Below, piece after piece: positions 1 through 64,000 of a stretch of DNA of 64,000 nucleotides (the first letter of the stretch is position 1; the number at the start of each line of letters is the position of its first letter). Made by a program: the position numbers and the translations under genes. Source of the stretch: Pseudooceanicola atlanticus (GTDB lineage Bacteria > Pseudomonadota > Alphaproteobacteria > Rhodobacterales > Rhodobacteraceae); NCBI RefSeq assembly GCF_000768315.1, contig NZ_AQQX01000016.1, positions 1-64,000 of the forward strand, in the 5' to 3' direction. The notes under the pieces are model-generated. The model worked only from the letters and a program-made list of their open reading frames with translations. It was not told the origin of the DNA and did not search any database.

Positions 1-262
1 GCTTTTCAGCAAGATAGGGAATTTGTCGCAACCCAGCTTAGAATGTGCCCGCCAGGGTAGATAGAATCCTATAATCCGAATTATGTTTTCTAAATTGAAG
101 TCGGTTCAGTACTTTTGCCTCCATTTGCTTAACCACCTGAAAACACACGAACTGAAAACGTTTCCATTCAGATCGTCTTGCAACCGGTCGACAGATGCGG
201 GATGAATGGTATTCCATGTCAGTTGCATCTAATCGGCCCGCGCGCCCGGAAAGCATCCCCTG
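1..262. other. Left-edge intergenic segment upstream of the MFS gene
   Basis: I see no convincing gene in this stretch, which is more AT-rich than what follows. Long open frames cross it on both strands, but they are shadows of the MFS gene or lack family features. It probably holds the promoter of the MFS gene at 263. The 10-bp near-palindrome TGGTATTCCA at 207-216 resembles sites in front of other genes of this island and may be an operator of the GntR regulator encoded at 9940. Confidence 0.6.
207..216. promoter_or_regulatory. Candidate GntR/FCD operator upstream of MFS gene
   Basis: TGGTATTCCA matches the deduced consensus TGGTATACCA at 9 of 10 positions and lies 47 bp before the MFS start. 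Related sites occur at 2299, 2353, 8985, 9831 and 9898. FadR/FCD-type GntR proteins generally bind short palindromes with a GT-N-N-AC core, which fits. Assignment to the GntR gene at 9940 is inference. Confidence 0.45.
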
Positions 263-1498
263 ATGGCCCGTCTCGGATTCGAACGCATCTTCCAGGTCCT
301 CGGCCAACGGAATTACGGCGTCTTTTCGCTGGGAAATTCCCTCAGCCTGATCGGCACCTGGATGCAGCGTATCGCCAGCGGATGGCTGGCCTGGACCCTG
401 ACCGAAAGCGCGACCTGGGTCGGTGCCATCGCCTTTGCCGACCTTTTTCCCTGTGTTCTGCTGGGGCCATTCTCGGGCGCGGCGGCGGATCGTTGGGACC
501 GGCTGAAGGTGCTCAAGATCGGCCAGGTGCTGGGCTTTTTGCAGGCCGTTCTCTTGGCGGTCCTCTACCAGACCGGGTCGCTGTCGATCTGGCCCCTGTT
601 CCTGATCACGCTGTTCCATGGTTGCGTCACCGGGTTCCTGCAGCCCTTCCGCCTGGCGATCACCGCGGGGCTCGTGACACAGGAATGGCTGAACACGGCC
701 ATCGCCATCAATTCCGTCACCTTCAACCTTGCGCGGTTCGTCGGGCCTGCGGCGGCGGGGCTGCTGATCGCGCTTGGCGGGCTGGGCGGAACCTACATGG
801 TCAACGCGCTGACCTTTGGCGTTTTCGTCGTCGCGCTCAGCATGATCCGGCTGAACACCAGGCCCAACGGCAAACACGCCGACAGCTTCCTGCAAGAGGC
901 GATGATCGGCGTGCGGCATGCCGTGTCGACACCGGGCGTCAACGTCTTGCTGCTGCTGACCGTGGTGGCGGGCATCGCCGTCCGTCCGGTGGTCGAGCTG
1001 CTGCCCGGTTGGGCGGCAGAGGTCTTTGACGGCACCTCGGGCGATTTTGCGGCACTCACTTCGGCCTTCGGGATTGGTGCCGTGATTGGCGGGCTGTGGC
1101 TGGCCGCCCGGCAATCGGCCAAGGGTCTGGCGCTGATCATGATCGGGTCGCAGGCGGCGATGTGCGCGGTGCTGATGCTGTTCGCGCTCAGCACCCATAT
1201 CTGGATGGCCCTGCCGCTGGCCGTGCTCACCGGCGCGACCATGGTCGTTGGTGCGGTGTCCGCCCAGACTCTGACCCAGATCGTCGTGCCGGATCACCTG
1301 CGCGGGCGGGTCATGGGCATCTGGGGCCTGACCGTGCGCGGATCGCCGGCCATCGGGGCGCTGATCGTCGGCAGCGCCTCGGACGTCTGGGGCATGCGGC
1401 CACCGCTGATCGTCGGGGTGATCATCCTGCTGGCGGTGATCGCCTATGTCGCGCTTGGCTTTGACCGGATGCGGGCCAGCCTCGAAGACACGCTTTAG
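263..1498 (+). CDS. MFS transporter, EntS-like (DHA3-type) exporter
   Basis: This 411-residue integral membrane protein of the major facilitator superfamily is probably a proton-coupled exporter of a small molecule in the inner membrane. The start region reads GQRNYGVFSLGNSLSLIGTW, typical of the MFS_3/EntS-like branch. The loop between helices 2 and 3 carries the signature SGAAADRWDR (residues 71-80), and about twelve hydrophobic segments follow to the C-terminus. The length is normal. ATG 263 follows a GGAAAG ribosome-binding-like stretch. The gene converges on the SDR gene at 1495, their coding ends overlapping by about 4 bp. The operator-like site at 207-216 suggests co-regulation with the catabolic genes. 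The substrate is unknown. Confidence 0.8.
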   Translation: MARLGFERIFQVLGQRNYGVFSLGNSLSLIGTWMQRIASGWLAWTLTESATWVGAIAFADLFPCVLLGPFSGAAADRWDRLKVLKIGQVLGFLQAVLLAVLYQTGSLSIWPLFLITLFHGCVTGFLQPFRLAITAGLVTQEWLNTAIAINSVTFNLARFVGPAAAGLLIALGGLGGTYMVNALTFGVFVVALSMIRLNTRPNGKHADSFLQEAMIGVRHAVSTPGVNVLLLLTVVAGIAVRPVVELLPGWAAEVFDGTSGDFAALTSAFGIGAVIGGLWLAARQSAKGLALIMIGSQAAMCAVLMLFALSTHIWMALPLAVLTGATMVVGAVSAQTLTQIVVPDHLRGRVMGIWGLTVRGSPAIGALIVGSASDVWGMRPPLIVGVIILLAVIAYVALGFDRMRASLEDTL

Positions 1499-2271
1499 GC
1501 CGTCATCCCCCCATCGACCGGCAAGGCCGCGCCCGAGACAAAGCTCGCCTCGTCCGATACCAGGAAGAGCGCGGCATTCGCGATCTCCTCGGGCCTGGCA
1601 TTGCGGCCCAGCGGGGTTTGCGTTGCGCGTTGCGCGACCATTTCCTCCTTGTCCTGGTTGGCCTGCGGCGTGTCGAACCGGGCGATGAATTCGCGCAGCA
1701 TCGGGGTATCCACCCCACCGGGGCAGATCACGTTGGCGCGGATCCCCTCGCCCGCCACCCGCTTGGCCAGGGACCGGGTCCAGCCGACGACACCGAATTT
1801 CATCATCGAATAGGCCGGGCTGCGCGGCGACCCGGCCAGACCCGCGGTCGAGGCCGTGTAGACAAGCGACCCGCCCGCGCGCTTGCGCATCTCGGGCAGG
1901 GCGGCGGCTGTGGTGTGGGCGATCGTGCGCAGGTTCAGATCGAGCGCCAGTTCGAAAACGTCCTCGTCCATGTCCTCGACCCTGAACGGTCCCGGATGCC
2001 CGGCATGCAGCCAGGCGAAGTCCAGCCCGCCGAAGGCCGCGACCGTCTCGGCCACGATATCGCGGGAAAAGCCGCGCTGCGTCAGGTCGCCGACCAGCGG
2101 GATGGCCCGTCCCCCGGCTTGCGTGATCTGGGCGATGACCTCTTCCACGGCCTTGGCGTCGAGATCCACGACGCCGACCGCTGCGCCCTCTGCCGCGAAG
2201 CGGATCGCCCCGGCCCGGCCCATTCCGGACCCGGCGGCGGTGACCAGCCCGATCTTGTTCTCAAGTCGCAT
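1495..2271 (-). CDS. SDR-family NAD(P)-dependent oxidoreductase
   Basis: This classical short-chain dehydrogenase of 258 residues should oxidise or reduce a hydroxyl/keto group in the cytoplasm. It has the Rossmann glycine motif TAAGSGMG (residues 11-18), an Asp at residue 36 at the end of the second strand that usually favours NAD over NADP, and the catalytic Ser141, Tyr154 and Lys158 (YSMMK). The usual NNAG motif is replaced by LHAGHPG. The C-terminus has the family's PVDGG motif. I chose ATG 2271 because an AGGAGG sequence precedes it; a longer frame to 2358 would run through the candidate operator at 2299. It is divergent from the carboxylesterase gene, probably sharing a control region. 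The substrate cannot be told from sequence. Confidence 0.85.
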   Translation of the reverse strand: MRLENKIGLVTAAGSGMGRAGAIRFAAEGAAVGVVDLDAKAVEEVIAQITQAGGRAIPLVGDLTQRGFSRDIVAETVAAFGGLDFAWLHAGHPGPFRVEDMDEDVFELALDLNLRTIAHTTAAALPEMRKRAGGSLVYTASTAGLAGSPRSPAYSMMKFGVVGWTRSLAKRVAGEGIRANVICPGGVDTPMLREFIARFDTPQANQDKEEMVAQRATQTPLGRNARPEEIANAALFLVSDEASFVSGAALPVDGGMTA

Positions 2272-2298
2272 TTCGTCCTCCTCCCGTTTGGCGCCATA

Positions 2299-2308
2299 TG
2301 GCATACCG
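2299..2308. promoter_or_regulatory. Candidate GntR/FCD operator, SDR side
   Basis: TGGCATACCG lies 28 bp upstream of the SDR start codon in the divergent SDR/esterase promoter region. An identical 10-mer occurs at 2353-2362. Each matches TGGTATACCA at 8 of 10 positions. Confidence 0.45.
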
Positions 2309-2352
2309 TTTTTTCCATCATGCGCCGAAATCCCTGAATGTCGAGTATTGCC

Positions 2353-2362
2353 TGGCATACCG
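2353..2362. promoter_or_regulatory. Candidate GntR/FCD operator, esterase side
   Basis: TGGCATACCG is a perfect duplicate of the site at 2299-2308. It lies 38 bp before the carboxylesterase start codon. Two copies in a 130-bp divergent region suggest coordinate control of both genes. Confidence 0.45.
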
Positions 2363-2400
2363 AAGCCTGTTTCAATGCCCCAAATCCTGGGGAGGAGCCG

Positions 2401-3948
2401 ATGTCACATCCAATCGCAGAGACCGCCGCAGGCCGGATCGAGGGACGCCGCCATGGCCGCACGAAAGTCTTTCGCGGTATTCCGTATGCGGCCGATACCG
2501 GTGGGGAGGGACGGTTCCGCGATGCCGGCCCCGCCCCTGCGCCACCCGCCGTGGCCGACCAGATCGGGCCCCGTGCGCCGCAGGTGCTGCCGGAGGGCAA
2601 AGGCCCCTCGTTCTTCAGCTTCCTGGCCGAAACCTCGCCGCTGAGCGAGGATTGCCTGCGCCTGAATGTCTTCGCCCCGGAAGAGCCCGGAGCCAAGCGC
2701 CCGGTGATGGTCTGGCTGCATGGCGGGGCCTGGATCTCGGGGTCCGGCAACCGGCCCTCGGCGCATGGATCGATCCTGGCCGAGGCGGGCGACGTGGTGG
2801 TGGTGACGATCAATCACCGGCTCAACGCCTTTGGATTCACCTGGGACGGGACCGATGCGACCGATCCCAATGTCGGCCTGACCGATATCATCAAGGCGCT
2901 GGAATGGGTGCGGGACAATATCGCGGCCTTTGGCGGCGACCCGGACTGCGTCACCCTCTTCGGGCAATCGGGCGGCGGGGCCAAGGTGTCTGTCCTGATG
3001 GCGATGCCGCGCGCCAAGGGCCTGTTCCACCGCGCCATCGTGCAAAGCGCCTCGCTGCATATCGAAATGGCAACACCGGAACGGGCGGTGAAATGCGCCG
3101 AACTGCTTTATGATGAGTTGGGGCTGAAGATCGGCGATCGCACCGCGTTGGCCGACGTGCCGATGGAGGCGATCCTGAAAGCCCGCCTGCGCGCCGTGGC
3201 CCGCAATGACGGGATCGACGATTTCCGCCCTGTGGTGGATGGCAATGTCCTGCCTTTCGATCCGTTCTCGCCGGCGGGGCTGGATCACCATGCGGATATC
3301 CCGATGATCGCAGGCTCGACCCGCGAGGAAATGACCTTCTTCATGGCCTATGACGGTGAGGGCGTCTTTGACATGCCAGAGGCGCGGGCCCGCCAGATGG
3401 TAGCGGATTTCTTCCATATGAGCCTTGCCGACAGCGCGCCGCTTTTCGACAGCTATGCCTCTGCTTTTCCTGGAAAAAAGCCCGGTCAGGTGGCCGAGAC
3501 GATCTTCACCCAGGCCCGCTATACCCGCAACGGATGCCTGGCCGCGGATCGCAAGGCAGCGCATGGGTCCGCACCGGTCTATCGCTACCGCGTCGACTGG
3601 CAATGTGCCCCCTGGGACGGCCAGCTGGGCGCCCCGCATACGGTCTGCATCCCGCTGGTTTTCGGCACCACCGAAACCGCGCGCGAGATGCTGGGACGGG
3701 ACGCGCAGGCCGATGCGCTGAGCCGCCGGATGATGGCCGCCTGGACGCAGTTCGCGCGCACCGGGGATCCGAATTGCGACGCCCTGCCCCACTGGCCCCG
3801 CTATGACGCGACGGACCGGCCCAGCATGATCTTCGACGCTGAATGCAGCGTCATGAATGACCCCGGCAAGACCGAGCGCGAGCTGATGGAGCCCTGGCCC
3901 GCCTTTCGTGTCGGCATGATCCTGAAGGGGATCAAACGGGCGGTTTAG
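2401..3948 (+). CDS. Type B carboxylesterase / lipase family protein
   Basis: This 515-residue alpha/beta-hydrolase of the COesterase (type B carboxylesterase) family should hydrolyse a carboxylic ester. The oxyanion-hole motif HGGAW is at residues 107-111, and the nucleophile elbow is FGQSGGG with Ser190, a variant of the usual GESAG. The catalytic acid is probably in the GSTREE segment and the His in the APHTVCIPLVFG segment, both at the expected places. No signal peptide is seen, so it is probably cytoplasmic. ATG 2401 was chosen over 2338 because a GGGGAGGAG ribosome-binding site sits just before it. It converges on the alpha/beta hydrolase gene, overlapping its end by 17 bp. With the CoA-dependent genes to the right it probably opens an ester or lactone substrate. 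Confidence 0.85.
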   Translation: MSHPIAETAAGRIEGRRHGRTKVFRGIPYAADTGGEGRFRDAGPAPAPPAVADQIGPRAPQVLPEGKGPSFFSFLAETSPLSEDCLRLNVFAPEEPGAKRPVMVWLHGGAWISGSGNRPSAHGSILAEAGDVVVVTINHRLNAFGFTWDGTDATDPNVGLTDIIKALEWVRDNIAAFGGDPDCVTLFGQSGGGAKVSVLMAMPRAKGLFHRAIVQSASLHIEMATPERAVKCAELLYDELGLKIGDRTALADVPMEAILKARLRAVARNDGIDDFRPVVDGNVLPFDPFSPAGLDHHADIPMIAGSTREEMTFFMAYDGEGVFDMPEARARQMVADFFHMSLADSAPLFDSYASAFPGKKPGQVAETIFTQARYTRNGCLAADRKAAHGSAPVYRYRVDWQCAPWDGQLGAPHTVCIPLVFGTTETAREMLGRDAQADALSRRMMAAWTQFARTGDPNCDALPHWPRYDATDRPSMIFDAECSVMNDPGKTERELMEPWPAFRVGMILKGIKRAV

Positions 3949-4810
3949 AGACGAGATCGCGCAGGATCGCGTTGAAGCTCTCGGCAGCTTCGAACTGCAT
4001 CCAATGCCCGGTTTCGGGCAGGATGTGGGTGTCGGCGGCGGGGTTCATCGCACGGATGCGGGCGGGCCTGTCAGGAAGCTCGGCCGGGTCGACAAAGGAG
4101 TCGCTGTCGCCCCAGACGCAGGTCAGGTTGCCCTTGTAGCCGGGCACGCTGACGATCAGGCCGGGGCCCCAATCGACCCGTTCGACCCGCAGGCGGGCCA
4201 TCGCCGTGCATTCGTGCTGGATCCGCAGGGCCAGGGGGGTCACCGACTCGGGCCGCTTCAGCATGATGGATTGCAGGTTGGCACGCTGCGCGGCGATCAG
4301 GTCGTCCCCGGTCCGATTGCGCACCGACACCATCGCCGGGGTGGCCGGCGGGGCAATCCCGGCGGGGGCCCCAAGCAGGACGTGGGTCTGCCGCCCGGGA
4401 TGTTCCAGCAGCAGCGGACCGGACAGCCCGCCGCCAAAGGAAAACCCGACAAGACGATAGGGCGTATCGGGGCCGATCACCTCGTCCAGGGCGCGCGCAA
4501 TATGCGCAGCGATGTCGACCAGCCGCACCGGCGCGGGCGGCGTATCGGACCGGCCATAGCCCGGAATATCGGGGATCAGAACCCGATGGTCATGGCTGAA
4601 CGCATTGATATTACGAACAAAATGCGGCCATGAGCCATAGGCGCCATGCAGCATGACCATGACCGGCGCATCGCGCGGCCCCCATTCCGCCCAGTGGATC
4701 CGCGCGCCCTCCGGCCCCGACCAGATGGAGCGCGCGGTGTCGCGCAGCTGATCCAGCTGGGCGTCGGGCTGGCTGAGCTCCGGCGGAAGCGGCACCACGG
4801 GCATCTGCAT
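3932..4810 (-). CDS. Alpha/beta-fold hydrolase
   Basis: This 292-residue single-domain alpha/beta hydrolase resembles ester- and C-C-bond-cleaving hydrolases of aromatic and terpenoid pathways. The oxyanion segment is MLHGAYGSWPHF, the nucleophile elbow GFSFGGG carries the catalytic Ser, the acid is in WGDSDSFVDP, and the His is in ETGHWMQFE. The start codon follows immediately on the stop of the enoyl-CoA hydratase-like gene (4811), so the two are translationally linked in one operon with the acyl-CoA dehydrogenase and CoA ligase genes. The real substrate is unknown. A C-C hydrolase or an esterase would both fit the motifs. Confidence 0.8.
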   Translation of the reverse strand: MQMPVVPLPPELSQPDAQLDQLRDTARSIWSGPEGARIHWAEWGPRDAPVMVMLHGAYGSWPHFVRNINAFSHDHRVLIPDIPGYGRSDTPPAPVRLVDIAAHIARALDEVIGPDTPYRLVGFSFGGGLSGPLLLEHPGRQTHVLLGAPAGIAPPATPAMVSVRNRTGDDLIAAQRANLQSIMLKRPESVTPLALRIQHECTAMARLRVERVDWGPGLIVSVPGYKGNLTCVWGDSDSFVDPAELPDRPARIRAMNPAADTHILPETGHWMQFEAAESFNAILRDLVSKPPV

Positions 4811-5584
4811 TCAGTAGCCCTTGAAATCCGGCAGGCGCCGTTCGTTCATCGCGGCGACACCTTCCTTGAAATCGTGGGTCGGGCGGACCAGCGCCTGTTC
4901 GAACGCCTCGTTGTAGGTGGCCTGGGCGAAGTCCGCGGCCATGCCCGCGCGCAGCGTTTTGCGGGTGCCCTGCACGGCCAGCGGGCCGGAGCGGGCGATC
5001 TCGGTCGCCATTTCGATCGCGGTGGCGCGGACATCGGCGAGCGGGACCAGCCGGTCGAGCAGCCCGATCTCGAGCGCCTCTTCACCGGGGACGCGTTCGC
5101 CGGTGTAGAACATCCATGCGGCCTTCTGCCGTCCGACGATGCGGGGCAGCGTGTAGGTCGTGCCGAAACCGGGGTGATAGCCCTGCCGCGCAAAGTTCGC
5201 CGACAGACGGGATTCGGCGCATCCGACCCGGAAATCGGCGGTCAGCGCGAGGCCGATCCCGGCCCCGACAGCGGCGCCCTGGATCGCTGCGACAACGGGT
5301 TTTCCGTTGGAAATCAGGCGATGCGCCTCCTGGTAGAGGTGGCGGCCGGCCTCCTGCGTGATGGTGTCGTTATCGTCCTTGGCGCGTTCGGCCAGGTTGG
5401 CGCCGGCGCAGAAATGCTTGCCGTCCGAACACAGCACGATGGCGCGGCAGGTCTTGTCGGCATCCAGTTCGTCATAGGCATCCGCGATATCCGAGATCAG
5501 GTCGATATCGACGAAATTGTTCGGCGCGCGCTGCAATTCGACGATTGCGACGTGGTCCTGCCGGGTGATTTTGACTTCGCTCAT
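4811..5584 (-). CDS. Enoyl-CoA hydratase/isomerase (crotonase) family protein
   Basis: This 257-residue crotonase-fold enzyme should act on an acyl-CoA thioester, usually by adding water to a 2-enoyl-CoA. The oxyanion-hole motifs KHFCAGANL and IQGAAVGAGIGLALTADFRV are intact. The first catalytic Glu of classical hydratases normally lies in a PEIxLGxxPG-like segment, and here that segment reads FARQGYHPGFG with no Glu. The second region (GERVPGEEALEIGLLD) retains acidic residues. The enzyme may therefore catalyse a different crotonase reaction. It sits between the acyl-CoA dehydrogenase (19 bp gap) and the alpha/beta hydrolase. Confidence 0.82.
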   Translation of the reverse strand: MSEVKITRQDHVAIVELQRAPNNFVDIDLISDIADAYDELDADKTCRAIVLCSDGKHFCAGANLAERAKDDNDTITQEAGRHLYQEAHRLISNGKPVVAAIQGAAVGAGIGLALTADFRVGCAESRLSANFARQGYHPGFGTTYTLPRIVGRQKAAWMFYTGERVPGEEALEIGLLDRLVPLADVRATAIEMATEIARSGPLAVQGTRKTLRAGMAADFAQATYNEAFEQALVRPTHDFKEGVAAMNERRLPDFKGY

Positions 5585-5603
5585 GTGTCCTCCCTCGTGG
5601 GTC

Positions 5604-6779
5604 CTAGAGACCCGGTATCCTGTCTTGCAGCGAATGGCGTGCGATCAGCATGCGGTGCACTTCGCTGGGGCCTTCGTAGACGCGCATGGTGCGCACATGG
5701 TTCGCCATCATGGCAAGGGGCAGTTCCCGCGTCATCCCCATTCCGCCATAGGCCTGCATCGCCTTGTCGATCGTGTCCCAGGCCAGTTCGGTGCCCATCA
5801 GCTTGACCATCGAGCATTCCGTGCGCGCCTGTTCACCGCGATCGACCTTGCTGGCAGTGTTGTAGACCATCAGCCGCAGCGCGTGGAGCTGCATTTCCGC
5901 ATCGGCGATCCACCATTGGATGGCCTGCCGGTCGGCGAGCATTTCGCCGAATGTTTTCCGTTGCTTGACCCAATCCTTCATCAGGTCGAGCGCATAGCGC
6001 GTCTTGCCCGCACACCACGCCCCCATCTGCACGCGCCGCACGTTGAGCCGGAGCTGCATCGGGCCGAAGCCGTTGCCAAGCTCGCCCAGCAATGCGGATT
6101 TGGGCAGGCGCAGGTTATCTATCACGATTTCATAGGTGTTGCGCCCGCCCAGCATGGGAATTCGGCGCTGGATGATGAACCCGGGCGTGTCCTTTTCCAC
6201 CACGAAGGCAGAGATACCGCCACGGGCGCCCTTGGACGGGTCGGTCGAGGCCATGAGGATCGTGAAGTCGGACTTATCTGCCTTTGAAATCCATATCTTA
6301 CGTCCGTTGATCACCCATTCGTCCCCGTCGAGGATCGCGCGGGTCGTCATGGCAGCCGGATCGCCGCCGCCGCCGGGTTCGGAGATCGCGATGGCGCTGA
6401 TCGCCTCGCCGCGCGAATAGGGTTCGAGGTATTTGACCTTCTGCTCTTCGGTACAGGTCTGCATCAGCATCCGCAGGTTGGGGCTGTCGGGCGGGAAGTA
6501 GTATTCGACGCAGGTCTGACCCATCTCTTCCCAGACGCCGACCATGGTCACCGCGTCGAGGTTGGAGCCGCCATATTCTTCAGGTCCATCAAGGGCATAG
6601 AGGCCCAGCTCCTTGGCGCGGGCATCCAGAACGGCCTGTTCCTCGGGCAGGAGGGAGGAGGCGCCGCCGCCTGCCTCGCGGGCCAGCACCTTGGGTTCCA
6701 GGGGGCGGACGTAATCGTCGCGGAACCGGGCGCAGAGGTCGCGCAGCATCTGCTGTTCCTCACTCAGGGTGAAATCCAT
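5604..6779 (-). CDS. Acyl-CoA dehydrogenase
   Basis: This 391-residue flavoprotein of the acyl-CoA dehydrogenase family should introduce an alpha-beta double bond into an acyl-CoA, passing electrons to an electron-transfer flavoprotein. The N-terminal helical domain (SEEQQMLRDLCARF), the FAD/substrate segment (AISEPGGGGDPA, WVINGRKIWIS) and the C-terminal four-helix domain are present. The usual catalytic-base Glu position is retained in VYEGPSEVHR near the C-terminus. The gene follows the CoA ligase by 12 bp and precedes the crotonase by 19 bp, so these three form a CoA-activation, dehydrogenation and hydration series. Confidence 0.88.
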   Translation of the reverse strand: MDFTLSEEQQMLRDLCARFRDDYVRPLEPKVLAREAGGGASSLLPEEQAVLDARAKELGLYALDGPEEYGGSNLDAVTMVGVWEEMGQTCVEYYFPPDSPNLRMLMQTCTEEQKVKYLEPYSRGEAISAIAISEPGGGGDPAAMTTRAILDGDEWVINGRKIWISKADKSDFTILMASTDPSKGARGGISAFVVEKDTPGFIIQRRIPMLGGRNTYEIVIDNLRLPKSALLGELGNGFGPMQLRLNVRRVQMGAWCAGKTRYALDLMKDWVKQRKTFGEMLADRQAIQWWIADAEMQLHALRLMVYNTASKVDRGEQARTECSMVKLMGTELAWDTIDKAMQAYGGMGMTRELPLAMMANHVRTMRVYEGPSEVHRMLIARHSLQDRIPGL

Positions 6780-6791
6780 TTCTCCTCCTCC

Positions 6792-8930
6792 TTACAAAGG
6801 GATAAGCACTGCGTCGGCGACGGTAAAGCTGCCGTCGGGGTGCAGGATGATCGGGTTGAACTCCATCTCGGCGATCCAGTCGGAGCCGGCGATGGCGGCC
6901 TGGGACAGGCGCGAAATCAGGCCGGAGATCTGGGCAAGGTCAATCGGGGCAGACCCACGGAAGCCATTGAAAAGAGGCGCGGATTTCAGCTGTTGCAGCA
7001 GCGCTTCGGCGCGGGCGGGGCTGAAGGGCGCGGGGTAATGGATGACGTCGCCGAAAAGCTCGACCCCGGTGCCGCCGGCGCCCAGCATCATGATCGGCCC
7101 GAAGGTGGGGTCGTTGACCATGCCGACGACGATCTCGATCCCGCTGGGTGCCATGGGCTGCACCAGAACCCCTTCAATTTGTGCATTGGGATCAAAGGCC
7201 TGCGCGTTCCGTGTGATATCGCCAAAGGCCGCGCGGACGGCCTCTTCCCCGGTCAGCCCAAGGCGGACGCCACCCGCATCGGTCTTGTGCAGGATGTCCG
7301 GAGACGAGATCTTCAGCACGACCGGACCGCCGATTTCGGCAGCGGCCGAAGCGGCCTCTTCCGCGGTGGTGACGAGCCTGTCGGCCTCACCGCCCAGGCC
7401 GTATTCGGAGAGGATTTTCCGGCATCGGTATTCTGTCGGTATTACGTCGGTATCACGTCGGTGCATCTTCGGTGTTGCCGCCACAGCGTCGGAAATCGGC
7501 GAAGCGAGGACCTGCGCGTAATCGGCCAGCGCGCGCAGCCCGGCGGCGCAATGGCGGATGTCGTCCATCAGGACCGACCCGTTCTCGGCGGCGACGCGAC
7601 GGGCCAGGTTCGACGGTAGGGTGTAGCAGTAGATCAGCAGCGGGGTCCGGGCGCGGTCGACGATCCGGCGGATCGCCTCGGGCACGAGAGAGACGGAGGT
7701 TTCCCGCGCGGCGGAGATGACAAGCTGCACCATGTCGATCTCGTCGCATTCATCCAGGACCTCGGCGCAATGCAGCAGGACCGGGCCGGTGCTGGCCCCC
7801 TGAGCGGTGATGTCGACCGGGTTGAGGGCGGAGGCATGAGGCGGGATTTTCGGCAGGATCCGTGCCTGAACCGCATCGGACAATTCAGGGACGCTCAGCC
7901 CGTAATCGGAGAACACGTCGGCGCCTGTCGTGCCGCCCCCGCCCGAGGCGGTGACCACGCCGACGCGACGCCCCCTGGGCAGCGGACAGACGGCGAAGGC
8001 GGCGGCGATCGCCACGGCCTCGTCCATCTCTTGTGCCTCGACGATGCCGTAGCGGCGGAACACGGCACGATAGGCGGAATGTTCCCCCGAGAGCGACGCG
8101 GTATGGGACGCCGCCGCCCGCGCCCCGGCAGAAGATCGGCCCAGCTTGACCATCACGACGGGTTTGCCGGCCTCGCGCGCAGCGGCGGCGGCGCGCATGA
8201 AGCCCGGCCCGTCGCGGAGCCCTTCGCAGAGGATCATGATGATCTTGGTGGCCGGATCGCGGACCATGCAATCGAGGTAATCGGCGGTGGTCAGGTCCAT
8301 TTCGTTCCCGGTGGACACGACATGGGAAAAGGACAGGCCAAGCGCCCTGCCCCGCGTGAACATGGCAAAACCCATGCCGCCGGATTGAGAGATCACGCCG
8401 ATCCGCCGGTCGGGCGCGGCGTCGGGCATGGTGTCCTCGGGCAGGGCTTCGATCACCGGGGAAAAGGTGGCAGAGACATTGTCGACCGCGTTGTAGAACC
8501 CTTCGGCATTGGGCCCGGAGATGCGGATGCCGGTGCGATCCGCGATCTCGCGCAGCTGGTCCTGAAGCGCCTCTGCGGTCTCGCTGCCCTCTTCGGCGAA
8601 ACCGGAGGAGATGATGATGACATTGCCGACCCCGGCGCGCGCGCACTCCTCGACCGAGGCCGGGACCTGCGGCGCGGGAATGCAGATGATCGCCAGATCG
8701 ACCGGGTCGGGCACGTCGAGGATCGAGCGATAGACCTTGTGCCCGTCAATCTGATCCTCGCGCGGGTGGATCGGGAACAGCTTGCCGGAATACCCGGTCA
8801 GGGTGGCGAAGTGGAACAGCATGCCCCGGATCTTCTTGCGATCCGCCGTTGCGCCGATGAAGGCCATGGCGCGAGGGTTGAAAAACGTGCCGGAGAGCGG
8901 CGGCCGATTGGGGGTTTGCGGGGCGTTCAT
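6792..8930 (-). CDS. Acetate--CoA ligase (ADP-forming) family acyl-CoA synthetase
   Basis: This 712-residue protein has the fused architecture of NDP-forming acyl-CoA ligases: a CoA-binding Rossmann domain (about 20-135), a CoA-ligase domain (about 170-460) with the conserved ASHTASLSGEHSAY segment containing the probable phosphohistidine region, and a C-terminal ATP-grasp domain (about 490-710). It probably activates the organic acid released by the esterase or hydrolase to its CoA thioester. ATG 8930 was chosen because AAGGA precedes it by a normal distance. It is the first gene of a four-gene minus-strand operon. The linker before the ATP-grasp domain is encoded by a short imperfect direct repeat (about 7436-7468) based on ACGTCGGT. 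Confidence 0.85.
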   Translation of the reverse strand: MNAPQTPNRPPLSGTFFNPRAMAFIGATADRKKIRGMLFHFATLTGYSGKLFPIHPREDQIDGHKVYRSILDVPDPVDLAIICIPAPQVPASVEECARAGVGNVIIISSGFAEEGSETAEALQDQLREIADRTGIRISGPNAEGFYNAVDNVSATFSPVIEALPEDTMPDAAPDRRIGVISQSGGMGFAMFTRGRALGLSFSHVVSTGNEMDLTTADYLDCMVRDPATKIIMILCEGLRDGPGFMRAAAAAREAGKPVVMVKLGRSSAGARAAASHTASLSGEHSAYRAVFRRYGIVEAQEMDEAVAIAAAFAVCPLPRGRRVGVVTASGGGGTTGADVFSDYGLSVPELSDAVQARILPKIPPHASALNPVDITAQGASTGPVLLHCAEVLDECDEIDMVQLVISAARETSVSLVPEAIRRIVDRARTPLLIYCYTLPSNLARRVAAENGSVLMDDIRHCAAGLRALADYAQVLASPISDAVAATPKMHRRDTDVIPTEYRCRKILSEYGLGGEADRLVTTAEEAASAAAEIGGPVVLKISSPDILHKTDAGGVRLGLTGEEAVRAAFGDITRNAQAFDPNAQIEGVLVQPMAPSGIEIVVGMVNDPTFGPIMMLGAGGTGVELFGDVIHYPAPFSPARAEALLQQLKSAPLFNGFRGSAPIDLAQISGLISRLSQAAIAGSDWIAEMEFNPIILHPDGSFTVADAVLIPL

Positions 8931-8984
8931 CGCGATCCTTCGTTCCGATACCTTGGCCAAGGGGCGGATCACGGTCTGCCCATT

Positions 8985-8994
8985 TGGTATGCCA
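8985..8994. promoter_or_regulatory. Candidate GntR/FCD operator upstream of CoA-ligase operon
   Basis: TGGTATGCCA matches TGGTATACCA at 9 of 10 positions. It lies 54 bp upstream of the CoA ligase start, in the divergent region shared with the TetR gene. Confidence 0.45.
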
Positions 8995-9017
8995 TTTTCG
9001 AAATTGTTACCGGCTGC

Positions 9018-9031
9018 CTACCGGGCGGTCA
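9018..9031. promoter_or_regulatory. Candidate TetR operator (imperfect copy)
   Basis: CTACCGGGCGGTCA matches the perfect palindrome at 9815-9828 at 11 of 14 positions. It lies in the control region between the CoA ligase operon and the tetR gene. TetR proteins commonly bind palindromes of this size in their own divergent promoters. The match is partial, so this is tentative. Confidence 0.3.
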
Positions 9032-9187
9032 ACAAGTGAAGGCTGTTCAGGCTGTGGCTGGGCCGTGCGATGGTATGCGGTTTGTGCCCACGCAGAAGTG
9101 CCCGGCCGCGATGCAAAGACGGGGTTCCGATGCGGGGCGTGGGCGGCTAGGCTGTGGGAAATCCGCTTGTATCAGAGGCTTAACCCC

Positions 9188-9817
9188 ATGTCCGACGACG
9201 ACGTCCCGCCGCAGAAATCCCCTGGTCCCAAGATGCCGGGCAAGCGGCGCAAGGCGCAGATCCTGGGCGCGGCCACGGAATTGTTCGCCGAAGCCGGGTA
9301 CGAGGGCACGTCGCTGCGGGCGGTGGCCGAGAAATGCGGGATGACCAAGGCCGCGCTCTACTATCATTACGACGACAAGGAAGCGTTGCTGAAGGCGGTC
9401 GTGGAATACCGCCTGACCCGGATGATCGAGAAGCTGACCGATGCCGTCGAGGGCGTGCCGCAGGACGATCCGCTGGCGCGTATCCGGGCGCTGGTCGGCA
9501 CCTGCGCGCGGCATATCGACGAGGAGCGTGCGGGCTGGGTCGTGTCCTCGCGCATTTTCTGGTCGATCGAACAGGCCTCGGACAAGGCGGCGATGATCGC
9601 GTTGCGCGACCAGTTCGAAAACCTGTTCCGGACCGAGATCGCCCGCGCGATCCAGGCCGGGCAACTGGCCAAGGTGGATGCGGGGATGCTGACGCGGATG
9701 ATCCTGTCCTGGCTGAACTACCTGCCGCGCTGGCATCGGGTTGACGGACCAAAGAGCGCCGAAGAGGTGGCGATGGAATTCCTGGGCATGACATTGCACG
9801 GGGTCGAAGCCCGCTGA
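9188..9817 (+). CDS. TetR/AcrR family transcriptional regulator
   Basis: This 209-residue TetR-family regulator has an N-terminal helix-turn-helix reading TSLRAVAEKCGMTKAALYYHY (about residues 41-61) and a helical ligand-binding C-terminal domain. Such proteins usually repress nearby genes and are released by a small ligand, often an acyl-CoA or substrate. I chose ATG 9188, because the frame open further upstream from 8984 has no matching family sequence. It is divergent from the CoA ligase operon and is followed by the gntR gene. The perfect palindrome TGACCGCGCGGTCA overlaps its stop codon and may be one of its binding sites. Confidence 0.85.
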   Translation: MSDDDVPPQKSPGPKMPGKRRKAQILGAATELFAEAGYEGTSLRAVAEKCGMTKAALYYHYDDKEALLKAVVEYRLTRMIEKLTDAVEGVPQDDPLARIRALVGTCARHIDEERAGWVVSSRIFWSIEQASDKAAMIALRDQFENLFRTEIARAIQAGQLAKVDAGMLTRMILSWLNYLPRWHRVDGPKSAEEVAMEFLGMTLHGVEAR

Positions 9818-9828
9818 CCGCGCGGTCA
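9815..9828. promoter_or_regulatory. Perfect 14-bp palindrome at tetR stop codon, candidate operator
   Basis: TGACCGCGCGGTCA is fully self-complementary. It begins on the tetR stop codon and lies in the tetR-gntR gap, suggesting that TetR acts on gntR expression. A diverged copy is at 9018-9031. Confidence 0.4.
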
Positions 9829-9830
9829 AA

Positions 9831-9840
9831 TCGTATACCA
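9831..9840. promoter_or_regulatory. Candidate GntR/FCD operator 1 upstream of gntR
   Basis: TCGTATACCA matches TGGTATACCA at 9 of 10 positions and lies 100 bp before the gntR start. It is compatible with autoregulation. Confidence 0.4.
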
Positions 9841-9897
9841 TGCCGTCGCGCCCTTGACGCCAAACCCATGTTTGACCCGGAAAACAAGGCCGCGCTA

Positions 9898-9907
9898 TAG
9901 TATTCCA
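9898..9907. promoter_or_regulatory. Candidate GntR/FCD operator 2 upstream of gntR
   Basis: TAGTATTCCA matches the consensus at 8 of 10 positions, 33 bp before the gntR start codon. It is the weakest of the six sites but shares the TATTCCA half with the site at 207. Confidence 0.35.
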
Positions 9908-9939
9908 ATTCTCACGATCAGGTTGGACACGGGCGGCGC

Positions 9940-10602
9940 ATGGCAGACAAACAAAACTCATCCCGCCTCGCGCAGAACGCCTACGAGGCGGTCCGCGACG
10001 CGATTGCCAACGGGGACCTGGCCCCCGGCGACCGGATTTCCGAATACAAGACCGCCGACTGGCTGAAGATCAGCCGGACGCCGGCGCGCGAGGGTCTGCT
10101 GCGGCTGGAGGCCGAGGGGCTGCTTGCGCATCATCCGCGGCGGGGGCTGGTCGTCGCCTCGATCGACAACGAGGCGCTGAAGGAGATCTTCGCGGCCCGC
10201 GAGGTGCTGGAACGGTCGCTGGCCGGTCAGGCCGCGCGCAACGCGTCCGGGCCGGAGCTGGATCAGCTGATGCGGATGACCGACAAGGAGGCCGGGCTAG
10301 TCGAGGATCGCGATGCGATGGTGCAGCACAACAAGGATTTCCATGGGATGATCCGGCGCTGTGCCCATAACCGCTACCTGATGAAATTCAGTGGCACGCT
10401 GGAGGATATCATCGCCGCCGACCGGCGCGGCACCTCGCTGGTCGACATGGAGCGGCGGCATGCGGTGATCGGTGAGCACCGCGCCCTGGCCGAGGCGATC
10501 GCCGCGCGGGACGTGACCCGGGCCGAGGACCTGGCCGCACATCACATCCGCAATTCCTACGCCGCACGGCTGAAGCTGAAACTGCCCGACGATCCGGCCT
10601 GA
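9940..10602 (+). CDS. GntR family (FCD domain) transcriptional regulator
   Basis: This 220-residue regulator has an N-terminal winged helix (AYEAVRDAIANGDLAPGDRISEYKTADWLKISRTPAREGLLRLEAEGLL, about residues 14-62; the key recognition part is ISRTPARE) and a C-terminal all-helical FCD domain. The FCD metal/ligand-site residues include the Asp of KDFH and the His residues in GEHRAL and AAHHI. FCD proteins usually sense a carboxylic acid. Six palindromic sites in front of island genes are candidate targets. It is followed by a strong stem-loop. Confidence 0.88.
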   Translation: MADKQNSSRLAQNAYEAVRDAIANGDLAPGDRISEYKTADWLKISRTPAREGLLRLEAEGLLAHHPRRGLVVASIDNEALKEIFAAREVLERSLAGQAARNASGPELDQLMRMTDKEAGLVEDRDAMVQHNKDFHGMIRRCAHNRYLMKFSGTLEDIIAADRRGTSLVDMERRHAVIGEHRALAEAIAARDVTRAEDLAAHHIRNSYAARLKLKLPDDPA

Positions 10603-10627
10603 GGCCTGACCTGACGGGGCAAAGGAA

Positions 10628-10654
10628 AACCCCCCGGCGGAGGACCGGGGGGTT
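10628..10654. terminator. Bidirectional stem-loop terminator between gntR and the motE operon
   Basis: A perfect 10-bp stem (AACCCCCCGG / CCGGGGGGTT) encloses the 7-nt loop CGGAGGA. On the minus strand it is followed by TTTTCC, so it best serves the motE-fliM-fliL operon. On the plus strand it follows gntR by 25 bp but has only a short T tail. It separates the catabolic island from the flagellar cluster. Confidence 0.8.
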
Positions 10655-10681
10655 CGTGAGTGACGTCTTGGGGGGCGTCGC

Positions 10682-11323
10682 TCAGAGCTTGAGATTGTCG
10701 AGCCGCTGGTCGCCCGGCAGCTTGGACCTCTCAAGGATGATCTTGGAAATCGCGCGGGCCCGGATCGGCGTGAGGTTGGCCAGGATGGGCGCGGCGGTGC
10801 GTTCGTTCATGGAGCCGAGCACCATCACGGACACCTCGATATCGAGGTCGTTCATGATCGCTGCGGCCTCTTTCGGTTTCATGTTGGAATAAAGCGCGAC
10901 AAGGCGGCGGACATCGTCGGTCTGGGCGGCTTCGACCTTGGCCAGAAGCGCCTCAAGCTCGGTCTTCAGCTCGGCCAGTTCGGCCTGGTCCTGGCGGGTC
11001 TTTTCACCGGCGAGGTCGATCTCGGCCTCGCGCCGGGCCAGTGCGGCCTTCTGGTCTTCCAGCATCTCGCGTTCGGACTTGATGGCGAGGAGCATTTCCT
11101 CGGGCATGTCGCAGTTCAACTCGGCCGAGGCCTGGGTGGCTTGCGGCACCGGCGTCGCTTCGGGTTCCGGCGGCGGTGTCGAGGTCGCGGCGTTGGCGGG
11201 GCCGGCAAAGAAATTGCCACCCACGGGCAACGCCTGTTCGGTTTCGGACACCGACAGGGTCAGCTTGGCCACGCCCATGCCCACGAGGGCGATCAGCATC
11301 AGGGGCAGCGGACGGATGGCCAT
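10682..11323 (-). CDS. motE: MotE family protein (MgtE N-domain-like, flagellar motor)
   Basis: This 213-residue protein has an N-terminal membrane/signal segment, a Pro/Ala-rich linker, a coiled coil (about residues 78-135) and a C-terminal MgtE-intracellular-N-like domain (SNMKPKEAAAIMNDLDIEVSVMVLGSMNERTAAPILANL). This is the layout of MotE, which in rhizobia is a periplasmic chaperone acting on the MotC partner of the stator. It is the last gene of a minus-strand operon with fliM and fliL. Its start overlaps the stop of the upstream gene at 11323. Confidence 0.75.
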   Translation of the reverse strand: MAIRPLPLMLIALVGMGVAKLTLSVSETEQALPVGGNFFAGPANAATSTPPPEPEATPVPQATQASAELNCDMPEEMLLAIKSEREMLEDQKAALARREAEIDLAGEKTRQDQAELAELKTELEALLAKVEAAQTDDVRRLVALYSNMKPKEAAAIMNDLDIEVSVMVLGSMNERTAAPILANLTPIRARAISKIILERSKLPGDQRLDNLKL

Positions 11324-11709
11324 TACGCGCCCCGGGTCCGGGCGGTTTCGAAGAAGCCGCGCACCAGGTCGGATTTACCCGAGACGCGGGTGACACCGGC
11401 GGGGCGGGACGCCTTTTCACGGCTGGTGCGGAAGGACACGACATCGGGTTGCGGCTGGGCCTGCTGCTGCGTCGGTGCGGCGGCAGGTGCGGAATTGGCG
11501 GCCGGCTGGGTGCGGACCTTTTCGGTCATCGCCTTGAGCATCGAAACGGAGCTTTCCGATTTCTCGACCGCCTGGGAGAACTGGCCGACCATCGGCTCCA
11601 TCTCTTTCAGGACGGACATCAGCATCCGCACGCGGCGGTCGACCAGGAAGGCATAGCCAAGGGTCCCACCCAGAAGGACAAGGATCAGCACGTCAATCAG
11701 GAAGGACAT
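11323..11709 (-). CDS. Small single-span membrane protein of the flagellar operon (DUF6468-like)
   Basis: This 128-residue protein has one N-terminal membrane segment (residues 3-22), a short helical stretch (RVRMLMSVLKEMEPMVGQFSQAVEKSE) and a disordered Gln/Pro/Ala tail. The layout fits the alphaproteobacterial DUF6468 proteins found next to fliM and motE, though I cannot confirm the family by search. It overlaps fliM by 17 bp and motE by one base, so the three are translated together. It may be a small basal-body or stator accessory; its function is unknown. Confidence 0.6.
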   Translation of the reverse strand: MSFLIDVLILVLLGGTLGYAFLVDRRVRMLMSVLKEMEPMVGQFSQAVEKSESSVSMLKAMTEKVRTQPAANSAPAAAPTQQQAQPQPDVVSFRTSREKASRPAGVTRVSGKSDLVRGFFETARTRGA

Positions 11710-12649
11710 TGGACATTTCCTCTTCGTCTTTGAGTTGCTTTTGAATCTTGAGCGCCAGGCGCCCGTTGCGGCGTTTGCCGGATTGTGCGCGATAGAGCTC
11801 GTGCCCGCCGCAGCACAGTGTCACCAACTGGTCGGCGTCGATCCCGAGATCGAGGACCTGACCCTTTCTCCAGTTCAGGACTTCCTGCATGGGCACGGTG
11901 GTTTCGTGCAGGCGGGCGGCGACCGAGACCTCGGTGTCGACGATCGCGTCGGTCATCTTCTTCTGCCAGCTCTTGTCGCCGCCAAGGGCGCCGCCGTGGA
12001 ACGGCTGTGCCAGGATCGGGCGGATCGTCGAGAAGGCGTTGTAGGGAAACAGGAAATAGAGATAGCCGTCGCGGTCATCCATCGTCAGGTGGACGCGCAG
12101 ACGCAGGCAGCCGGTGTTTGGCGGCGCCAGGACCATGGCCTGGGGGTTCGTTTCCACGTGGGAAATCATGAACTCCACCGGCATCAGTTTGGCGAAGGTT
12201 TCCGACAATTCCGCCAGGATCAGGGTCATCATCTCGCGGCCGATCTTGCGTTCGATCGCGGTGAAGCTGCGCGGTTTCCAGCTGGACCGTTCCGCGGTGC
12301 GCCCGCCGAAGGTGATTTCCAGCGTCGAGATCAGCAGCGACGGGTCGATAATCGTGGCGAAGGGCCCTTCCCAATCCGAGGCCTCGGTGATCGAGATCAG
12401 CGAGGGGTTGGGCAGCCCTTCCAGGGCCTCGGACATCGGCATGTATTCGGTCGCGTCGATGGAGGCCTCGCAAATCGCGCCGACATAGGATTTCAGCGCC
12501 GGACCGATGGCCAGGACGAACCGCTCCAGGATCACTTCGAGGATCGGAAGTCGTTCGTAGGACCGTTTGGCCCGCTGAATGATCTCTTCCTCGACGGGGG
12601 CGCCCCGTAATGCGATCTGGTCTGTTGCTTCTGCTGTGGCTGGGCTCAT
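11693..12649 (-). CDS. fliM: Flagellar motor switch protein FliM
   Basis: This 318-residue C-ring protein links FliG to FliN and normally binds CheY-P. The middle domain (about 45-235) has YVGAICEASIDATEYMPMSEALEGLPNPSLISITEASDWEGPF and the CheC-like fold. The C-terminal SpoA domain (about 240-310) contains VSVAARLHETTVPMQEVLNWRKGQVLDLG. The N-terminus reads MSPATAEATDQIALRGAPVEEE and lacks the EIDALL-type CheY-binding peptide. It follows fliL by 4 bp. Confidence 0.9.
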   Translation of the reverse strand: MSPATAEATDQIALRGAPVEEEIIQRAKRSYERLPILEVILERFVLAIGPALKSYVGAICEASIDATEYMPMSEALEGLPNPSLISITEASDWEGPFATIIDPSLLISTLEITFGGRTAERSSWKPRSFTAIERKIGREMMTLILAELSETFAKLMPVEFMISHVETNPQAMVLAPPNTGCLRLRVHLTMDDRDGYLYFLFPYNAFSTIRPILAQPFHGGALGGDKSWQKKMTDAIVDTEVSVAARLHETTVPMQEVLNWRKGQVLDLGIDADQLVTLCCGGHELYRAQSGKRRNGRLALKIQKQLKDEEEMSNVLPD

Positions 12650-12653
12650 GGCG

Positions 12654-13181
12654 TTACTGCACGATCAGGTCTGAGATGAGGATTTCTTGCGGGGCCTGCG
12701 AATCCGATATCGTCCGGGCGCGGCGCAGCAATTCGGCCTTGAGGATCGCCAGCCCGGCAGAGCCCTGCACGTCCCGTTCCGACAATTGCCGCAGGTAATC
12801 CTGGAAGCTGTCCCGGAGGTAGAGCTTGCGTTCCTCGATATGGTCGGCCCCGGCCTTGGAGCTGTCATAGACCAGCGCGGTGTTCAGCTTGAGGAATCGG
12901 GTGGTCTGGCGACCGGTGGCCGTGGTGGCCGAGATGTTGACGATGATTTCCTTGAAGGGCGTGACCATCACCTTGCTGGACGGATGTTCCGGCGCAGGGG
13001 TGTGGCTGTCGCCGTCCTCATCGCCGTGACCGTCATTGGCGGCGGTCTTGGGCGCTTCGACCTCGGACCCGGTGACCAATGCGACGGCCTCGTCAAAGCC
13101 AAGGGACGCGACGAGGCCGCCAGCGAGGGCTGCCACCCCCAAAGCCAGCACCAGGACCAGCGTCATCAGCCGTTTGCCCAT
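12654..13181 (-). CDS. fliL: Flagellar basal body-associated protein FliL
   Basis: This 175-residue single-pass inner membrane protein stabilises the stator around the MS ring. It has an N-terminal membrane helix (about 5-27), an acidic His/Asp-rich linker, and the periplasmic FliL domain (from about residue 70) with KVMVTPFKEIIVNI and a C-terminal hydrophobic end (ILISDLIVQ). It is the first gene of the fliL-fliM-motE operon, divergent from fliF. A second FliL-like protein is encoded at 33820. Confidence 0.87.
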   Translation of the reverse strand: MGKRLMTLVLVLALGVAALAGGLVASLGFDEAVALVTGSEVEAPKTAANDGHGDEDGDSHTPAPEHPSSKVMVTPFKEIIVNISATTATGRQTTRFLKLNTALVYDSSKAGADHIEERKLYLRDSFQDYLRQLSERDVQGSAGLAILKAELLRRARTISDSQAPQEILISDLIVQ

Positions 13182-13389
13182 GGATTGTCCCTTGTTTCTG
13201 CCTTCCCTGTTCCGTCAGCCCCCAAGGCCAAGAACAAAACACGGATTTTTCTTGCGATGTTCTTTGGAAACATGCCGATATCCAGCAAGTTTTGCAAGTA
13301 TAAACTGTAAACTTCACTTGATTAACAAGAATAGATCGGCTTATTCTTGTGCCAGTCTTAATGTTAATTAATCCGGGACGGGGGCAGGC
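13182..13389. promoter_or_regulatory. Divergent fliL / fliF control region
   Basis: This AT-rich 208-bp region holds the inverted repeat ACAAGAATA-N8-TATTCTTGT (arms 13325-13333 and 13342-13350). Each arm is a copy of a flagellar box, one facing fliL and one facing fliF. The fliL-facing copy (CGATCTATTCTTGTT on the minus strand, 13324-13338) is identical over 15 bases to the box before motA. A TTAA-N6-TTAA element at 13359-13372 resembles, with one base less spacing, a CtrA-type site. In Brucella the CtrA-family regulator FtcR acts at fliF. Confidence 0.6.
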
Positions 13390-15129
13390 GTGCAAGCCTT
13401 GTTAGAAAACCTCAAGGCTTTGGGGCAGGGGCGTTTGATCGCCCTGGGCGCAACCGGCATCGTGCTTGTCTTCGCGATGTTTTTCGGTGTGCGCGCCGTC
13501 ATGGAGCCCGCCTACTCTACCCTTTATCGCGACATGGATCCGGCCGAGGCAGGTCGCATCGTCGGCGCGTTGGAGCAGGCCGGCTACCGGGTCCGCGTTG
13601 ATTCGGGCGGTGCCGCGATCAGCGTGCCGCAGGAAGACCTGGCGCGGGCGCGGATGGAAATGGCGGGTCAGGGCCTCGTCAGCGACGGCGCGGCCGGCTG
13701 GGAGCTTTTCGACGAAGGTTCGGGCCTGGGGATGAACGCCTTCATGCAGCGGATCAACCGTCTGCGCGCCCTGGAAGGGGAGCTGGCCCGGTCGGTCCAG
13801 ACCCTCGACGGGGTGGAGGCCGCACGGGTTCACCTGGTTCTGCCCGAAAGAGAGGCGTTTTCACGGGAGCGCCCGCAGCCCTCTGCCTCGGTCATCGTGC
13901 GCGGGCGTCCGGGTCATCAGGTCACGACCCGGCAGGCCCAGTCGATCCGGGCGCTGGTATCGTCTGCGGTGCCGGAAATGGCGCCGGGCCGTGTGACCGT
14001 GCTGACCTCCAACGGGGCGACCGTTCTGGCTGAAGACGGCGAAGGCGCGGCCGAGGTCACCCAGCAGGCGGTCCGTACCTCGGTCGAGGATCGTATCGCG
14101 GCCAACGTGACCGATATCCTGACCGCGCGGGTCGGGGCTGGAAATGCGCGGGTGAAGGTGAGCGTCGATCTGACGACGGAACGCCAGGTCATCCGCAACC
14201 AGAGCTTTGATCCCGACCAGCGCGTGGTGCGGTCCACGGAAATCCGCGAGGAGAACCGCGAGGATCTGGATCGTGGTCAGGGCGAGGTTGGCGTGATCGA
14301 CGATATCCCCGCCTCGCTGACCGATACCGGCAATGCCGAAGGGTCGTCCAACACGATGACCCGCACCGACGAGGTGGTGAATTACGAGATCGGCACGACC
14401 GAAAGCGAGACGGTGCGCGAACCCGGTGAGATCGAGCGCATCTCGGTCGCGGTTCTGGTGAACGGCATCTACAATGTGCAGGATAACGGCGACGTTGTTT
14501 ACGAAGAGCGCAGCGCGGAGGAACTTCAGCGGCTCAATCAGCTGGTTCAGGCGGCGATCGGCTTCGATCAGCAGCGCGGTGATACGATTTCAGTCGATAG
14601 TCTGCGGTTCATGGATTATTCCATGGATGTGGGGGAGCCGATCTCGGACGGGATCATGGATGTGCTGAAGCAGAACATGATGTCGATCCTGCGCGGCGTG
14701 TTCGCTCTTGCGGTTGTGGCAGCTGTTCTTCGGTTCGGCGTCATGCCCGTCGTGGCGCGGGCCCTGCCGGAGCGGATCGAAGTCGACAAGAAAGCGGACC
14801 CCGCCCTGACCGAAGGTGAGGAGGGTGAGACCCAGTTGGTCGAGGGGCCGAACGGGCCGCAGCCGCAGATGATCGGCAACCAGCAGCAGGCCAGGGTGCA
14901 GCATATCCACTCCAACCAGCCGCAGGCCCAGACGATCCATCATCACCACAACGCGATGAGTGGCCAGGTGCTGGGTCCGGACGGCTATGACGACGGCAAC
15001 ATGGTCAACCTGGCCTCGGTCAAGGGCGGCGTGCAGCGCGGCTGGATCGAGACGGTCAGCGAGCTGATCGAGAAGCAGCCGGACGATTCTTTGAAGGTCG
15101 TGAAGACCTGGCTGGCAGAGGGGCCGTAA
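13390..15129 (+). CDS. fliF: Flagellar MS-ring protein FliF
   Basis: This 579-residue protein forms the MS ring in the inner membrane. It has a first membrane helix at about residues 16-36, ring-building motifs (YSTLYRDMDPAEAGRIVGALEQAG, ARVHLVLPEREAFSRERPQPSASV), a large periplasmic loop, a second membrane helix at about 433-458, and a C-terminal cytoplasmic tail that binds FliG (LASVKGGVQRGWIETVSELIEKQPDDSLKVVKTWL). A His/Gln-rich stretch lies before this tail. The start is GTG 13390. It heads the fliF-H-N-P-G operon. Confidence 0.95.
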   Translation: MQALLENLKALGQGRLIALGATGIVLVFAMFFGVRAVMEPAYSTLYRDMDPAEAGRIVGALEQAGYRVRVDSGGAAISVPQEDLARARMEMAGQGLVSDGAAGWELFDEGSGLGMNAFMQRINRLRALEGELARSVQTLDGVEAARVHLVLPEREAFSRERPQPSASVIVRGRPGHQVTTRQAQSIRALVSSAVPEMAPGRVTVLTSNGATVLAEDGEGAAEVTQQAVRTSVEDRIAANVTDILTARVGAGNARVKVSVDLTTERQVIRNQSFDPDQRVVRSTEIREENREDLDRGQGEVGVIDDIPASLTDTGNAEGSSNTMTRTDEVVNYEIGTTESETVREPGEIERISVAVLVNGIYNVQDNGDVVYEERSAEELQRLNQLVQAAIGFDQQRGDTISVDSLRFMDYSMDVGEPISDGIMDVLKQNMMSILRGVFALAVVAAVLRFGVMPVVARALPERIEVDKKADPALTEGEEGETQLVEGPNGPQPQMIGNQQQARVQHIHSNQPQAQTIHHHHNAMSGQVLGPDGYDDGNMVNLASVKGGVQRGWIETVSELIEKQPDDSLKVVKTWLAEGP

Positions 15130-15132
15130 CAG

Positions 15133-15798
15133 ATGCCTTTCGTGTTCGATCGGGATTTTGACGAGGAGGCGGAGCAGGAAGAGCGCCGCCTGATCCGTGC
15201 CCGTCGTGCCATCTATACACCCGAGGATGTCGAGGACGCCGTCCGCAAGGCCCGCAAGGAAGCCTATGAGGACGGCCGTCTGGCCGGTCGCGCGGAAGCG
15301 TCGGTGGAACATGCGGACAGCACCGCGGCAAGGCAAGCGGATGCTCTGGTCGTTCTTGGCCCGGCAATGAAGGACCTGCTGGCCCGTGCCGATCAGCACC
15401 GCGCCGCGCTGGAGGGCCAGGTGCTGGATTACATCCTGACCGTCTTCCGCCAGGTCGCGCCGGAACTGATGGACCAGACCGCCGTCATGCGCACCGAGGC
15501 CGAAGCGCGCCAGGCCATTCGCATGGCCGTTGGGGCGGCATCGTTGAAGATCCATCTGCCGGCAGAGATCGCGGCGGACATGACCACGCGGATCGGCGAA
15601 CAGGCCACGCAGGCGGGCTTTGCCGGACGGGTGCAGATCCTGCCCGACAGCAACATGCAGCCCGGTGACACACGGGTCGAATGGGATCACGGCATGCTGG
15701 ATTTCAGCCTGTCCAAGATTTGTGACGACATCATCAAGGCCCTGACCGAGGCCACCGCCGAAGCAATGGCGCGGAAGAAACACCCAGGAGAGGAGTGA
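15133..15798 (+). CDS. fliH: FliH-like flagellar export ATPase regulator
   Basis: This 221-residue protein has a strongly charged N-terminus (FDRDFDEEAEQEERRLIRARRA), a helical central part (about 30-100) and a C-terminal domain with the FliH/HrpE fold. Position three bases after fliF and before fliN supports the FliH assignment. FliH binds the ATPase FliI and FliN and regulates export. FliI is encoded 35 kb away, at 50349. Sequence conservation in FliH is low, so context carries much of the call. Confidence 0.75.
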   Translation: MPFVFDRDFDEEAEQEERRLIRARRAIYTPEDVEDAVRKARKEAYEDGRLAGRAEASVEHADSTAARQADALVVLGPAMKDLLARADQHRAALEGQVLDYILTVFRQVAPELMDQTAVMRTEAEARQAIRMAVGAASLKIHLPAEIAADMTTRIGEQATQAGFAGRVQILPDSNMQPGDTRVEWDHGMLDFSLSKICDDIIKALTEATAEAMARKKHPGEE

Positions 15799-16220
15799 CC
15801 CCCTTGGCGGACGAGAACGACAAGAACGAAGAGCTGGAAAATGACACGGTGGCCGGAGCGGGCGCCGATGCGGGTGTCGACCCTGTCGCCGCGGCCGGCC
15901 TGGCGGGCGAAGAGGAAACCGTTCTGGACGCGATGATGGGCCCCCGCCCCGGCGACAGCAGCGGTTACAACATCGACGCGATGCTGAATGTCGGGCTGAA
16001 CGTCCAGATCATCCTGGGCCAGACCCGGATGGCGATTTCCGAGCTGCTGAAACTGTCGCGCGGTTCGGTGATCGAGTTGAACAAGCGGATCGGTGAGCCG
16101 GTCGACATCGTCATCAACGACCGCACCGTCGCCCGTGGCGACCTGGTGAAGCTGGACGAGGATCGCGTCGGCGTGTCGCTGATCGAGATCGTCAAAGACT
16201 ACGTGTCGGAGAAGAAATAA
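15795..16220 (+). CDS. fliN: Flagellar motor switch protein FliN
   Basis: This 141-residue C-ring protein has an acidic Ala-rich N-terminal extension (about 1-55) and the conserved SpoA domain (about 60-140): LNVGLNVQIILGQTRMAISELLKLSRGSVIELNKRIGEPVDIVINDRTVARGDLV. The proposed start is GTG 15795, which overlaps the fliH stop (GTGA); TTG 15804 is a less likely alternative. FliN works with FliM in switching and docks FliH. Confidence 0.9.
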   Translation: MTPLADENDKNEELENDTVAGAGADAGVDPVAAAGLAGEEETVLDAMMGPRPGDSSGYNIDAMLNVGLNVQIILGQTRMAISELLKLSRGSVIELNKRIGEPVDIVINDRTVARGDLVKLDEDRVGVSLIEIVKDYVSEKK

Positions 16221-16221
16221 C

Positions 16222-17061
16222 GTGACGCGGACGGGGTTTACCGTCCGCATCTGGGGCCCGGCGCTTCTGGCGCTCGGGCTGATTGTGCTTGGTCATCCGG
16301 CAGCGGCGCAGGATGGCGGGTCTTTCCTGAGCTCGATCACCGACGCATTGAGCGATGCGGCCCCCGGCACGGATGAACGCGCGACGCTGTCGGGGCGCAT
16401 CCTTCAGCTGATCGCCGGGATCACGGTGCTGTCGATCGCGCCGGGTCTGTTGGTGGTGATGACCAGCTTTACCCGTTTCGTGATCGTGTTCTCGATGTTG
16501 CGGTCGGCGCTTGGCCTTAACCAGACGCCACCCAACATGGTGCTGTCGTCGATGGCGCTGTTCATGACCTTCTTCGTGATGCAGCCGGTTTTCGAGGACG
16601 CTTGGGAGGGCGGGATCCAGCCGCTGATCAACAATTCGATCACCGAGGACCAGGCGCTGGAGCGCACGGCGGAACCGTTCCGCACCTTCATGTCGGCCAA
16701 TGTCCGGGAAAAGGACCTGCTGCTGTTCCAGGACATTGCCGCACGCAGCGCCGGTGACACCGACCCGGTCCCGACCGAGGGCGTCGAGGTCGACGAGACC
16801 CCCAGCTGGCGTGCCCTGGTGCCGGCCTTCATGATCTCGGAATTGCGGCGGGCGTTTTCGATCGGGTTCCTGATCTACCTGCCCTTCGTGGCCATCGACC
16901 TGATCATCGCGTCGATCCTGATGTCGGCGGGCATGATGATGCTGCCGCCGGTTTTGATCTCGTTGCCGTTCAAGGTGATCTTCTTCGTTCTCATCGACGG
17001 CTGGTACATGCTGGCCGGTTCGCTGATGGAAAGTTACTTGCCCGCCGTTGGCGGGGGATAG
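16222..17061 (+). CDS. fliP: Flagellar biosynthetic protein FliP
   Basis: This 279-residue protein is a core channel subunit of the flagellar export gate. It has an N-terminal signal sequence, then the conserved segments MTSFTRFVIVFSMLRSALGLNQTPPNMVL and LVPAFMISELRRAFSIGFLIYLPFVAIDL, which are diagnostic for FliP. There are four hydrophobic segments beyond the signal peptide. The start GTG 16222 is one base after the fliN stop. No fliO is seen beside it. Confidence 0.93.
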   Translation: MTRTGFTVRIWGPALLALGLIVLGHPAAAQDGGSFLSSITDALSDAAPGTDERATLSGRILQLIAGITVLSIAPGLLVVMTSFTRFVIVFSMLRSALGLNQTPPNMVLSSMALFMTFFVMQPVFEDAWEGGIQPLINNSITEDQALERTAEPFRTFMSANVREKDLLLFQDIAARSAGDTDPVPTEGVEVDETPSWRALVPAFMISELRRAFSIGFLIYLPFVAIDLIIASILMSAGMMMLPPVLISLPFKVIFFVLIDGWYMLAGSLMESYLPAVGGG

Positions 17062-17075
17062 GAAAGGATAGGCTC

Positions 17076-18131
17076 ATGGCCGTGACCGATTTGCAGCGCA
17101 ACAGTGTCGAACGCCGCGTGTCCAAGAAGCAGAGACCGCTGAAGGGGCCCGAAAAGGCCGCGATCCTGTTCCTGTGCTTGGGCGAAGCGCGGGGATCGTC
17201 CCTGATGCAGCAGCTGAGCGACGAGGAGATCCAGGTGATCACCCGCGCGATGGCCGGGCTGGGCGTGATCGATGCCGAGAAGGTCGAACAGGTGATGCTG
17301 GACTTTACCGAGGGCGTGGCCAATGGCGGCGGCGTGGTCGGGTCGTTCAGCGTGGCCGAGGACATGCTGCGATCCTTCCTGCCGGAGGACCAGGTGGATT
17401 CGATCCTCAAGGACATCCGTGGCCCGCTGAAGGAAAAGGACCTGTGGGCGCGGTTCTCGTCCCTTTCGGAAAACGTGATCGCCAACTACCTGAAGAACGA
17501 GCACGACCAGACCGCCGCCGCGATCCTGTCGAACGTGAAGACGGACGTCGCCGCGAAGGTGCTGCCGCTGCTGGGTCAGGAGAAGATGGAGAACGTGGTC
17601 GAACGGATGATCCGTATGGAGGCCGTGCCGCACCACATGATGCGCCAGATCGAGGAAACCCTGCAGACCGACATCATCAGCGCCCCGGCCCAGCCGACCA
17701 CGGCCGAGCTTCAGCAGAAGATGGCGGACCTGTTCAACAAGCTGGACATGGTTGCCTTCCAGGACCTGTCGGAAACGCTGGAAAAGCGGATCCCCGACAC
17801 GTTCGGTGCGATCAAGAACAAGATGTTCGTGTTCGACGATCTCATCAATCTCAACCCGATGGACCTGGCCCGCGTCATGCGCGGCGCGCCGGGCAATGCG
17901 CTGCCCATGGCGCTGCGCGGGGCGAAGAAGGAGATTCGCGATCACTTCCTCAACGCGTTGCCGGGACGGTCGCGCGACATGCTGGAAGAAGAGATGAACA
18001 CGATGGGCCCGGTGCGCGGTCGCGACGTGCGCGAGGCCCAGTCGGGTCTGGTGGATTACGCGAAGGAGCTGGCGGACGAGGAAGTCATCCGTCTGCCGCT
18101 GGCCAGCGACGACGACGAAGAGTTCATCTGA
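17076..18131 (+). CDS. fliG: Flagellar motor switch protein FliG
   Basis: This 351-residue C-ring protein carries torque between stator and rotor. The N-terminal domain (KGPEKAAILFLCLGEARGSSLMQQLSDEEIQVITRAM) binds FliF. The C-terminal domain includes the charged torque helix FVFDDLINLNPMDLARVMRGAPGNALPMALRGAKKEIRDHFLNALPGR. It is the last gene of the fliF operon and ends exactly where the convergent DUF1217 gene ends, with no room for a separate terminator. Confidence 0.93.
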   Translation: MAVTDLQRNSVERRVSKKQRPLKGPEKAAILFLCLGEARGSSLMQQLSDEEIQVITRAMAGLGVIDAEKVEQVMLDFTEGVANGGGVVGSFSVAEDMLRSFLPEDQVDSILKDIRGPLKEKDLWARFSSLSENVIANYLKNEHDQTAAAILSNVKTDVAAKVLPLLGQEKMENVVERMIRMEAVPHHMMRQIEETLQTDIISAPAQPTTAELQQKMADLFNKLDMVAFQDLSETLEKRIPDTFGAIKNKMFVFDDLINLNPMDLARVMRGAPGNALPMALRGAKKEIRDHFLNALPGRSRDMLEEEMNTMGPVRGRDVREAQSGLVDYAKELADEEVIRLPLASDDDEEFI

Positions 18132-18950
18132 TCAGCGATAGAGCATGGATGCCGAATAGCTCACCGGAGACACGCCAAGTGTCCCGGTGATGATGGAGCT
18201 GGCATTGCCGCCCCCCTGAAGCATCACCAGCGCGGCGTTGTTCGCCGTGGCGGTGCCGTTCAGCGCGTCGGAAATCGCGATGTACTTGCGGACGAGCTTC
18301 TCGACGACCTCGGGGTCCTGAAGGGTTTCGAGGTCGATCTTGTCGCGGATCTGTTCGGCCTGCTTGTCGATGTCCAGCTGCGCGGAGGCGGCGGGAATGC
18401 CGAGCGCGGTGCGGAAGAACTCCGACATTTCCGTATCCTGGAGGATCTGGAACGGGTTGGTGATCTCGGACGCCTTGGCGCGGAATTCCAGTGCGGTCCC
18501 GACGGTGGAATTCTGATCTTCGGCAAAGTTGATGAACTGGCGTTCGACGTAGCGGTCGACCATGCGGTTCTGCCAGCCGCTGAGAATGGTGTTGAGGTTG
18601 CCGACGCCGTCCTGACCGAAACCGAGGGTTTCGTACATTTCGCGGAAGCGCGGATCGGTGAGCCGGTTCACCAGCGCATCGGATTCCTCGATATTGCTCT
18701 TGAGCACCTTTTCGATCATCGCGCGGCCGAAGATCTGATCCTCGAGGTCGAAGGCGCGCATGACGAAGGCATACAGCTCCTGGTCTTCCATGAGCTGGTC
18801 GACGGTCTCCACGTCCCGGATGTTTTCCTTGAAATGTTCGATGGCCCGCTTGTGCTGGGCCGAGTTTCGAATGGTTTCAAGCTGGCTGTCCTTGGTCGCG
18901 TCGACCAGGGACAGGCCAGTAAAGGACGGGAGACCGGCTATCGGTATCAT
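18132..18950 (-). CDS. DUF1217 domain flagellar-cluster protein
   Basis: This 272-residue soluble helical protein has the pattern of the alphaproteobacterial DUF1217 family (KENIRDVETVDQLMEDQELYAFVMRAFDLEDQIFGRAMIEKVLKSN, LGFGQDGVGN). In rhizobia and Rhodobacterales it occurs in flagellar clusters. Its role is not well established, though hook/rod association has been suggested. There is no signal peptide. It overlaps the flbT end by about 4 bp and is the last gene of the filament operon. Confidence 0.75.
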   Translation of the reverse strand: MIPIAGLPSFTGLSLVDATKDSQLETIRNSAQHKRAIEHFKENIRDVETVDQLMEDQELYAFVMRAFDLEDQIFGRAMIEKVLKSNIEESDALVNRLTDPRFREMYETLGFGQDGVGNLNTILSGWQNRMVDRYVERQFINFAEDQNSTVGTALEFRAKASEITNPFQILQDTEMSEFFRTALGIPAASAQLDIDKQAEQIRDKIDLETLQDPEVVEKLVRKYIAISDALNGTATANNAALVMLQGGGNASSIITGTLGVSPVSYSASMLYR

Positions 18951-19456
18951 CCGGCACTACGGCGCGGGGCCGCCTCTTCTGCTGGATCGGGAAGGGCCTC
19001 GCCTGCTTCGCGGGCGGCGCGGCGGGCTTCGCGGTCCATCTCGTCCTGCACGCTGGCCGGACGCGGGATATGCGCGCCAAGGATTTCCGCCTCGCGCTTC
19101 ATCAGCGGACGCAGACAGCGCAGCGCCTTGTAGAAGTCGCCTTGGCTGACATGGTTGGCGGCCTCGAAGACCAGCTGGACATTGGGCGGGCCGAAGGTCG
19201 TGGCCAGCGCCGCCAGCTGTTTCTGGATCGGGCTGCGCAGCTTGTCCTGCAGGTCGGGTTCGGTCAGGGCCGACTGGACCAGGAAATAGGCCTGGTTCAC
19301 CGGGGTCACGGCGGCCTTTTTCGACAGCAGGTCCGCCCCGCGGACGACGTCGGCCTTGGTTTCGATGACGATGGTCGATTTCCGCGACGAATTGCGGACG
19401 ACACAGCCGTTGATGACGATGCGCTCGTAAGGCTTGAGCGTCAGTTGCAGCGCCAT
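18947..19456 (-). CDS. flbT: Flagellin expression regulator FlbT
   Basis: This 169-residue protein matches FlbT (MALQLTLKPYERIVINGCVVRN, FGPPNVQLVFEAANHVSQGDFYKALRCLRPLMKREAEIL). In Caulobacter FlbT binds the 5' untranslated region of flagellin mRNA and destabilises it until the hook is complete. The gene lies directly downstream of flaF and the two flagellin genes, whose leaders share conserved stem-loops. A charged Ala/Glu/Arg C-terminal tail extends beyond the usual domain. Confidence 0.9.
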   Translation of the reverse strand: MALQLTLKPYERIVINGCVVRNSSRKSTIVIETKADVVRGADLLSKKAAVTPVNQAYFLVQSALTEPDLQDKLRSPIQKQLAALATTFGPPNVQLVFEAANHVSQGDFYKALRCLRPLMKREAEILGAHIPRPASVQDEMDREARRAAREAGEALPDPAEEAAPRRSAG

Positions 19457-19460
19457 CCGG

Positions 19461-19859
19461 TTACCCCTGCGGTCCGGGCGCCTGGCCGGACAGGCCGGCG
19501 ATCACGCTCTGATTGATCTGGATGAGGGCGCCGAGGCCGGCACTGCCGCCGATGACCTGACCGGTCTGGCGTTCGACGAAAAGAGCGAGGGAAATAAGGC
19601 CCGCCTTGAGCTGCGGCGGCATGGCGTTGTCGGGCTGGGACAGATCGTATTTGATCGCGGACCAGAGCTTCTGATTGTCGTGGAGGTGGGTGCTGAGACC
19701 CTTGGCGAGGATTTCACGGCGCTCGCCCTTGGCGGTGGCTCGGTCGAAATCCTGGGAGTGTTTCTCGAGTTCGCTGGTCACCCGTGCAAAGACGCGTCTT
19801 TCGATCTGACGGGGAGATTCACTTTCTCGAATCGTGCGTTTGTACGCCGCGATGCTCAT
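19461..19859 (-). CDS. flaF: Flagellar biosynthesis regulator FlaF
   Basis: This 132-residue FlaF protein (MSIAAYKRTIRESESPRQIERRVF, KLWSAIKYDLSQPDNAMPPQLKAGLISLALFVERQT) is needed for flagellin translation or secretion in alphaproteobacteria and acts in opposition to FlbT. I chose ATG 19859 because GAGG and AGGT elements precede it and the family begins here; the frame is open further to 19904. It lies between the flagellin genes and flbT. Confidence 0.88.
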   Translation of the reverse strand: MSIAAYKRTIRESESPRQIERRVFARVTSELEKHSQDFDRATAKGERREILAKGLSTHLHDNQKLWSAIKYDLSQPDNAMPPQLKAGLISLALFVERQTGQVIGGSAGLGALIQINQSVIAGLSGQAPGPQG

Positions 19860-19989
19860 GTTACCTGTCCTCAATTGCCGCATTCTGCGGCTGTTTTGTC
19901 TCAAACTCCCCCCGGGTTCGTCCCAGGGTGGAAAGGCAAGGGGCCGTGACCGTGCCGCGGCCCCTTACTTTTATCATGCAACCAAATGG

Positions 19990-20823
19990 TTACCGGAACA
20001 AGCTCAGAATGTTCTGCGGCGACGAGTTTGCGATTGACAGTGACTGCGTCGCAAGCTGCTGCTGAACCTGAAGGGCCTGCAGGCGGGCTGCTTCTTCTTC
20101 CATGTTCGCGTCGACCATCGAGCCGATGCCGCTGTCGAGACGGTCGGTCAGTTCCGTGAGGAACTCCTTCTGGGTCTCGATGGAGCGTTCGGCGATGCCC
20201 AGGGCAGTTGCCGAGGACACGGCGTTGGCGAGCTGAGCTTCGGCCGTCTGAAGGGCGGCCAGCTGCAGCGCGGCAGTGCCGGCGGAGGTGATGGAAACCG
20301 CGTCCAGGGCGGACTGGATTGCACCCAGATCCTGCTGGACGAAGTCGACGGTGGTGGTGGTGATCGAACCGCCGGAGCGGGAGATACCGGTCACAACCGT
20401 CACGGTCGCGGTGGAGTTCACGTAGTCGGTGCCGTTGAAGGTCGACTGCGAGATGGTGGTTGCCATACGTGCAACGAGTTCATCCAGTTCTGCCTGGACG
20501 TCGTCGCGCACTTCCTGCGTGCCGCCCTGTGCGAAGGCAACGCGTTCCGCGAAATCCTCGGCCAGGTCGACCAGGGTTTCCGCGCCCAGGCGGGCGGTGG
20601 AGAGTGCGTTCTTCTGCAGGGTGAGGCTTTCGTCGATCGCCTTGTACATGCCGCTGTCGCCGGACATGGTCTTGGAGATCGAGAAGTAAGCTGCGTTATC
20701 TTTACCCGAGGAGATCTGCAGACCGGTGGAGATCCGGTTCTGGGTTTCGCCCAGCGAGCTGTTGATGTTGCGCAGCGTGGACAGCGCGGTCATTGCGCTG
20801 GAGTTGGTCAGGATGGAAGACAT
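19990..20823 (-). CDS. fliC: Flagellin (copy 1)
   Basis: This 277-residue short flagellin has the N-terminal D0/D1 domain (SSILTNSSAMTALSTLRNINSSLGETQNRISTGLQISSGKDNAAYFSISKTM) and the C-terminal D1/D0 domain (ARLQALQVQQQLATQSLSIANSSPQNILSLFR), with only a small variable centre, so it lacks the large outer D2/D3 domains. It is closely similar to the second flagellin at 21028. The centre has many Ser/Thr residues (TVVTGISRSGGSITTTTVDF), possible glycosylation sites. The leader has conserved stem-loops. Confidence 0.95.
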   Translation of the reverse strand: MSSILTNSSAMTALSTLRNINSSLGETQNRISTGLQISSGKDNAAYFSISKTMSGDSGMYKAIDESLTLQKNALSTARLGAETLVDLAEDFAERVAFAQGGTQEVRDDVQAELDELVARMATTISQSTFNGTDYVNSTATVTVVTGISRSGGSITTTTVDFVQQDLGAIQSALDAVSITSAGTAALQLAALQTAEAQLANAVSSATALGIAERSIETQKEFLTELTDRLDSGIGSMVDANMEEEAARLQALQVQQQLATQSLSIANSSPQNILSLFR

Positions 20824-20886
20824 TTTCTGCTCCGATTATTTTATATCGCGGCTTCGACATTCTGTCTGAAACGGGTTGCCCCGTAT
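20824..20886 (-). promoter_or_regulatory. Conserved leader of flagellin 1
   Basis: Read on the minus strand, this leader contains a hairpin ACGGG-GCAA-CCCGT (20871-20884), a short inverted repeat GACA-GAA-TGTC, the element CGCGATA, then CGGAG before the ATG. The same order and spacing recur before flagellin 2. It may be an FlbT-responsive mRNA leader. Alternatively CCCGTTT and GCCGCGATA, 16 bases apart, may be a promoter for an alternative sigma factor. Confidence 0.5.
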
Positions 20887-20983
20887 GTACACGGTCCGTC
20901 CGATGCGCCGGCCCGCCGGAAGACCGACAGGACGACACGCGCGGATCGGAAACGCGCCTGTTTGCGATAATTGGGTATCAAGA

Positions 20984-21003
20984 GGCCGCTATCCCTCGCG
21001 GCC
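20984..21003. terminator. Stem-loop between the two flagellin genes
   Basis: GGCCGC-N8-GCGGCC forms a 6-bp GC-only stem 25 bp after the flagellin 2 stop (minus strand). The T-run is missing, so it may be an attenuator or an mRNA-stabilising hairpin rather than a full terminator. Confidence 0.35.
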
Positions 21004-21027
21004 CCCATGGCTCACCTGTGTTCGCGC

Positions 21028-21864
21028 TTAGCGGAACAAGCTCAGAATGTTCTGAGGCGCCGAGTTCGCGATACTTAGCGATTGGGTCGCAAGCTGCTGC
21101 TGGACCTGCAAGGCCTGCAAGCGGGCAGCTTCCTCTTCCATGTTCGCGTCGATCATTGACCCGATCCCGCTGTCGAGGCGGTCGGTCAATTCCGTCAGGA
21201 ACTCTTTCTGCGTCTCGATCGACTTTTCGGCGATGCCCAGTGCAGTTGCCGAAGACACGGCGGATGCCAGCATGCTTTCGGCGGTCTGGAGATCGGCCAG
21301 CTGCGCGCCAGCGGAATCCGAAGTGGTCAGGTCGATAGCGGCCAGCTGAGCCTGGATGGTGCCCAGATCCTGCTGGAGGAAGCTCATCGACGTGGTCGAG
21401 ATGGAGCCAGAGGTCGAACGGCTGATGCCGGTCACGACGGTCACGGTGGCCGTGTCGTTCACGTAGTCGGTGCCGTTGAAGGTCGACTGCGAGATCGTGG
21501 TGGACATACGTGCAACCAGTTCGTCCAGTTCTGCCTGGACGTCGGCACGCACTTCCTCGGTGCCGCCCTGTGCGAAGGCAACGCGCTCGGCGAATTCTTC
21601 GGCCAGATCAACGACGGTTTCGGCACCCAGGCGGGCGGTCGAAAGCGCGTTTTGCTGCAGCGTGAGGCTTTCGTCGATCGCCTTGTACATGCCGCTGTCG
21701 CCGGACATGGTTTTGGAGATCGAGAAATATGCTGCGTTATCCTTACCCGAGGAGATCTGCAGACCGGTGGAGATCCGGTTCTGGGTTTCGCCGAGGGAGT
21801 TGTTGATATTGCGCAGCGTCGACAGCGCCGTCATGGCGCTGCTGTTCGTCAGAATAGAAGACAT
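21028..21864 (-). CDS. fliC: Flagellin (copy 2)
   Basis: This 278-residue flagellin has the same short D0/D1 design as the copy at 19990 and nearly identical ends. Differences concentrate in the centre (SRSTSGSISTTSMSFLQQDLGTIQAQLAAIDLTTSDSAG) and near the C-terminus. The pair looks like a tandem duplication with a duplicated leader, separated by 204 bp. It lies upstream of flagellin 1 in the same direction, each copy with its own leader. Confidence 0.95.
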   Translation of the reverse strand: MSSILTNSSAMTALSTLRNINNSLGETQNRISTGLQISSGKDNAAYFSISKTMSGDSGMYKAIDESLTLQQNALSTARLGAETVVDLAEEFAERVAFAQGGTEEVRADVQAELDELVARMSTTISQSTFNGTDYVNDTATVTVVTGISRSTSGSISTTSMSFLQQDLGTIQAQLAAIDLTTSDSAGAQLADLQTAESMLASAVSSATALGIAEKSIETQKEFLTELTDRLDSGIGSMIDANMEEEAARLQALQVQQQLATQSLSIANSAPQNILSLFR

Positions 21865-21927
21865 TTTCTGCTCCGATATTTTTTTATCGCGTCATCGACT
21901 TTCTGTCGAAAACGGGCCTGCCCGTGA
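21865..21927 (-). promoter_or_regulatory. Conserved leader of flagellin 2
   Basis: On the minus strand this leader reads hairpin ACGGG-CAGG-CCCGT (21912-21925), inverted repeat TCGAC-AGAAA-GTCGA, inverted repeat CGATA-N6-TATCG, then GGAG and ATG. The loops and some stem positions differ from flagellin 1 while pairing is kept, which points to RNA structure. Possible roles are as for the flagellin 1 leader. Confidence 0.5.
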
Positions 21928-21967
21928 GCGGACGTTACCACCCAAAGTTGATCGGAGGCAAAAAAAA

Positions 21968-22369
21968 TCAGAGCGACTGGTCGAAGTGTTGCGAGGACGA
22001 CACTGTGGTGGGTCTTTTTTCACCGTCCGGGCCGTAGACGCCGGACAGGGAATGGCGGTCGCGGATGCGGTCCAGCTCTTCTATTATTGCGCCTGTGGCC
22101 TCGGTCATCTTTTCCAGCAGCGCAAAGTCACGGGCGATCAGTTCGCGGAGGTCCGACAGTTTTTCGCGCAGCTGCGGGGATTGCGGATGATCCTCCAAGA
22201 GGGGCGCGGGTGTCGCGAACACCTTTTCCATCTCGGCCAGCAGCGCGGATTTCTGCGGATAAAGTTCGGCCACCTGGGCCAGTTTTCCGCTCGTGATCGC
22301 GGCGATTTCATCGCGGAGAATGCGCGACAGCCGGTCCACCAGGTTCATCGCTTGCGCCATGCCCGTCAT
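21968..22369 (-). CDS. flgN: FlgN-like flagellar export chaperone
   Basis: This 133-residue all-helical protein (NLVDRLSRILRDEIAAITSGKLAQVAELYPQKSALLAEMEKVF, then a second long helix LREKLSDLRELIARDFALLEKMTEATGAIIEEL) has the fold pattern of FlgN, the chaperone of the hook-filament junction proteins FlgK and FlgL. A disordered tail follows. It is one base from the flgJ-like gene in the flgI-flgJ-flgN series. Low conservation makes context important. Confidence 0.65.
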   Translation of the reverse strand: MTGMAQAMNLVDRLSRILRDEIAAITSGKLAQVAELYPQKSALLAEMEKVFATPAPLLEDHPQSPQLREKLSDLRELIARDFALLEKMTEATGAIIEELDRIRDRHSLSGVYGPDGEKRPTTVSSSQHFDQSL

Positions 22370-22370
22370 G

Positions 22371-22694
22371 TCAGGCCCCTCCCTTCGCGTTCATCGCGTT
22401 GCGATAGCTGTTCATGCTGGCCTCGACGCTTTGGGAAATGCCGGTGCTGCCACGGGCGGCCAGTTCATCGGCAAAGGCGCGGGCCATGAAGCTGCGCCAG
22501 GTTTCCTCGGCAAAGCCGCCGGACATGTCACCAAGATCGACCGTCTTGAACATCTCGTCCACGACCTGGGTCAGGAAGACGGCCTCGAATTCGCGGGCGG
22601 TCTTCTGAACCTCTGGCGAGGTGCCCTGCCCCTGCGTTGCCTGCTGCTGCCGGGCCTGGGTGAGCGCGAGTGCGGCCTGTCCTGAAATGTCCAT
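22371..22694 (-). CDS. flgJ: FlgJ-like rod-binding protein (rod domain only)
   Basis: This 107-residue protein has only the rod-binding N-terminal domain of FlgJ (AREFEAVFLTQVVDEMFKTVDLGDMSGGFAEETWRSFMARAFADELA). The muramidase domain of gammaproteobacterial FlgJ is absent, as is usual in alphaproteobacteria. The peptidoglycan-cutting function is probably supplied by the separate lytic transglycosylase encoded at 53232. It follows flgI by 9 bp. Confidence 0.82.
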   Translation of the reverse strand: MDISGQAALALTQARQQQATQGQGTSPEVQKTAREFEAVFLTQVVDEMFKTVDLGDMSGGFAEETWRSFMARAFADELAARGSTGISQSVEASMNSYRNAMNAKGGA

Positions 22695-22703
22695 GGCGGG
22701 TCC

Positions 22704-23807
22704 TCAGATGATTTCCAGATCGGCGTGCAGCGCGCCGGCGGCCTTGATGGCCTGGAGAATGGAAATGGTCTGCGACGCGGTCACGCCGATCGCGTTCAGC
22801 CCGTCGACCAGCCGCTGCAGGCTGACGTCACCTTCGAGGATGGTGAAATAGGTTTCGGATTCCTGCACCTCGACCTCGGTCTGGGGCACGACAACGGTGG
22901 TTCCGCCGATGGAGATCGGTTCGGGTTGCGACACCTCGATATCCTCGCGCACGATCACGGTCAGCCCGCCCTGGGACACGGCAACCTTGTCGATACGGAC
23001 GTTCGACCCGATCACGATGGTGCCGGAGCGCGCGTCGATGACGACCTTGGCTACGCTGTCCGGATCGACCATCAGCCCTTCGACCGCCGCCATCATTTCA
23101 GGGGTGTCGCCCTTGTCGTTGGCGACGACCTCGATCGTGGTGGAGTCGAGCACCTGCGCGGTGCCCGGCCCCAGCGTTTCGTTGATCTTGTCGGCGACGC
23201 GGCTGGCAGTGGTGATGTCGGGGGTGCGCAGCGCGATGCGGAAGGATTGCATCGAGGAAAGGCGGAATTCGACCTCGTTCTCGACCGTGGCGCCGTTTTC
23301 GATCCGGGCGACGGTAGGCACGCCTTCGACGATTTCGGCGTTGATGCCCTGCGCGGCGTAGCCGGCGACGGCAATCGGGCCCTGGGCCACGGCATAGACC
23401 TCGCCATCCGCACCGGACAGGGGCGTGACGATCAGCGTACCGCCCCGGAGGGAGGACGCATCCCCCAGCGAGGACACGACCACGTCGATGGTCGACCCGC
23501 GCCGCGCGAAGGGCGGCAGCATCGCGGTGACCATGACGGCCGCCGTGTTCTGCGTGCGCATGGTCTCGTCCTGAAGGTTGCCGACGCCGAGGCGTTCCAG
23601 CATGCCTTCGATGCTTTTCTGGGTGAACGGGCTGTTGCGGAGGCTGTCACCGGTGCCGTTGAGCCCGACGACCAAGCCATAACCAACCAACTGGTTTTCC
23701 CGGATGCCTTCGAAACTGGCGATGTCCTTGATCCGGACATCGGCCAGGGCCGGCGCCGCCGTAAGGATCAGGAGAAGAAGCGCACGAAGCAGGGACATGA
23801 CCAGCAT
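22704..23807 (-). CDS. flgI: Flagellar P-ring protein FlgI
   Basis: This 367-residue periplasmic protein forms the P ring in the peptidoglycan layer. A signal peptide ends at about residue 22 (LLLLILTAAPALA). The diagnostic segments RIKDIASFEGIRENQLVGYGLVVGLNGTGDSLRNSPFTQKSIEGMLERLG and GTLIVTPLSGADGEVYAVAQGP follow. It is the first gene of the flgI-flgJ-flgN unit, with a promoter at 23828-23856. The start could be ATG 23807 or ATG 23798. Confidence 0.95.
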   Translation of the reverse strand: MLVMSLLRALLLLILTAAPALADVRIKDIASFEGIRENQLVGYGLVVGLNGTGDSLRNSPFTQKSIEGMLERLGVGNLQDETMRTQNTAAVMVTAMLPPFARRGSTIDVVVSSLGDASSLRGGTLIVTPLSGADGEVYAVAQGPIAVAGYAAQGINAEIVEGVPTVARIENGATVENEVEFRLSSMQSFRIALRTPDITTASRVADKINETLGPGTAQVLDSTTIEVVANDKGDTPEMMAAVEGLMVDPDSVAKVVIDARSGTIVIGSNVRIDKVAVSQGGLTVIVREDIEVSQPEPISIGGTTVVVPQTEVEVQESETYFTILEGDVSLQRLVDGLNAIGVTASQTISILQAIKAAGALHADLEII

Positions 23808-23827
23808 TCTTTGTGAAAGTTACAAAG

Positions 23828-23869
23828 ATTATTGGTCAATTCGCCCTGAATTTCAAGAATAGATTAGCC
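23828..23869 (-). promoter_or_regulatory. flgI promoter with upstream CTATTCTTG box
   Basis: On the minus strand a -35 TTGAAA (23851-23856), a 17-base spacer and a -10 AATAAT (23828-23833) form a sigma-70-like promoter. The -35 box overlaps the end of the flagellar box CTATTCTTG, which also occurs at fliL, motA and, in variants, at fliF and flgE. This is an activator-type arrangement. Confidence 0.5.
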
Positions 23870-23896
23870 GCAATTCATGCATCGGCGCAGAAATGC

Positions 23897-23937
23897 TTGA
23901 CGCTTACAGTGTTGTGTTTCTATCATGGCAAAAACAC
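23897..23937 (+). promoter_or_regulatory. Promoter of the FtcR-like regulator gene with inverted repeat over -10
   Basis: TTGACG (23897-23902), an 18-base spacer and TATCAT (23921-23926) make a plausible sigma-70 promoter. The -10 is embedded in GTGTTTC-TATCATGGCAA and is flanked by GTGTTT (23914-23919) and AAACAC (23932-23937), an inverted repeat that is also present at the flgF promoter at 30641-30667. Confidence 0.5.
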
Positions 23938-23976
23938 TTGTAGGGCCGATCAACAAAAACAAGGATCGGGAGCAGT

Positions 23977-24693
23977 ATGCATATCTATCTTTACGAACCG
24001 CGCGCGGGGCGTCTGAAGGGAGTCATGGACGAACTTCGCTCGGCCAAGATGCGTCCCGTCCCGATTCAGGCGGCTTTTTTCCGCGGCGAACTCGGGCTGT
24101 TGAACCGTGGTGGACACGAGGACCGGCCCTTTCTGCTTGCGGACACGCCGGACCTGGTCGACCAGATCAGCGCATTGCGCGCGGCGGGCTGTTCCAACCC
24201 GGTGATCGTTATGCGGGATTTCCGCAATTCGCGCGACACCGCGGCGGCGCTGGATGCGGGCGCGGACGATGACCTGGTGATCCCGATCAAGGGCGTGGAG
24301 CTGCGGTCGCGGGTCAATTCCATCACCCGCCGGTCCCATGGTCACGCGGCGGAGTCGGTTCAAGTGGGCGAGGTCACGGCGTTCTTCGACGGGCGCGACC
24401 CGGAAGTGTCCGGGCAGATCGTGAAACTGTCGCGCCGCGAACATGCGATTTTCCAGCAACTGGTGCTGCAGGCGGGCAAGGTCGTGTCCAAGGGCGCGAT
24501 CTATGACGCGGTCTATGGCATGGCCGAGGATCAGCCCTTCGACAAGGTGATCGACGTCTATATCTGCAAGATCCGCAAGAAGATCGACCAGGCGGCCCTG
24601 TCCGGCCACCATTACATCGAAACCGTGCATGGCCGAGGCTACAAGTTCTCGACCCCTGCGCCGGAGATGATGGCCCAGGCCGGCGGAATGTGA
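23977..24693 (+). CDS. ftcR: CtrA/FtcR-like flagellar response regulator with degenerate receiver
   Basis: This 238-residue OmpR-type regulator has a receiver-like N-terminal domain (1-120) and a winged-helix C-terminal domain (KLSRREHAIFQQLVLQAGKVVSKGAIYDAVYGM, KVIDVYICKIRKKI, ETVHGRGYKF). The domain is CtrA-like (ADDDLV, ITRRSHGH). The receiver lacks the N-terminal acidic pair of CtrA (here YLYEPRAG) and the conserved Lys of the TKPF motif (here VIPI), so phosphorylation control is doubtful. In Brucella the related FtcR is the flagellar master regulator acting on fliF. It sits between flgI and flgL in its own transcript. Confidence 0.78.
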   Translation: MHIYLYEPRAGRLKGVMDELRSAKMRPVPIQAAFFRGELGLLNRGGHEDRPFLLADTPDLVDQISALRAAGCSNPVIVMRDFRNSRDTAAALDAGADDDLVIPIKGVELRSRVNSITRRSHGHAAESVQVGEVTAFFDGRDPEVSGQIVKLSRREHAIFQQLVLQAGKVVSKGAIYDAVYGMAEDQPFDKVIDVYICKIRKKIDQAALSGHHYIETVHGRGYKFSTPAPEMMAQAGGM

Positions 24694-24708
24694 TCCGCCG
24701 GACCGGTC

Positions 24709-25791
24709 TTAATACATGAAGTTGACGAAGCTGAGGTTCTGCAGCCGCGCGGTCACCGCGTAGCTGGCCTGAAGCTGCGTTTCCAGCGCACTGAGCCGGG
24801 TTGCGGCCTCGTAGGGATCGACGCCCTCCAGCTCGCTGATCTGCGTGGACAGCAGGTCGCGCCGTGTTTCCTGGCGGCTGATCGTATCCTCGATCTGGCC
24901 TTGGTAGGTGCCGGTGCGCGTTTCCAGGGACAGCACGCCGCTGACCCCTGTCTGAAGCGCGCCAACGGCGGCCCCGACCCAGGCGGCATAGGCGCCGTCA
25001 TCAGTGATGTCGACCGGATCGGCCGAGGCCAGCAGCGCGAGCCCCTTGAGCACGTCGCGGAACGCATCGTCATTGGCCTGCACGCCGTAATCGATGCGGA
25101 TGCCGTCGTCGATGATCGCGGCCAGGCGCGGATTGGCATTGCCGCTGCCATCCTCGTGCGGGGTGCCGTTGTAGAAGCTTTCCTCGAATGCGGTATCGGG
25201 ATTGGCCGTGGTCCCGTCGAAGATCGCGTTGATCTCGGCCAGCTTGGCGGCGGCGTCGGCCGCGTCGGTCACCGTGCCGCCGGTCACGCCGGCCAGGACG
25301 TCGGAGGGGCTGAGCCCCGTCGCGCCGTCCTTGCGATCCCATGGATTGACCGGGCTGCGATCCGTATCGACCCCGCTGAACAGCGCATTGCCGTTGTAAT
25401 TCGTGTTCAGGTAACCGGCGATCGCATCGTAGGCCGTGCGCGCGGCCTGTTGCAGGTATTGCGGATTGCCCGAGGTCGGATCGCTGTTGGTGATCGCCAG
25501 GGTCAGGACCTCCTGCGCGGTGTCGCGCAGGTTGCCGAGGGTGGTGGCGGTCGTATCGAGCTTGTTCTGCAGGAAGGTGTTGGACTGGATCTGCCCTTCC
25601 AGACGCTCGAAGGAGGTGCGCATCGACATCGCCTCGGTCGCGCGGCTGCCGAGAGAGGCAAAGACATCCGCGTAGCGCCCGGTGGCAATCTCGGTTTCCG
25701 CGACCAGCAATTGGCGGCTGACGCTTTCGGTCGTGCGCTGGCGGAACATCAGGCTTTGGAGGGAGGAAACGGATTGAGAGAAGCTGATCAT
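24709..25791 (-). CDS. flgL: Flagellar hook-associated protein FlgL
   Basis: This 360-residue hook-filament junction protein (HAP3) has flagellin-like ends (ISFSQSVSSLQSLMFRQRTTESVSRQLLVAETEIATGRYADVF; C-terminal ATRLSALETQLQASYAVTARLQNLSFVNFMY) and the central segment NGNALFSGVDTDRSPVNPW typical of FlgL. It follows flgK by 11 bp in the operon flgE-flgK-flgL. Confidence 0.9.
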   Translation of the reverse strand: MISFSQSVSSLQSLMFRQRTTESVSRQLLVAETEIATGRYADVFASLGSRATEAMSMRTSFERLEGQIQSNTFLQNKLDTTATTLGNLRDTAQEVLTLAITNSDPTSGNPQYLQQAARTAYDAIAGYLNTNYNGNALFSGVDTDRSPVNPWDRKDGATGLSPSDVLAGVTGGTVTDAADAAAKLAEINAIFDGTTANPDTAFEESFYNGTPHEDGSGNANPRLAAIIDDGIRIDYGVQANDDAFRDVLKGLALLASADPVDITDDGAYAAWVGAAVGALQTGVSGVLSLETRTGTYQGQIEDTISRQETRRDLLSTQISELEGVDPYEAATRLSALETQLQASYAVTARLQNLSFVNFMY

Positions 25792-25802
25792 CGCTTAACC
25801 TT

Positions 25803-27215
25803 TCACACCGCGTCGAGCAGGGTGTCGATCATTTGCGACGCCACCCTGAGGACCTGCGAATTGGCATTGTAGGCCTGTTCGATCAGGGTCAATTGCTGCA
25901 ATTCGGTGTCGATGTTGACCCCCTTGGCGTCCAGCCGGGCGCTGCGGAAGGTTTCTGTGCTCGCGGTGTAATTTTCGAAGGAGGCTTCTGCCTCGACCCG
26001 CCGTGATTGCTGCTTGGCGAAGACACCCGCAACGAAATCCGAGATACGGGTGTTGGTGCCCTGCCCCGCTTCGGGCGCGAAGCTTTGCAGGTCGCTGAAG
26101 ACCGTGACGAAATCCAGCAGTTGGGAATTGTCGGAAATCGCGCCCGGTGCGGTGGCACCGATGCCATCGCGCAGGCGGTAAAGCTCGCCCCCCTGCTGGG
26201 GATCGACCGCTGCGTTGACCGCGATGCGACCGGCGAGGCCCGAGTGATTGGCCGGATCGTAGGCAAAGCCCCGGTCGGTGAAGAGACCGGCCTGCCCCGG
26301 GGCGAGGCTGGCATCCGCATCCTCGAACCCTTCGATCAGGGAGCGGGCGATTTCGTCCAGCTCGATCTGCATCTGGGGCACGACGGTGCCCATCATCTCG
26401 AAATGGCCGGCGATGGAGCCCTGGTCCGAGTTGCGCCGCCCGACGACGCCGGGGGTGATGTCCTCGGTTCCGGCATAGAGCGCCATGGCGGCCCGGTCGA
26501 AGCTGAGCTCGTTGACATAGCTGGCAAATACGAGCGTCTGGCCTTCGGCGGTGTGGACCTTGGCGCGTCCTTCGGTGTCGTAGGTCACGTCGATCTCGAT
26601 CACCTCGGACAGCTTGTCGAGCTGCGCGCCCAACCGATCCTCGAGAGAGGCATAGGCGTCGGTGCCGCGGTCGGTATGCGCGATGTCGGTGTTGATCCGC
26701 GCGATTTCCTCGAGCGTGGCATTGGCCGTCTTCACATCTGTCGCGATGCCGTCGACCGCGCGGGTGTTGATCTGACCCAGGGCCGAATTGGCGTCGCGCA
26801 GGGTCTGGGTCAGCATTTCCGCAGCATTGAGCGTCTGCTGTTGCAGGTTGGCGTTTTCCGGCGCGTTGGACAGAAGGCCCAGCGTGTTCTCGAAATTGGC
26901 CAGCTGCGCGGGCAGGCTGATCTCGCTGTCGATGTCGCCCAGTTCGATCGTGTAGAGCGAGAGCGAATGGCTCATCACGTCTGCCTTGGCGGCGTAGGAC
27001 ATTTCGCTTCGGAAGAGGGCATCCATCGCGGTGTTCATGGCGCGGGACACGCCCAGCACCTGGACCCCGCCTCCGATGCCTTCGGTGACCGAAAGCGACC
27101 GGCGGGAATAGTTTTCGTCCTGCGCGTTGGCGATGTTGGACGACACGATTTCGGCGCGACGGGTATTGGCCAGAAGACCCGTACGGCTCGCGTGGATCGC
27201 GGAAAGAAGGCTCAT
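25803..27215 (-). CDS. flgK: Flagellar hook-associated protein FlgK
   Basis: This 470-residue hook-filament junction protein (HAP1) has the N-terminal motif LLSAIHASRTGLLANTRRAEIVSSNIANAQDENYSRRSL and the C-terminal hook-family motif GVNIDTELQQLTLIEQAYNANSQVLRVASQMIDTLLDAV. The length is typical of Rhodobacterales FlgK. It lies between flgE and flgL on the minus strand. Confidence 0.92.
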   Translation of the reverse strand: MSLLSAIHASRTGLLANTRRAEIVSSNIANAQDENYSRRSLSVTEGIGGGVQVLGVSRAMNTAMDALFRSEMSYAAKADVMSHSLSLYTIELGDIDSEISLPAQLANFENTLGLLSNAPENANLQQQTLNAAEMLTQTLRDANSALGQINTRAVDGIATDVKTANATLEEIARINTDIAHTDRGTDAYASLEDRLGAQLDKLSEVIEIDVTYDTEGRAKVHTAEGQTLVFASYVNELSFDRAAMALYAGTEDITPGVVGRRNSDQGSIAGHFEMMGTVVPQMQIELDEIARSLIEGFEDADASLAPGQAGLFTDRGFAYDPANHSGLAGRIAVNAAVDPQQGGELYRLRDGIGATAPGAISDNSQLLDFVTVFSDLQSFAPEAGQGTNTRISDFVAGVFAKQQSRRVEAEASFENYTASTETFRSARLDAKGVNIDTELQQLTLIEQAYNANSQVLRVASQMIDTLLDAV

Positions 27216-27277
27216 TTGGTTATCCTTTCGGATCGGAACGGATCCCGCCCGGCGTCCCGGGCGGGGTCAGATCACGA

Positions 27278-28588
27278 TCAGCGCTTCAGACGGACGGTTT
27301 CGTCCAGCATTTCGTCCGCCGTCGTGATGATCTTGGCGTTGGACGAGAAGGCGCGCTGCTTCTGGATCAGTTCGGTGAGCTCTTCCGCGATGTCGACATT
27401 GGAGCTTTCGATGGCGCCGCCGGTGATTTCACCAGCCATCCCCTGCCCTGCCGTGGCCAGCGTGAAGCTGCCCGAGGATTGGCTGAGCGCGAAGATGTTG
27501 TTGTCGGCGGTCAGCAGACCGTTCGGGTTGGGCACGGTGGCCAGCGGGATCGAGTAGAGCTCGCGCCGCATGCCGTTGTCGAAGATGCCCCAGACGGTGC
27601 CATCCTCGGTGATCTCGGCCCGGGCAAGAGAGCCGGACTGCGTGCCGTTGGCATTGCCGACCAGCGGAACGTAATCGCCGGCGAACTGGGTCAGCCCGTC
27701 AAAGGTGTTGGGTGCGCCGAGCTCGACCTCGATCACCTGCGGCGCGGTACCGTTGTCGATCGTCAGCGTGGCGATGCCGGTGGCCGCGTCGAAGGCGAAA
27801 GCGGCGGGTGCCGTCGCGGTGCTGGTGGCGTTGGCGTAACCCAGGGGCGACCCGGCAAGGGCGCCGCTGTCATTGAACGTCGCATCGAGCGTGCCGTAGC
27901 TGTTGCCGGCGGTATCGCTGATCGACAGCGTCCATTCATTGTTGTTGGAGCTGGGCTGCCATTCGAACTCGATCCGTTCGGCGGCGCCGAGGGCGGTGAA
28001 GTATTCGATCGAGGTCACGTAGGGATCACCGGGCGTGGCCAGGCCGCTTTCCTGCGACGGCAGGTTGCCCTGCAGCGTCATCAGGGTCGTCGGGTTGCCG
28101 GTCACGGAGGTGCCCGAGATCTTCACCGTTTCCAGCCCGGAGAATTGGTTGCGGTCGATCACGCCGAGGCTGCCGTTCTCATCGAAGGGGAAACCGGCCA
28201 GGTAATAACCGGCGGCATTGCGCAGGTAGCCATCGGCATCGGGTTCGAAATCGCCGGCCCGGGTCATGTAGTGTGCGGGTTCGGTGGTGCCGTCATTGGC
28301 GTTCCGCGTCACGGCGAAGAACCCGCCGCCGCTGATCGCGAGGTTGGTCGAGTTGCCGGTGGCCAGAACGGTGCCGTCCTTGGTGTTCTCGTGCGCCACG
28401 GAGACCTGTACGCCCGATGCCTCGATCATGCCGCTGGGAACCGAAGCCCCGGAGGTCAGCATGTTGGCAAAGCTGCGCTTGTAGCCCGTCGTGTCCGAGT
28501 TCGCGATATTGTAGGAGATGCGCGACACGGCCTTGGAATTCGCCATAAGACCGCTGACGCCCGACATCATTGCCTGGGAAATGCTCAT
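27278..28588 (-). CDS. flgE: Flagellar hook protein FlgE
   Basis: This 436-residue hook subunit has the rod/hook N-terminal motif ISQAMMSGVSGLMANSKAVSRISYNIANSDTTGYKRSFANML, the central FlgE domains (LAISGGGFFAVTRN, AGYYLAGFPFDENG) and the C-terminal motif ESSNVDIAEELTELIQKQRAFSSNAKIITTADEMLDETVRLKR. It is the first gene of the flgE-K-L unit. Upstream (28662-28680, minus strand) is CGCTATTCTTTAACC, a variant of the flagellar box. Confidence 0.93.
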   Translation of the reverse strand: MSISQAMMSGVSGLMANSKAVSRISYNIANSDTTGYKRSFANMLTSGASVPSGMIEASGVQVSVAHENTKDGTVLATGNSTNLAISGGGFFAVTRNANDGTTEPAHYMTRAGDFEPDADGYLRNAAGYYLAGFPFDENGSLGVIDRNQFSGLETVKISGTSVTGNPTTLMTLQGNLPSQESGLATPGDPYVTSIEYFTALGAAERIEFEWQPSSNNNEWTLSISDTAGNSYGTLDATFNDSGALAGSPLGYANATSTATAPAAFAFDAATGIATLTIDNGTAPQVIEVELGAPNTFDGLTQFAGDYVPLVGNANGTQSGSLARAEITEDGTVWGIFDNGMRRELYSIPLATVPNPNGLLTADNNIFALSQSSGSFTLATAGQGMAGEITGGAIESSNVDIAEELTELIQKQRAFSSNAKIITTADEMLDETVRLKR

Positions 28589-28711
28589 AACTGCCCCTCT
28601 TTGTTTTTTTGGGTCCGCCTTCTTCCTCGTACAAAGATATAAGCAACGAAATTTTCATTTAGGTTAAAGAATAGCGAATTTTCTGCGGAGGGTCGTCTTG
28701 CCGCGCGCGAT

Positions 28712-28736
28712 CTTTTCTTGCTCAGGTCAAGAAAAG
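28712..28736. terminator. Stem-loop after the periplasmic TPR gene
   Basis: CTTTTCTTG-N7-CAAGAAAAG is a perfect 9-bp stem located 8-32 bp beyond the TPR gene stop codon and 124 bp upstream of the flgE start. It is AT-rich with no clear T tail, so it may be a weak terminator or a binding site. The arms contain TTCTTG, like the flagellar boxes. Confidence 0.4.
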
Positions 28737-28743
28737 GGCTTGA

Positions 28744-30618
28744 TCAGTTTGTCCCGGAGGACACGGATTCAAGGTTTTGCAGGGTCTGTGCCGCATCGTC
28801 GACCCGGCTTTGCGCATTGTCCTGCCGCAGCGGCAGCAGCTGCGCAGGTTCGCGGGTCAGGCTTTCCGCGATCTCAGCCCATTGGGGCAGCTCCGTCAGC
28901 TCGGGGAATTCCTGAGACAGCTGGATCGTCTGCATGCGGTCGCCGTTGCGGTAACTGGCGAGCAGGAAGTTCACCGCATCCTCGAACGCCATTTCAGAGC
29001 CGAGCTTGTCCCAGACCATGCGATAGTTCTTTTCGGCGTCCGCCCAGTTCTCGCGCTTGAAATGCGCATCGGCCCGCAGACGCAGGAAGCTGGCGGAGGG
29101 TTCGCCCTTGGTCGTTTCCAGCACGGCCTCGGTCTGTCCGGTTTCCGCATATAGCTGTGCGAGAAGTTGCAGCCGCTGATCGTCCAGCGCCTCGGTCCCC
29201 GAAATCAGCGGGTCGGCCAGCACAAGGGTTGCCGCATCGTACTGCCCGCCCGCCATCAGGCTTTCGGCCTGCTTGATGCGCAGGCTATCGAGGCGGGTAT
29301 CCTCGACCTCTTGCAGGCCGAGGTCACGGGCAACGGCCAGGTGATCGTGGATGGTTTCATATTCCCGCGCGGCGACGAGGGTGGAGCCGACGGCAAGGAA
29401 GCGATCGGCAAAGGCCTCTGCCTGGTCGGCGAAGCCCGGCTCGAACCGGAAATCGGGCGCGATGCGACGATGCGCGCGCAGGAATTCCGACAGCGACAGG
29501 TCACCGGCGGCGCCTTCTTCGTAGATCGCGACGATCAGGGCGCGGGCCTTCTGGCGGGCAAGCTCCGTCTCGGGGCGGTCGGGGAAGCGGTCGAGGATCG
29601 CGCCGTAGGTCGAGACGGCTGCGACCCGGTCGCCGATGGCGTGGTCGAGGGCGGCGAGGTCTTCCAGCACCGTCAACGCGTAGTCGTCGCCGCGCCAGAC
29701 CAGGGATTCCTGCCGCAGCATGTCGCGGGCCTGGGTCGCGTCGATCAGGTCGTTGCGCAGCCCCATCGACACCAGCCCGATCCGCGCCCGGTGCCCCCAA
29801 AGATCGCGGGAGGTCGAGGCAAGCGTATAGCTGTCGAACGCGGCGAGCAGGTCATTGCCCGCCTCGGCCGCACGACCCAGCAGGAAATGGAAGGCGGCAC
29901 TTTGAGACAGGCCGGGCAGATGGTGGAAATCGTCGGCCAGGTCCCGAGCGACGCGCCATTCCTCGTTCTGGATCGCGGCTTCCAGCATATTCGGCAGAAT
30001 GATGGCGCGGTAGCCGTCGGGCAGATTGCGCAGCCGGTCACGGGCCGCTTCGAGGTGTTGCCCCGCCCCAGTCAGGTCGCCATCGCGGATCGCCGCGAGT
30101 GCCAGGAAGACCGGCTGGTCTGGCCAGGGCGCGTAGGTGGACGACAGCAACCGCGTGGCATGGTCCGACAGCGGCAGGTCGCGCGGGTCGATCAGGCCGA
30201 GCGCGAGGGACAGCACATCGCGCTGCATCCGATGCGCCGGGGGAAGGTCGAGCCGGTCCAGACGATCCAGGAAGGACAGCCCCTCGGGCGCGAGGCCGTA
30301 GCGGTAGTGAAGCCGCGCGAGGTCGATCAGTGCGGTTGCCATGGGCGCATTCGGCGCCGCGCCGGGGGCGAGCCCGGTCATCGCCTCGGCCAGTTCGTCC
30401 AGCAGGATCTGGCGTTGATCCAGGAACGACCCCTGGTCGCCATGGGGCGCGTGCAGCATCTGCGGCGGGATGTTCCAGCCGGGCTGGGTGTCCGAAACCT
30501 CCACCTGCGCCTGATGCGGTTGCGAGGCCACATGCACGACCTTGGCGGATTCGGCCTGAGCCGCGCCTGCAAGGACTGATCCGATCAGCCAAAAGGATAT
30601 GCAAAGATAGTTACGCAA
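28744..30618 (-). CDS. Exported TPR-like protein of the flagellar cluster
   Basis: This 624-residue protein has a signal peptide (cleavage probably after AGAAQA, about residue 22) and a long series of helical TPR-like repeats (about 75-590). It is therefore periplasmic. I do not recognise it as a standard flagellar component. Position between flgE and flgF and a periplasmic TPR fold are reminiscent of the rhizobial stator partner MotC, for which MotE (encoded here at 10682) is the chaperone, but this is only a suggestion. The start is probably TTG 30618, because the signal peptide begins there and no ATG is in frame nearby. Its 5' end overlaps the flgF promoter region. Confidence 0.6.
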   Translation of the reverse strand: MRNYLCISFWLIGSVLAGAAQAESAKVVHVASQPHQAQVEVSDTQPGWNIPPQMLHAPHGDQGSFLDQRQILLDELAEAMTGLAPGAAPNAPMATALIDLARLHYRYGLAPEGLSFLDRLDRLDLPPAHRMQRDVLSLALGLIDPRDLPLSDHATRLLSSTYAPWPDQPVFLALAAIRDGDLTGAGQHLEAARDRLRNLPDGYRAIILPNMLEAAIQNEEWRVARDLADDFHHLPGLSQSAAFHFLLGRAAEAGNDLLAAFDSYTLASTSRDLWGHRARIGLVSMGLRNDLIDATQARDMLRQESLVWRGDDYALTVLEDLAALDHAIGDRVAAVSTYGAILDRFPDRPETELARQKARALIVAIYEEGAAGDLSLSEFLRAHRRIAPDFRFEPGFADQAEAFADRFLAVGSTLVAAREYETIHDHLAVARDLGLQEVEDTRLDSLRIKQAESLMAGGQYDAATLVLADPLISGTEALDDQRLQLLAQLYAETGQTEAVLETTKGEPSASFLRLRADAHFKRENWADAEKNYRMVWDKLGSEMAFEDAVNFLLASYRNGDRMQTIQLSQEFPELTELPQWAEIAESLTREPAQLLPLRQDNAQSRVDDAAQTLQNLESVSSGTN

Positions 30619-30621
30619 TTA

Positions 30622-30674
30622 TTGACTTCAGTTCTTGGAGGTGTTTCTATAATGGCAAGAAAAACACCACCTCC
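30622..30674 (+). promoter_or_regulatory. flgF promoter with inverted repeat over -10
   Basis: TTGACT (30622-30627) and a perfect TATAAT (30648-30653) are 20 bases apart, a long spacer that usually needs an activator. The -10 is flanked by GTGTTTC and GGCAA, exactly as at the FtcR-like gene promoter, and by the inverted repeat GGTGTTT (30640-30646) / AAACACC (30662-30668). A further pair GGAGGTG / CACCTCC encloses the same region. Confidence 0.55.
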
Positions 30675-30731
30675 GCAAGAAGAGAAATGGATAGGTGGTC
30701 GGTAATACGGGACCGAGCAGAGGGACTCCCA

Positions 30732-31481
30732 ATGGACAACACCACCTACGTGGCTTTGTCACTGGCTAGGGCGATGCAACGCGATCTGGACGTGACCGCG
30801 AACAATATCGCCAACGCCAATACCGCCGGCTTCAAGGCCGAGCGGATCCTGTTCAGCAGCTATCTGCATCCCGATGAAGGGGCCGAGGTCGGCGAAGGCA
30901 CGAACTTTGTCGTCGACCAGGGATCCTGGGTGGACGAGACGCAGGGCGCCTTCACCCGCACCGACAACCCGCTTGATGTCGCCGTGAAGGGCGATGCCTG
31001 GATGTCCTATCGCACGCCGGAAGGGCAGACCGCCTTTGGCCGTGACGGACAGCTGGCGATGGACCGTGACGGATACCTCGTCACGCTGAGCGGCGCGCGG
31101 GTGCTGGATGACGGCGGGGCCGAGATCGTGCTGCCGCAAGGTGTCGGCAAGATCGAAATTTCACCGAATGGCGTGATCGCGTCGGAGGCCAACGGCGTGC
31201 TGGGACGGATCGGCATGTTCGATGTGCCGGATATCCAGACCTACCTGCGGATCGGAAACTCGATGCTGGTGCCGCCGGAAGGGCAGACCAGCCAGGCGGT
31301 GCCGACCATCACGTCGGAGCTTCAACAGGGCGCGCTGGAACTGTCCAACGTGCAGCCAGTGGCCGAGGTCACCCGGCTGATGATGATCCAGAAGGCCTAT
31401 GAACGCGCAACCAAGCTGATGTCGACGGAAGATGACCTGAAGAAGGACATGCTGCGCCGGCTTGGGCAGATAACAGGATAA
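30732..31481 (+). CDS. flgF: Flagellar basal-body proximal rod protein FlgF
   Basis: This 249-residue rod protein starts at ATG 30732 after a GAGGGA ribosome-binding site. The N-terminal rod motif is ALSLARAMQRDLDVTANNIANANTAGFKAERILF, and the C-terminal motif ELQQGALELSNVQPVAEVTRLMMIQKAYERATKLM is typical of FlgF. It heads the operon flgF-G-A-H plus the FliL-like gene at 33820. Confidence 0.93.
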   Translation: MDNTTYVALSLARAMQRDLDVTANNIANANTAGFKAERILFSSYLHPDEGAEVGEGTNFVVDQGSWVDETQGAFTRTDNPLDVAVKGDAWMSYRTPEGQTAFGRDGQLAMDRDGYLVTLSGARVLDDGGAEIVLPQGVGKIEISPNGVIASEANGVLGRIGMFDVPDIQTYLRIGNSMLVPPEGQTSQAVPTITSELQQGALELSNVQPVAEVTRLMMIQKAYERATKLMSTEDDLKKDMLRRLGQITG

Positions 31482-31496
31482 TAAAGGGGACGGCAG

Positions 31497-32282
31497 ATGA
31501 AGGCACTGGGCATTGCAGCCACCGGCATGATGGCACAGCAGACGAATGTGGACGTGATTTCCAACAACATCGCGAACGCATCGACCACGGGTTTCAAGAG
31601 CGCACGCGCCTCTTTCCAGGACCTGCTCTACGAGAACCTGGAGCGCGAGGGCGCACCGACCTCGGAACAGGGGACGTACCGACCCACCGGCATCGATGTC
31701 GGTTTGGGGGTTCGCACCGCGGGCACCGTGCGGCTGAACACGCAAGGTGGCCTGGCGCAGACCGAGAACCAGATGGACCTGGCCATCGAGGGGCGTGGCT
31801 TCTTCGCGATCAACATGCCGGACGGCGAAACAGTCTATACCCGTGACGGGTCCTTCCGCGTGAATGCCGAAGGGCAATTGGTCACCCAGCAGGGCTACGA
31901 GGTGAACCCGGGCGTCGTGGTCCCCGAAGACACCACCCAGGTGGAGATCAGCGAAACCGGCATCGTGTCTGCTTTCATCGGCAATGACACCATCCCGGTG
32001 GAGCTGGGGCAGCTGACGCTGACGACCTTCATCAACGATGCGGGCCTGCGGCCCCTCGGGAACAACCTGCTGGCCGCCACCGTCGCCTCGGGCGATCCGG
32101 CGCAGGCCAATCCGGGCGATCCGGCCGTCGGCATCCTGCGGCAGGGCTACCTCGAAAATTCCAACGTCAACATCATCCAGCAGATCACTGACCTGATCTC
32201 GGCCCAGCGGGCTTACGAGATGAACTCCAAGTCGATCGAGACCGCCGACCAGATGATGTCCACCGCCAACCAGATCCGGTAA
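31497..32282 (+). CDS. flgG: Flagellar basal-body distal rod protein FlgG
   Basis: This 261-residue distal rod protein has the N-terminal motif MKALGIAATGMMAQQTNVDVISNNIANASTTGFKSARASFQDLLYEN and the C-terminal motif GYLENSNVNIIQQITDLISAQRAYEMNSKSIETADQMMSTANQIR, near-standard for FlgG. It follows flgF by 15 bp and precedes flgA by 3 bp. Confidence 0.95.
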   Translation: MKALGIAATGMMAQQTNVDVISNNIANASTTGFKSARASFQDLLYENLEREGAPTSEQGTYRPTGIDVGLGVRTAGTVRLNTQGGLAQTENQMDLAIEGRGFFAINMPDGETVYTRDGSFRVNAEGQLVTQQGYEVNPGVVVPEDTTQVEISETGIVSAFIGNDTIPVELGQLTLTTFINDAGLRPLGNNLLAATVASGDPAQANPGDPAVGILRQGYLENSNVNIIQQITDLISAQRAYEMNSKSIETADQMMSTANQIR

Positions 32283-32285
32283 GCC

Positions 32286-32954
32286 ATGAAACGCTTCTTC
32301 TATTATGTTGCCATCGTCATGGTCGTGTTCGTCCTGCCGGCGACGGTCTGGGGCGAAGACATCAAGGTGCTGGTCGAGGAACGGGCGCGCGAAAGCTTTG
32401 GCCCGCAACTGCCCGAAGCGGCCGGGTTCCATATCACCGCACAGGATGGCGCCCCGGTCGAGGCGGTGATGCTGTCGGCCTTCTGGATGGATCGCGATAC
32501 CGGTCAGTACCTGGCCAACGCCGTTCTGGCTGATAGCACTGTCACCCGCATCTCGGGCCTGGCGATTGCCACGATGGATATCCCGGTGCCGCTGAAACAG
32601 ATGATGCCCGGCGAACGGATCCGCGAAGAAGACGTGGGATCGGTCAAACTGCCGCTGCGTCGGGTCGGGGCGTTTACCCTGACAGACCCTGCCGATGTCG
32701 TGGGGATGCAGGTGAAACGCCTGCTGACACAGGGCCGCCCGATCATGCGGCAATCGGTGATGAAGCCGCTGGTGATCGGCCGCGGCGACCGCATTTCGAT
32801 CAAATACGATGACGGGCTCCTGTCGCTGAGCGCGCCGGGCCGGGCCCTGGATGCCGGCCACAAGGGCCAGGAAATCCGCATCGTCAATCTAGTTAGCAAC
32901 ACCACTTTGTCCGGCGTGGCTGTCGGCAAAGGCATCGTGGAGGTATCCCGTTGA
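32286..32954 (+). CDS. flgA: Flagellar P-ring assembly chaperone FlgA
   Basis: This 222-residue periplasmic chaperone for FlgI has a signal peptide (cleavage near residue 23, PATVWG) and a SAF/FlgA C-terminal domain (VPVPLKQMMPGERIREEDVGSVKLP, VVGMQVKRLLTQGRPIMRQSVMKPLVIGRGDRISIKYDDGLLSLSAPGRALDAG). It overlaps the flgH start by 4 bp (TTGA). Confidence 0.88.
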   Translation: MKRFFYYVAIVMVVFVLPATVWGEDIKVLVEERARESFGPQLPEAAGFHITAQDGAPVEAVMLSAFWMDRDTGQYLANAVLADSTVTRISGLAIATMDIPVPLKQMMPGERIREEDVGSVKLPLRRVGAFTLTDPADVVGMQVKRLLTQGRPIMRQSVMKPLVIGRGDRISIKYDDGLLSLSAPGRALDAGHKGQEIRIVNLVSNTTLSGVAVGKGIVEVSR

Positions 32955-33730
32955 CCACCCCCCTGCCCTCTTCGATCCTGCGTCTGACGCTGTCGTCCCT
33001 CGCCATTGCCGCCGTGGCCGGCTGTTCGGGTGAATCTCCGTTCAACCGCGACCCCAAGATATCCGGCGTCGAGATGACCACCGAAACCATGCCGGAGGTT
33101 GCCCGCGTCCAGGTTCCCATGCCGCCGCCCGAAGTTGCGCGCATCCCCGACCGGGCCGAGGCCGCATCGTTGTGGGAACGCGGATCCGGCGGGTTCTTCG
33201 CCGACCAGCGCGCCACAAAGGTGGGCGACATCCTGACGATCAACATCGAGATCGACGACGAGGCACAGCTCTCCAACGCCTCCCAACGGTCGCGTGAAGG
33301 CAGCGGACAGCTCGCCAATCCGACCTTCTTTGGCTACGGCAAGCAGATCTACAAGATCCTGCCGGGCGTGACCGCGGCGGACTTCCCCACGGGTGATGTG
33401 GTCGATATTTCGTCGGTCGCATCGGCCAGCGGATCGGGGTCGATCACCCGCAACGAATCAATCAACCTGAAAGTTGCCGCGCTGGTCGTGCAATTGCTGC
33501 CGAATGGGAACATGGTTGTGGCAGGCCGCCAGGAGGTGAAGGTGAACCAGGAGCTGAGAGAGCTGCGTGTTGCAGGTATCATCCGGCCCCAGGACATCGC
33601 CACGAACAACACGATCCCCTATGAAAAGATAGCCGAAGCACGCATCTCCTACGGGGGTGAAGGGACGCTGTCACGGCAGCAGAACCGGGCCTATGGCGAG
33701 GATGTGCTGGACATCGTATTGCCTTATTAA
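32951..33730 (+). CDS. flgH: Flagellar L-ring protein FlgH (lipoprotein)
   Basis: This 259-residue outer membrane lipoprotein forms the L ring. It has a lipoprotein signal with the lipobox AVAGC and the family motifs LWERGSGGFFADQRATKVGDILTINIEIDDEAQLSN, GNMVVAGRQEVKVNQELRELRVAGIIRPQDI and ISYGGEGTLSRQQNRAYGEDVLDIVLPY. The start is TTG 32951 with GGAGG upstream. Confidence 0.93.
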   Translation: MTTPLPSSILRLTLSSLAIAAVAGCSGESPFNRDPKISGVEMTTETMPEVARVQVPMPPPEVARIPDRAEAASLWERGSGGFFADQRATKVGDILTINIEIDDEAQLSNASQRSREGSGQLANPTFFGYGKQIYKILPGVTAADFPTGDVVDISSVASASGSGSITRNESINLKVAALVVQLLPNGNMVVAGRQEVKVNQELRELRVAGIIRPQDIATNNTIPYEKIAEARISYGGEGTLSRQQNRAYGEDVLDIVLPY

Positions 33731-33758
33731 CCCTGAATTTTGCCCTAGTTCGAAAAAA

Positions 33759-33815
33759 GTGTCGCCCATTTTGCGGGCGATAACGACACCTGAGACAGAA
33801 AACACGTTCAGGTGT
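33759..33815. promoter_or_regulatory. Compound stem-loops before the second FliL-like gene
   Basis: Two nested structures overlap in the 89-bp gap after flgH: GTGTCG (33759) pairs with CGACAC (33784) around an inner GCCC/GGGC, and ACACCTGA (33786-33793) pairs with TCAGGTGT (33808-33815). The arms share bases, so the two are alternative pairings. This suits an attenuator or an operator controlling the gene at 33820. Confidence 0.4.
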
Positions 33816-33819
33816 AACA

Positions 33820-34659
33820 ATGAAAAAGACGCACGTGATGCTTGCGGTGGTGCCCGCGATCTGCGCCTTGGCCGGCTATGGTCTTGGCGCGGTCCTGGGA
33901 CCCTCCTCCGCCGCGGCACAAGGAGAAATCCACGAAGCGCCGAAATCCGAGGCAGAGCAGGTCCTGAGCCGTCTGGCAGACGAGATGCCAGCGCATGGGT
34001 CCAAGGAAGGCGACGTGTTCAAGAGCGCGGACGGGCACAAGACCCCGGCCGAAACCGGCATCGTGCCGGCGTCGTTCAAGACGACGGATGTTCACCGCAA
34101 GGCGGACAAGAAGGACAAGGGCCACAAGGCGCCGCAGCACAAGGCACCCGTCAAGGAACTGGCCGATCCGACCAAGGTCGCCGGGCACACGCCCGAAAAG
34201 GCCGCGCCGGATGCCGTAAATCTCACCAAGCCCGAGATGGATATCCAACCGGGCACGACCGGCCATCCCCTGCTGTTGCCGGTGGAAACCGAAAAGCGGA
34301 TCGCCGAGAATGCGATCAAGCGGATCAAGGAATCCGAAAAGCACGTGGTGAAGCTGGGCCGTATGACCGTGCCCGTCTACAAGGCGCAGAGCATCACCTA
34401 TGTCGTCGCGGATTTCGGTATCTCGGTCACCGACCTGGACGAGGCGAGCCACTATTACGCCGCCGAGAACGCGACCCGTCTGCGGGATGCGATCATGAAA
34501 TCCATGCACACCGCTGCCGAGACCCACATCCTGCAAGCTTCCGCGATCGATGAGGATATGCTGGCCAGGAAATTGTCCATGGACCTGAAGACGAACTTCA
34601 AGGGTGTCGAGGACGTTCTGTTCCTGTCGCTCTACAAGACGGATGTGCCGCGCGGCTGA
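33820..34659 (+). CDS. FliL-like membrane-anchored protein of the flgF operon
   Basis: This 279-residue protein has an N-terminal membrane anchor (about residues 8-30), a long Lys/Ala/His-rich unstructured linker (30-150), and a C-terminal domain of about 110 residues (VKLGRMTVPVYKAQSITYVVADFGISV, NATRLRDAIMKSMH, FKGVEDVLFLSLYKTDVPRG) laid out like the periplasmic domain of FliL. In rhizobia fliL follows flgH, which matches this position. A clear FliL is encoded at 12654, so this may be a second, specialised stator-associated FliL. It converges on and abuts flgD. Confidence 0.5.
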   Translation: MKKTHVMLAVVPAICALAGYGLGAVLGPSSAAAQGEIHEAPKSEAEQVLSRLADEMPAHGSKEGDVFKSADGHKTPAETGIVPASFKTTDVHRKADKKDKGHKAPQHKAPVKELADPTKVAGHTPEKAAPDAVNLTKPEMDIQPGTTGHPLLLPVETEKRIAENAIKRIKESEKHVVKLGRMTVPVYKAQSITYVVADFGISVTDLDEASHYYAAENATRLRDAIMKSMHTAAETHILQASAIDEDMLARKLSMDLKTNFKGVEDVLFLSLYKTDVPRG

Positions 34660-35322
34660 TCATTGCACCGCGAGGATATCGGTCGACAGCGCCGTTTCCC
34701 CGTTGGACAGGTGCAGCTGCGCGAGGCCGCCGGACAGGGTCAGCCGATCCACTGTGGCCAGCATGTAGGGCGCGACCGGCACCTCGTTGCCATCGCCGTC
34801 GAAGGCCGTGATCTCGACCTGGTAAGTGCCATCGGGCACCGTCAGCCCTTCGTAATCGAGGCCGTCCCAGGTCACCGATTTCAGCGCGCCCACTTCAGTC
34901 GACAGCCCTCCGAGCTGCCGCAGCAACGTGCCGGATCGGTCGCGGATCACTGCGCTGACGCTCGCCACTTCCTGTTCCAGCATATAGTCGAAAGACCCGC
35001 GCCCGCCGACCACGTCAAACTCGTTTCCGGGCACGCTGACCTGGCGGCCGATAAGACCAAGGTCGTTGGTCAGGCCCGCCGTGTTCAGCTTGGCGGCGAT
35101 GGACTCGAGGTGGCTATTGGTCTGGATCGACTGTTCCACCTGGCTGAGCTGCGCAAGCTGCGACACGAAGGTGGAGCTGTCCATCGGCTCCAGCGGGTCC
35201 TGGTTCTGTAGCTGCGCGGTCAGCAATTTCAGAAAGCTTTCGTAATCCGCGCTCAGTTTCTGCGAGGCGACATTCGCTGTGCTGCTGGTATTGCCGAGGC
35301 TGCCGGTGACTTCACCTACCAT
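34660..35322 (-). CDS. flgD: Flagellar hook assembly protein FlgD
   Basis: This 220-residue hook cap protein has the N-terminal signature DYESFLKLLTAQLQNQDPLEPMDSSTFVSQLAQLSQVEQSIQTN and a C-terminal Ig-like part (ALKSVTWDGLDYEGLTVPDGTYQVEITAFDGDGN). It is expressed with fliK, 11 bp upstream on the same strand. Its stop abuts the stop of the convergent FliL-like gene. Confidence 0.92.
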   Translation of the reverse strand: MVGEVTGSLGNTSSTANVASQKLSADYESFLKLLTAQLQNQDPLEPMDSSTFVSQLAQLSQVEQSIQTNSHLESIAAKLNTAGLTNDLGLIGRQVSVPGNEFDVVGGRGSFDYMLEQEVASVSAVIRDRSGTLLRQLGGLSTEVGALKSVTWDGLDYEGLTVPDGTYQVEITAFDGDGNEVPVAPYMLATVDRLTLSGGLAQLHLSNGETALSTDILAVQ

Positions 35323-35333
35323 CTGTCTGGTCC

Positions 35334-36755
35334 TTACGTCAGGATGTTGATCCGGCCGTCTTCGGGCACCGGATCCGTCATGTCTGGGAGTTCTTCGATT
35401 TCATCCGCCTCGGCGCTGCCAAGGGCGGTCAGGCCCGGTTCGGAGAGCTGCTGCGACGTGCCGCGGCGCTGGCCGAGATCCTCGAAGCTCATCGCGCCGT
35501 CTTCGACCGTGGCGCCGCCGTCGCGCAAAAGGCCGGCCAGCATTTCGCGATCGCTGCGCATGGCGTTCAGCACGGCGGGGTTCTCCGCTCTGAGAACCAC
35601 CCGCAGTTTGCCAGCCTCATCGGGCGAGATCTCGATCTCGATCCCACCGAGGCCCTGAGGCGACAATTCGATCCGCGTGGTCCCCTCGGAGAACGAAACG
35701 CCACGGATCTGGCCCGCGAGGTTGCGCGCAAAGCCGGATTGCGGCGCCTGTTGCTGGGCCGGGGTTGGAACGGCCGCGGCGATGGCGGGCGTGACGGCCT
35801 GCACCAGCGGCGCAGGCGTCGTCGCGGCGAAGATCGACTGAACCTCGGGCGCGGCGGCCGGATCCGCCGGGGCGATCAGGGCCTGCGACAGGATCAGGCG
35901 CAACGCCTCGGGCATGGGTGACAGGGACGTGACCTCTGTAAAAACGCTCGGTTGGGTCGGATCGCCTGTGCTGGCCACGGCGGCATTCACGGCCGACGGC
36001 TTTGTCGAGATGCGCGGATCGAACGGGTTGGCGGGGGTTGCAGTGGGCTGCGCAGGAGGCGCGACAGCGGCAATGACCGAGGTACTGACGGCGCTTTGCG
36101 CCGGTGCCGTGTCAGGCTGTTGGCTGGTCTGCACGGCGGCCGCCGCAGTCGGGGTGCCGATGGGTTGGCCTGAACCTCCCCTGCCGGAGCCGTTAACCGG
36201 CACTGCAGGCGCGATCGTTTGTTCCGCCCGCGGCGCGGCACTAGATGCGGCGTTTGCATCGAGACCTGCCTGCACTTCCGTCGCTGGCGTTACGGTCCGA
36301 TCCGGTGCGAGAAGCCGGGCGGCCTGCGCGAGAATGTCCTGCCCTTCCGTGGCCCCGGGCTCTGCGGTGATGACCTCGCCGACGGCACCCGGCGGCACGG
36401 CGGCCAGAACCTGACCCAGATCCGCGACGCTGGCGCCGATGTCGCCCAGCATCGTGTCGAGCCGGGTCAACATTTTCTGCGCCCATTCCATCAGTTCGGG
36501 CCCGGCGGTGACCACGCCATCCGGGAAAAGGTCAGACAGTGTTTCGCGCGCCTCGCTCCGGAACTGCGAAACGACCTCGGCCAGCTGGGTCAGTTTCTCG
36601 GGTGCGATCGCATCACCATTCGTCTCACCGGCCACGGCCTGCGCCAGCAGGTCGGCAAAGGACGTACCGGTTTCGCTGACCGGCGCGTCCTTGTCGCCGG
36701 TCTTCAACACGTCGGCCAGTTTCGACATGGCCCCGAGAGCCGTCAGTCCATTCAT
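35334..36755 (-). CDS. fliK: Flagellar hook-length control protein FliK
   Basis: This 473-residue protein has a long low-complexity Ala/Pro/Thr-rich ruler region (about 130-350) and a C-terminal globular domain (GQIRGVSFSEGTTRIELSPQGLGGIEIEISPDEAGKLRVVLRAENPAVLNAMRSDREMLAGLLRDGG), the FliK/substrate-switch domain that binds FlhB. ATG 36755 overlaps the stop of the sigma factor gene (TGATG); TTG 36758 is one codon earlier. Low-complexity composition is normal for FliK. Confidence 0.88.
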   Translation of the reverse strand: MNGLTALGAMSKLADVLKTGDKDAPVSETGTSFADLLAQAVAGETNGDAIAPEKLTQLAEVVSQFRSEARETLSDLFPDGVVTAGPELMEWAQKMLTRLDTMLGDIGASVADLGQVLAAVPPGAVGEVITAEPGATEGQDILAQAARLLAPDRTVTPATEVQAGLDANAASSAAPRAEQTIAPAVPVNGSGRGGSGQPIGTPTAAAAVQTSQQPDTAPAQSAVSTSVIAAVAPPAQPTATPANPFDPRISTKPSAVNAAVASTGDPTQPSVFTEVTSLSPMPEALRLILSQALIAPADPAAAPEVQSIFAATTPAPLVQAVTPAIAAAVPTPAQQQAPQSGFARNLAGQIRGVSFSEGTTRIELSPQGLGGIEIEISPDEAGKLRVVLRAENPAVLNAMRSDREMLAGLLRDGGATVEDGAMSFEDLGQRRGTSQQLSEPGLTALGSAEADEIEELPDMTDPVPEDGRINILT

Positions 36756-37510
36756 CAATTCAACATCGTCCTGTGAAATCCGTTTTCGAGCAGCACCCGT
36801 CTGAGCCGGGTCAGTGCGCGCCGTTCGACCTGCCGCAACTTGTCGCGCGACATGCGCATCGCGTCGGCCACGTCATCGAGGCTGTCGGGCACAGCTTGCA
36901 GACGACGGCGGCGGATCACCTCTGCCTCGTCGTCGTTCAGCACGTTCAGCGCGCGGGCAATCAGGTCCTGCTGCGCGAGGTGGAGGGATTCAGCAGCGGC
37001 CTCCTCCTCCGGGTTGCGTTCCGCGCTGACCAGAGCGTCGAGCAGGGACAGGGTGCCATCGCCGACAGGGGCATCGAGTGCGACGATGCCTTGCATCGCC
37101 ATCTGCACCATGGCGTGATCCTCGTCGGTCAGCTTGCCACTGCGCATTTCGACGAGGGCGCGCGAGGGCACGTCGATCACCGACTTGATCCGTGCCACGG
37201 CCGAGGAAATCCCGTTCATCACCCACCAGGCCGCGTAGGTCGAAAACCGCACGTCCTGATCAAGGTCGAAACTGTCTGCCGCGCGGATCAGGCCGATCAT
37301 GCCCTCGGCCGCCAGATCCTCCAGATGGGCCGGGTTGTCGGACCACCGGGAGGCAAGGGACCAGGCCTGCCGAGCATGCGAGCGCAACAAAACCTCCAGC
37401 GCCGCGCGGTCGCCTTCGACCTGCCAGCGGCGTATCGCCTCCCTCTCTTCGGGGGCCTCAAGCAACGATTCCTTCATCGCCGCCTGGAAGTTGATGGGCA
37501 TCATGCTCAA
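36755..37510 (-). CDS. RpoH-like (sigma-70 family group 3) RNA polymerase sigma factor
   Basis: This 251-residue sigma factor has region 2 (RSHARQAWSLASRWSDNPAHLEDLAAEGMIGLIRAADSFDLDQDVRFSTYAAWWVMNGISSAVARI) and region 4 (VLNDDEAEVIRRRRLQAVPDSLDDVADAMRMSRDKLRQVERRALTRLRRVLL). Both resemble RpoH more than FliA, but it is shorter than RpoH (about 290) and lacks an evident RpoH box. It is translationally coupled to fliK, which suggests a flagellar role. The start appears to be TTG 37510, since AAGGAA lies about 10 bases upstream; ATG 37504 is an alternative. The Shine-Dalgarno is in a small hairpin. Confidence 0.8.
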   Translation of the reverse strand: MSMMPINFQAAMKESLLEAPEEREAIRRWQVEGDRAALEVLLRSHARQAWSLASRWSDNPAHLEDLAAEGMIGLIRAADSFDLDQDVRFSTYAAWWVMNGISSAVARIKSVIDVPSRALVEMRSGKLTDEDHAMVQMAMQGIVALDAPVGDGTLSLLDALVSAERNPEEEAAAESLHLAQQDLIARALNVLNDDEAEVIRRRRLQAVPDSLDDVADAMRMSRDKLRQVERRALTRLRRVLLENGFHRTMLN

Positions 37511-37521
37511 ACTGCTGGTTT

Positions 37522-37540
37522 CCTTGCCAAAACCGCAAGG
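37522..37540 (-). promoter_or_regulatory. Hairpin covering the ribosome-binding site of the sigma gene
   Basis: On the minus strand CCTTGC-GGTTTTG-GCAAGG (6-bp stem, 7-nt loop) places the AAGG of the ribosome-binding site in its 3' arm, 11 bases before TTG 37510. This could lower translation and melt on warming, as in RNA thermometers of rpoH genes. The resemblance is only architectural. Confidence 0.35.
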
Positions 37541-37603
37541 CTAGCAAAGCACAGTTTGGTTAATGTTTGAAGGAATGTTTGATTTAAGGAAGGTTAAAAG
37601 AAC

Positions 37604-38362
37604 TCAATTTCTTTGAGAATTGTTGGCCGATCTTGCAGAAGTCTTGGAATTCGCTCCGATTTCCGCGGATACGACCTGGCCGACATGCTGCACCCATTCG
37701 TCAAACGGCCGCGTCCCGCCGGCAGGGAGCATGAGGCGGGTCGGGATATCGTCGGCCCCGGTGCAGGAGAAGCTGGCATCGAGCGCGCGCAGGTAGCGCG
37801 GCAGTTCCGGACGGCGCAGGAAATCGGGGCGATCGAACAGCCCGGTCGTATCGGCCCCGGCATTACGGACACCCGACCAGTATGCGCCAAGCGACGCGGC
37901 AAGGCCGGTGCGGAATTCGGTCCGGTCCAAGCCGCTATGGCGGAAACCGCTGGCCTCGACCAGCTTGTCGTAGGACGCGGCCATTGCAAAAAGCGCGTCG
38001 GTTTCGCGGTCCATCGCGAAGAGCCCGGTCCGCATGAGGTTCAGCAGCACATCGCCAAGGATCAGCCCCGCATCGTAGGAGACGGGACCCGTCGAACCCG
38101 CATCGCGCAGAATGACAAGCGCGCCATAGGAGACGTCAACGCCCAGCTCTTCGACAATGACATCGCCCAGAGGCAGGGCCGGCATCAGTTCAGCGTCGTC
38201 GAGCATGACAGAGACCCGGTCGACGCAGGCCTCTGCCGTCAGAAGGACATGGTGAACCGGCAGCAGGGCACGCAATTGGCGCGACAGGTCCGTCGCAGAA
38301 CCGCCGCGTGCCGCCCTTATGCGACCTGTCCAAATATTCTCCAGTACTCGGTCGTGCCTCAT
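37604..38362 (-). CDS. Hypothetical protein of the flagellar cluster
   Basis: I do not recognise this 252-residue protein. It has no signal peptide or membrane segment. The start is ATG 38362 (MRHDRVLENIWTGRIRAARGG); the frame is open much further upstream, but that part lacks protein character. The central part is helical (SYDAGLILGDVLLNLMRTGLFAMDRETDALFAMAASYDKLVEASG), and the C-terminus is polar. It lies between motB and the sigma factor gene on the same strand, so a cytoplasmic flagellar regulatory or assembly role is possible but unproven. Confidence 0.55.
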   Translation of the reverse strand: MRHDRVLENIWTGRIRAARGGSATDLSRQLRALLPVHHVLLTAEACVDRVSVMLDDAELMPALPLGDVIVEELGVDVSYGALVILRDAGSTGPVSYDAGLILGDVLLNLMRTGLFAMDRETDALFAMAASYDKLVEASGFRHSGLDRTEFRTGLAASLGAYWSGVRNAGADTTGLFDRPDFLRRPELPRYLRALDASFSCTGADDIPTRLMLPAGGTRPFDEWVQHVGQVVSAEIGANSKTSARSANNSQRN

Positions 38363-38646
38363 GGTGTGCCCCAATATCTTGTGTCTCCAACGTACAGATA
38401 TGGGGGGTGTGAGGAAAGCGACTAAGGGTGGATCGATTAACGAAATATGGGGATAACTCTGATCCGCGCCGCTATATATTGCAGCCATTGGGATGAGGTT
38501 CGGCCAGCAACCCTTTGCCGGATCACGTGCAAATCGCACTGGCGTGACTTGTGGAAAAGTCGGACCGCACAGATGCCGCAAAAGCGCGCATCAGGTCAAT
38601 ATCCGGACACACGGCCCCTGGTAAGAACCGATACGATTCGCCGAAT
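38363..38646. other. Intergenic region between motB and the hypothetical gene
   Basis: I see no gene, RNA or clear terminator in these 284 bp. They are mixed in composition with an AT-rich part next to the hypothetical gene (about 38430-38480), which probably holds its promoter. Open frames here are extensions or shadows. Confidence 0.5.
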
Positions 38647-39642
38647 TCAGCGGTCCACGCGCGTGTTGGGATAGGACAGCAGGACGCTGATCCGCCGGTT
38701 TTCCGCCGCGTCGGGGGTTTCCGGTGTCAGCGGTTCGGTCGCTGCCAGGCCCGAGATTCGCGTGATCCGTGCCGGCGACACGCCAGTATCGATCAGCACC
38801 CGCCGCGTCGCGTTGGCCCGGTCGGCGGAAAGCTCCCAGTTGGAATATCCCTGGTTCGAGGAAAACGGCACGCTGTCCGTATGACCCGAGATGACGATCG
38901 GGTTGGGCAAATCCATGATCGCCTCACCAATGATCCGGATCAGGCTGCGCGTCCGTGCATCGACACGGGACGATCCGCGCGCGAACATCGACCGGCCCTC
39001 CTTGTCGACGATCTGGACCAGCAGGCCGTCGGGCGTGCGGTCGAAGCGCAGGTTATCCTGGAATTCCTGCAGGTCGCTGCGTTCGACCACGTGGGCGATG
39101 ATCTCTTCCTCGAGCGCCTGCATTTCCGCGTTGCGTTCGGCGATCTCCTGGGCGCGGGCTTCGGCCTCGGCCATTTCCTGCGTGGCTTCCTCCACGGCAG
39201 AGGCCTCGGGGGTCGGTTCCGGCGTGGCCTCGACCATGGTGCCGTCTTCCTGGGTCTCGTATTCGACGATGACCTCGGTCCGTTCGTCGCGCAGGCGGCT
39301 GTCGAACACGGCAAGGGGGTTTTCCTGCCCGAAATTCGGAACCTGCGCGGTCGAGCGGCTGCCCGGATCGTTGCTGCCGCCATTCACCCCGTCGCTGGCC
39401 ACGATGGTCCCGGCCAGCATCCCCTGCCCAGTTCCGCCGGCCTGCGACAGGCTGGGCGTGAAGTAATCGGCAAGGCCCCTCAGCGCCTCTTCATCCGACG
39501 CAGCGAGGATCCAAAGCAGAAGGAAGAAGGCCATCATCGCGGTCATGAAGTCGGCATAGGCGACCTTCCAGCCGCCACCGTGGTGACCGCCGCCGCCGTC
39601 TTCTTCGATCTTCTTGATGATGATGGGTTCGTTGGTGGCCAT
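38647..39642 (-). CDS. motB: Flagellar motor protein MotB
   Basis: This 331-residue stator subunit has a short cytoplasmic N-terminus (IIIKKIEEDGGGGHHGGG), the single membrane helix VAYADFMTAMMAFFLLLWILA with the proton-carrying Asp in YADFM, a long periplasmic plug/linker with a Glu/Ala-rich coiled coil (about 135-185), and a C-terminal OmpA-like peptidoglycan-binding domain (VISGHTDSVPFSSNQGYSNWELSADRANATRRVLIDTGV). It is separated from motA (45142). It follows the mucR gene by 17 bp. Confidence 0.92.
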   Translation of the reverse strand: MATNEPIIIKKIEEDGGGGHHGGGWKVAYADFMTAMMAFFLLLWILAASDEEALRGLADYFTPSLSQAGGTGQGMLAGTIVASDGVNGGSNDPGSRSTAQVPNFGQENPLAVFDSRLRDERTEVIVEYETQEDGTMVEATPEPTPEASAVEEATQEMAEAEARAQEIAERNAEMQALEEEIIAHVVERSDLQEFQDNLRFDRTPDGLLVQIVDKEGRSMFARGSSRVDARTRSLIRIIGEAIMDLPNPIVISGHTDSVPFSSNQGYSNWELSADRANATRRVLIDTGVSPARITRISGLAATEPLTPETPDAAENRRISVLLSYPNTRVDR

Positions 39643-39659
39643 GAACGACTCCGCCGGGA

Positions 39660-40085
39660 TCAGGAGATATCTTCGTCGCTATCCTGTTTCTGGACACCGC
39701 GATCATATTTGCCAAAGCCCGCCTGTTTCGCATGGCTGGCCTTCTTGCGGGAATAGCTGGGTGCGACCAGCGCCATGTCCGCGGGAAGGTTGAACATCGC
39801 GCGATACTCGGCCTCCGTTAGGCCATGTTCCGCGCCCAGATGCCGTTTCAGCATCTTGAAGCCGCGTCCGCAGCACAGGCAGTACACCTTGTCCTCGGTC
39901 ACCGCGCGTTCCGGCGGAAGCGCCGGGGTTGCTGCCGTAGGGTTGGCGGCGGGTTCAGCCCCCTCCCCGTCCGTGTTCATGAGCCTGTTGTAAAGCTCGA
40001 CGATCGCGTCCGGTGTCGCATCCGGCCTTGCGGCGAAGGATGCGACGATCGTCGCGATCATGTCCTTCTTTGTCTCTTCTGCCAT
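39660..40085 (-). CDS. MucR/Ros family zinc-finger transcriptional regulator
   Basis: This 141-residue protein of the Ros/MucR family has a complete prokaryotic zinc finger C-x2-C-x9-H-x4-H (CLCCGRGFKMLKRHLGAEH) followed by the family segment GLTEAEYRAMFNLPADMALVAPSYSRKKASHAKQAGFGK. The N-terminal part (TKKDMIATIVASFAARPD) is the usual oligomerisation region. MucR proteins repress flagellar, polysaccharide and virulence genes in rhizobia and Brucella. Its place directly before motB suggests it regulates this cluster. Confidence 0.85.
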   Translation of the reverse strand: MAEETKKDMIATIVASFAARPDATPDAIVELYNRLMNTDGEGAEPAANPTAATPALPPERAVTEDKVYCLCCGRGFKMLKRHLGAEHGLTEAEYRAMFNLPADMALVAPSYSRKKASHAKQAGFGKYDRGVQKQDSDEDIS

Positions 40086-40160
40086 GCCTGTCCTCAGTCA
40101 CTGCCCGATCGGGTCTCTGTCCGGTCTTTTTGCCGGATCTGGCCCGTTATGCTCGTTGCC

Positions 40161-40502
40161 TTAGCCATTCCGCGGAGTCCGCTGAACGGTCGTCTTGCGA
40201 CGGAGATAGTTCGCCGCCACCATCGGGTATTCCGGGGGAAGCCCCCAGCGATCCCGATATTCATCCGGGGTCATCCGCAGGGTTTCCCGCAGATGGCGCC
40301 GCAGCAGAACCTGCCGCGACCCGGTTTCCAGGCAGACAAGGAAGTTGGGTGTGACACTGTCCTCGACCCGGACAGCGGGACGCAGTGCGGCACCAGTCAC
40401 CCGATGCTGCCTGCGGCCAAGAAACCGAAGGGCCGAAACCCAACGGATCAAGCCCGCGGCACCCGATATTCTGATGCGCCCGAATCCCATCAAATGCCCC
40501 AC
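40161..40502 (-). CDS. MucR-like protein with degenerate zinc finger and unusual N-terminus
   Basis: The last 70 residues (VEDSVTPNFLVCLETGSRQVLLRRHLRETLRMTPDEYRDRWGLPPEYPMVAANYLRRKT) are a clear MucR DNA-binding region, but the finger has only one Cys (CLET) and lacks the second Cys and distal His. The first 45 or so residues do not look like the normal MucR N-terminus, so it may be truncated or diverged. The start is uncertain: GTG 40502 or ATG 40490. It lies between the mucR gene and the glycosyltransferase gene on the same strand. Confidence 0.55.
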   Translation of the reverse strand: MGHLMGFGRIRISGAAGLIRWVSALRFLGRRQHRVTGAALRPAVRVEDSVTPNFLVCLETGSRQVLLRRHLRETLRMTPDEYRDRWGLPPEYPMVAANYLRRKTTVQRTPRNG

Positions 40503-40609
40503 ACCATGCAGCCCTGCGCCACCTGTTGATGAACAGATACGCTTTTAAGGTTAAAGGCAGTTGAAAACCTAGGCTTTTTCATGACCCGCTCAAGAATTGT
40601 TACCGGGCA

Positions 40610-42469
40610 TCAAGGACACACGGCCTGCCGGAGCTTGGAAAGCGGCTCTTCCCATTCCCCGAGGACTGTCTGACGATAGAGGTTGAGGTTGCCGTACCAG
40701 GGGTCGCGGCTTTCGGTTTCACCCCAGTACCACATGCATTCCGACCCGGTCGGAATCAGCACATGGGTATCGGGATGACCCAGCACGCCGCAGGCATGAA
40801 CGGTGGTGTTGTCGATGCTCAGCACGCGGTCCATTGCCGCGATCTGTGCAAAGAACCCGGCGAGGTCCGTCATCTGGTCCACCTCGGGATCGTCGAGGAT
40901 CGTGAGGTCAGGCCGTGCCTTGCGCGCGGCCGCGATATCCGCGGTGCGGTCACCGTATTGCAGGTTCACGACCAGCGCGCCTTCTGGCACCGCTGTCAGC
41001 AGGTCCTGAAGCGTCACGGATCGCAGATGCCCCAGGATCGACCCGGAGGCCCAGGCGGCGCCGATGATCGGTGCCCCATTGGCGAGGCTCAGATACTTGT
41101 CGCGCAGATGCTTTAGCCGCGCGGCATCGGGTTTGACCCAGGCGCCCTGCTTCCGTTCCGTGTTGTTGGCGTCGAGATACCGGGCGAGGTCACCGATATA
41201 GACAAGTTCGTTGCGCGCCAGCACCTGGGGCTGGGCCAGAAAATCCTTCTTGTCGACAACCGAGAAGCCGAAGCTGTTATCGGCCAACGCCTTCACGAAG
41301 CGCTTGTCCGACACGAGAGAAACTTCGATCTTGTCCAATTCGACGGGCGCCAGACGCAGCAACGACAGAAGCGCCAGCTGGTCGCCGATCCCCTGCTCAC
41401 CGATCAGACGGAGGTGCTTGACCTGTTCCAGGTTCTCGGGCGCGGAGTTTTCATAGGGCACATGCCCCCGCTGCCCCTTTTCGAACCGCTCCGCGTAATA
41501 GGTCGCGCCGTTTTCGAAGTCGCCGCGCCGCATGAGGTAGACCCCGTAGGCCTTGGCAATCTTGAGGTTGGTACCCCCGGCGTGAACGCCTTCCAGATAG
41601 GCGCTGTCGGCCTCGTCACTGCGGCCGATATCCTGAAGGATGTTGGCCATCACGCCGCGCATCTCCGAATACCGCGCGGGCGAGGCGAATTCGTGATCCT
41701 CGGCGACCTTCAACGCCTCTTCGGGGCGGTTGGTCGTGCGCAGGATCATGACCTTGTAGACGATGACGGTGTCACGGTCCTTCACGCTGGGATCGGCCAG
41801 CAATTCGTCGGCCAGTTTGTTCGCCTGGTCCAGCTTGCGCAGGTAGACCATCGCGCGCAGCCGGGCGATGCGGTGCGCCTCGACTTCCGGATCGATACGC
41901 CAGGCGCGTTCCAACCATTCGGCGGCCCGGCGGGTCTCGTCATAATCGCACAGCAGATCGGCCAGCCGCATGCAGAGCGTCGGATCCTCCAGCCGCAGGG
42001 CGACGGGGGCCAGCACATCGGTCGCGGCTTGGCTGCGGCCCATTTCCGACATCAGCTCGGCATAGAGGCGGGCAAGGCCGATCTCGTCAGCGCCGGCGGC
42101 GAAGGCCCGTTCGGCCGTGCTCACGGCCTCGTAAGGGTCGGCCTGCAGCACGAAGGACTTGGCCAGCCCGACCAGCGCACCGGTATCGCTGGGCGCAAAA
42201 TCCAGCGCGCGCTGGAAGAATGCCTGCGCGGTCTTCCCTTCGCGCTGTGCAAGGGCCGCGCCGCCCATGACCACCCAGGCATGCACGCTTTTCGGGTGGC
42301 TTTTCGTGATCGGGTGGGCCAGCTGGACCGCCCGTTTCACGTCGTTCTGGTTCAGGGCCCGATACGCCTCGTGCAGGTCAAGGGATTCCTGGCCCTTGAT
42401 CCCATAGATCTTCGACGCCTTGGCGATCTTGGCGCGACGGTCCTTGCGAGAGAGAGTTGTATCGGCCAT
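40610..42469 (-). CDS. TPR-repeat glycosyltransferase, candidate flagellin glycosyltransferase (FlmG-like)
   Basis: This 619-residue soluble protein has TPR repeats over about residues 25-330 and a C-terminal GT-B-type domain (about 345-615). The latter has the family marks LIGEQGIGDQLALLSLL, VNLQYGD, FFAQIAAMDRVLSIDNTTVHACGVLG and DPWYGNLNLYRQ. Such TPR-GT proteins occur beside alphaproteobacterial flagellar genes, and Caulobacter FlmG of this build glycosylates flagellin. It follows the GT2-FkbM gene by one base. The Ser/Thr-rich centres of the two flagellins here are likely targets. Substrate sugar and target are inferred. Confidence 0.72.
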   Translation of the reverse strand: MADTTLSRKDRRAKIAKASKIYGIKGQESLDLHEAYRALNQNDVKRAVQLAHPITKSHPKSVHAWVVMGGAALAQREGKTAQAFFQRALDFAPSDTGALVGLAKSFVLQADPYEAVSTAERAFAAGADEIGLARLYAELMSEMGRSQAATDVLAPVALRLEDPTLCMRLADLLCDYDETRRAAEWLERAWRIDPEVEAHRIARLRAMVYLRKLDQANKLADELLADPSVKDRDTVIVYKVMILRTTNRPEEALKVAEDHEFASPARYSEMRGVMANILQDIGRSDEADSAYLEGVHAGGTNLKIAKAYGVYLMRRGDFENGATYYAERFEKGQRGHVPYENSAPENLEQVKHLRLIGEQGIGDQLALLSLLRLAPVELDKIEVSLVSDKRFVKALADNSFGFSVVDKKDFLAQPQVLARNELVYIGDLARYLDANNTERKQGAWVKPDAARLKHLRDKYLSLANGAPIIGAAWASGSILGHLRSVTLQDLLTAVPEGALVVNLQYGDRTADIAAARKARPDLTILDDPEVDQMTDLAGFFAQIAAMDRVLSIDNTTVHACGVLGHPDTHVLIPTGSECMWYWGETESRDPWYGNLNLYRQTVLGEWEEPLSKLRQAVCP

Positions 42470-42470
42470 G

Positions 42471-43814
42471 TCACTCCTTCGGGATAGCGAAGTAATCGAT
42501 CGTGTTGACGTAAGTGGTACTGTCGACGATCCGGTAACCGGCGGACTTGCACCAAGACTGGGCGAAACCCAGCATGTTTTCGCGCAGCACCTCGACCCAG
42601 ATGACGGGCTTGTCCCGGGCGATCAGGTCGCGGGCCCCTTCGAGGACATCAAGCTCCATCCCCTCGGCGTCGATCTTGATGAAGTCGACCTTTTCGTCCC
42701 CCATCATCGCGTCGAGCGTTTTCGTCTCGATTCCACCCGTTTCATCGGCCACCAGACGCGTTGCGCCAAGGTTGTCGGCATTGTCGGTCTGGGTGCGGAA
42801 CGTCCCGGTAGACTTGCCGGCACCATAGCCCATGCCCCGCCGGTCGATCACCGTGTCGATGCCGTTGGCCGCGATATTCTGGTTCAAGAGCGTAAGCGCC
42901 TCGGGGTTCGGTTCGACCGGGTAGATGCGTGACGCATCGAGGTGCTGGGCATACCAGACCACGTGATTGCCGATATTCGCGCCCACCTCAACAATGCGGG
43001 GGGACGGCGCCTTTACCAGCTTCTTCAGCTTGGCCAGGCTGTCGGCCTCGAAGAACTTGCCGCGCAGGTGGGTCATCTGGATCAGGTCGTTCGGGTTCGT
43101 CACCCGCATCCGGGCCGGTGCGCCCTCCCCGTCGCGGATTGTGGCCCAGACCTCGACCTGTTTCAGTTGCTCCGCCCATTGGCGGTTGGTTTCGTGATAC
43201 CAATCCTCACCCGTGGCGGACCGTGGCCCCGTCGAATGCTGGCCACGCCGGTTGACGAAGAAGATCTCGGCCCGCTTGCCACAGCGGCACTGGTCCCACA
43301 GCTGACAGTAAAGCTTGTAATCCTCGCCCGTATCCATATCCGCATCGAAACCGAACCGCGCAGCGCAATCGGTCCGGATGAACCCGCCGATCTGAACGGC
43401 CGCATAGGGCGGGAACGACAGGAAGTCTTCGCGGGTGTCGAGCCGCTCTGCCTGGTCTTCGCGCAGGCCGGGTTCGCCGCCCTCGTCGAAGGTACAGATC
43501 AGACCCCAAACCGCCTGAAGATCGGGCTCCTCGGCGATGATACGCCCGAAGCCTTCGAAGGCGTTCGGCGTCATCACATCATCGGCGTCGAGGAAGAAAA
43601 CCCAGTCCGAGCCGGCCTCCTGCGCCATTGCGATCGCTTCGTTCCGGCGGGCGGAGCGGCCGAACTTCCCCTCCGTATCGTCCATCATCAGGTGCCGGAC
43701 CTCGGTGAACGGCCCCATGTTCCACGCCTTGGCCTGTTCGACGGACGGCGCACAGCTGGTCTGGAACAGCTCCATGTGCCCCGGACCGACCGGCGTGATG
43801 ATCGTGCAGATCAT
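42471..43814 (-). CDS. GT2 glycosyltransferase fused to FkbM-type methyltransferase
   Basis: This 447-residue fusion has an N-terminal glycosyltransferase 2-like domain (about 1-240; MICTIITPVGPGH, DWVFFLDADDVMTPNAF with the DxD-type metal site) and a C-terminal FkbM methyltransferase domain (about 270-440; IVEVGANIGNHVVWYAQHL for SAM binding, VDFIKIDAEGMELDVLEGA). It may add a sugar and O-methylate it. I chose ATG 43814: it overlaps the stop of the upstream gene (ATGA), and the open frame beyond is not protein-like. It is coupled to the TPR-glycosyltransferase and may act in the same flagellin-modifying pathway. Confidence 0.75.
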   Translation of the reverse strand: MICTIITPVGPGHMELFQTSCAPSVEQAKAWNMGPFTEVRHLMMDDTEGKFGRSARRNEAIAMAQEAGSDWVFFLDADDVMTPNAFEGFGRIIAEEPDLQAVWGLICTFDEGGEPGLREDQAERLDTREDFLSFPPYAAVQIGGFIRTDCAARFGFDADMDTGEDYKLYCQLWDQCRCGKRAEIFFVNRRGQHSTGPRSATGEDWYHETNRQWAEQLKQVEVWATIRDGEGAPARMRVTNPNDLIQMTHLRGKFFEADSLAKLKKLVKAPSPRIVEVGANIGNHVVWYAQHLDASRIYPVEPNPEALTLLNQNIAANGIDTVIDRRGMGYGAGKSTGTFRTQTDNADNLGATRLVADETGGIETKTLDAMMGDEKVDFIKIDAEGMELDVLEGARDLIARDKPVIWVEVLRENMLGFAQSWCKSAGYRIVDSTTYVNTIDYFAIPKE

Positions 43815-45010
43815 TCTCCTTCGCTCCGCTCTTCCTCGCGCGCCATCGCGTCGATGAGGCTGAGCGGAGACCCGGTTTGGCGAGTGACCTCGGGTTCGAC
43901 GGAGCTTTCGAGGGCAGCGGGCGCCGGCGCCTCGTCGAAGATCTTGAGGTCGAGGCCGAATTGCAGCGGCTCGATTCCATCGGTGCGGATCATGTAGGCC
44001 CCTGCCCCAAGCCCAAGGCCCAGCACGGTCAGGACCATCACACGCGCCGGGGTGAAGACGCGGCGCAGGATCGGCTTGCGTCGTGCATCCGGCGGCACCC
44101 ACCCTTCGACCAACGCGCCGGGAGCAACAAAGACGCCGCGCGACGTTACGGTCACCTCGGCATGCCGAGCCTGGCCGTCATAACGGCGGGCCAGCGCTGC
44201 GGGAAAACTTTCCACCGGCATGTCGATAACCTGCGCCTCGCCACTGCGCCACCCGTTCAGCGCCGCACGCGGCAGCATGAAACGGGCGAAATCGTCTCTG
44301 AATCCGACATCGGAAATGGTTCGCGGCTCGGTCCGGATCGTCACACGTTCCGGCGCAATGACGAGACGGACATGACCATCCTGGCAGTAAAGATGCGCGT
44401 GTTCGAAAGAACAATCCTCGCGACCCTTGCTGCCGGCAGGGGCATAGCCGTGCGGCATGGAAGGTTCGGCGGGCGCTTCGGGCTTCAGCTTCTTCCCAAG
44501 CCCACCCATCGACAACTTGATCCGCGGGCGAACGGGGCGCGGCGGCTTGATGTCATTGGCCAGCGCCGCGCCGGAGCGGTGGCGGAATTTCGGCCCCGGA
44601 GCCGCAGGACGCTCCCGCGGCTTGGCTCCTTCGGTCGGGCGCATCGTATCGGGGTCGAGCCCCTGATCGACCGCGTACTGAAAGTTGATTGCGTAGTCCT
44701 GGGCAATCTCGGGCAGGTCATAGGCCTCGGCCACGAGGTTCAGCATCTTCTGCTCTTCCGAGAACAGGACACGCCGCGTCGGATAACCCTTCGTTTCGGG
44801 CACGACCATGAACTGCCCCATGGGCCGCTGCAGCACGGACGACACCTTGCGCAGGACGCCGCGGCCTTCATCCTTGTGATATACAAGGATTTCACAGCCG
44901 CCATCCTCGTCGAGGCAGAGCACGACGTTCATCTCGTCCGGCCATTCGGCAAAGATCCCTGCCAGCTGCTCAGCCTCAAGGAAATACGCCAGCTTGTCAG
45001 CTCTGCCCAT
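43811..45010 (-). CDS. Hypothetical protein with C-terminal membrane segment
   Basis: I do not recognise this 399-residue protein. It begins MGRADKLAYFLEAEQLAGIFAEW and has a globular N-terminal part (1-145), a basic Pro/Arg/Lys-rich linker (about 145-205), a second globular part (about 205-325), one membrane helix near residues 333-351 (RVMVLTVLGLGLGAGAYMI) and a short C-terminal tail. It is the first gene of the unit with the GT2-FkbM and TPR-GT genes, divergent from motA. A possible role is membrane recruitment of the modification enzymes, but this is a guess. ATG 45010 is preferred because the frame beyond overlaps the motA promoter. Confidence 0.55.
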   Translation of the reverse strand: MGRADKLAYFLEAEQLAGIFAEWPDEMNVVLCLDEDGGCEILVYHKDEGRGVLRKVSSVLQRPMGQFMVVPETKGYPTRRVLFSEEQKMLNLVAEAYDLPEIAQDYAINFQYAVDQGLDPDTMRPTEGAKPRERPAAPGPKFRHRSGAALANDIKPPRPVRPRIKLSMGGLGKKLKPEAPAEPSMPHGYAPAGSKGREDCSFEHAHLYCQDGHVRLVIAPERVTIRTEPRTISDVGFRDDFARFMLPRAALNGWRSGEAQVIDMPVESFPAALARRYDGQARHAEVTVTSRGVFVAPGALVEGWVPPDARRKPILRRVFTPARVMVLTVLGLGLGAGAYMIRTDGIEPLQFGLDLKIFDEAPAPAALESSVEPEVTRQTGSPLSLIDAMAREEERSEGE

Positions 45011-45040
45011 CAAACGCCCCGCATAAGCAAGAAACAATTG

Positions 45041-45088
45041 CGATCTATTCTTGTTTATACTTGATCCGATGTCAATTATACATATGCT
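45041..45088 (+). promoter_or_regulatory. motA promoter with flagellar box
   Basis: The box CGATCTATTCTTGTT (45041-45055) is identical over 15 bases to the fliL-facing box at 13324-13338. Five bases on is TTGATC (45061-45066), a 16-base spacer and TATGCT (45083-45088), a weak sigma-70 promoter. The box lies where an activator would contact RNA polymerase. Confidence 0.5.
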
Positions 45089-45141
45089 AGACCGCAAATA
45101 ACTTAGAACAATACGGCGCGCAGCAGCATAGGTGACAGAAA

Positions 45142-46008
45142 ATGACGTTGTTCCTTGGCCTGGCAATGGTTTTCGGCCTGGTGTTCGGGGGCTTTATGCT
45201 TTCGGGCGGCAAGATGGACATTGTTCTTCATGCCCTGCCCTTCGAAGGCATGATGATCGGGGGCGCGGCAATCGGGTCCTTCGTGATCGCGAACTCCTTC
45301 TCGGTGATCAAATCCTCGCTCAAGGGCGTCGGTAAGGTCCTGAAGGGCTCGAGGTGGAAGGGACAGGATTACAACGATCTTCTGTCGCTGATGTTCGAAC
45401 TGACCCGCATCTACCGGACGCGCGGCATCCTCGCCCTGGACGATCATATCGAGAATCCGAGCGGCAGCGAAATTTTCGGTCGTTACCCCAAGATCGCCAA
45501 AGACCACTTTGCGCTGGACCTGATCCGGGACAGTTTCCGCATGTTGTCGATGCAGTTCGACGACAAGTACGCGACCGAAGACGTCATCAACCGCAAGATC
45601 AAGAAGCATCACCACGAAAGCCTGGCCGCCGCCCATGCGATCCAGACGATGGCGGACGGTTTGCCGGCGATCGGGATCGTCGCGGCTGTTCTGGGAGTGA
45701 TCAAGACGATGTCGTCGATCGACCAACCGCCGGAGGTTCTGGGTGCCATGATCGGCGGCGCGCTTGTCGGGACGTTCCTGGGCGTGTTCCTCGCCTATTG
45801 CATGGTGCAACCGATTTCCGGGCGCCTGACCCAGATCGAGGAAGAGGACTCGGCCTTCTATCACGTGATCCGCGATATCTTTGTTGCCATGGTCGCCGCT
45901 CATCCCCCGAACATCTGCGTTGAGATCGGCCGCGGCAACATTCCGACCCGGTTGCAGCCCGATTTCTACGAGGTCGAAGCGACCCAGAAAGAATTGCCGG
46001 CGGTATGA
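45142..46008 (+). CDS. motA: Flagellar motor stator protein MotA
   Basis: This 288-residue stator subunit has four membrane helices and the cytoplasmic loop carrying the FliG-contacting charged residues (YRTRGILALDDHIENP, FGRYPKIAKDHFALDLIRDSFRML). Helix 3-4 signatures include MADGLPAIGIVAAVLGVIKTM and MIGGALVGTFLGVFLAYCMVQP. The length is typical of the alphaproteobacterial family. It starts an operon with a small secreted protein and the FliJ-like gene. Confidence 0.95.
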   Translation: MTLFLGLAMVFGLVFGGFMLSGGKMDIVLHALPFEGMMIGGAAIGSFVIANSFSVIKSSLKGVGKVLKGSRWKGQDYNDLLSLMFELTRIYRTRGILALDDHIENPSGSEIFGRYPKIAKDHFALDLIRDSFRMLSMQFDDKYATEDVINRKIKKHHHESLAAAHAIQTMADGLPAIGIVAAVLGVIKTMSSIDQPPEVLGAMIGGALVGTFLGVFLAYCMVQPISGRLTQIEEEDSAFYHVIRDIFVAMVAAHPPNICVEIGRGNIPTRLQPDFYEVEATQKELPAV

Positions 46009-46262
46009 TCCGCGCGTTCGTTCTGTTTCTGGCCTTGCTTCCGGGTGCTGTTGACGCCGCGGGCGGCAATGCAAGCCGGCCCAACACGGACCCTGTCGAC
46101 GCGCCCGGTGCGGATGGTCAGCCTTATTCCGTGCAGCGGCCCGGTTCCTACGTGACCTTTTCGCCGGAAATCCTGGAACAGATGCGCATCGCCATCCTGA
46201 AGAAACGCGGCCAATACCGAGCTGAAGACACGCAGACGCCCAAGAAAGGGAGCGGTCACTGA
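46005..46262 (+). CDS. Small exported hypothetical protein
   Basis: This 85-residue protein has a signal peptide (MIRAFVLFLALLPGAVDAAG) and a short mature part (NASRPNTDPVDAPGADGQPYSVQRPGSYVTFSPEILEQMRIAILKKRGQYR). It overlaps motA by 4 bp and the FliJ-like gene by 1 bp, so it is co-translated with them. I cannot assign a function; a periplasmic motor accessory is possible. Confidence 0.6.
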   Translation: MIRAFVLFLALLPGAVDAAGGNASRPNTDPVDAPGADGQPYSVQRPGSYVTFSPEILEQMRIAILKKRGQYRAEDTQTPKKGSGH

Positions 46263-46678
46263 TGTCGACCAAGCGGCGGCGCGCCCTGTCCGTGATGGAA
46301 CGTCTGCGAGGCAACGAGATCGACCAGGTGTCTCGCGACATGGCGACCGTTCGTGCAAAGCGGGACAAGCTGGCCCGGCAGAAGCGCGAATTGAACGACA
46401 AGCTGAACCGCGAACGCTATTCCGACGCGATCGAGGCTGTGCCCTACATCGCGTCCTTCGTGGACTCCGTGCGCACGCAGATCCGCCAGATCGACATCCA
46501 GCTGAAAGTGATCGAGCCGGAACTGGCCAAGTTCGAGGAAAAGCTCAGAGAGCTCTACCGCGAGCAGAAAGTGTTCGAATCGGTTCGGTTGAAAGACCTT
46601 CGGGAGGAGCAGGCAGCCCTTGCGAAACGCGAAGCGGCCGAGCTGGAAGAGATCACGATCTTGCGGTGGAACCGCTAG
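46262..46678 (+). CDS. fliJ: FliJ-like coiled-coil protein
   Basis: This 138-residue, highly charged and nearly all-helical protein forms a long antiparallel coiled coil (EIDQVSRDMATVRAKRDKLARQKRELNDKL; ELAKFEEKLRELYREQKVFESVRLKDLREEQAALAKREAAELEE). Size, charge and fold fit FliJ, the stalk of the FliI export ATPase, and no other fliJ is found in the cluster. FliI is encoded beyond the repABC module in the opposite direction. Low sequence conservation limits certainty. Confidence 0.55.
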   Translation: MSTKRRRALSVMERLRGNEIDQVSRDMATVRAKRDKLARQKRELNDKLNRERYSDAIEAVPYIASFVDSVRTQIRQIDIQLKVIEPELAKFEEKLRELYREQKVFESVRLKDLREEQAALAKREAAELEEITILRWNR

Positions 46679-46693
46679 AAGTGGCGATTTCAC

Positions 46694-46812
46694 ACTAGAT
46701 AAGTGTCTAGTAGCCCCTGAAAACACTAATTGTGGCAGATTCTGCTTGCCCGAATCTGCAAAGCTGGGCATCTAATTACGGAACAAAGCGTCGAAAACGA
46801 CAAAATCCGTAA
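46694..46812. promoter_or_regulatory. repA upstream control region with three inverted repeats
   Basis: Three inverted repeats lie before repA: ACTAGA-N6-TCTAGT (46694-46711), GCAGATTC-N9-GAATCTGC (46735-46759) and TTACGGA-N23-TCCGTAA (46776-46812). RepA-RepB complexes autorepress repABC transcription through operators at this position, so these are candidate binding sites. None is a copy of the parS palindrome found around repC. Confidence 0.5.
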
Positions 46813-46840
46813 CAATCGGATGCACAGAAGGGCAGTCGCA

Positions 46841-48016
46841 ATGCGCCGTCACGAACGGATCGATAAACTTGTGGGCGACCACGCGGAGAAGCTTTCAGAG
46901 CGGCTCCAGCAGCATCGGTCCCAGTTGTTTCCCCCGAATGCCCGCAAGGAAATGCGAAAGTTCACGGCGGGGGAAGTTGCGGCTCTATTAGGCGTAAAAG
47001 ACTCTTATCTGCGCAAACTACACCTGGATGGGAAGGCCCCCGAGGTCGAGATGCGCGGCAATGGTCGGCGCTATTACAGCGCCGATGACATTCAGGCCCT
47101 GCGCGAGATGTTGGAGGCCGGCGCAAAGGTGACCGGCACCTACATGCCAGGCCGGCGCGACGGCGATCACCTTCAGGTCATTACCGTCATCAACTTCAAG
47201 GGTGGGTCCGGCAAGACGACGACTGCCGCGCATCTGGCGCAGAAAGCTGCGCTGGACGGCTACAAGGTGCTGGCGATCGACCTTGATCCCCAGGCCTCCC
47301 TGTCTGCCTTGCATGGGTTTCAGCCGGAATTCGACCTTCTGGACGGTGGCACGCTCTATGACGCGATCCGCTACGAGGATCCGGTGCCGCTAAGCGACGT
47401 GATCCAGAAGACGTATTTCACCAATCTCGACCTGGTCCCGGGCAACCTGGACCTGATGGAGTTCGAACACGAAACGCCCCGCGCTCTGGCCGAGCGGTCG
47501 GGGTCTTTGTTCTTTACCCGTGTCGGGGACAAATTGGCTGAAATAGAGTCTGAATATGACCTCGTGGTGATCGATTGTCCGCCGCAGCTGGGCTTTCTGA
47601 CGATGTCGGCCCTGTCGGCCGCGACCGCCGTGCTGGTGACCGTGCATCCGCAGATGTTGGACGTGATGTCCATGTGTCAATTCCTGCTGATGACCTCGAA
47701 CCTGCTGGGAGTGGTCAGCGAGGCTGGCGGCAATATGGATTATGACTGGATGCGCTATGTCGTGACCCGGTACGAACCGGGCGACGGGCCGCAGAACCAG
47801 ATGGTCAGCTTCATGCGGTCCATGTTCGGAGAGTACGTCCTGAACCATCCAGTCCTCAAATCCACCGCGATTTCCGATGCCGGGATCACGAAACAGACCC
47901 TGTATGAGGTGGAAAAGAGCCAATTCACCCGGACGACCTATGACAGGGCGCGCGAAAGCCTGGACGCCGTGAACGGCGAGATCGAAGGCCTGATCCAGGA
48001 GGCTTGGGGACGCTGA
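46841..48016 (+). CDS. repA: RepA, ParA-type partitioning ATPase of a RepABC replicon
   Basis: This 391-residue RepA has an N-terminal helix-turn-helix (FTAGEVAALLGVKDSYLRKLHLDGKAPE) and a ParA ATPase domain with the deviant Walker A INFKGGSGKTTTAAHLAQ, the Walker A' region AIDLDPQASLSALHG and Walker B DLVVIDCPPQLGFLTMSALSA. It segregates the replicon and represses its own operon. ATG 46841 is preceded by AAGGG; ATG 46820 and upstream TTG 46730 are less likely because the N-terminus then exceeds the family. Its stop overlaps the repB start (TGATG). Confidence 0.93.
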   Translation: MRRHERIDKLVGDHAEKLSERLQQHRSQLFPPNARKEMRKFTAGEVAALLGVKDSYLRKLHLDGKAPEVEMRGNGRRYYSADDIQALREMLEAGAKVTGTYMPGRRDGDHLQVITVINFKGGSGKTTTAAHLAQKAALDGYKVLAIDLDPQASLSALHGFQPEFDLLDGGTLYDAIRYEDPVPLSDVIQKTYFTNLDLVPGNLDLMEFEHETPRALAERSGSLFFTRVGDKLAEIESEYDLVVIDCPPQLGFLTMSALSAATAVLVTVHPQMLDVMSMCQFLLMTSNLLGVVSEAGGNMDYDWMRYVVTRYEPGDGPQNQMVSFMRSMFGEYVLNHPVLKSTAISDAGITKQTLYEVEKSQFTRTTYDRARESLDAVNGEIEGLIQEAWGR

Positions 48017-48987
48017 TGGCACGCAAGGATTTGCTGAAAGGTCTGATGGGCGACATGCCGAAACAAGCGGACCGGACGGATCCGCCTGACGCCGAGAAGA
48101 CCGAAGCCCCCTCCCCTGCCCGGCCGCGCTATTCCAAGGGTGCGATTGGTGCCGTCAGCCAGTCGATCGCGGAACTGAAAAGCCGCGCCTTGATCGAGGT
48201 TCCCGCCGACATGATCGACCCCGGTGGTCTGGTGGACCGACTGGGCGAGGACCAAGCTGAGCAGGACGCCCTGAAAGCATCGCTTCAGGAATATGGCCAG
48301 CAGGTCCCTGTCCTGTTGCGGCATGATCCGAACGAAGAAGGTCGCTACCAGGTGGTTTATGGCCGGCGTCGGGTTGCGGCGCTGAAGGCCCTGAACATGC
48401 CGGTCAAGGCGATGGTCCGCGATCTGAATGACCGCGACCTGGTGATTGCCCAGGGTCAGGAAAACGCTGCCCGGCGAGACCTAACCTTCATCGAAAAGGC
48501 GAACTTCGCCCGGCAAATGCGGGATGGCGGGTTCGACCGGAAGGTGATCTGTGACGCCCTGCATATCGACAAGACCGTGATTTCCCGAATGCTGAGCGTC
48601 GCGGACGCCCTGCCCTTCGAGCTGATCGCCGAGATCGGTGCCGCGCCCGCGGCTGGTCGCGATCGGTGGCGTATGCTGGCCGACAGGTTCGAGGCGCGGG
48701 ACCGCCCGCTGAAAGCACTGCAAAAGACATTGCAGGCAACTGAAGGTCTTTCTTCGGATCAACGGTTCGAGGCTGTTCTGGCCGAATTGACGGAAACCAA
48801 GGCCAAACCGAAGCCAGCGGAAAGAACCCTGACCGGTCAGGACGATGCGCCGTTGGCCAGGGCAAAGAAATCCGGTCGCAAAACCGTTCTCACCTTCGAT
48901 GCCAAACAGGCCGACGGGTTCGAGGACTGGCTGATCGACAATATCGCAGAGATTCACCGTGACTGGCTGAAAGCCCGCGGAGAATAA
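48016..48987 (+). CDS. repB: RepB, ParB-type centromere-binding partition protein
   Basis: This 323-residue ParB-family protein has the N-terminal RepA-interacting motif (MARKDLLKGLMGD), the ParB nuclease-like fold (QVPVLLRHDPNEEGRYQVVYGRRRVAALKAL, VIAQGQENAARRDLTFIEKANFARQM) and a helix-turn-helix that contacts DNA (VICDALHIDKTVISRMLSVADAL). It should bind the two parS palindromes at 49120 and 50333. The start ATG 48016 overlaps the repA stop. Confidence 0.92.
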   Translation: MARKDLLKGLMGDMPKQADRTDPPDAEKTEAPSPARPRYSKGAIGAVSQSIAELKSRALIEVPADMIDPGGLVDRLGEDQAEQDALKASLQEYGQQVPVLLRHDPNEEGRYQVVYGRRRVAALKALNMPVKAMVRDLNDRDLVIAQGQENAARRDLTFIEKANFARQMRDGGFDRKVICDALHIDKTVISRMLSVADALPFELIAEIGAAPAAGRDRWRMLADRFEARDRPLKALQKTLQATEGLSSDQRFEAVLAELTETKAKPKPAERTLTGQDDAPLARAKKSGRKTVLTFDAKQADGFEDWLIDNIAEIHRDWLKARGE

Positions 48988-49047
48988 GGGCGCAAGCCCG
49001 ACAGGAGCAGAGGACACAAAGGAGGCACGACCAGAGGCAAAATCAAT

Positions 49048-49098
49048 AAAAAAGACCCCCCAGGACATATCATCCCGAGAGGCCGTTTTCGTTCTAGC
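49048..49098 (-). ncRNA. Predicted counter-transcribed RNA (incompatibility RNA) of the repB-repC gap
   Basis: On the minus strand a -35 TTGACA (49129-49134, inside the parS palindrome), an 18-base spacer and a -10 TAGATT (49105-49110) precede a start at about 49098. The transcript would be about 50 nt and end in an intrinsic terminator: stem CCTCTCGGGA / TCCTGGGGGG (10 pairs with G-U), loop TGATATG, then six T. RepABC replicons carry such an RNA here, which base-pairs with the repC leader and lowers RepC. Confidence 0.75.
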
Positions 49099-49119
49099 AC
49101 CTCGAATCTAGCCCTTCAG

Positions 49120-49135
49120 GTTGACAGCTGTCAAC
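49120..49135. other. parS palindrome, copy 1
   Basis: GTTGACAGCTGTCAAC is a perfect 16-bp palindrome that fits the parS consensus GTTNNCNGCNGNNAAC of RepABC plasmids. It lies in the repB-repC gap and its left arm, on the minus strand, is also the -35 box of the predicted counter-transcribed RNA. An identical copy is at 50333-50348. Confidence 0.9.
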
Positions 49136-49151
49136 ACCGCCAGAGGCGGTG
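49135..49151 (+). promoter_or_regulatory. Stem-loop in the repC leader
   Basis: CACCGCC-AGA-GGCGGTG is a 7-bp hairpin 31 bases before the repC start. It could be part of the leader structure that masks repC translation when the counter-transcribed RNA is bound. Confidence 0.45.
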
Positions 49152-49182
49152 AACGGGGAAGATTTGCCTTCGTGAAGAAAAA

Positions 49183-50337
49183 ATGCGGACAGTGACAACG
49201 ACGCCCTTCGGGCGGCGGCCGGTGACGGCCGACCTATTGGACCATCAGGCCAAAGGAAACGGAGTTTCGACCCTCCCCAGCGTCGGAAAATGGGATGTCC
49301 TGAACAGCCTCTCGGTTGTCAGGGATCAATATGGGATCGGGGATCGGACCTTGGCCCTGCTGCAAGTGCTGCTGACGTTCCACCCTCATGCCGAGCTGAC
49401 AGACGGCACACCGATGGTTGTCTTCGCATCCAATACCTCGATCTGTGAGCGCGCCCACGGCATGCCGGAAAGCACTCTGCGTCGGCATCTGGCCGCGTTG
49501 GTCAAGGCCGGCCTGATCCTGCGTCACGACAGCCCGAACGGAAAGCGTTATGCACGCCGCGGGCAAGGCGGACAGATCACGCGCGCCTTCGGCTTTGATC
49601 TCCGTCCTCTGCTGACCCTTGCGCCAGAGATCGCCGAAAGAGCTACGGCAGAAATGCAGCGACGTGATCGGATCAAGGAATTGCGGGAGGAGATCTCGCT
49701 GATGCTACGCGATGCGACCAAGCTGATCCTCTATGCGATTAACAGCGGTCAGTCTGCCAACCTGGACGCGTTCGACGACCAGGCGCAGCTGGCCCGACGC
49801 TACCTGCGCCGAAAGCTCTCTCTCACGGAAATCGAGGAGATGCATGCGAGAATGCAGAGTTTCCTGACGGACGTTCACAACCAATTGGGTGTGGATATCC
49901 CGCAGGACAACACCGAAGAAATCCTGGACGAAACACCTGTTTTGAGCGGCAATGATGCCCGGAATGAGCGGCACTATCATAGTTCAAAAAAAGAAAACTT
50001 AGAAATAGGGAGCGAGGTTCCAATTCGTATGGTCCTCGATAATTGTCCAGACATTGCGCCTTACCTCGACCGACCCGCCAGGACTTGGCCCGACCTTGTC
50101 TCCGCAATGTGTCGCGTCGCTCCGATGACCGGAATTGACGCAAGGGGGTGGTCTGATGCATGCCGCATCATGGGACCCGAACATGCAACGGCAACCCTTG
50201 CCGCCATGGTGCAGAGAATTGGCGAAATCGGTAATCCCGGCGCCTATTTCCGGGCTTTGACGAAGAAGGCCGGGGAAGGTCGGTTCTCACCAATCCCCAT
50301 GCTCAAGGCTTTGGAAGGTGCGAGGGTGGCAAGTTGA
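49183..50337 (+). CDS. repC: RepC replication initiator
   Basis: This 384-residue initiator of RepABC replicons has the N-terminal winged-helix region (KWDVLNSLSVVRDQYGIGDRTLALLQVLLTFHP, VFASNTSICERAHGMPESTLRRHLAALVKAGLILRHDSPNGKRYA) and the RepC C-terminal domain (WPDLVSAMCRVAPMTGIDARGWSDACRIMGPEHATATLAAMVQRI). Length is normal and the frame is intact, so the replicon could be functional. ATG 49183 is preceded by a weak GAAG. The stop codon overlaps the second parS. Confidence 0.95.
   Translation: MRTVTTTPFGRRPVTADLLDHQAKGNGVSTLPSVGKWDVLNSLSVVRDQYGIGDRTLALLQVLLTFHPHAELTDGTPMVVFASNTSICERAHGMPESTLRRHLAALVKAGLILRHDSPNGKRYARRGQGGQITRAFGFDLRPLLTLAPEIAERATAEMQRRDRIKELREEISLMLRDATKLILYAINSGQSANLDAFDDQAQLARRYLRRKLSLTEIEEMHARMQSFLTDVHNQLGVDIPQDNTEEILDETPVLSGNDARNERHYHSSKKENLEIGSEVPIRMVLDNCPDIAPYLDRPARTWPDLVSAMCRVAPMTGIDARGWSDACRIMGPEHATATLAAMVQRIGEIGNPGAYFRALTKKAGEGRFSPIPMLKALEGARVAS
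49974..50047. other. AT-rich segment inside repC, candidate oriV
   Basis: This segment stands out as AT-rich (runs such as TCAAAAAAAGAAAACTTAG) within an otherwise GC-rich gene. RepABC origins lie inside repC in an AT-rich stretch where RepC binds and strands open. The encoded residues (SSKKENLEIGS) form a polar linker. Exact limits are not known. Confidence 0.6.
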
Positions 50338-50348
50338 CAGCTGTCAAC
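50333..50348. other. parS palindrome, copy 2
   Basis: GTTGACAGCTGTCAAC is identical to the copy at 49120-49135. It overlaps the repC stop codon (50335-50337) and ends one base before the fliI stop codon (50349-50351, minus strand), so only 11 bp separate the two genes. A centromere-like site here marks the right boundary of the repABC module. Confidence 0.9.
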
Positions 50349-51707
50349 TCAGCCCTCCTTGCGCGGCAAGGCGACTTCGATCCCGGCATCGCTCAGCAAT
50401 TCGAAGAGGCGGGCGAAGGCCTGATCGCTGGGCGTGGATTCCTTCTTTTGCTGAGACAGAAACTCTTCGGCCGGTTTCGCAAAACGGATCGCCGCGTCGA
50501 TATCCGGATCGGTGCCTTCACGGTACGCGCCAATGCGAATAAGCTCTTCCATATCGGCGTAGCGGGCGAGGGCACGGCGCGCGGATTTAAGGACAGCGTA
50601 TTCCCCATCGTTGTGACAATCCGGCAGCATCCGGGAGATGGAGCGCTGAAGATTCACGGCGGGGAAGCGGCCCTGTTCCGCGATGGCGCGGTCCAGAACG
50701 ACGTGACCATCCATGATACCTCGCACGGAATCCGAGATCGGTTCGTTCATGTCATCGCCATCGACCAGGACGGTGTAGAGGGCAGTGATGTCGCCATGTT
50801 CACCTGTGCCCGGTCCAGCGCGTTCCAGCAGCTGCGGAAGCTCTGCGAAGACGGTAGGCGGGTAGCCTTTGGTCGTCGGCGGTTCGCCACCGGCCAGGCC
50901 GATCTCTCGCTGCGCCATGGCAAAGCGGGTGACGCTGTCGATCAGCAACAGAACCTGAAGCCCTTGGTCACGGAAGTATTCGGCCACGGCGGTCGCGGTC
51001 CAAGCGGCCTGCCGGCGCATCAGGGGCGGTTCGTCCCCGGTGGACACGACGATCACCGACCGGTCGAGCCCTTCCTGGCCCAGATCGTCCTGGATGAAAT
51101 CCTGCACCTCACGTCCACGTTCGCCGACAAGGCCGACGACGATGACGTCCGCCTCTGCACGGCGCGCCATCATCGACAGGAGCGAGGATTTCCCGACGCC
51201 AGAGCCCGCGAAAATGCCCATTCGCTGACCTTTGCAGAGCGGTGTGAAAACATCGAAGACGCGCACCCCGGTGTCGATCCGGTCGCCGACGCGACGGCGG
51301 GAATAGGCGTTCGGCGGCGCGGCTTTGGGAGAGCAGGGATGCGGCCCATCATGGATCACGCCCTTGCCGTCCACCGGGCGGCCGAGGGCATCGACCACGC
51401 GGCCGACCCAGCTGATGTCGGGGCGGATCTTTTCGCCCTGTGTGCTGATCTCGACCCGGTCGCCAATGGTGACTCCGTCCCAAGTGCCGAAGGGCAGAAC
51501 CCGTGTGCCTTCGCCGTCAACGGCGACGACCTCGGCCAGGACCGAGCCCTTGCGCCCGAAAATCGTGCAACGTTGACCGATGCCAAGAGCGCGGGTCAGG
51601 CCCACTACTGTCAGGGTCAGGCCGGTGATCGCACTGACCTCTCCGGCTATTCTTGACCCTTCGGTGTTCCGAGCAAGGGTAGAAAGCTGTGAGAATGCTG
51701 TCTTCAT
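50349..51707 (-). CDS. fliI: Flagellar export ATPase FliI
   Basis: This 452-residue hexameric ATPase powers flagellar protein export in the cytoplasm below the gate. Walker A is GIFAGSGVGKSSLLSMMAR and Walker B is VLLLIDSVTRFAMAQREIG, with the family segments GEPPTTKGYPPTVFAELPQLLERAG and GEHGDITALYTVLVDGDDMNEPISDSVRGIMDGHVVLDR. It is divergent from flgB and converges on repC. The FliH- and FliJ-like partners are encoded elsewhere in the cluster (15133, 46262). Confidence 0.95.
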   Translation of the reverse strand: MKTAFSQLSTLARNTEGSRIAGEVSAITGLTLTVVGLTRALGIGQRCTIFGRKGSVLAEVVAVDGEGTRVLPFGTWDGVTIGDRVEISTQGEKIRPDISWVGRVVDALGRPVDGKGVIHDGPHPCSPKAAPPNAYSRRRVGDRIDTGVRVFDVFTPLCKGQRMGIFAGSGVGKSSLLSMMARRAEADVIVVGLVGERGREVQDFIQDDLGQEGLDRSVIVVSTGDEPPLMRRQAAWTATAVAEYFRDQGLQVLLLIDSVTRFAMAQREIGLAGGEPPTTKGYPPTVFAELPQLLERAGPGTGEHGDITALYTVLVDGDDMNEPISDSVRGIMDGHVVLDRAIAEQGRFPAVNLQRSISRMLPDCHNDGEYAVLKSARRALARYADMEELIRIGAYREGTDPDIDAAIRFAKPAEEFLSQQKKESTPSDQAFARLFELLSDAGIEVALPRKEG

Positions 51708-51797
51708 GTTAACTATCCATTGCTCTTGGGATTTTAATCATGCTAATCTTAGGTTGATATAAGTATATCCTTGGACCAATCAAAAGGAAACCTTGCT
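51708..51797. promoter_or_regulatory. Divergent fliI / flgB control region
   Basis: These 90 AT-rich bp hold the promoters of fliI (minus) and the flgB-flhB operon (plus). TTGATATAAGTATAT (about 51753-51767) is a likely -10-bearing element. No clear copy of the CTATTCTTG flagellar box is seen; GCTCTTGGG at 51722 is the nearest resemblance. Confidence 0.4.
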
Positions 51798-52196
51798 GTG
51801 AAGCTGACAGACATGTCTTTTTTCAAGCTCGCCGGCCAGCGGATGCAGTGGCTTGGTGCGCGCCAGCAGGTGATTGCCCAGAACGTCGCCAATGCGGATA
51901 CGCCCAACTACAAGTCGCGTGACGTCACCGATTTTGCCGACGTGATGCGCGGGGCGGCCACGGGTGGTCTGAAGGTCACCAATTCCAAGCATATCGGCGG
52001 TGCGACGAGCGTTGCCGCCGGTGTGTCCATCCGCGAGGACGAGCAGACCTACGAGCAATCGTTGGATGGAAATACGGTCGCTCTTGAACAGCAGACGATC
52101 AAGGCAACCGAAACTGCCGAAAATTATCGCCTGGCTGCGCAGCTGTACCGCAAGGGGCATGAATTGCTGACCCTTGCCGCGACTGGCGTCAGGTAA
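51798..52196 (+). CDS. flgB: Flagellar basal-body rod protein FlgB
   Basis: This 132-residue proximal rod protein has the family motif FFKLAGQRMQWLGARQQVIAQNVANADTPNYKSRDVTDFADVM and the C-terminal helix KATETAENYRLAAQLYRKGHELLTLAATGVR. I chose GTG 51798, preceded by AAGGAAA; a TTG at 51771 opens the frame earlier. It heads the operon flgB-C, fliE, fliQ, slt, flhA, fliR, flhB. Confidence 0.9.
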   Translation: MKLTDMSFFKLAGQRMQWLGARQQVIAQNVANADTPNYKSRDVTDFADVMRGAATGGLKVTNSKHIGGATSVAAGVSIREDEQTYEQSLDGNTVALEQQTIKATETAENYRLAAQLYRKGHELLTLAATGVR

Positions 52197-52206
52197 GGGG
52201 GATTAA

Positions 52207-52617
52207 ATGGACGCGCTGGATTCCATTCTGAAGATTTCCGCAAGCGGCATGCTGGCCCAGGGTGAGCGGCTGAAGGTCGTGTCCGAGAACGTGGCCAATG
52301 CCAGCTCGACCGCGATGGAGCCGGGGCAGGACCCGTATCGCCGCAAGACCATCACCTTCGAGGAAATGGTGGACCGCGACACCGGAGTTTCCACCGTCGA
52401 AGTGTCGAGCATCGGGCGCGACAATGCCAACTTCGCGCTGCGGTACGAGCCGTCGCACCCGGCGGCCGACGAGTTCGGCTTCGTCAAGGTGTCGAACGTG
52501 TCGCCCATCCTCGAGATGGCGAACATGCGCGAAGCGGCTCGCAGTTACGAAGCCAACATGAACATGTTCGAAGCCGCCCGGAAGATGCGGTCCCAGATCA
52601 TTGATATGCTGAAATAG
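52207..52617 (+). CDS. flgC: Flagellar basal-body rod protein FlgC
   Basis: This 136-residue rod protein has the N-terminal motif DALDSILKISASGMLAQGERLKVVSENVANASST and the C-terminal motif VSNVSPILEMANMREAARSYEANMNMFEAARKM. It is 10 bp after flgB and 8 bp before fliE. Confidence 0.93.
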   Translation: MDALDSILKISASGMLAQGERLKVVSENVANASSTAMEPGQDPYRRKTITFEEMVDRDTGVSTVEVSSIGRDNANFALRYEPSHPAADEFGFVKVSNVSPILEMANMREAARSYEANMNMFEAARKMRSQIIDMLK

Positions 52618-52625
52618 AGATCGAC

Positions 52626-52952
52626 ATGACCGACAAGCTGATCACCACCGGCCTCGTCAACAACGCCTACGGGTCGTCCCGCACGTTGCAGGGTGGCCCC
52701 GGCCAGGGGATCGAGAGCGCGGCTGCGGCGGAAGGCGTCAACTTCGCGGACATGGTGAAGGGGGCGGCGCAGGACGTCGTCACCTCCATCAAGGAGTCGG
52801 AGAAGGTGCAGGAAGCCGGCCTGGTCGGCGAAGTGTCGGCACAGCAGGTCGTCGAAGCCACGCTGGAAATGGAAACCACGCTGCGCATGGCGGTCTCTGT
52901 CCGCGACAAGCTGGTCGAGGCCTATCAGCAGATCATGCAGATGCCGATCTGA
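52626..52952 (+). CDS. fliE: Flagellar hook-basal body protein FliE
   Basis: This 108-residue protein joins the MS ring to the rod. The C-terminal half is the conserved FliE part (VSAQQVVEATLEMETTLRMAVSVRDKLVEAYQQIMQMPI). It follows flgC, the usual place for fliE. Confidence 0.92.
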   Translation: MTDKLITTGLVNNAYGSSRTLQGGPGQGIESAAAAEGVNFADMVKGAAQDVVTSIKESEKVQEAGLVGEVSAQQVVEATLEMETTLRMAVSVRDKLVEAYQQIMQMPI

Positions 52953-52962
52953 CGAGGGCGCC

Positions 52963-53232
52963 GTGACCGAAAGCCTGACCTACGACATCATGTCGAACAT
53001 GTTCCTGGCGGTGCTCATCGCCTCGGCGCCGATCCTGGTGGTGGCGTTGGCGGTCGGTCTGTTCATCGCGTTCTTCCAGGCGCTGACGCAAATCCAGGAA
53101 ATGACCCTGACTTTCGTGCCCAAGATCGCCGCGATCTTCCTGGTGCTGCTGGTGGCGACGCCGCTGATCTACACGACGGTCAAGGGCCTGTCGGACCGCG
53201 TCTTCGACCTGATCGCAAGCGGGACGGTCTGA
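52963..53232 (+). CDS. fliQ: Flagellar biosynthetic protein FliQ
   Basis: This 89-residue export gate protein has two membrane helices (NMFLAVLIASAPILVVALAVGLFIAFFQALTQIQEMTLTFVPKIAAIFLVLLVATPLIYTTVKG). The GLFIAFFQALTQIQEMTLTFVPK segment is highly conserved in FliQ. It abuts the lytic transglycosylase gene, sharing one base. Confidence 0.95.
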   Translation: MTESLTYDIMSNMFLAVLIASAPILVVALAVGLFIAFFQALTQIQEMTLTFVPKIAAIFLVLLVATPLIYTTVKGLSDRVFDLIASGTV

Positions 53233-54026
53233 TGCGGTTCCTCGCGATTCTCCTGCTGCTGTGGCCCGGCGCGGTCATGGCGCAATGGTCGGGTTTCTAC
53301 ACTCCGACAGAGCGCGCGGCGGAGCCCGAGCACCAGCGCAGCGTTTCGGGTCCCGTCGCCGTCAACGGCATGTGTATCCGTGAAATCCTGCTGGCCCAGC
53401 TGCGTCACCAGATCCCCGGCAACCTGCTGCTTGGCATCGGCCTGCAAGAAAGCGGACTCTACCGGGGTGGGGAGCTGACGGTCTGGCCCTACACGGCCAA
53501 TGCGGCTGGCACCGGCAAGTATTTCAATAGCGAGGAAGAGGCCGTTCACTGGGTGCGCGAATTGCGGGCGCAGGGCACGACCTCGATCGACGTGGGGTGC
53601 ATGCAGATCAACATGCATTGGCATCCCGATGCGTTCGACACGATTGCCGACGGGTTCAACCCGCGCCGCAATGTCGAATATGCAGCCGAGTATCTTGTCC
53701 GGCTCTACGAGAAGAAGGGCGACTGGGCCAAGGCGGCGGCGTCCTACCATTCCGGGACCGAGGACCTGCAAAAGGCCTATCTCGGCCGGCTGGAACAGAA
53801 CCTGAAGGTCGCCAATGCACGGCTGGACGATTTCCGCGAAATGGCTGGGGCCAGTGCGCCGCGGACAGCCCAGGCCCCGACCGCCCCGGCCCGTCGCATG
53901 CCGACCACGGGTGTCTTCTGGACCGCATGGCTGGGGCGCGAGGCCCATGACGGGCAGGGGGGGCGAACGCTCTTTGGTCCGAACAACATTGCGCCGATCC
54001 TGCCGGCCCTCAGCCAGGGGTCGTAG
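53232..54026 (+). CDS. Lytic transglycosylase, SltF-like flagellar muramidase
   Basis: This 264-residue periplasmic protein has a signal peptide (LAILLLLWPGAVMAQ) and an SLT domain (about 45-190) with the catalytic Glu in GIGLQESGLY and the family segments TSIDVGCMQINMHWHPDAF and NVEYAAEYLVRLYEKKGDWAKAAASYHSG. In Rhodobacter sphaeroides SltF opens the peptidoglycan for the rod. FlgJ here lacks its own muramidase domain, so this enzyme probably supplies that activity. A Pro/Ala-rich tail follows. It is followed one base later by flhA. Confidence 0.87.
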   Translation: MRFLAILLLLWPGAVMAQWSGFYTPTERAAEPEHQRSVSGPVAVNGMCIREILLAQLRHQIPGNLLLGIGLQESGLYRGGELTVWPYTANAAGTGKYFNSEEEAVHWVRELRAQGTTSIDVGCMQINMHWHPDAFDTIADGFNPRRNVEYAAEYLVRLYEKKGDWAKAAASYHSGTEDLQKAYLGRLEQNLKVANARLDDFREMAGASAPRTAQAPTAPARRMPTTGVFWTAWLGREAHDGQGGRTLFGPNNIAPILPALSQGS

Positions 54027-56138
54027 ATGAGCGCGTCTGAAAGCTACAGCCGGACGAATACGGGGCAGGGGGCACAGATGTTCGCCCTGGGCCTGAAGAA
54101 CCGCGATATCGGGTTTGCCTTCGGTGTCATCATGGTGCTTGCGGTGCTCTTCGTGCCGTTGCCGCCGGTGATCCTGGACCTTGGGCTGGCTATTTCGCTG
54201 TCGGTCTCTGTCCTGATCCTGATGGTCGCGTTGTGGATCCCGAAACCGTTGGAATTCAACTCCTTCCCGACGCTGTTGCTGGTCGTCACGATGCTGCGCC
54301 TGTCGCTGAACGTCGCCTCGACCCGCCTGATCCTGAGCGAGGGGCATACCGGCCCGGGCGCGGCAGGCGGCGTGATCGAGGGGTTCTCGCGTTTCATCGT
54401 GTCGGGCAATTTCGTCATCGGGATCGTGATCTTCGCGATTTTGGTGGTCATCAACTTCCTCGTCATCACCAAGGGTTCGACGCGGATCGCCGAGGTTTCG
54501 GCGCGTTTCTCGTTGGATTCGATGCCCGGCAAGCAGATGGCGATCGACGCCGATCTGGGCGCGGGCCTGATCGACGAGCAGGAGGCAAAGCGCCGCCGCA
54601 AGGAACTCGAGGATGAAAGCGGGTTCTTCGGCGCCATGGACGGTGCGTCGAAATTCGTGCGCGGCGATGCGGTTGCCGGGATCATCATCACGCTGATCAA
54701 CGTGATCGGCGGCATCCTGATCGGTGTCCTGCAATACGACCTGTCGGTGACCGAGGCCGCGAATGCCTATACCACGCTGACGATCGGTGACGGGCTGGTC
54801 ACCCAGATCCCCGCGCTGATCGTGTCGCTGGCCGCGGGCCTGATCGTGACCAAGGGCGGGACCGTGGGCGCGGCGAACGAGGCGGTACTGGGTCAGTTGT
54901 CGCGCTTTCCCAAGGCGCTTTACATGGCGTCGGGCATGCTGGTCCTGATCGGTATCCTGCCGGGCTTTCCGCTGCCGATCTTTGCCCTGATGGCAGGGCT
55001 GATGGCCGGTCTGGGCCGTTACATCCAGGTGCAGGAAGAAAAGGCCGCCGAGGCGACGCGCCGCGCCAAGATCGAGGAAGAACGGGCCGGCAAAAGCGGC
55101 AAAGATGACAGCGTCCAGACCACGATGAAGCTGGACGATCTGCGGCTGGAAATGGGCGAAGGTCTGGTGCCGCTGATGGCGGCCACCGACGCCGCGCTGC
55201 CCGGCAAGATCAAGAGCTTGCGCAACCTCTTTGCCCGTGAATACGGCTTCATCCTGCCCTCGGTTCGGATCACGGACGAACCGATGCTGCCTGCCAACAG
55301 CTATGCCATCCTCGTTCAGGGTGTGGAGGTCGCACGCGGCGAAGTGCGCCCGCAGGGCATGATGGTCGTGAACCCGTCCGACAACCCGATCAAGCTGCCC
55401 GGCGAGAAGGCGAAGGATCCGACCTTTGGCCTTGATGCGTTGTGGATCCAGCCGATGCACGCACAGCAGGCCGAACAGCAAGGCTATACCGTCGTCGATC
55501 CCGAAAGCGTCATCACCACCCACCTGACCGAGGTGGTGAAGGAACATATGCCGGACCTTCAGACCTATGGGGCGACGCAGCACCTGATCGAGGGGCTGGA
55601 CCGGGATTATCAGAAGCTGATCGGAGAGATCGGCGGCACTTCTCCGGCGATCCTGGTGCAGCATGTGTTGCAGGCCCTGCTGACGGAACGGGTGTCGATC
55701 CGCAACCTGCCCCTGATCGTCGAGGCGATTGCAGAAGCCAAGCGGACGTCGTCCAACGTGGTGACGATCACAGAACATGTGCGCCGGCGGCTGTCGAACC
55801 AGATTTGCAAGGCGTTGTCGGACGAGCAGGGCTTCATCCCGGTCATCACACTGTCCCCGCAATGGGATCAGGAATTCGTCGAAAACGTCCGGGTGAACGG
55901 CGATGACCGCAACCTGATCATGTCGCCGCAGCGCATCCAGGAATTCGTCCTCGAAGCGCGCAAGACGATCCAGAAACATGCCGCCGAAGACCGCTGGCCC
56001 GCGATCCTTGTCAGCCCTGAGGCGCGCAGCTTCATCCGCAACATGCTGGAACGGGTCAGCCCGATGACCCAGGTGATTTCCCATAACGAGATCCACCGCA
56101 ACGCCAACCTGCGGACGCTGGCCACGATCGGAGGGTAG
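54027..56138 (+). CDS. flhA: Flagellar export gate protein FlhA
   Basis: This 703-residue protein is the largest export gate subunit. It has eight membrane helices in about residues 30-330 and the FHIPEP-type conserved loop (NVASTRLILSEGHTGPGAAGGVIEGFSRFIVSGNFVIGIVIFAIL, RIAEVSARFSLDSMPGKQMAIDADL). The C-terminal cytoplasmic domain (about 370-703) binds substrates and chaperones. The usual start context (ATG one base after the transglycosylase stop) indicates coupled translation. The length is typical. Confidence 0.96.
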   Translation: MSASESYSRTNTGQGAQMFALGLKNRDIGFAFGVIMVLAVLFVPLPPVILDLGLAISLSVSVLILMVALWIPKPLEFNSFPTLLLVVTMLRLSLNVASTRLILSEGHTGPGAAGGVIEGFSRFIVSGNFVIGIVIFAILVVINFLVITKGSTRIAEVSARFSLDSMPGKQMAIDADLGAGLIDEQEAKRRRKELEDESGFFGAMDGASKFVRGDAVAGIIITLINVIGGILIGVLQYDLSVTEAANAYTTLTIGDGLVTQIPALIVSLAAGLIVTKGGTVGAANEAVLGQLSRFPKALYMASGMLVLIGILPGFPLPIFALMAGLMAGLGRYIQVQEEKAAEATRRAKIEEERAGKSGKDDSVQTTMKLDDLRLEMGEGLVPLMAATDAALPGKIKSLRNLFAREYGFILPSVRITDEPMLPANSYAILVQGVEVARGEVRPQGMMVVNPSDNPIKLPGEKAKDPTFGLDALWIQPMHAQQAEQQGYTVVDPESVITTHLTEVVKEHMPDLQTYGATQHLIEGLDRDYQKLIGEIGGTSPAILVQHVLQALLTERVSIRNLPLIVEAIAEAKRTSSNVVTITEHVRRRLSNQICKALSDEQGFIPVITLSPQWDQEFVENVRVNGDDRNLIMSPQRIQEFVLEARKTIQKHAAEDRWPAILVSPEARSFIRNMLERVSPMTQVISHNEIHRNANLRTLATIGG

Positions 56139-56143
56139 GGGGC

Positions 56144-56896
56144 ATGGACCTGTCTGCCTTCCTCACCACCCAGTTCCTGACCGTGGCGCTGGTCTTTGCC
56201 AGGATCGGCGCGGCGATGATGTTCATCCCGGCCTTTGGCGAAAGCTTTGTCTTCGTGCGTCACCGGTTGGCCATGTCGCTGCTGCTGTCGATCGTGATTG
56301 CACCCATCGTCGCCAGCGGTCCGATCCCGGGCGATCCGGCCGGACTGATCCGCGCCTTTGCCTTCGAGGTGACGATCGGCGCGTGGATCGGGATGGCCGG
56401 GCGCGTGCTGATGACCGGGCTTCAGGTCGCAGGCGCGCAGATCGGCATGGTGTCCGGCCTGTCGAACGCCTTTGCCCCCGATATCGGGTCGTTCCAGGGG
56501 TCTACCCTGATCGCGACCGCTCTGCTTCTGGCGGCCGTCGCGATCATCTTTGCAGCCGACATCCATCACGTCATCATCGGGGCGCTGATCCATTCCTATG
56601 ACGTGTTTCCGGCCGGGCGGCTGATGCCTGGTGACCTGGCCGAACATATGGTCAAGGCGGGATCGGCCGCGTTCTATGTCGGGATGTCGGTCGCCGCACC
56701 GTTCTACGTGATGGGGGTCGTTCTCAATACCGGGTTGGGCCTGACGAACCGCATGCTGCCGTCGCTGCCGGTCTTCTTCGTTGCCGCGCCCGTGCTGATT
56801 GCCTCGGGCCTGTTCGTGCTGGTCCTGTCCGTTCCAACCGCCCTGCGCACCTTCGCCGCCCGCTTTGTCGAGTGGCTGGGCCTGCTGACATTCTAA
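56144..56896 (+). CDS. fliR: Flagellar biosynthetic protein FliR
   Basis: This 250-residue export gate protein has six hydrophobic segments and the family motifs FARIGAAMMFIPAFGESFVFVRHRLAMSLLLSI and QVAGAQIGMVSGLSNAFAPDIGSFQGSTLIATALLL. It lies between flhA and flhB, spaced 5 and 9 bp, as in many alphaproteobacteria. Confidence 0.93.
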   Translation: MDLSAFLTTQFLTVALVFARIGAAMMFIPAFGESFVFVRHRLAMSLLLSIVIAPIVASGPIPGDPAGLIRAFAFEVTIGAWIGMAGRVLMTGLQVAGAQIGMVSGLSNAFAPDIGSFQGSTLIATALLLAAVAIIFAADIHHVIIGALIHSYDVFPAGRLMPGDLAEHMVKAGSAAFYVGMSVAAPFYVMGVVLNTGLGLTNRMLPSLPVFFVAAPVLIASGLFVLVLSVPTALRTFAARFVEWLGLLTF

Positions 56897-56905
56897 GGGG
56901 GCGGG

Positions 56906-58027
56906 ATGGCCGAAGAGGACAAGCATAACAAGACAGAAGAGGCCACGCCGCGAAAACTCCGCCAGGCGCGGGAGAAAGGCGACGTTCCGTCATCAAAGGA
57001 AGCGGGCAACATGATGTCCGTGCTGTCGCTGTTCCTGGTGGCGGTGCTGTTCTTCCCGCAGCTGGGGCCGATGCTGGCCGGTGTCTTGCGCCGGGTTTTC
57101 GAAAATGCCGGGCAGGTGCGGATCGGCGAGGACGTTCAGGGGCTGAACGATCTCAGCCAGGTGACATGGGAGCTTTCGATGGGCATGGCCACGGTGCTGG
57201 CCCCCGTTGCGGCGACGATGCTGCTGGCGGCGGTGGTCGGGATCCTGATCCAGGGCGATATCGTCGTGGCCGCAGACCGGATCACGCCCAAGATGGAAAA
57301 GATCAACCCGTTGAAGGGTTTCAAGAAGATCTTCTCGCTCGACAGCTTCGTCGAATTCCTGAAAAGCGTGGCCAAGGTCCTGGTGGTCGGCGGAATCTCG
57401 ATCTACATCGCGCAGCTTGCCGTGCGGGGTATCTGGCAGGCGGAATCCGTCGTGCCGCACGCCATCCTGCCCTATATCGGGCGCTATGCCGCCTTGCTGC
57501 TGATCATCGTCACCATCCTTCTGGTCGTGATCGCCATTGCCGACATCATGTGGAAGCGGTTCCAGTGGCTGAAGAAACAGCGCATGTCGATCCAGGACAT
57601 CAAGGACGAACACAAGGACACGGAAGGCGACCCGCATATCAAGGCAAAGCGGGCCGAGGAACGCCGCAAGCGGTCGCGCCAGCGGATCAAGACCGCCGTG
57701 CCGACTGCGACCGTCGTGCTGACCAACCCGACCCATTTTGCCGTGGCCCTGCGGTACGAGAACGGTGTGGACGAGGCGCCGGTCTGCGTGGCCAAGGGCG
57801 CGGACCTGATGGCCGCGCAAATCCGCAAGATCGCCCGCGAAAGCGACGTGCCCCTGATCGAGAACAAGCCATTGGCCCGGTCGCTTCATGCCGTAGCCGA
57901 GATCGACGAGCAGATCCCCTACGAACACTGGCAGGCCGTGGCCGAAATCATCGGTTACGTGATGGACCTGCAGCGCAACGTGCCGCGCGATCCGCCGCAG
58001 GGGTCTGCTCTGCGTCTGTTCGACTAA
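56906..58027 (+). CDS. flhB: Flagellar biosynthetic protein FlhB
   Basis: This 373-residue switch protein has a cytoplasmic N-terminus (NKTEEATPRKLRQAREKGDVPSSKEAGNM), four membrane helices and a C-terminal cytoplasmic domain with the autocleavage motif NPTH in VVLTNPTHFAVALRYE. It changes export specificity from hook to filament together with FliK. It is the last flagellar gene of the block. Confidence 0.96.
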   Translation: MAEEDKHNKTEEATPRKLRQAREKGDVPSSKEAGNMMSVLSLFLVAVLFFPQLGPMLAGVLRRVFENAGQVRIGEDVQGLNDLSQVTWELSMGMATVLAPVAATMLLAAVVGILIQGDIVVAADRITPKMEKINPLKGFKKIFSLDSFVEFLKSVAKVLVVGGISIYIAQLAVRGIWQAESVVPHAILPYIGRYAALLLIIVTILLVVIAIADIMWKRFQWLKKQRMSIQDIKDEHKDTEGDPHIKAKRAEERRKRSRQRIKTAVPTATVVLTNPTHFAVALRYENGVDEAPVCVAKGADLMAAQIRKIARESDVPLIENKPLARSLHAVAEIDEQIPYEHWQAVAEIIGYVMDLQRNVPRDPPQGSALRLFD

Positions 58028-58069
58028 CCCACGGGCGAATGGCCATAGATTTGCGCCTACGTCTCGCTA

Positions 58070-58082
58070 TGCGGTAACCGCA
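58070..58082. repeat. 13-bp palindrome after flhB
   Basis: TGCGGT-A-ACCGCA lies 43 bp after flhB and 72 bp before the next start. It could be an operator of the membrane protein gene at 58154 or a weak hairpin. No T-run follows. Confidence 0.3.
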
Positions 58083-58153
58083 AGGCGGGATCGACTTGCC
58101 CCTTTGCGCGAAGTGGTTTTGATAGGCGCTGCACAGAGCATATTGGAAGCCCC

Positions 58154-59635
58154 ATGAAACACCCGGAGGACCGCCCCTCGTCATCCGGTGCGTCGCAAGA
58201 CCTGCCCGAAATCGATCCCAACCGACCCGCATCGCCCGGCAAGCCGCAAAGGCTTCTGCTGGGATGGCTCTTCATGACGCTGATGGCGACCGAACTGCTG
58301 GCGCGGATGACGGACAACAACGTCGCGCAAACGGGGGCCTGGGTTGCGATGGCGGCGGTGATCCTCGCCTCCGCCCGCAAGATCGGCCTGCGGGAGGTCT
58401 ACCTGCTTTGCCTGTCTGCCGTCCTGTCATGGGCTGTCTGGCAGTTCAGCCCGACGCCGCAGCAGGACCTTGCCGGCGCGCTGAGCCAGGCGACCTTCCT
58501 GATGGCGTTCATCCTGCTTCTGGGCCTGCTGCACGAAGCCGCCGGAAGCTCCCCCTCGGTCGAGGCGCTAGGCCGGTTCCTGGCCCGGCAACCGGCCGGA
58601 CGGCGGTTCTACGCGCTTTTCTCCGGTTCGGGCATCATGTCGATCCTTTTCAACCTCGGGGTCGTCAGCTTCCTTGTTCCGCTGATCCAGCGCGGTATCC
58701 GCAGCACCGATCCGACCGATCCCCTGAACCCGATCCGCGAACGGCGGCAGGTCTCCGCGCTGTTGCGCGGCTTTGCCTGGTGCGTGATCTGGTCCCCGAC
58801 GGCCGTGGCGCCGCTCGCGCTGCTCGAGCTGATCCCGGATGTCGACCGCAAGCTATGGATCCTGATCGGGTTTCTTCTGTTCCTGCTGTTCATGGTGGTC
58901 GGCGCGATCGAGGACCGGGTGAGGTTCCGCGCCTATCGTCCGCGCGCCAAGCAGCAAAGACCTATCTTCCCGCGCATGGCCACGGCCAAGTTTGCTCTGG
59001 CCTGCGGGTGGCTTTTCGGTCCCAGTATCCTGATCAGCAACCTGCTGGACGAGACCATCATCTTCGGACTGATGGCGACCTGTCCGCTGATGCTGGTCGG
59101 CTGGCTGGTCGTGCAGAACTGGAATGGCGGCAAGGTGGACCTTGTCCCGGTCGGTCGGCGGCTGAAGGAGATCGCCTTGGACAGTATCCCGCAATCCGCA
59201 CGGGTGGCCGTGACCCTCGGCTGTTCCGGTTTCATCGGGCGCGCCGGCTCTGCGCTGGTGCCGGCCGATGACGTGGCGCAGGCCCTGGGACTGGCCAACA
59301 TCCCCGACTTCCTGCTGCTGTCGGCGCTGCCGCCCCTCCTCGCCTCGATGAGCCTGTTCGGCCTCAGCCCGATCATGACAGCGGTGTTCTTTGGCAGTTT
59401 CTTCGGCAAGCTGCCGGTTATGCCCACGGACCCGACGCTGCTCGCACTATCGATATCGATGGGCTGGGCGATGAGCATTCTGCTCTCGCCGCTGGCCACG
59501 CCGGTGCTGATGATAAACAGGGTCGGGGGATATGCGCCCACGACACTGACATGGCGGTGGAACCTGCTTTACGGGGTTCTTTCGATGCTGGCGGCGGTGC
59601 CGATTTTCGCGCTTCTGACAACGATCGTGGGCTGA
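58154..59635 (+). CDS. Multispanning membrane protein, ion-transporter-like
   Basis: This 493-residue protein has a disordered N-terminus (about 1-32) and about 12 hydrophobic segments, arranged in two similar halves (SGSGIMSILFNLGVVSFLVPLIQ... and ...CSGFIGRAGSALVPADDVAQAL). Its overall look is that of IT-superfamily (citrate transporter-like) or related secondary carriers, but I see no diagnostic signature. It is convergent with the Mrp operon (14 bp gap) and not obviously flagellar. Function unknown. Confidence 0.55.
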   Translation: MKHPEDRPSSSGASQDLPEIDPNRPASPGKPQRLLLGWLFMTLMATELLARMTDNNVAQTGAWVAMAAVILASARKIGLREVYLLCLSAVLSWAVWQFSPTPQQDLAGALSQATFLMAFILLLGLLHEAAGSSPSVEALGRFLARQPAGRRFYALFSGSGIMSILFNLGVVSFLVPLIQRGIRSTDPTDPLNPIRERRQVSALLRGFAWCVIWSPTAVAPLALLELIPDVDRKLWILIGFLLFLLFMVVGAIEDRVRFRAYRPRAKQQRPIFPRMATAKFALACGWLFGPSILISNLLDETIIFGLMATCPLMLVGWLVVQNWNGGKVDLVPVGRRLKEIALDSIPQSARVAVTLGCSGFIGRAGSALVPADDVAQALGLANIPDFLLLSALPPLLASMSLFGLSPIMTAVFFGSFFGKLPVMPTDPTLLALSISMGWAMSILLSPLATPVLMINRVGGYAPTTLTWRWNLLYGVLSMLAAVPIFALLTTIVG

Positions 59636-59649
59636 GGAACGTCGAGGCT

Positions 59650-60024
59650 TCAGGCCTCGGTCGTTTCCTCGGGATCGATATCCTTGGTGGCCCAGACGCG
59701 GTCATTCGGCGGGTCGGGCAGTTCCTGAGCCGTGTGGTCGCGGTGGATGTGCACCTTGGCGATGAAATGCGCAGAGATCGGGGCGGTCACGAACAGGAAC
59801 ACCATGATCAGCAATTCGTGCATCGATCCGTCGCCATAGGCAAAGCTGTAGATAATCGAGGCCAGAAGGATCCCACCGACGCCCAGCGTGCCCGCCTTGG
59901 TGGGGCCATGCAGACGAGCCATGGGTTTGTCGAGCTTCACCAGGCCGATGGACCCGACAAGCACGAAGGCCGCGCCAATCACGATCGTCAGGGAAACCAG
60001 GATTTCGCCGATTTCGTAGGTCAT
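59650..60024 (-). CDS. mrpG: Mrp/Pha cation:proton antiporter subunit G
   Basis: This 124-residue membrane protein has three helices and the MnhG/PhaG motif GAAFVLVGSIGLVKLDKPMARLHGPTKAGTLGVGGILLASIIY. It is the last gene of the Mrp operon and overlaps mrpF by 4 bp. MrpG is one of the small subunits needed for full antiport of Na+ or K+ against H+. Confidence 0.9.
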   Translation of the reverse strand: MTYEIGEILVSLTIVIGAAFVLVGSIGLVKLDKPMARLHGPTKAGTLGVGGILLASIIYSFAYGDGSMHELLIMVFLFVTAPISAHFIAKVHIHRDHTAQELPDPPNDRVWATKDIDPEETTEA

Positions 60025-60290
60025 TCGATGATGTCCCCCCGCAGCACGAAGCGTGCATAAGCCACGGTCGACACGAAGCCGAGCATCGCGATGATCAGCG
60101 CGGCCTCGAAGTAGATCTGCGATCCCGCGGCAATGCCGATCAGTACGATCAACGCCACGGCGTTCACCGACATGGTGTCCAGCGCCAGAACGCGGTCCCC
60201 GATCCCGGGGCCCGAGATAAGCCGGATCATGGCCAGGATCTGGGCCAGCGCGACACAGGCGAAACCGAAGGCGAGCGCATATTGGATCAT
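60021..60290 (-). CDS. mrpF: Mrp/Pha cation:proton antiporter subunit F
   Basis: This 89-residue protein has three membrane helices and the MrpF motif IRLISGPGIGDRVLALDTMSVNAVALIVLIGIA. The Asp of GDRVLALD is conserved in the family. It overlaps mrpE and mrpG by 4 bp each. Confidence 0.9.
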   Translation of the reverse strand: MIQYALAFGFACVALAQILAMIRLISGPGIGDRVLALDTMSVNAVALIVLIGIAAGSQIYFEAALIIAMLGFVSTVAYARFVLRGDIIE

Positions 60291-60778
60291 TCGAAAATCT
60301 CCTTCAGGCGGCGTTCGTAGCGCGTCTTGATCTCGTCGCGGACGGCATCGGGGTCGTCCGCGTCCAGCGCATGGACCAGCAGCGAATGACCCTCATCCGA
60401 CACGTCGGCCGACACGGTGCCGGGCGTCAGCGTGATCGTTCCGGCCAGGATCGTGATCGCCTCGGGCGTGCGCAAATCCAGTGGGATGGCGATCCATACG
60501 GATTTCATATCCTTGTTGCGCTTGAACAGGACGATGCCTGCCACGATGACATTGGCGACGATGATGTCCCACAGGACGATCAGGATATAGCCCAGCATCC
60601 GGTGTGGATGCGGGATCAGCGGACGGTCGGGCCAGTAGGGGGCCGTCACGACCGGGATGATGATGCCAAGGATTGCGCCGAAGACCACGGTGCCCAGGCT
60701 CAATCCGTTGACCAGAAGGCACCAGACGATGACCAGCAAGAGGCTGAGCATGGGATGAGGCAGGATGCGTCGGATCAT
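60287..60778 (-). CDS. mrpE: Mrp/Pha cation:proton antiporter subunit E
   Basis: This 163-residue protein has membrane helices at the N-terminus and the MrpE motif AIPLDLRTPEAITILAGTITLTPGTVSADVSDEGHSLLVHALD, followed by a soluble tail. It sits between mrpD (1-bp overlap) and mrpF (4-bp overlap). Confidence 0.9.
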   Translation of the reverse strand: MIRRILPHPMLSLLLVIVWCLLVNGLSLGTVVFGAILGIIIPVVTAPYWPDRPLIPHPHRMLGYILIVLWDIIVANVIVAGIVLFKRNKDMKSVWIAIPLDLRTPEAITILAGTITLTPGTVSADVSDEGHSLLVHALDADDPDAVRDEIKTRYERRLKEIFE

Positions 60779-62442
60779 CAGTGGCTCTCCTCGCTGCCAT
60801 GGCTGTCACCGGCGGCCTCGGCCCCGTGATCATCACCTTTGTCTTCGCCATGATCGTCGTAATGGCTCTTGATCTCCTTGCCGGGTGTTTCCAGCACGGT
60901 GGAGATATAGGGCGCGGGGTCGAACAACTGGTCCGTCGTCGCGGTCAGGTAGCGGTTCAACGGCCCGGCAAACACAGTGGTTGCGACCAGCAGGCCCAGC
61001 AGACCACCGATGGCAACCATGGGCAGGGCAGGGGCCTTTGCGGGGGGATCACGCGGCTCGCGGCTGCCCTGCACGTCCTCCGGGTCGGTGTCGTGGCCCG
61101 GATCGGGCACCGGCACGGCATGGGCCTTCCAGAAGATCGTGCTGCCCGCGCGGGAAAACCCGACGACGGCGATAAGGCTGGAGCCGAGCACGACGGCCCA
61201 GACCCACCAGACCAAGGCGCTGCCCGTTGCGGCGTCCAAGATCAGCAGTTTGCCCAGGAAGCCCGACAGCGGCGGCAGGCCGGCCATGGCAATCGCCGCG
61301 GCAAAGAACATGCCCGCTACCAGCGCACCGCCAGCCATCGGCGGGGCTTCTACCAATGCAGCCCCCTTGGAGCCGCGACGATCCCGCACGACATCGACCA
61401 GCAGGAACAGCGCGGCGGCCGCCAGTGTCGAATGCACTGCGTAGTAAAGCGCGGCGGTGATGCCTTGCGGCGTGAAGACCGCAACCGAGGCCATCAGCAT
61501 CCCCATCGACCCGATGATCGAAAATGCGACGAGACGGTCAAGGCTACGCGATCCCAGCACGCCGATCATCCCGACGGCCAGCGACACCAACGCGGCCGGT
61601 AGCAGCCATGTGTCGAACAGCCCCTCCATCGAGGTCAGGCTGGGCGGGAAAACCAGCGTGTAGAACCGGATGATCGCGTAGGCGCCGACCTTGGTCATGA
61701 TGGCGAACAATGCGGCCACCGGGGCGGGGGCGCTGGCATAGCTCGAGGGCAACCAGAAATGCAGCGGCAGGATCGCGGCCTTCACGGCAAACACCATCAG
61801 CAGCAGCACCGATGCGGTGCGCAGCCCCGCGGTCTGATCGGCCGAGGCGGCCGCGACACGCTGGGCCAGGTCGGCCATGTTCAGCGTCCCGGTTTCGGCA
61901 TAGATCGTGCCGAGCGCGAACAGGAACAGCGTGGAGCCCAACAGGTTGAACAGCATGTACTGCACACCGGCCCTGAGCCGCTTCGTGCCACCCGCATGGA
62001 TCATCAGCCCGTAGGAGGCGATCAGCAGAACCTCGAAGAAGACGAACAGGTTGAACGCGTCACCGGTCAGGAAGGCGCCCATGATGCCCATCAGCTGGAA
62101 CTGGAACAGGGCGTGGAAATGCTGTCCCCGGCTGTCCCAGCCCGATCCGATGGCATAAAGCAGCACCAGCAGGGCCAGGATCGCGGTCAGCAGCACCATC
62201 AGCGTGGCCAGCCGGTCGGCGACCAGAACGATGCCGAAGGGTGCGGCCCAGTCCCCCAGCTGATAAAGCGTGATCGTGCCGTCGGACGCGGTCCAGAACA
62301 ACCCGGCGGCGATGGCCAGAAGCGTCCCGGTGCCTGCCAGGGCAAAGACACGCTGAAGCATCAGGTGATGGCGCACGCCCAGCACGATGATCGCGGCCAG
62401 CAGGGCGGGCAGAACGACGGGAAGGATGATCCAGTGGGTCAT
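60778..62442 (-). CDS. mrpD: Mrp/Pha cation:proton antiporter subunit D
   Basis: This 554-residue subunit is a NuoN/NuoM-like proton channel with about 14 membrane helices and the typical segments GAFLTGDAFNLFVFFEVLLIASYGLMIHAGG and KAAILPLHFWLPSSYASAPAPVAALFAIMTKVGAYAIIRF. Conserved Lys and Glu in the helices transport protons. A His/Asp-rich C-terminal tail extends into the cytoplasm. It overlaps mrpC by 4 bp. Confidence 0.93.
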   Translation of the reverse strand: MTHWIILPVVLPALLAAIIVLGVRHHLMLQRVFALAGTGTLLAIAAGLFWTASDGTITLYQLGDWAAPFGIVLVADRLATLMVLLTAILALLVLLYAIGSGWDSRGQHFHALFQFQLMGIMGAFLTGDAFNLFVFFEVLLIASYGLMIHAGGTKRLRAGVQYMLFNLLGSTLFLFALGTIYAETGTLNMADLAQRVAAASADQTAGLRTASVLLLMVFAVKAAILPLHFWLPSSYASAPAPVAALFAIMTKVGAYAIIRFYTLVFPPSLTSMEGLFDTWLLPAALVSLAVGMIGVLGSRSLDRLVAFSIIGSMGMLMASVAVFTPQGITAALYYAVHSTLAAAALFLLVDVVRDRRGSKGAALVEAPPMAGGALVAGMFFAAAIAMAGLPPLSGFLGKLLILDAATGSALVWWVWAVVLGSSLIAVVGFSRAGSTIFWKAHAVPVPDPGHDTDPEDVQGSREPRDPPAKAPALPMVAIGGLLGLLVATTVFAGPLNRYLTATTDQLFDPAPYISTVLETPGKEIKSHYDDHGEDKGDDHGAEAAGDSHGSEESH

Positions 62443-62855
62443 GCTGAGCCCTCCGTCGTGGTCGTCTTGCCGCCGCCGGCATAGTCGCTGCCCATTTCGC
62501 TGTCGGCATCGTCGCCATCTTCCGAAAACAGGCCCGGCTGATCGTCGACATGGTCGTCGTTGCCGCTCAGGTAGGCGCCAAGCGCAATGATCACGACGAC
62601 GGCGGTCATCCCGAACGAGATCACGATCGCCGTCAGGACCAGCGCCTGGGGCAGGGGGTCGGTATAGCTCGTCACGTCGTCGCGCAGGATCGGAGGCTGG
62701 TCCACGACAAGCCGCCCGGTGGCAAACAGGAACACGTTGACGGCATAGCTGAGCAGCGAGGTGCCCAGGATCACCGGGAAGGTGCGCAGGCGCAGCACCA
62801 GGTAGATGCCGGCGGCGGTCAGCGCGCCGATGGCGGATGCGATCAGCAGCTCCAT
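62439..62855 (-). CDS. mrpC: Mrp/Pha cation:proton antiporter subunit C
   Basis: This 138-residue NuoK-like subunit has three membrane helices (SAIGALTAAGIYLVLRLRTFPVILGTSLLSYAVNVFLFATG; ALVLTAIVISFGMTAVVVIIALGAYL) and an acidic C-terminal tail. It ends one base before the MrpAB gene's stop. Confidence 0.9.
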   Translation of the reverse strand: MELLIASAIGALTAAGIYLVLRLRTFPVILGTSLLSYAVNVFLFATGRLVVDQPPILRDDVTSYTDPLPQALVLTAIVISFGMTAVVVIIALGAYLSGNDDHVDDQPGLFSEDGDDADSEMGSDYAGGGKTTTTEGSA

Positions 62856-62856
62856 G

Positions 62857-64000
62857 TCAGCTCTCCTCTCCGGCCGGTGTTTCGGGGCGGGACGGGTCGA
62901 TGTCCATGGCGTGTTCGCTGACGTTCATCTCGGCCCGGCGGGCCAGTCGCGAGAAGCTGTGCAGAGACAGCATGACCGCCCCGACCACGGCCAGGAAGAC
63001 GCCCAAGTCAAAGCCCATGGCAGTGGCCAGTTCGAACTCTTCCATCGGTGGGATGCGGAAATATCCGAAGGCCGAGCTGAGGAAAGGTTTGCCCGCATAC
63101 CAGGCGCCGATCCCGGTCAGCCCGGCAACCAGAACCCCGGCGCCGATGATCCCGTGATAGGGGTAGCGTTGCCGCTGATCGGCCCAGGAGAACCCGCTGG
63201 CCATGTACTGAACCACAACAGCGATGGCGACAACCAGGCCGGCGATGAAGCCGCCGCCCGGTTCGTTATGCCCGCGCAGGAAGATGTAGACGCCGACCAT
63301 CAGGAACAGCGGCAACATCACCCGGGTCATCACGACCATCATCAGCGGATGTGCATCGCCTGCGCGCGGCTGATCCGGCTTGCGGTTCAGCAGCCGGGCG
63401 CGGACAGGTCCGGACAGCAGCGTTTCGGTCAGCGCGTAGATGATCAGCGCGGCGATCCCCAGCACGATGATCTCGCCGAACGTGTCGAAGCCACGGAAAT
63501 CCACCAGGATCACGTTGACGACGTTGGTACCGCCGCCGCCCTTGTAGGAATTCGCCAGGTGATAATCCGAGATCGACGGCTGGGCGAAGTCGCGCATGAG
63601 GATCGAATAGATCAGCCCCGCGGCCGCGACACCCGCTACAAGGGCAATGCCGCCATCGCGCATCCGTTTGCCCATGCTGCTTTCCACCGGGGTGGTGTTG
63701 GGCAGGAAATTCAGCGCCAGCAGCATCAGGATGATGGTCACCACTTCGACCGAGATCTGGGTCAGGGCCAGGTCCGGCGCGCTGAGGTAGTTGAAACCGA
63801 TGGACACCATCAGGCCTACGACCCCCATCAGCACCAGCGCCAGCAGGCGGTTGCGGTGGCAGAAGACAAGGAAGCCTGTCGCCACGACCAGCAGCAGCCA
63901 ACCGGCGACGGACATCGGGTCCAGCTCGATCATCTCGCGCGTCGGGGGAGCGATTTCGCCGGTAAAGAACGCATGGCCGCCAACCACGATGATCGTGGCG
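62857..64000 (-). CDS. mrpA: Mrp/Pha antiporter subunit A C-terminal part fused to subunit B (partial)
   Basis: The visible 380 or so residues hold the C-terminal part of MrpA (MVSIGFNYLSAPDLALTQISVEVVTIILMLLALNFLP, typical of the DUF4040/MrpA-C region) followed by an MnhB domain (GVYIFLRGHNEPGGGFIAGLVVAIAVVVQYMASGF). The reading frame is open through the window edge, so the N-terminal NuoL-like part lies outside. A fused A-B subunit marks group 2 Mrp systems, such as Pha of Sinorhizobium. The gene precedes mrpC by one base. Confidence 0.9.
   Translation of the reverse strand, partial: ATIIVVGGHAFFTGEIAPPTREMIELDPMSVAGWLLLVVATGFLVFCHRNRLLALVLMGVVGLMVSIGFNYLSAPDLALTQISVEVVTIILMLLALNFLPNTTPVESSMGKRMRDGGIALVAGVAAAGLIYSILMRDFAQPSISDYHLANSYKGGGGTNVVNVILVDFRGFDTFGEIIVLGIAALIIYALTETLLSGPVRARLLNRKPDQPRAGDAHPLMMVVMTRVMLPLFLMVGVYIFLRGHNEPGGGFIAGLVVAIAVVVQYMASGFSWADQRQRYPYHGIIGAGVLVAGLTGIGAWYAGKPFLSSAFGYFRIPPMEEFELATAMGFDLGVFLAVVGAVMLSLHSFSRLARRAEMNVSEHAMDIDPSRPETPAGEES

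What the first reader, a model, noticed from the sequence alone, without database searches (positions are those of the whole stretch)
46841..50351. A complete repABC module lies in the middle of the flagellar gene cluster
Intact repA, repB and repC sit between the motA-fliJ-like operon and fliI. Genes for one export ATPase complex are thus split by the replication module (FliJ-like on one side, FliI on the other). The cluster therefore appears to be part of a RepABC plasmid or chromid. Flagellar chromids are known in the Roseobacter group (for example in Marinovum algicola), but a rep module in the middle of the cluster is a layout worth describing. Either repABC was inserted into the cluster or the replicon formed around it.
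Basis: partly seen in the sequence, partly recalled or inferred. Interest (0 to 1): 0.75.

Follow-up and report, generated by a model that had tools for sequence, protein, structure and literature searches.

The report
Plasmid replicator inside a flagellar cluster
In a marine bacterium, the genes that copy and share out a plasmid sit inside the gene cluster for a flagellum; the same arrangement occurs in related species, and one relative carries a trace indicating that its copying genes were exchanged for another kind.

Summary
An intact repABC operon (46841-50337) lies between fliJ (ends 46678) and fliI (stop 50349-50351) of a complete fla2-type flagellar cluster on a 70,940-bp contig. No operon is broken: fliJ and fliI point tail to tail, and in three relatives without the module their ends abut, overlap or lie close together.

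It is not a chimera. The same layout occurs in seven other species of two genera. Their RepC proteins form one clade, their FliI proteins do not. That fits one old docking followed by losses and swaps. A relative, G109, carries a DnaA-like module instead, yet keeps a parS scar of the lost repABC at the same place. Of 51 fla2 clusters examined, 18 have a replication module within 4 kb of the fliI stop; beyond flhB there were 0 of 22.

The module looks functional: purifying selection and a parS word identical to one shown elsewhere to bind RepB. The contig is not closed, so plasmid status is inferred.

The closest precedent is the photosynthesis cluster of Rhodobacteraceae, with a DnaA-like module at a conserved central position. 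This is a new variant of that known kind.

The parts
10685..46678 (.). first block of the fla2 flagellar cluster (fliNML-fliF-fliG ... flgI, flgKE, flgFGAH, flgD, fliK, sigma-70, motB, mucR, motA, fliJ)
   Evidence: tblastn with annotated pPABY5 and pMaD5 proteins, collinear
45142..46008 (+). motA
   Evidence: Pfam MotA_N and MotA_ExbB
46262..46678 (+). fliJ, left neighbour of the module
   Evidence: PF02050 E 1e-5, slightly below the curated cut-off; 38% to annotated pPABY5 FliJ
46679..46840 (+). repA upstream region with GANTC sites at -103 and -89; a GANTC at -89 to -91 is present in 8 of 8 species with the layout
46841..48016 (+). repA
   Evidence: Pfam AAA_31; 80-90% to RepA of 37 plasmid records; dN/dS about 0.05-0.12
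48016..48987 (+). repB
   Evidence: PF07506 and ParB_N
49048..49099 (-). candidate antisense ctRNA between repB and repC, with a 14-pair terminator-like hairpin at 49084-49054 followed by T6
   Evidence: ends inferred from promoter and hairpin positions
49105..49134 (-). promoter-like site of the candidate ctRNA, TTGACA-18-TAGATT; its -35 lies inside the parS palindrome
   Evidence: 1 sigma-70-like site found in 46600-50600, 0.8 expected in shuffles; kept in the relatives aligned
49120..49135 (.). parS palindrome GTTGACAGCTGTCAAC in the repB-repC gap
   Evidence: same word in relatives
49183..50337 (+). repC (replicase)
   Evidence: PF03428 and PF11800; trees
50332..50349 (.). second parS palindrome (AGTTGACAGCTGTCAACT); spans the repC stop and touches the fliI stop
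50349..51707 (-). fliI, right neighbour of the module
   Evidence: tblastn: 70% to annotated FliI of Alloyangia and Salipiger plasmids; a second FliI-like protein (45%) is on contig C12
51771..58027 (+). flgB-flgC-fliE-fliQ-SLT-flhA-fliR-flhB block

Best explanation
This is the working replication and partition module of a RepABC replicon. It was docked long ago in the tail-to-tail gap between fliJ and fliI of a fla2 flagellar cluster and has been inherited with the cluster since. [quoted passage not shown] Because the replicator sits inside the cluster, the whole flagellar set travels and persists as one replicon. In some descendants the module was lost or swapped for another replication type in the same interval. 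Shown here: sequence, layout, conservation, one RepC clade, a parS scar in one swapped relative. Inferred: that the replicon is extrachromosomal and uses this module, the ctRNA function, and the order of events.
For: Intact repABC by Pfam. Same layout in G005, G007, G012 and G016 of the genus, Salipiger bermudensis and G418 and G427. RepC of six of these (window included) is one clade at 100/98 among 39 rows, and RepC of all eight at SH-aLRT 96 among 48 rows. FliI of the eight is not a clade (AU p 0.0005 among 32 rows), so occupied clusters are interleaved with repABC-free ones. G109, whose FliI is 96% identical to that of S. bermudensis, has a DnaA-like module but keeps the parS word 22 bp after the fliI stop, the same place as in S. 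bermudensis and G418. The flank matches S. bermudensis at 38 of 42, G418 at 29 of 33 and G427 at 22 of 24 positions; 0 of 2000 dinucleotide shuffles scored as high in each case. dN is well below dS for repA, repB and repC. parS is identical in 8 of 8. The same 16-bp word in pAMI4 is bound by its RepB in vitro (PMC9040568, passages seen).
Against: The contig is not closed and shows no terminal overlap. GC skew gives no clear origin at the module. dS values are above 1, so dN/dS is rough. A second trace in G109, after fliJ, is weak: 24 of 32 positions against S. bermudensis (0 of 2000 plain and 1 of 2000 dinucleotide shuffles as good), but nothing beyond chance against the window, G016, G418 or G427. 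repABC-free clusters nest among occupied ones, so several losses or swaps must be assumed. The promoter-like site and terminator-like sites are no more frequent than in shuffles (1 against 0.8, 6 against 4.1), the antisense hairpin shows no double-sided covariation, its z-score is modest (-1.8, 10 of 200 shuffles as stable), and Rfam has no match.
Confidence: 0.76

Rival explanations
1. The module was not docked once but was put back several times at the same place by recombination through the fliJ and fliI flanks, from a donor plasmid of the same compatibility group.
For: FliI of occupied clusters is not a clade (AU p 0.0005), and occupied G427 sits next to pPABY5 and G415, which carry another repABC.
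Against: The RepC proteins form one clade whose main split in the six-member tree, four from the window's genus against G016 plus S. bermudensis, matches the flagellar tree. The parS scar in G109 shows loss, not gain.
Confidence: 0.17
2. The occupied state is the primitive one: the replicon assembled from two flagellar blocks around repABC, and the contiguous fliI-fliJ state is a later precise deletion. (A variant of the main reading that differs only in the direction of the first step.)
For: Contiguous pMaD5, G282 and G426 nest inside the clade that holds occupied G016, S. bermudensis, G418 and G427. The two blocks also occur in other relative orders (G001; pPABY5).
Against: In pMaD5 the two stops abut with 0 bp between them and no parS core was found in the 41 kb read; a clean deletion leaving no trace is demanding.
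Confidence: 0.25
3. The position is selected: parS and RepAB inside the cluster place the flagellar genes near the cell pole, coupling gene position to polar flagellum assembly.
For: 18 of 51 fla2 clusters have a replication module of several kinds within 4 kb of the fliI stop, against 0 of 22 beyond flhB. Polar linkage of plasmid-borne fla2 is suggested in print (PMC12363192, passages seen).
Against: 33 of 51 have none found within 4 kb. Several counted cases share ancestry. No localisation data were available.
Confidence: 0.1
4. A dead repABC remnant in a chromosomal copy of the cluster.
For: The contig is not closed. G017, a close relative without a replication module found near fliI or fliJ, may show that such clusters can move to the chromosome.
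Against: Three intact genes, conserved parS and antisense locus, dN well below dS.
Confidence: 0.04
5. Chimeric assembly at the two junctions.
For: None found.
Against: The same two junctions occur in seven other species' assemblies.
Confidence: 0.01

Closest known systems
Photosynthesis gene cluster plasmids of Rhodobacteraceae (PMC6052148, PMC6739100; passages seen)
   Same: A large cargo cluster carries a plasmid replication module at a conserved internal position in distant species, and the module was swapped at that place (DnaA-like I to RepB-III in Sulfitobacter guttiformis).
   Different: Here the cargo is a flagellar cluster, the resident module is repABC, the site is the fliJ-fliI tail-to-tail gap, and one swapped relative keeps a parS scar of the old module.
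fla2 flagellar plasmids and chromids (Marinovum algicola pMaD5; survey PMC12363192; Marinovum sedimenti pMsK2, PMC12843797; passages seen)
   Same: Same flagellar gene set and order; plasmid-borne.
   Different: pMaD5 has no module between fliI and fliJ. The passages seen report replication types but not their place in the cluster.
RepABC replicons of Rhodobacterales with parS word TTGACAG/CTGTCAA (e.g. Paracoccus aminophilus pAMI4, PMC9040568; passages seen)
   Same: Same gene order, overlapping repA/repB, the same parS word in the repB-repC gap; parS also commonly after repC in the order.
   Different: The best-ranked PLSDB record has RepC 46% identical and none of 2389 matching records reaches 60%; the module is inside a flagellar cluster.
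Salipiger abyssi pPABY5 (NZ_CP015089)
   Same: A repABC starts about 210 bp after the fliI stop.
   Different: Distant RepC (28%), opposite orientation relative to fliI, and the motA-fliJ block lies elsewhere on the plasmid.

Membership tests
RepABC replicon | repA, repB, repC in this order on one strand | tested here: met
RepABC replicon | RepC N- and C-terminal domains | tested here: met
   PF03428, PF11800
RepABC replicon | parS palindrome matching the family consensus | tested here: met
   GTTGACAGCTGTCAAC at 49120 and 50333; consensus GTTNNCNGCNGNNAAC quoted in PMC9040568
RepABC replicon | antisense ctRNA between repB and repC | tested here: inconclusive
   promoter-like and terminator-like sites on the minus strand, kept in the six species aligned but no more than chance by count; no Rfam match; no expression data
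RepABC replicon | origin within repC, autonomous replication | not testable with these tools
   needs a minireplicon experiment
RepABC replicon | only replication module of the replicon | tested here: inconclusive
   one RepC match on contig C8 and one RepA match on C8; contig not closed; not all ORFs were scanned for other replication types
fla2 flagellar gene cluster | gene set and order of the reference pMaD5 cluster | tested here: met
cargo cluster with an embedded replication module (photosynthesis-plasmid type) | module at the same internal position in distant hosts | tested here: met
   8 species in two genera
cargo cluster with an embedded replication module (photosynthesis-plasmid type) | replacement by another replication type at that position | tested here: met
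   G109, parS scar beside fliI
cargo cluster with an embedded replication module (photosynthesis-plasmid type) | return of the cluster to the chromosome | tested here: inconclusive
   G017 shows no module at either end of the site, but it is a fragmented, 77% complete genome
chromid | chromosome-like codon usage and core genes on the replicon | not tested
   -

The most novel reading that the evidence does not exclude
The fla2 flagellar cluster, not the plasmid backbone, is the lasting unit. It changes replicons by swapping whole replication modules (RepABC of two kinds, DnaA-like, Rep3) at one fixed dock, the 3' end of fliI. The dock is kept because parS and partition proteins next to fliI hold the flagellar genes at the place in the cell where the flagellum is built.
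Probability: 0.12. Interest if true: 0.85.

Novelty: new variant of a known kind. Interest (0 to 1): 0.55.

Why it matters
It gives flagellar clusters the same plasmid-docking history that was shown for photosynthesis clusters. It adds a sequence scar that records a swap of replication systems under a fixed cargo. That makes replicon switching, and how complex traits move between chromosome and plasmid, directly testable in cultured marine bacteria such as Salipiger.

Tried and rejected
Rejected: chimeric assembly (the junctions recur in seven other species). Rejected: a broken operon (fliJ and fliI are convergent). Considered and dropped: that the high RepA identity (85-92%) beside RepC at 45-63% is special to flagellar plasmids. 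RepA is 80-90% identical in 37 PLSDB records as well, so this is the usual pattern of the group.

Led nowhere: Rfam at gathering and at E up to 5; GC skew as a pointer to the origin; a terminal overlap of the contig; tRNA genes (none); covariation in the antisense hairpin (none with both sides changed); a CtrA-like site upstream of repA (none with at most one mismatch); two opposite-strand ORFs given to Pfam (0 families each). The trace after fliJ in G109 proved weak on re-check: one of five comparisons stood out. For that I lowered the main confidence from 0.78 to 0.76.

Left out of counts. The survey of 51 clusters omits five weaker or partial family matches (G401, G104, G327, G210, G359), duplicates of named records (G027, G429, G424, G417, G414), L108 and L109, the outgroup FliI loci, and further Loktanella and Sulfitobacter plasmids. 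Downstream sequence read ranged from 2.5 to 15 kb, and only modules related to the replication proteins used as queries could be seen. The control beyond flhB had 1.3 to 15 kb in 22 clusters. The first RepC tree left out L203, a duplicate; the second also left out the RepC of own contigs C46, C10, C9 and C31 and of pPABY5. The 32-row FliI tree used 22 of the 43 rows plus 10 new ones. In some searches at most four candidates per genome were scored.
Full report
What is there. The window is the first 64,000 bases of contig C8 (70,940 bp) of a 4.94-Mb draft genome in 47 contigs. A repABC operon runs from 46841 to 50337 and its three proteins match the expected Pfam families. To its left is fliJ, ending at 46678; to its right is fliI on the minus strand, with its stop at 50349-50351. 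The flagellar genes on both sides form one cluster, 10685-58024, collinear with annotated fla2-type clusters of Salipiger abyssi pPABY5 and Marinovum algicola pMaD5. A second FliI-like protein, 45% identical, is on a 777-kb contig.

The gap that was filled. In pMaD5 the fliI and fliJ stop codons abut with no base between them; in G282 the two genes overlap by 4 bases. In G426 the first fliJ match begins 80 bp after the fliI stop. The two genes point at each other, so the module lies between two transcription units and cuts none.

It is conserved. In the genus of the window 22 genomes were searched: 9 have a fla2 FliI at E 1e-125 or better, and 5 of these, the window included, have the same motA-fliJ > repA > repB > repC > < fliI layout. 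G007 has a contig of the same length as NZ_BMFJ01000004.1, labelled Primorskyibacter flagellatus CGMCC 1.12664; PMC12843797 (passages seen) says that this assembly is supposed to be Pseudooceanicola flagellatus. The window is therefore probably from Pseudooceanicola, an inference. In the genus of G109, 20 genomes were searched: 15 have a fla2 FliI at E 1e-140 or better. Three of them have the layout: G417, whose RepC is identical to that of S. bermudensis HTCC2601, G418 and G427. That makes eight species in two genera. In a sample of 394 genomes spread over 393 genera, 24 had a RepC at E 1e-70 or better and 26 a FliI at E 1e-125 or better (at most four candidates scored per genome). By the positions listed, only the window's own genome had the two side by side.

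One origin, then loss and exchange. RepC proteins from six flagellar modules form one clade with support 100/98 among 39 rows. Adding G418 and G427 gives one clade of eight, SH-aLRT 96, among 48 rows. The FliI proteins of the same eight do not form a clade (AU p 0.0005, 32 rows), and a five-protein tree of 43 rows gave the same picture for six. The simplest reading is one docking, then losses and swaps; repeated re-entry by recombination is not excluded. G109 is the best case: its FliI is 96% identical to that of S. bermudensis, yet a DnaA-like module lies 664 bp from the fliI stop. Between that module and fliI it keeps the parS word at +22 bp, the same place as in S. bermudensis and G418. The surrounding match is 38 of 42 to S. 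bermudensis, 29 of 33 to G418 and 22 of 24 to G427, each better than all of 2000 dinucleotide shuffles. On the other side, after fliJ, a 24-of-32 match to the S. bermudensis repA upstream region was beaten or equalled by 0 of 2000 plain and 1 of 2000 dinucleotide shuffles, but no such match was seen to the window, G016, G418 or G427, so this second trace is weak. As controls, G017, pPABY5 and G001 showed no such match after fliJ. G109's fliJ and fliI are now about 21 kb apart.

Other replication types at the same place. I examined the DNA after fliI in 51 fla2 clusters (41, 10 more), by tblastn with replication and partition proteins of the types met. Within 4 kb of the stop, 18 have a replication module: 8 the same repABC, 2 another repABC (pPABY5, G415), 4 DnaA-like (G011, G003, G109, G113) and 4 of Rep3 or related kind. 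The DnaA-like label rests on weak DnaA_N matches, of which one of three tested reaches Pfam's cut-off, on neighbouring parA and parB genes, and on recalled knowledge of this plasmid type. Of the last four, G375 is Rep3 by Pfam; Alloyangia has an annotated replication protein beside a ParA 80% identical to that of G375; G419 and G425 match the Alloyangia protein at 98%. G292 has a DnaA-like module at 6 kb; 32 show none in the 2.5-15 kb read. As a control, the DNA beyond flhB in 22 clusters (1.3-15 kb read) held none. The 18 are not independent: several share descent.

Is the module alive? dN is 0.06-0.15 for repA, 0.20-0.32 for repB and 0.32-0.54 for repC, with dS above 1. The parS word GTTGACAGCTGTCAAC occurs in the repB-repC gap and next to fliI in all eight and at the repC of many non-flagellar relatives. 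In Paracoccus aminophilus pAMI4 the identical word binds RepB in vitro (PMC9040568, passages seen). Groups 1 and 2 of Rhodobacterales RepABC use TTAACAG/CTGTTAA and TTCACAG/CTGTGAA (PMC5613091, passages seen), so this module belongs to another group. Another RepABC of the same genome, on C14, carries the group-1 word, as expected of plasmids that must coexist.

A detail. The one sigma-70-like site found in the module region, where shuffles give 0.8, is on the minus strand at 49134-49105, and its -35 hexamer lies inside the parS palindrome. Downstream is a 14-pair hairpin followed by six T. The hexamer, the spacing and the core of the hairpin are kept in the six species aligned, with one change in the -10 of G012, and without double-sided covariation. 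This fits the suggestion in PMC9040568 that RepB at this parS may control the antisense RNA. A GANTC site about 90 bp before repA is kept in 8 of 8.

What is known. About half of fla2 clusters (21 of 43) are plasmid-borne (PMC12363192, passages seen). DnaA-like modules sit at one internal place in photosynthesis clusters, with one exchange for RepB-III (PMC6052148 and PMC6739100, passages seen). In the listings and passages from the searches I met no text describing a replication module inside a flagellar cluster. Frank et al. 2015 and the supplementary figures were not available, so I do not claim it is unreported.

Verdict. A real, conserved and probably functional replication module inside a flagellar cluster, the flagellar counterpart of the photosynthesis-plasmid story, with the scar of a module swap as the new element.

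Noticed in passing
G007:C4 (213,325 bp), 78738-79886 and 185885-186895: Two RepC genes on one contig; the second has the group-2 type palindrome GTTCACAGCTGTGAAC. Possibly a composite replicon.
   Followed up: partly
genome G000, contigs C8, C14, C31, C10, C9, C46: Five RepA/RepC pairs and a further RepC-like protein (C46) in one genome; C14 and C10 show palindromes different from that of C8.
   Followed up: partly
window 49105-49135: The -35 hexamer of the candidate ctRNA promoter lies inside the parS palindrome, so RepB binding could switch the antisense RNA.
   Followed up: partly
window 40610-43814: A TPR protein and an FkbM-type methyltransferase with a glycosyltransferase domain lie inside the flagellar cluster; candidates for flagellin modification.
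   Followed up: no
window 19990-21864; relatives L061, L068: Two flagellin genes in the window but four in a row in G005 and G012.
   Followed up: no
G001:C3 162055-198323: fliI sits next to the hyp-fliN-fliM end instead of fliJ: the long flagellar block is turned around relative to the fliI-flhB block.
   Followed up: partly
NZ_BMFJ01000004.1 (L101): The record labelled Primorskyibacter flagellatus CGMCC 1.12664 is supposed to be Pseudooceanicola flagellatus according to PMC12843797.
   Followed up: partly
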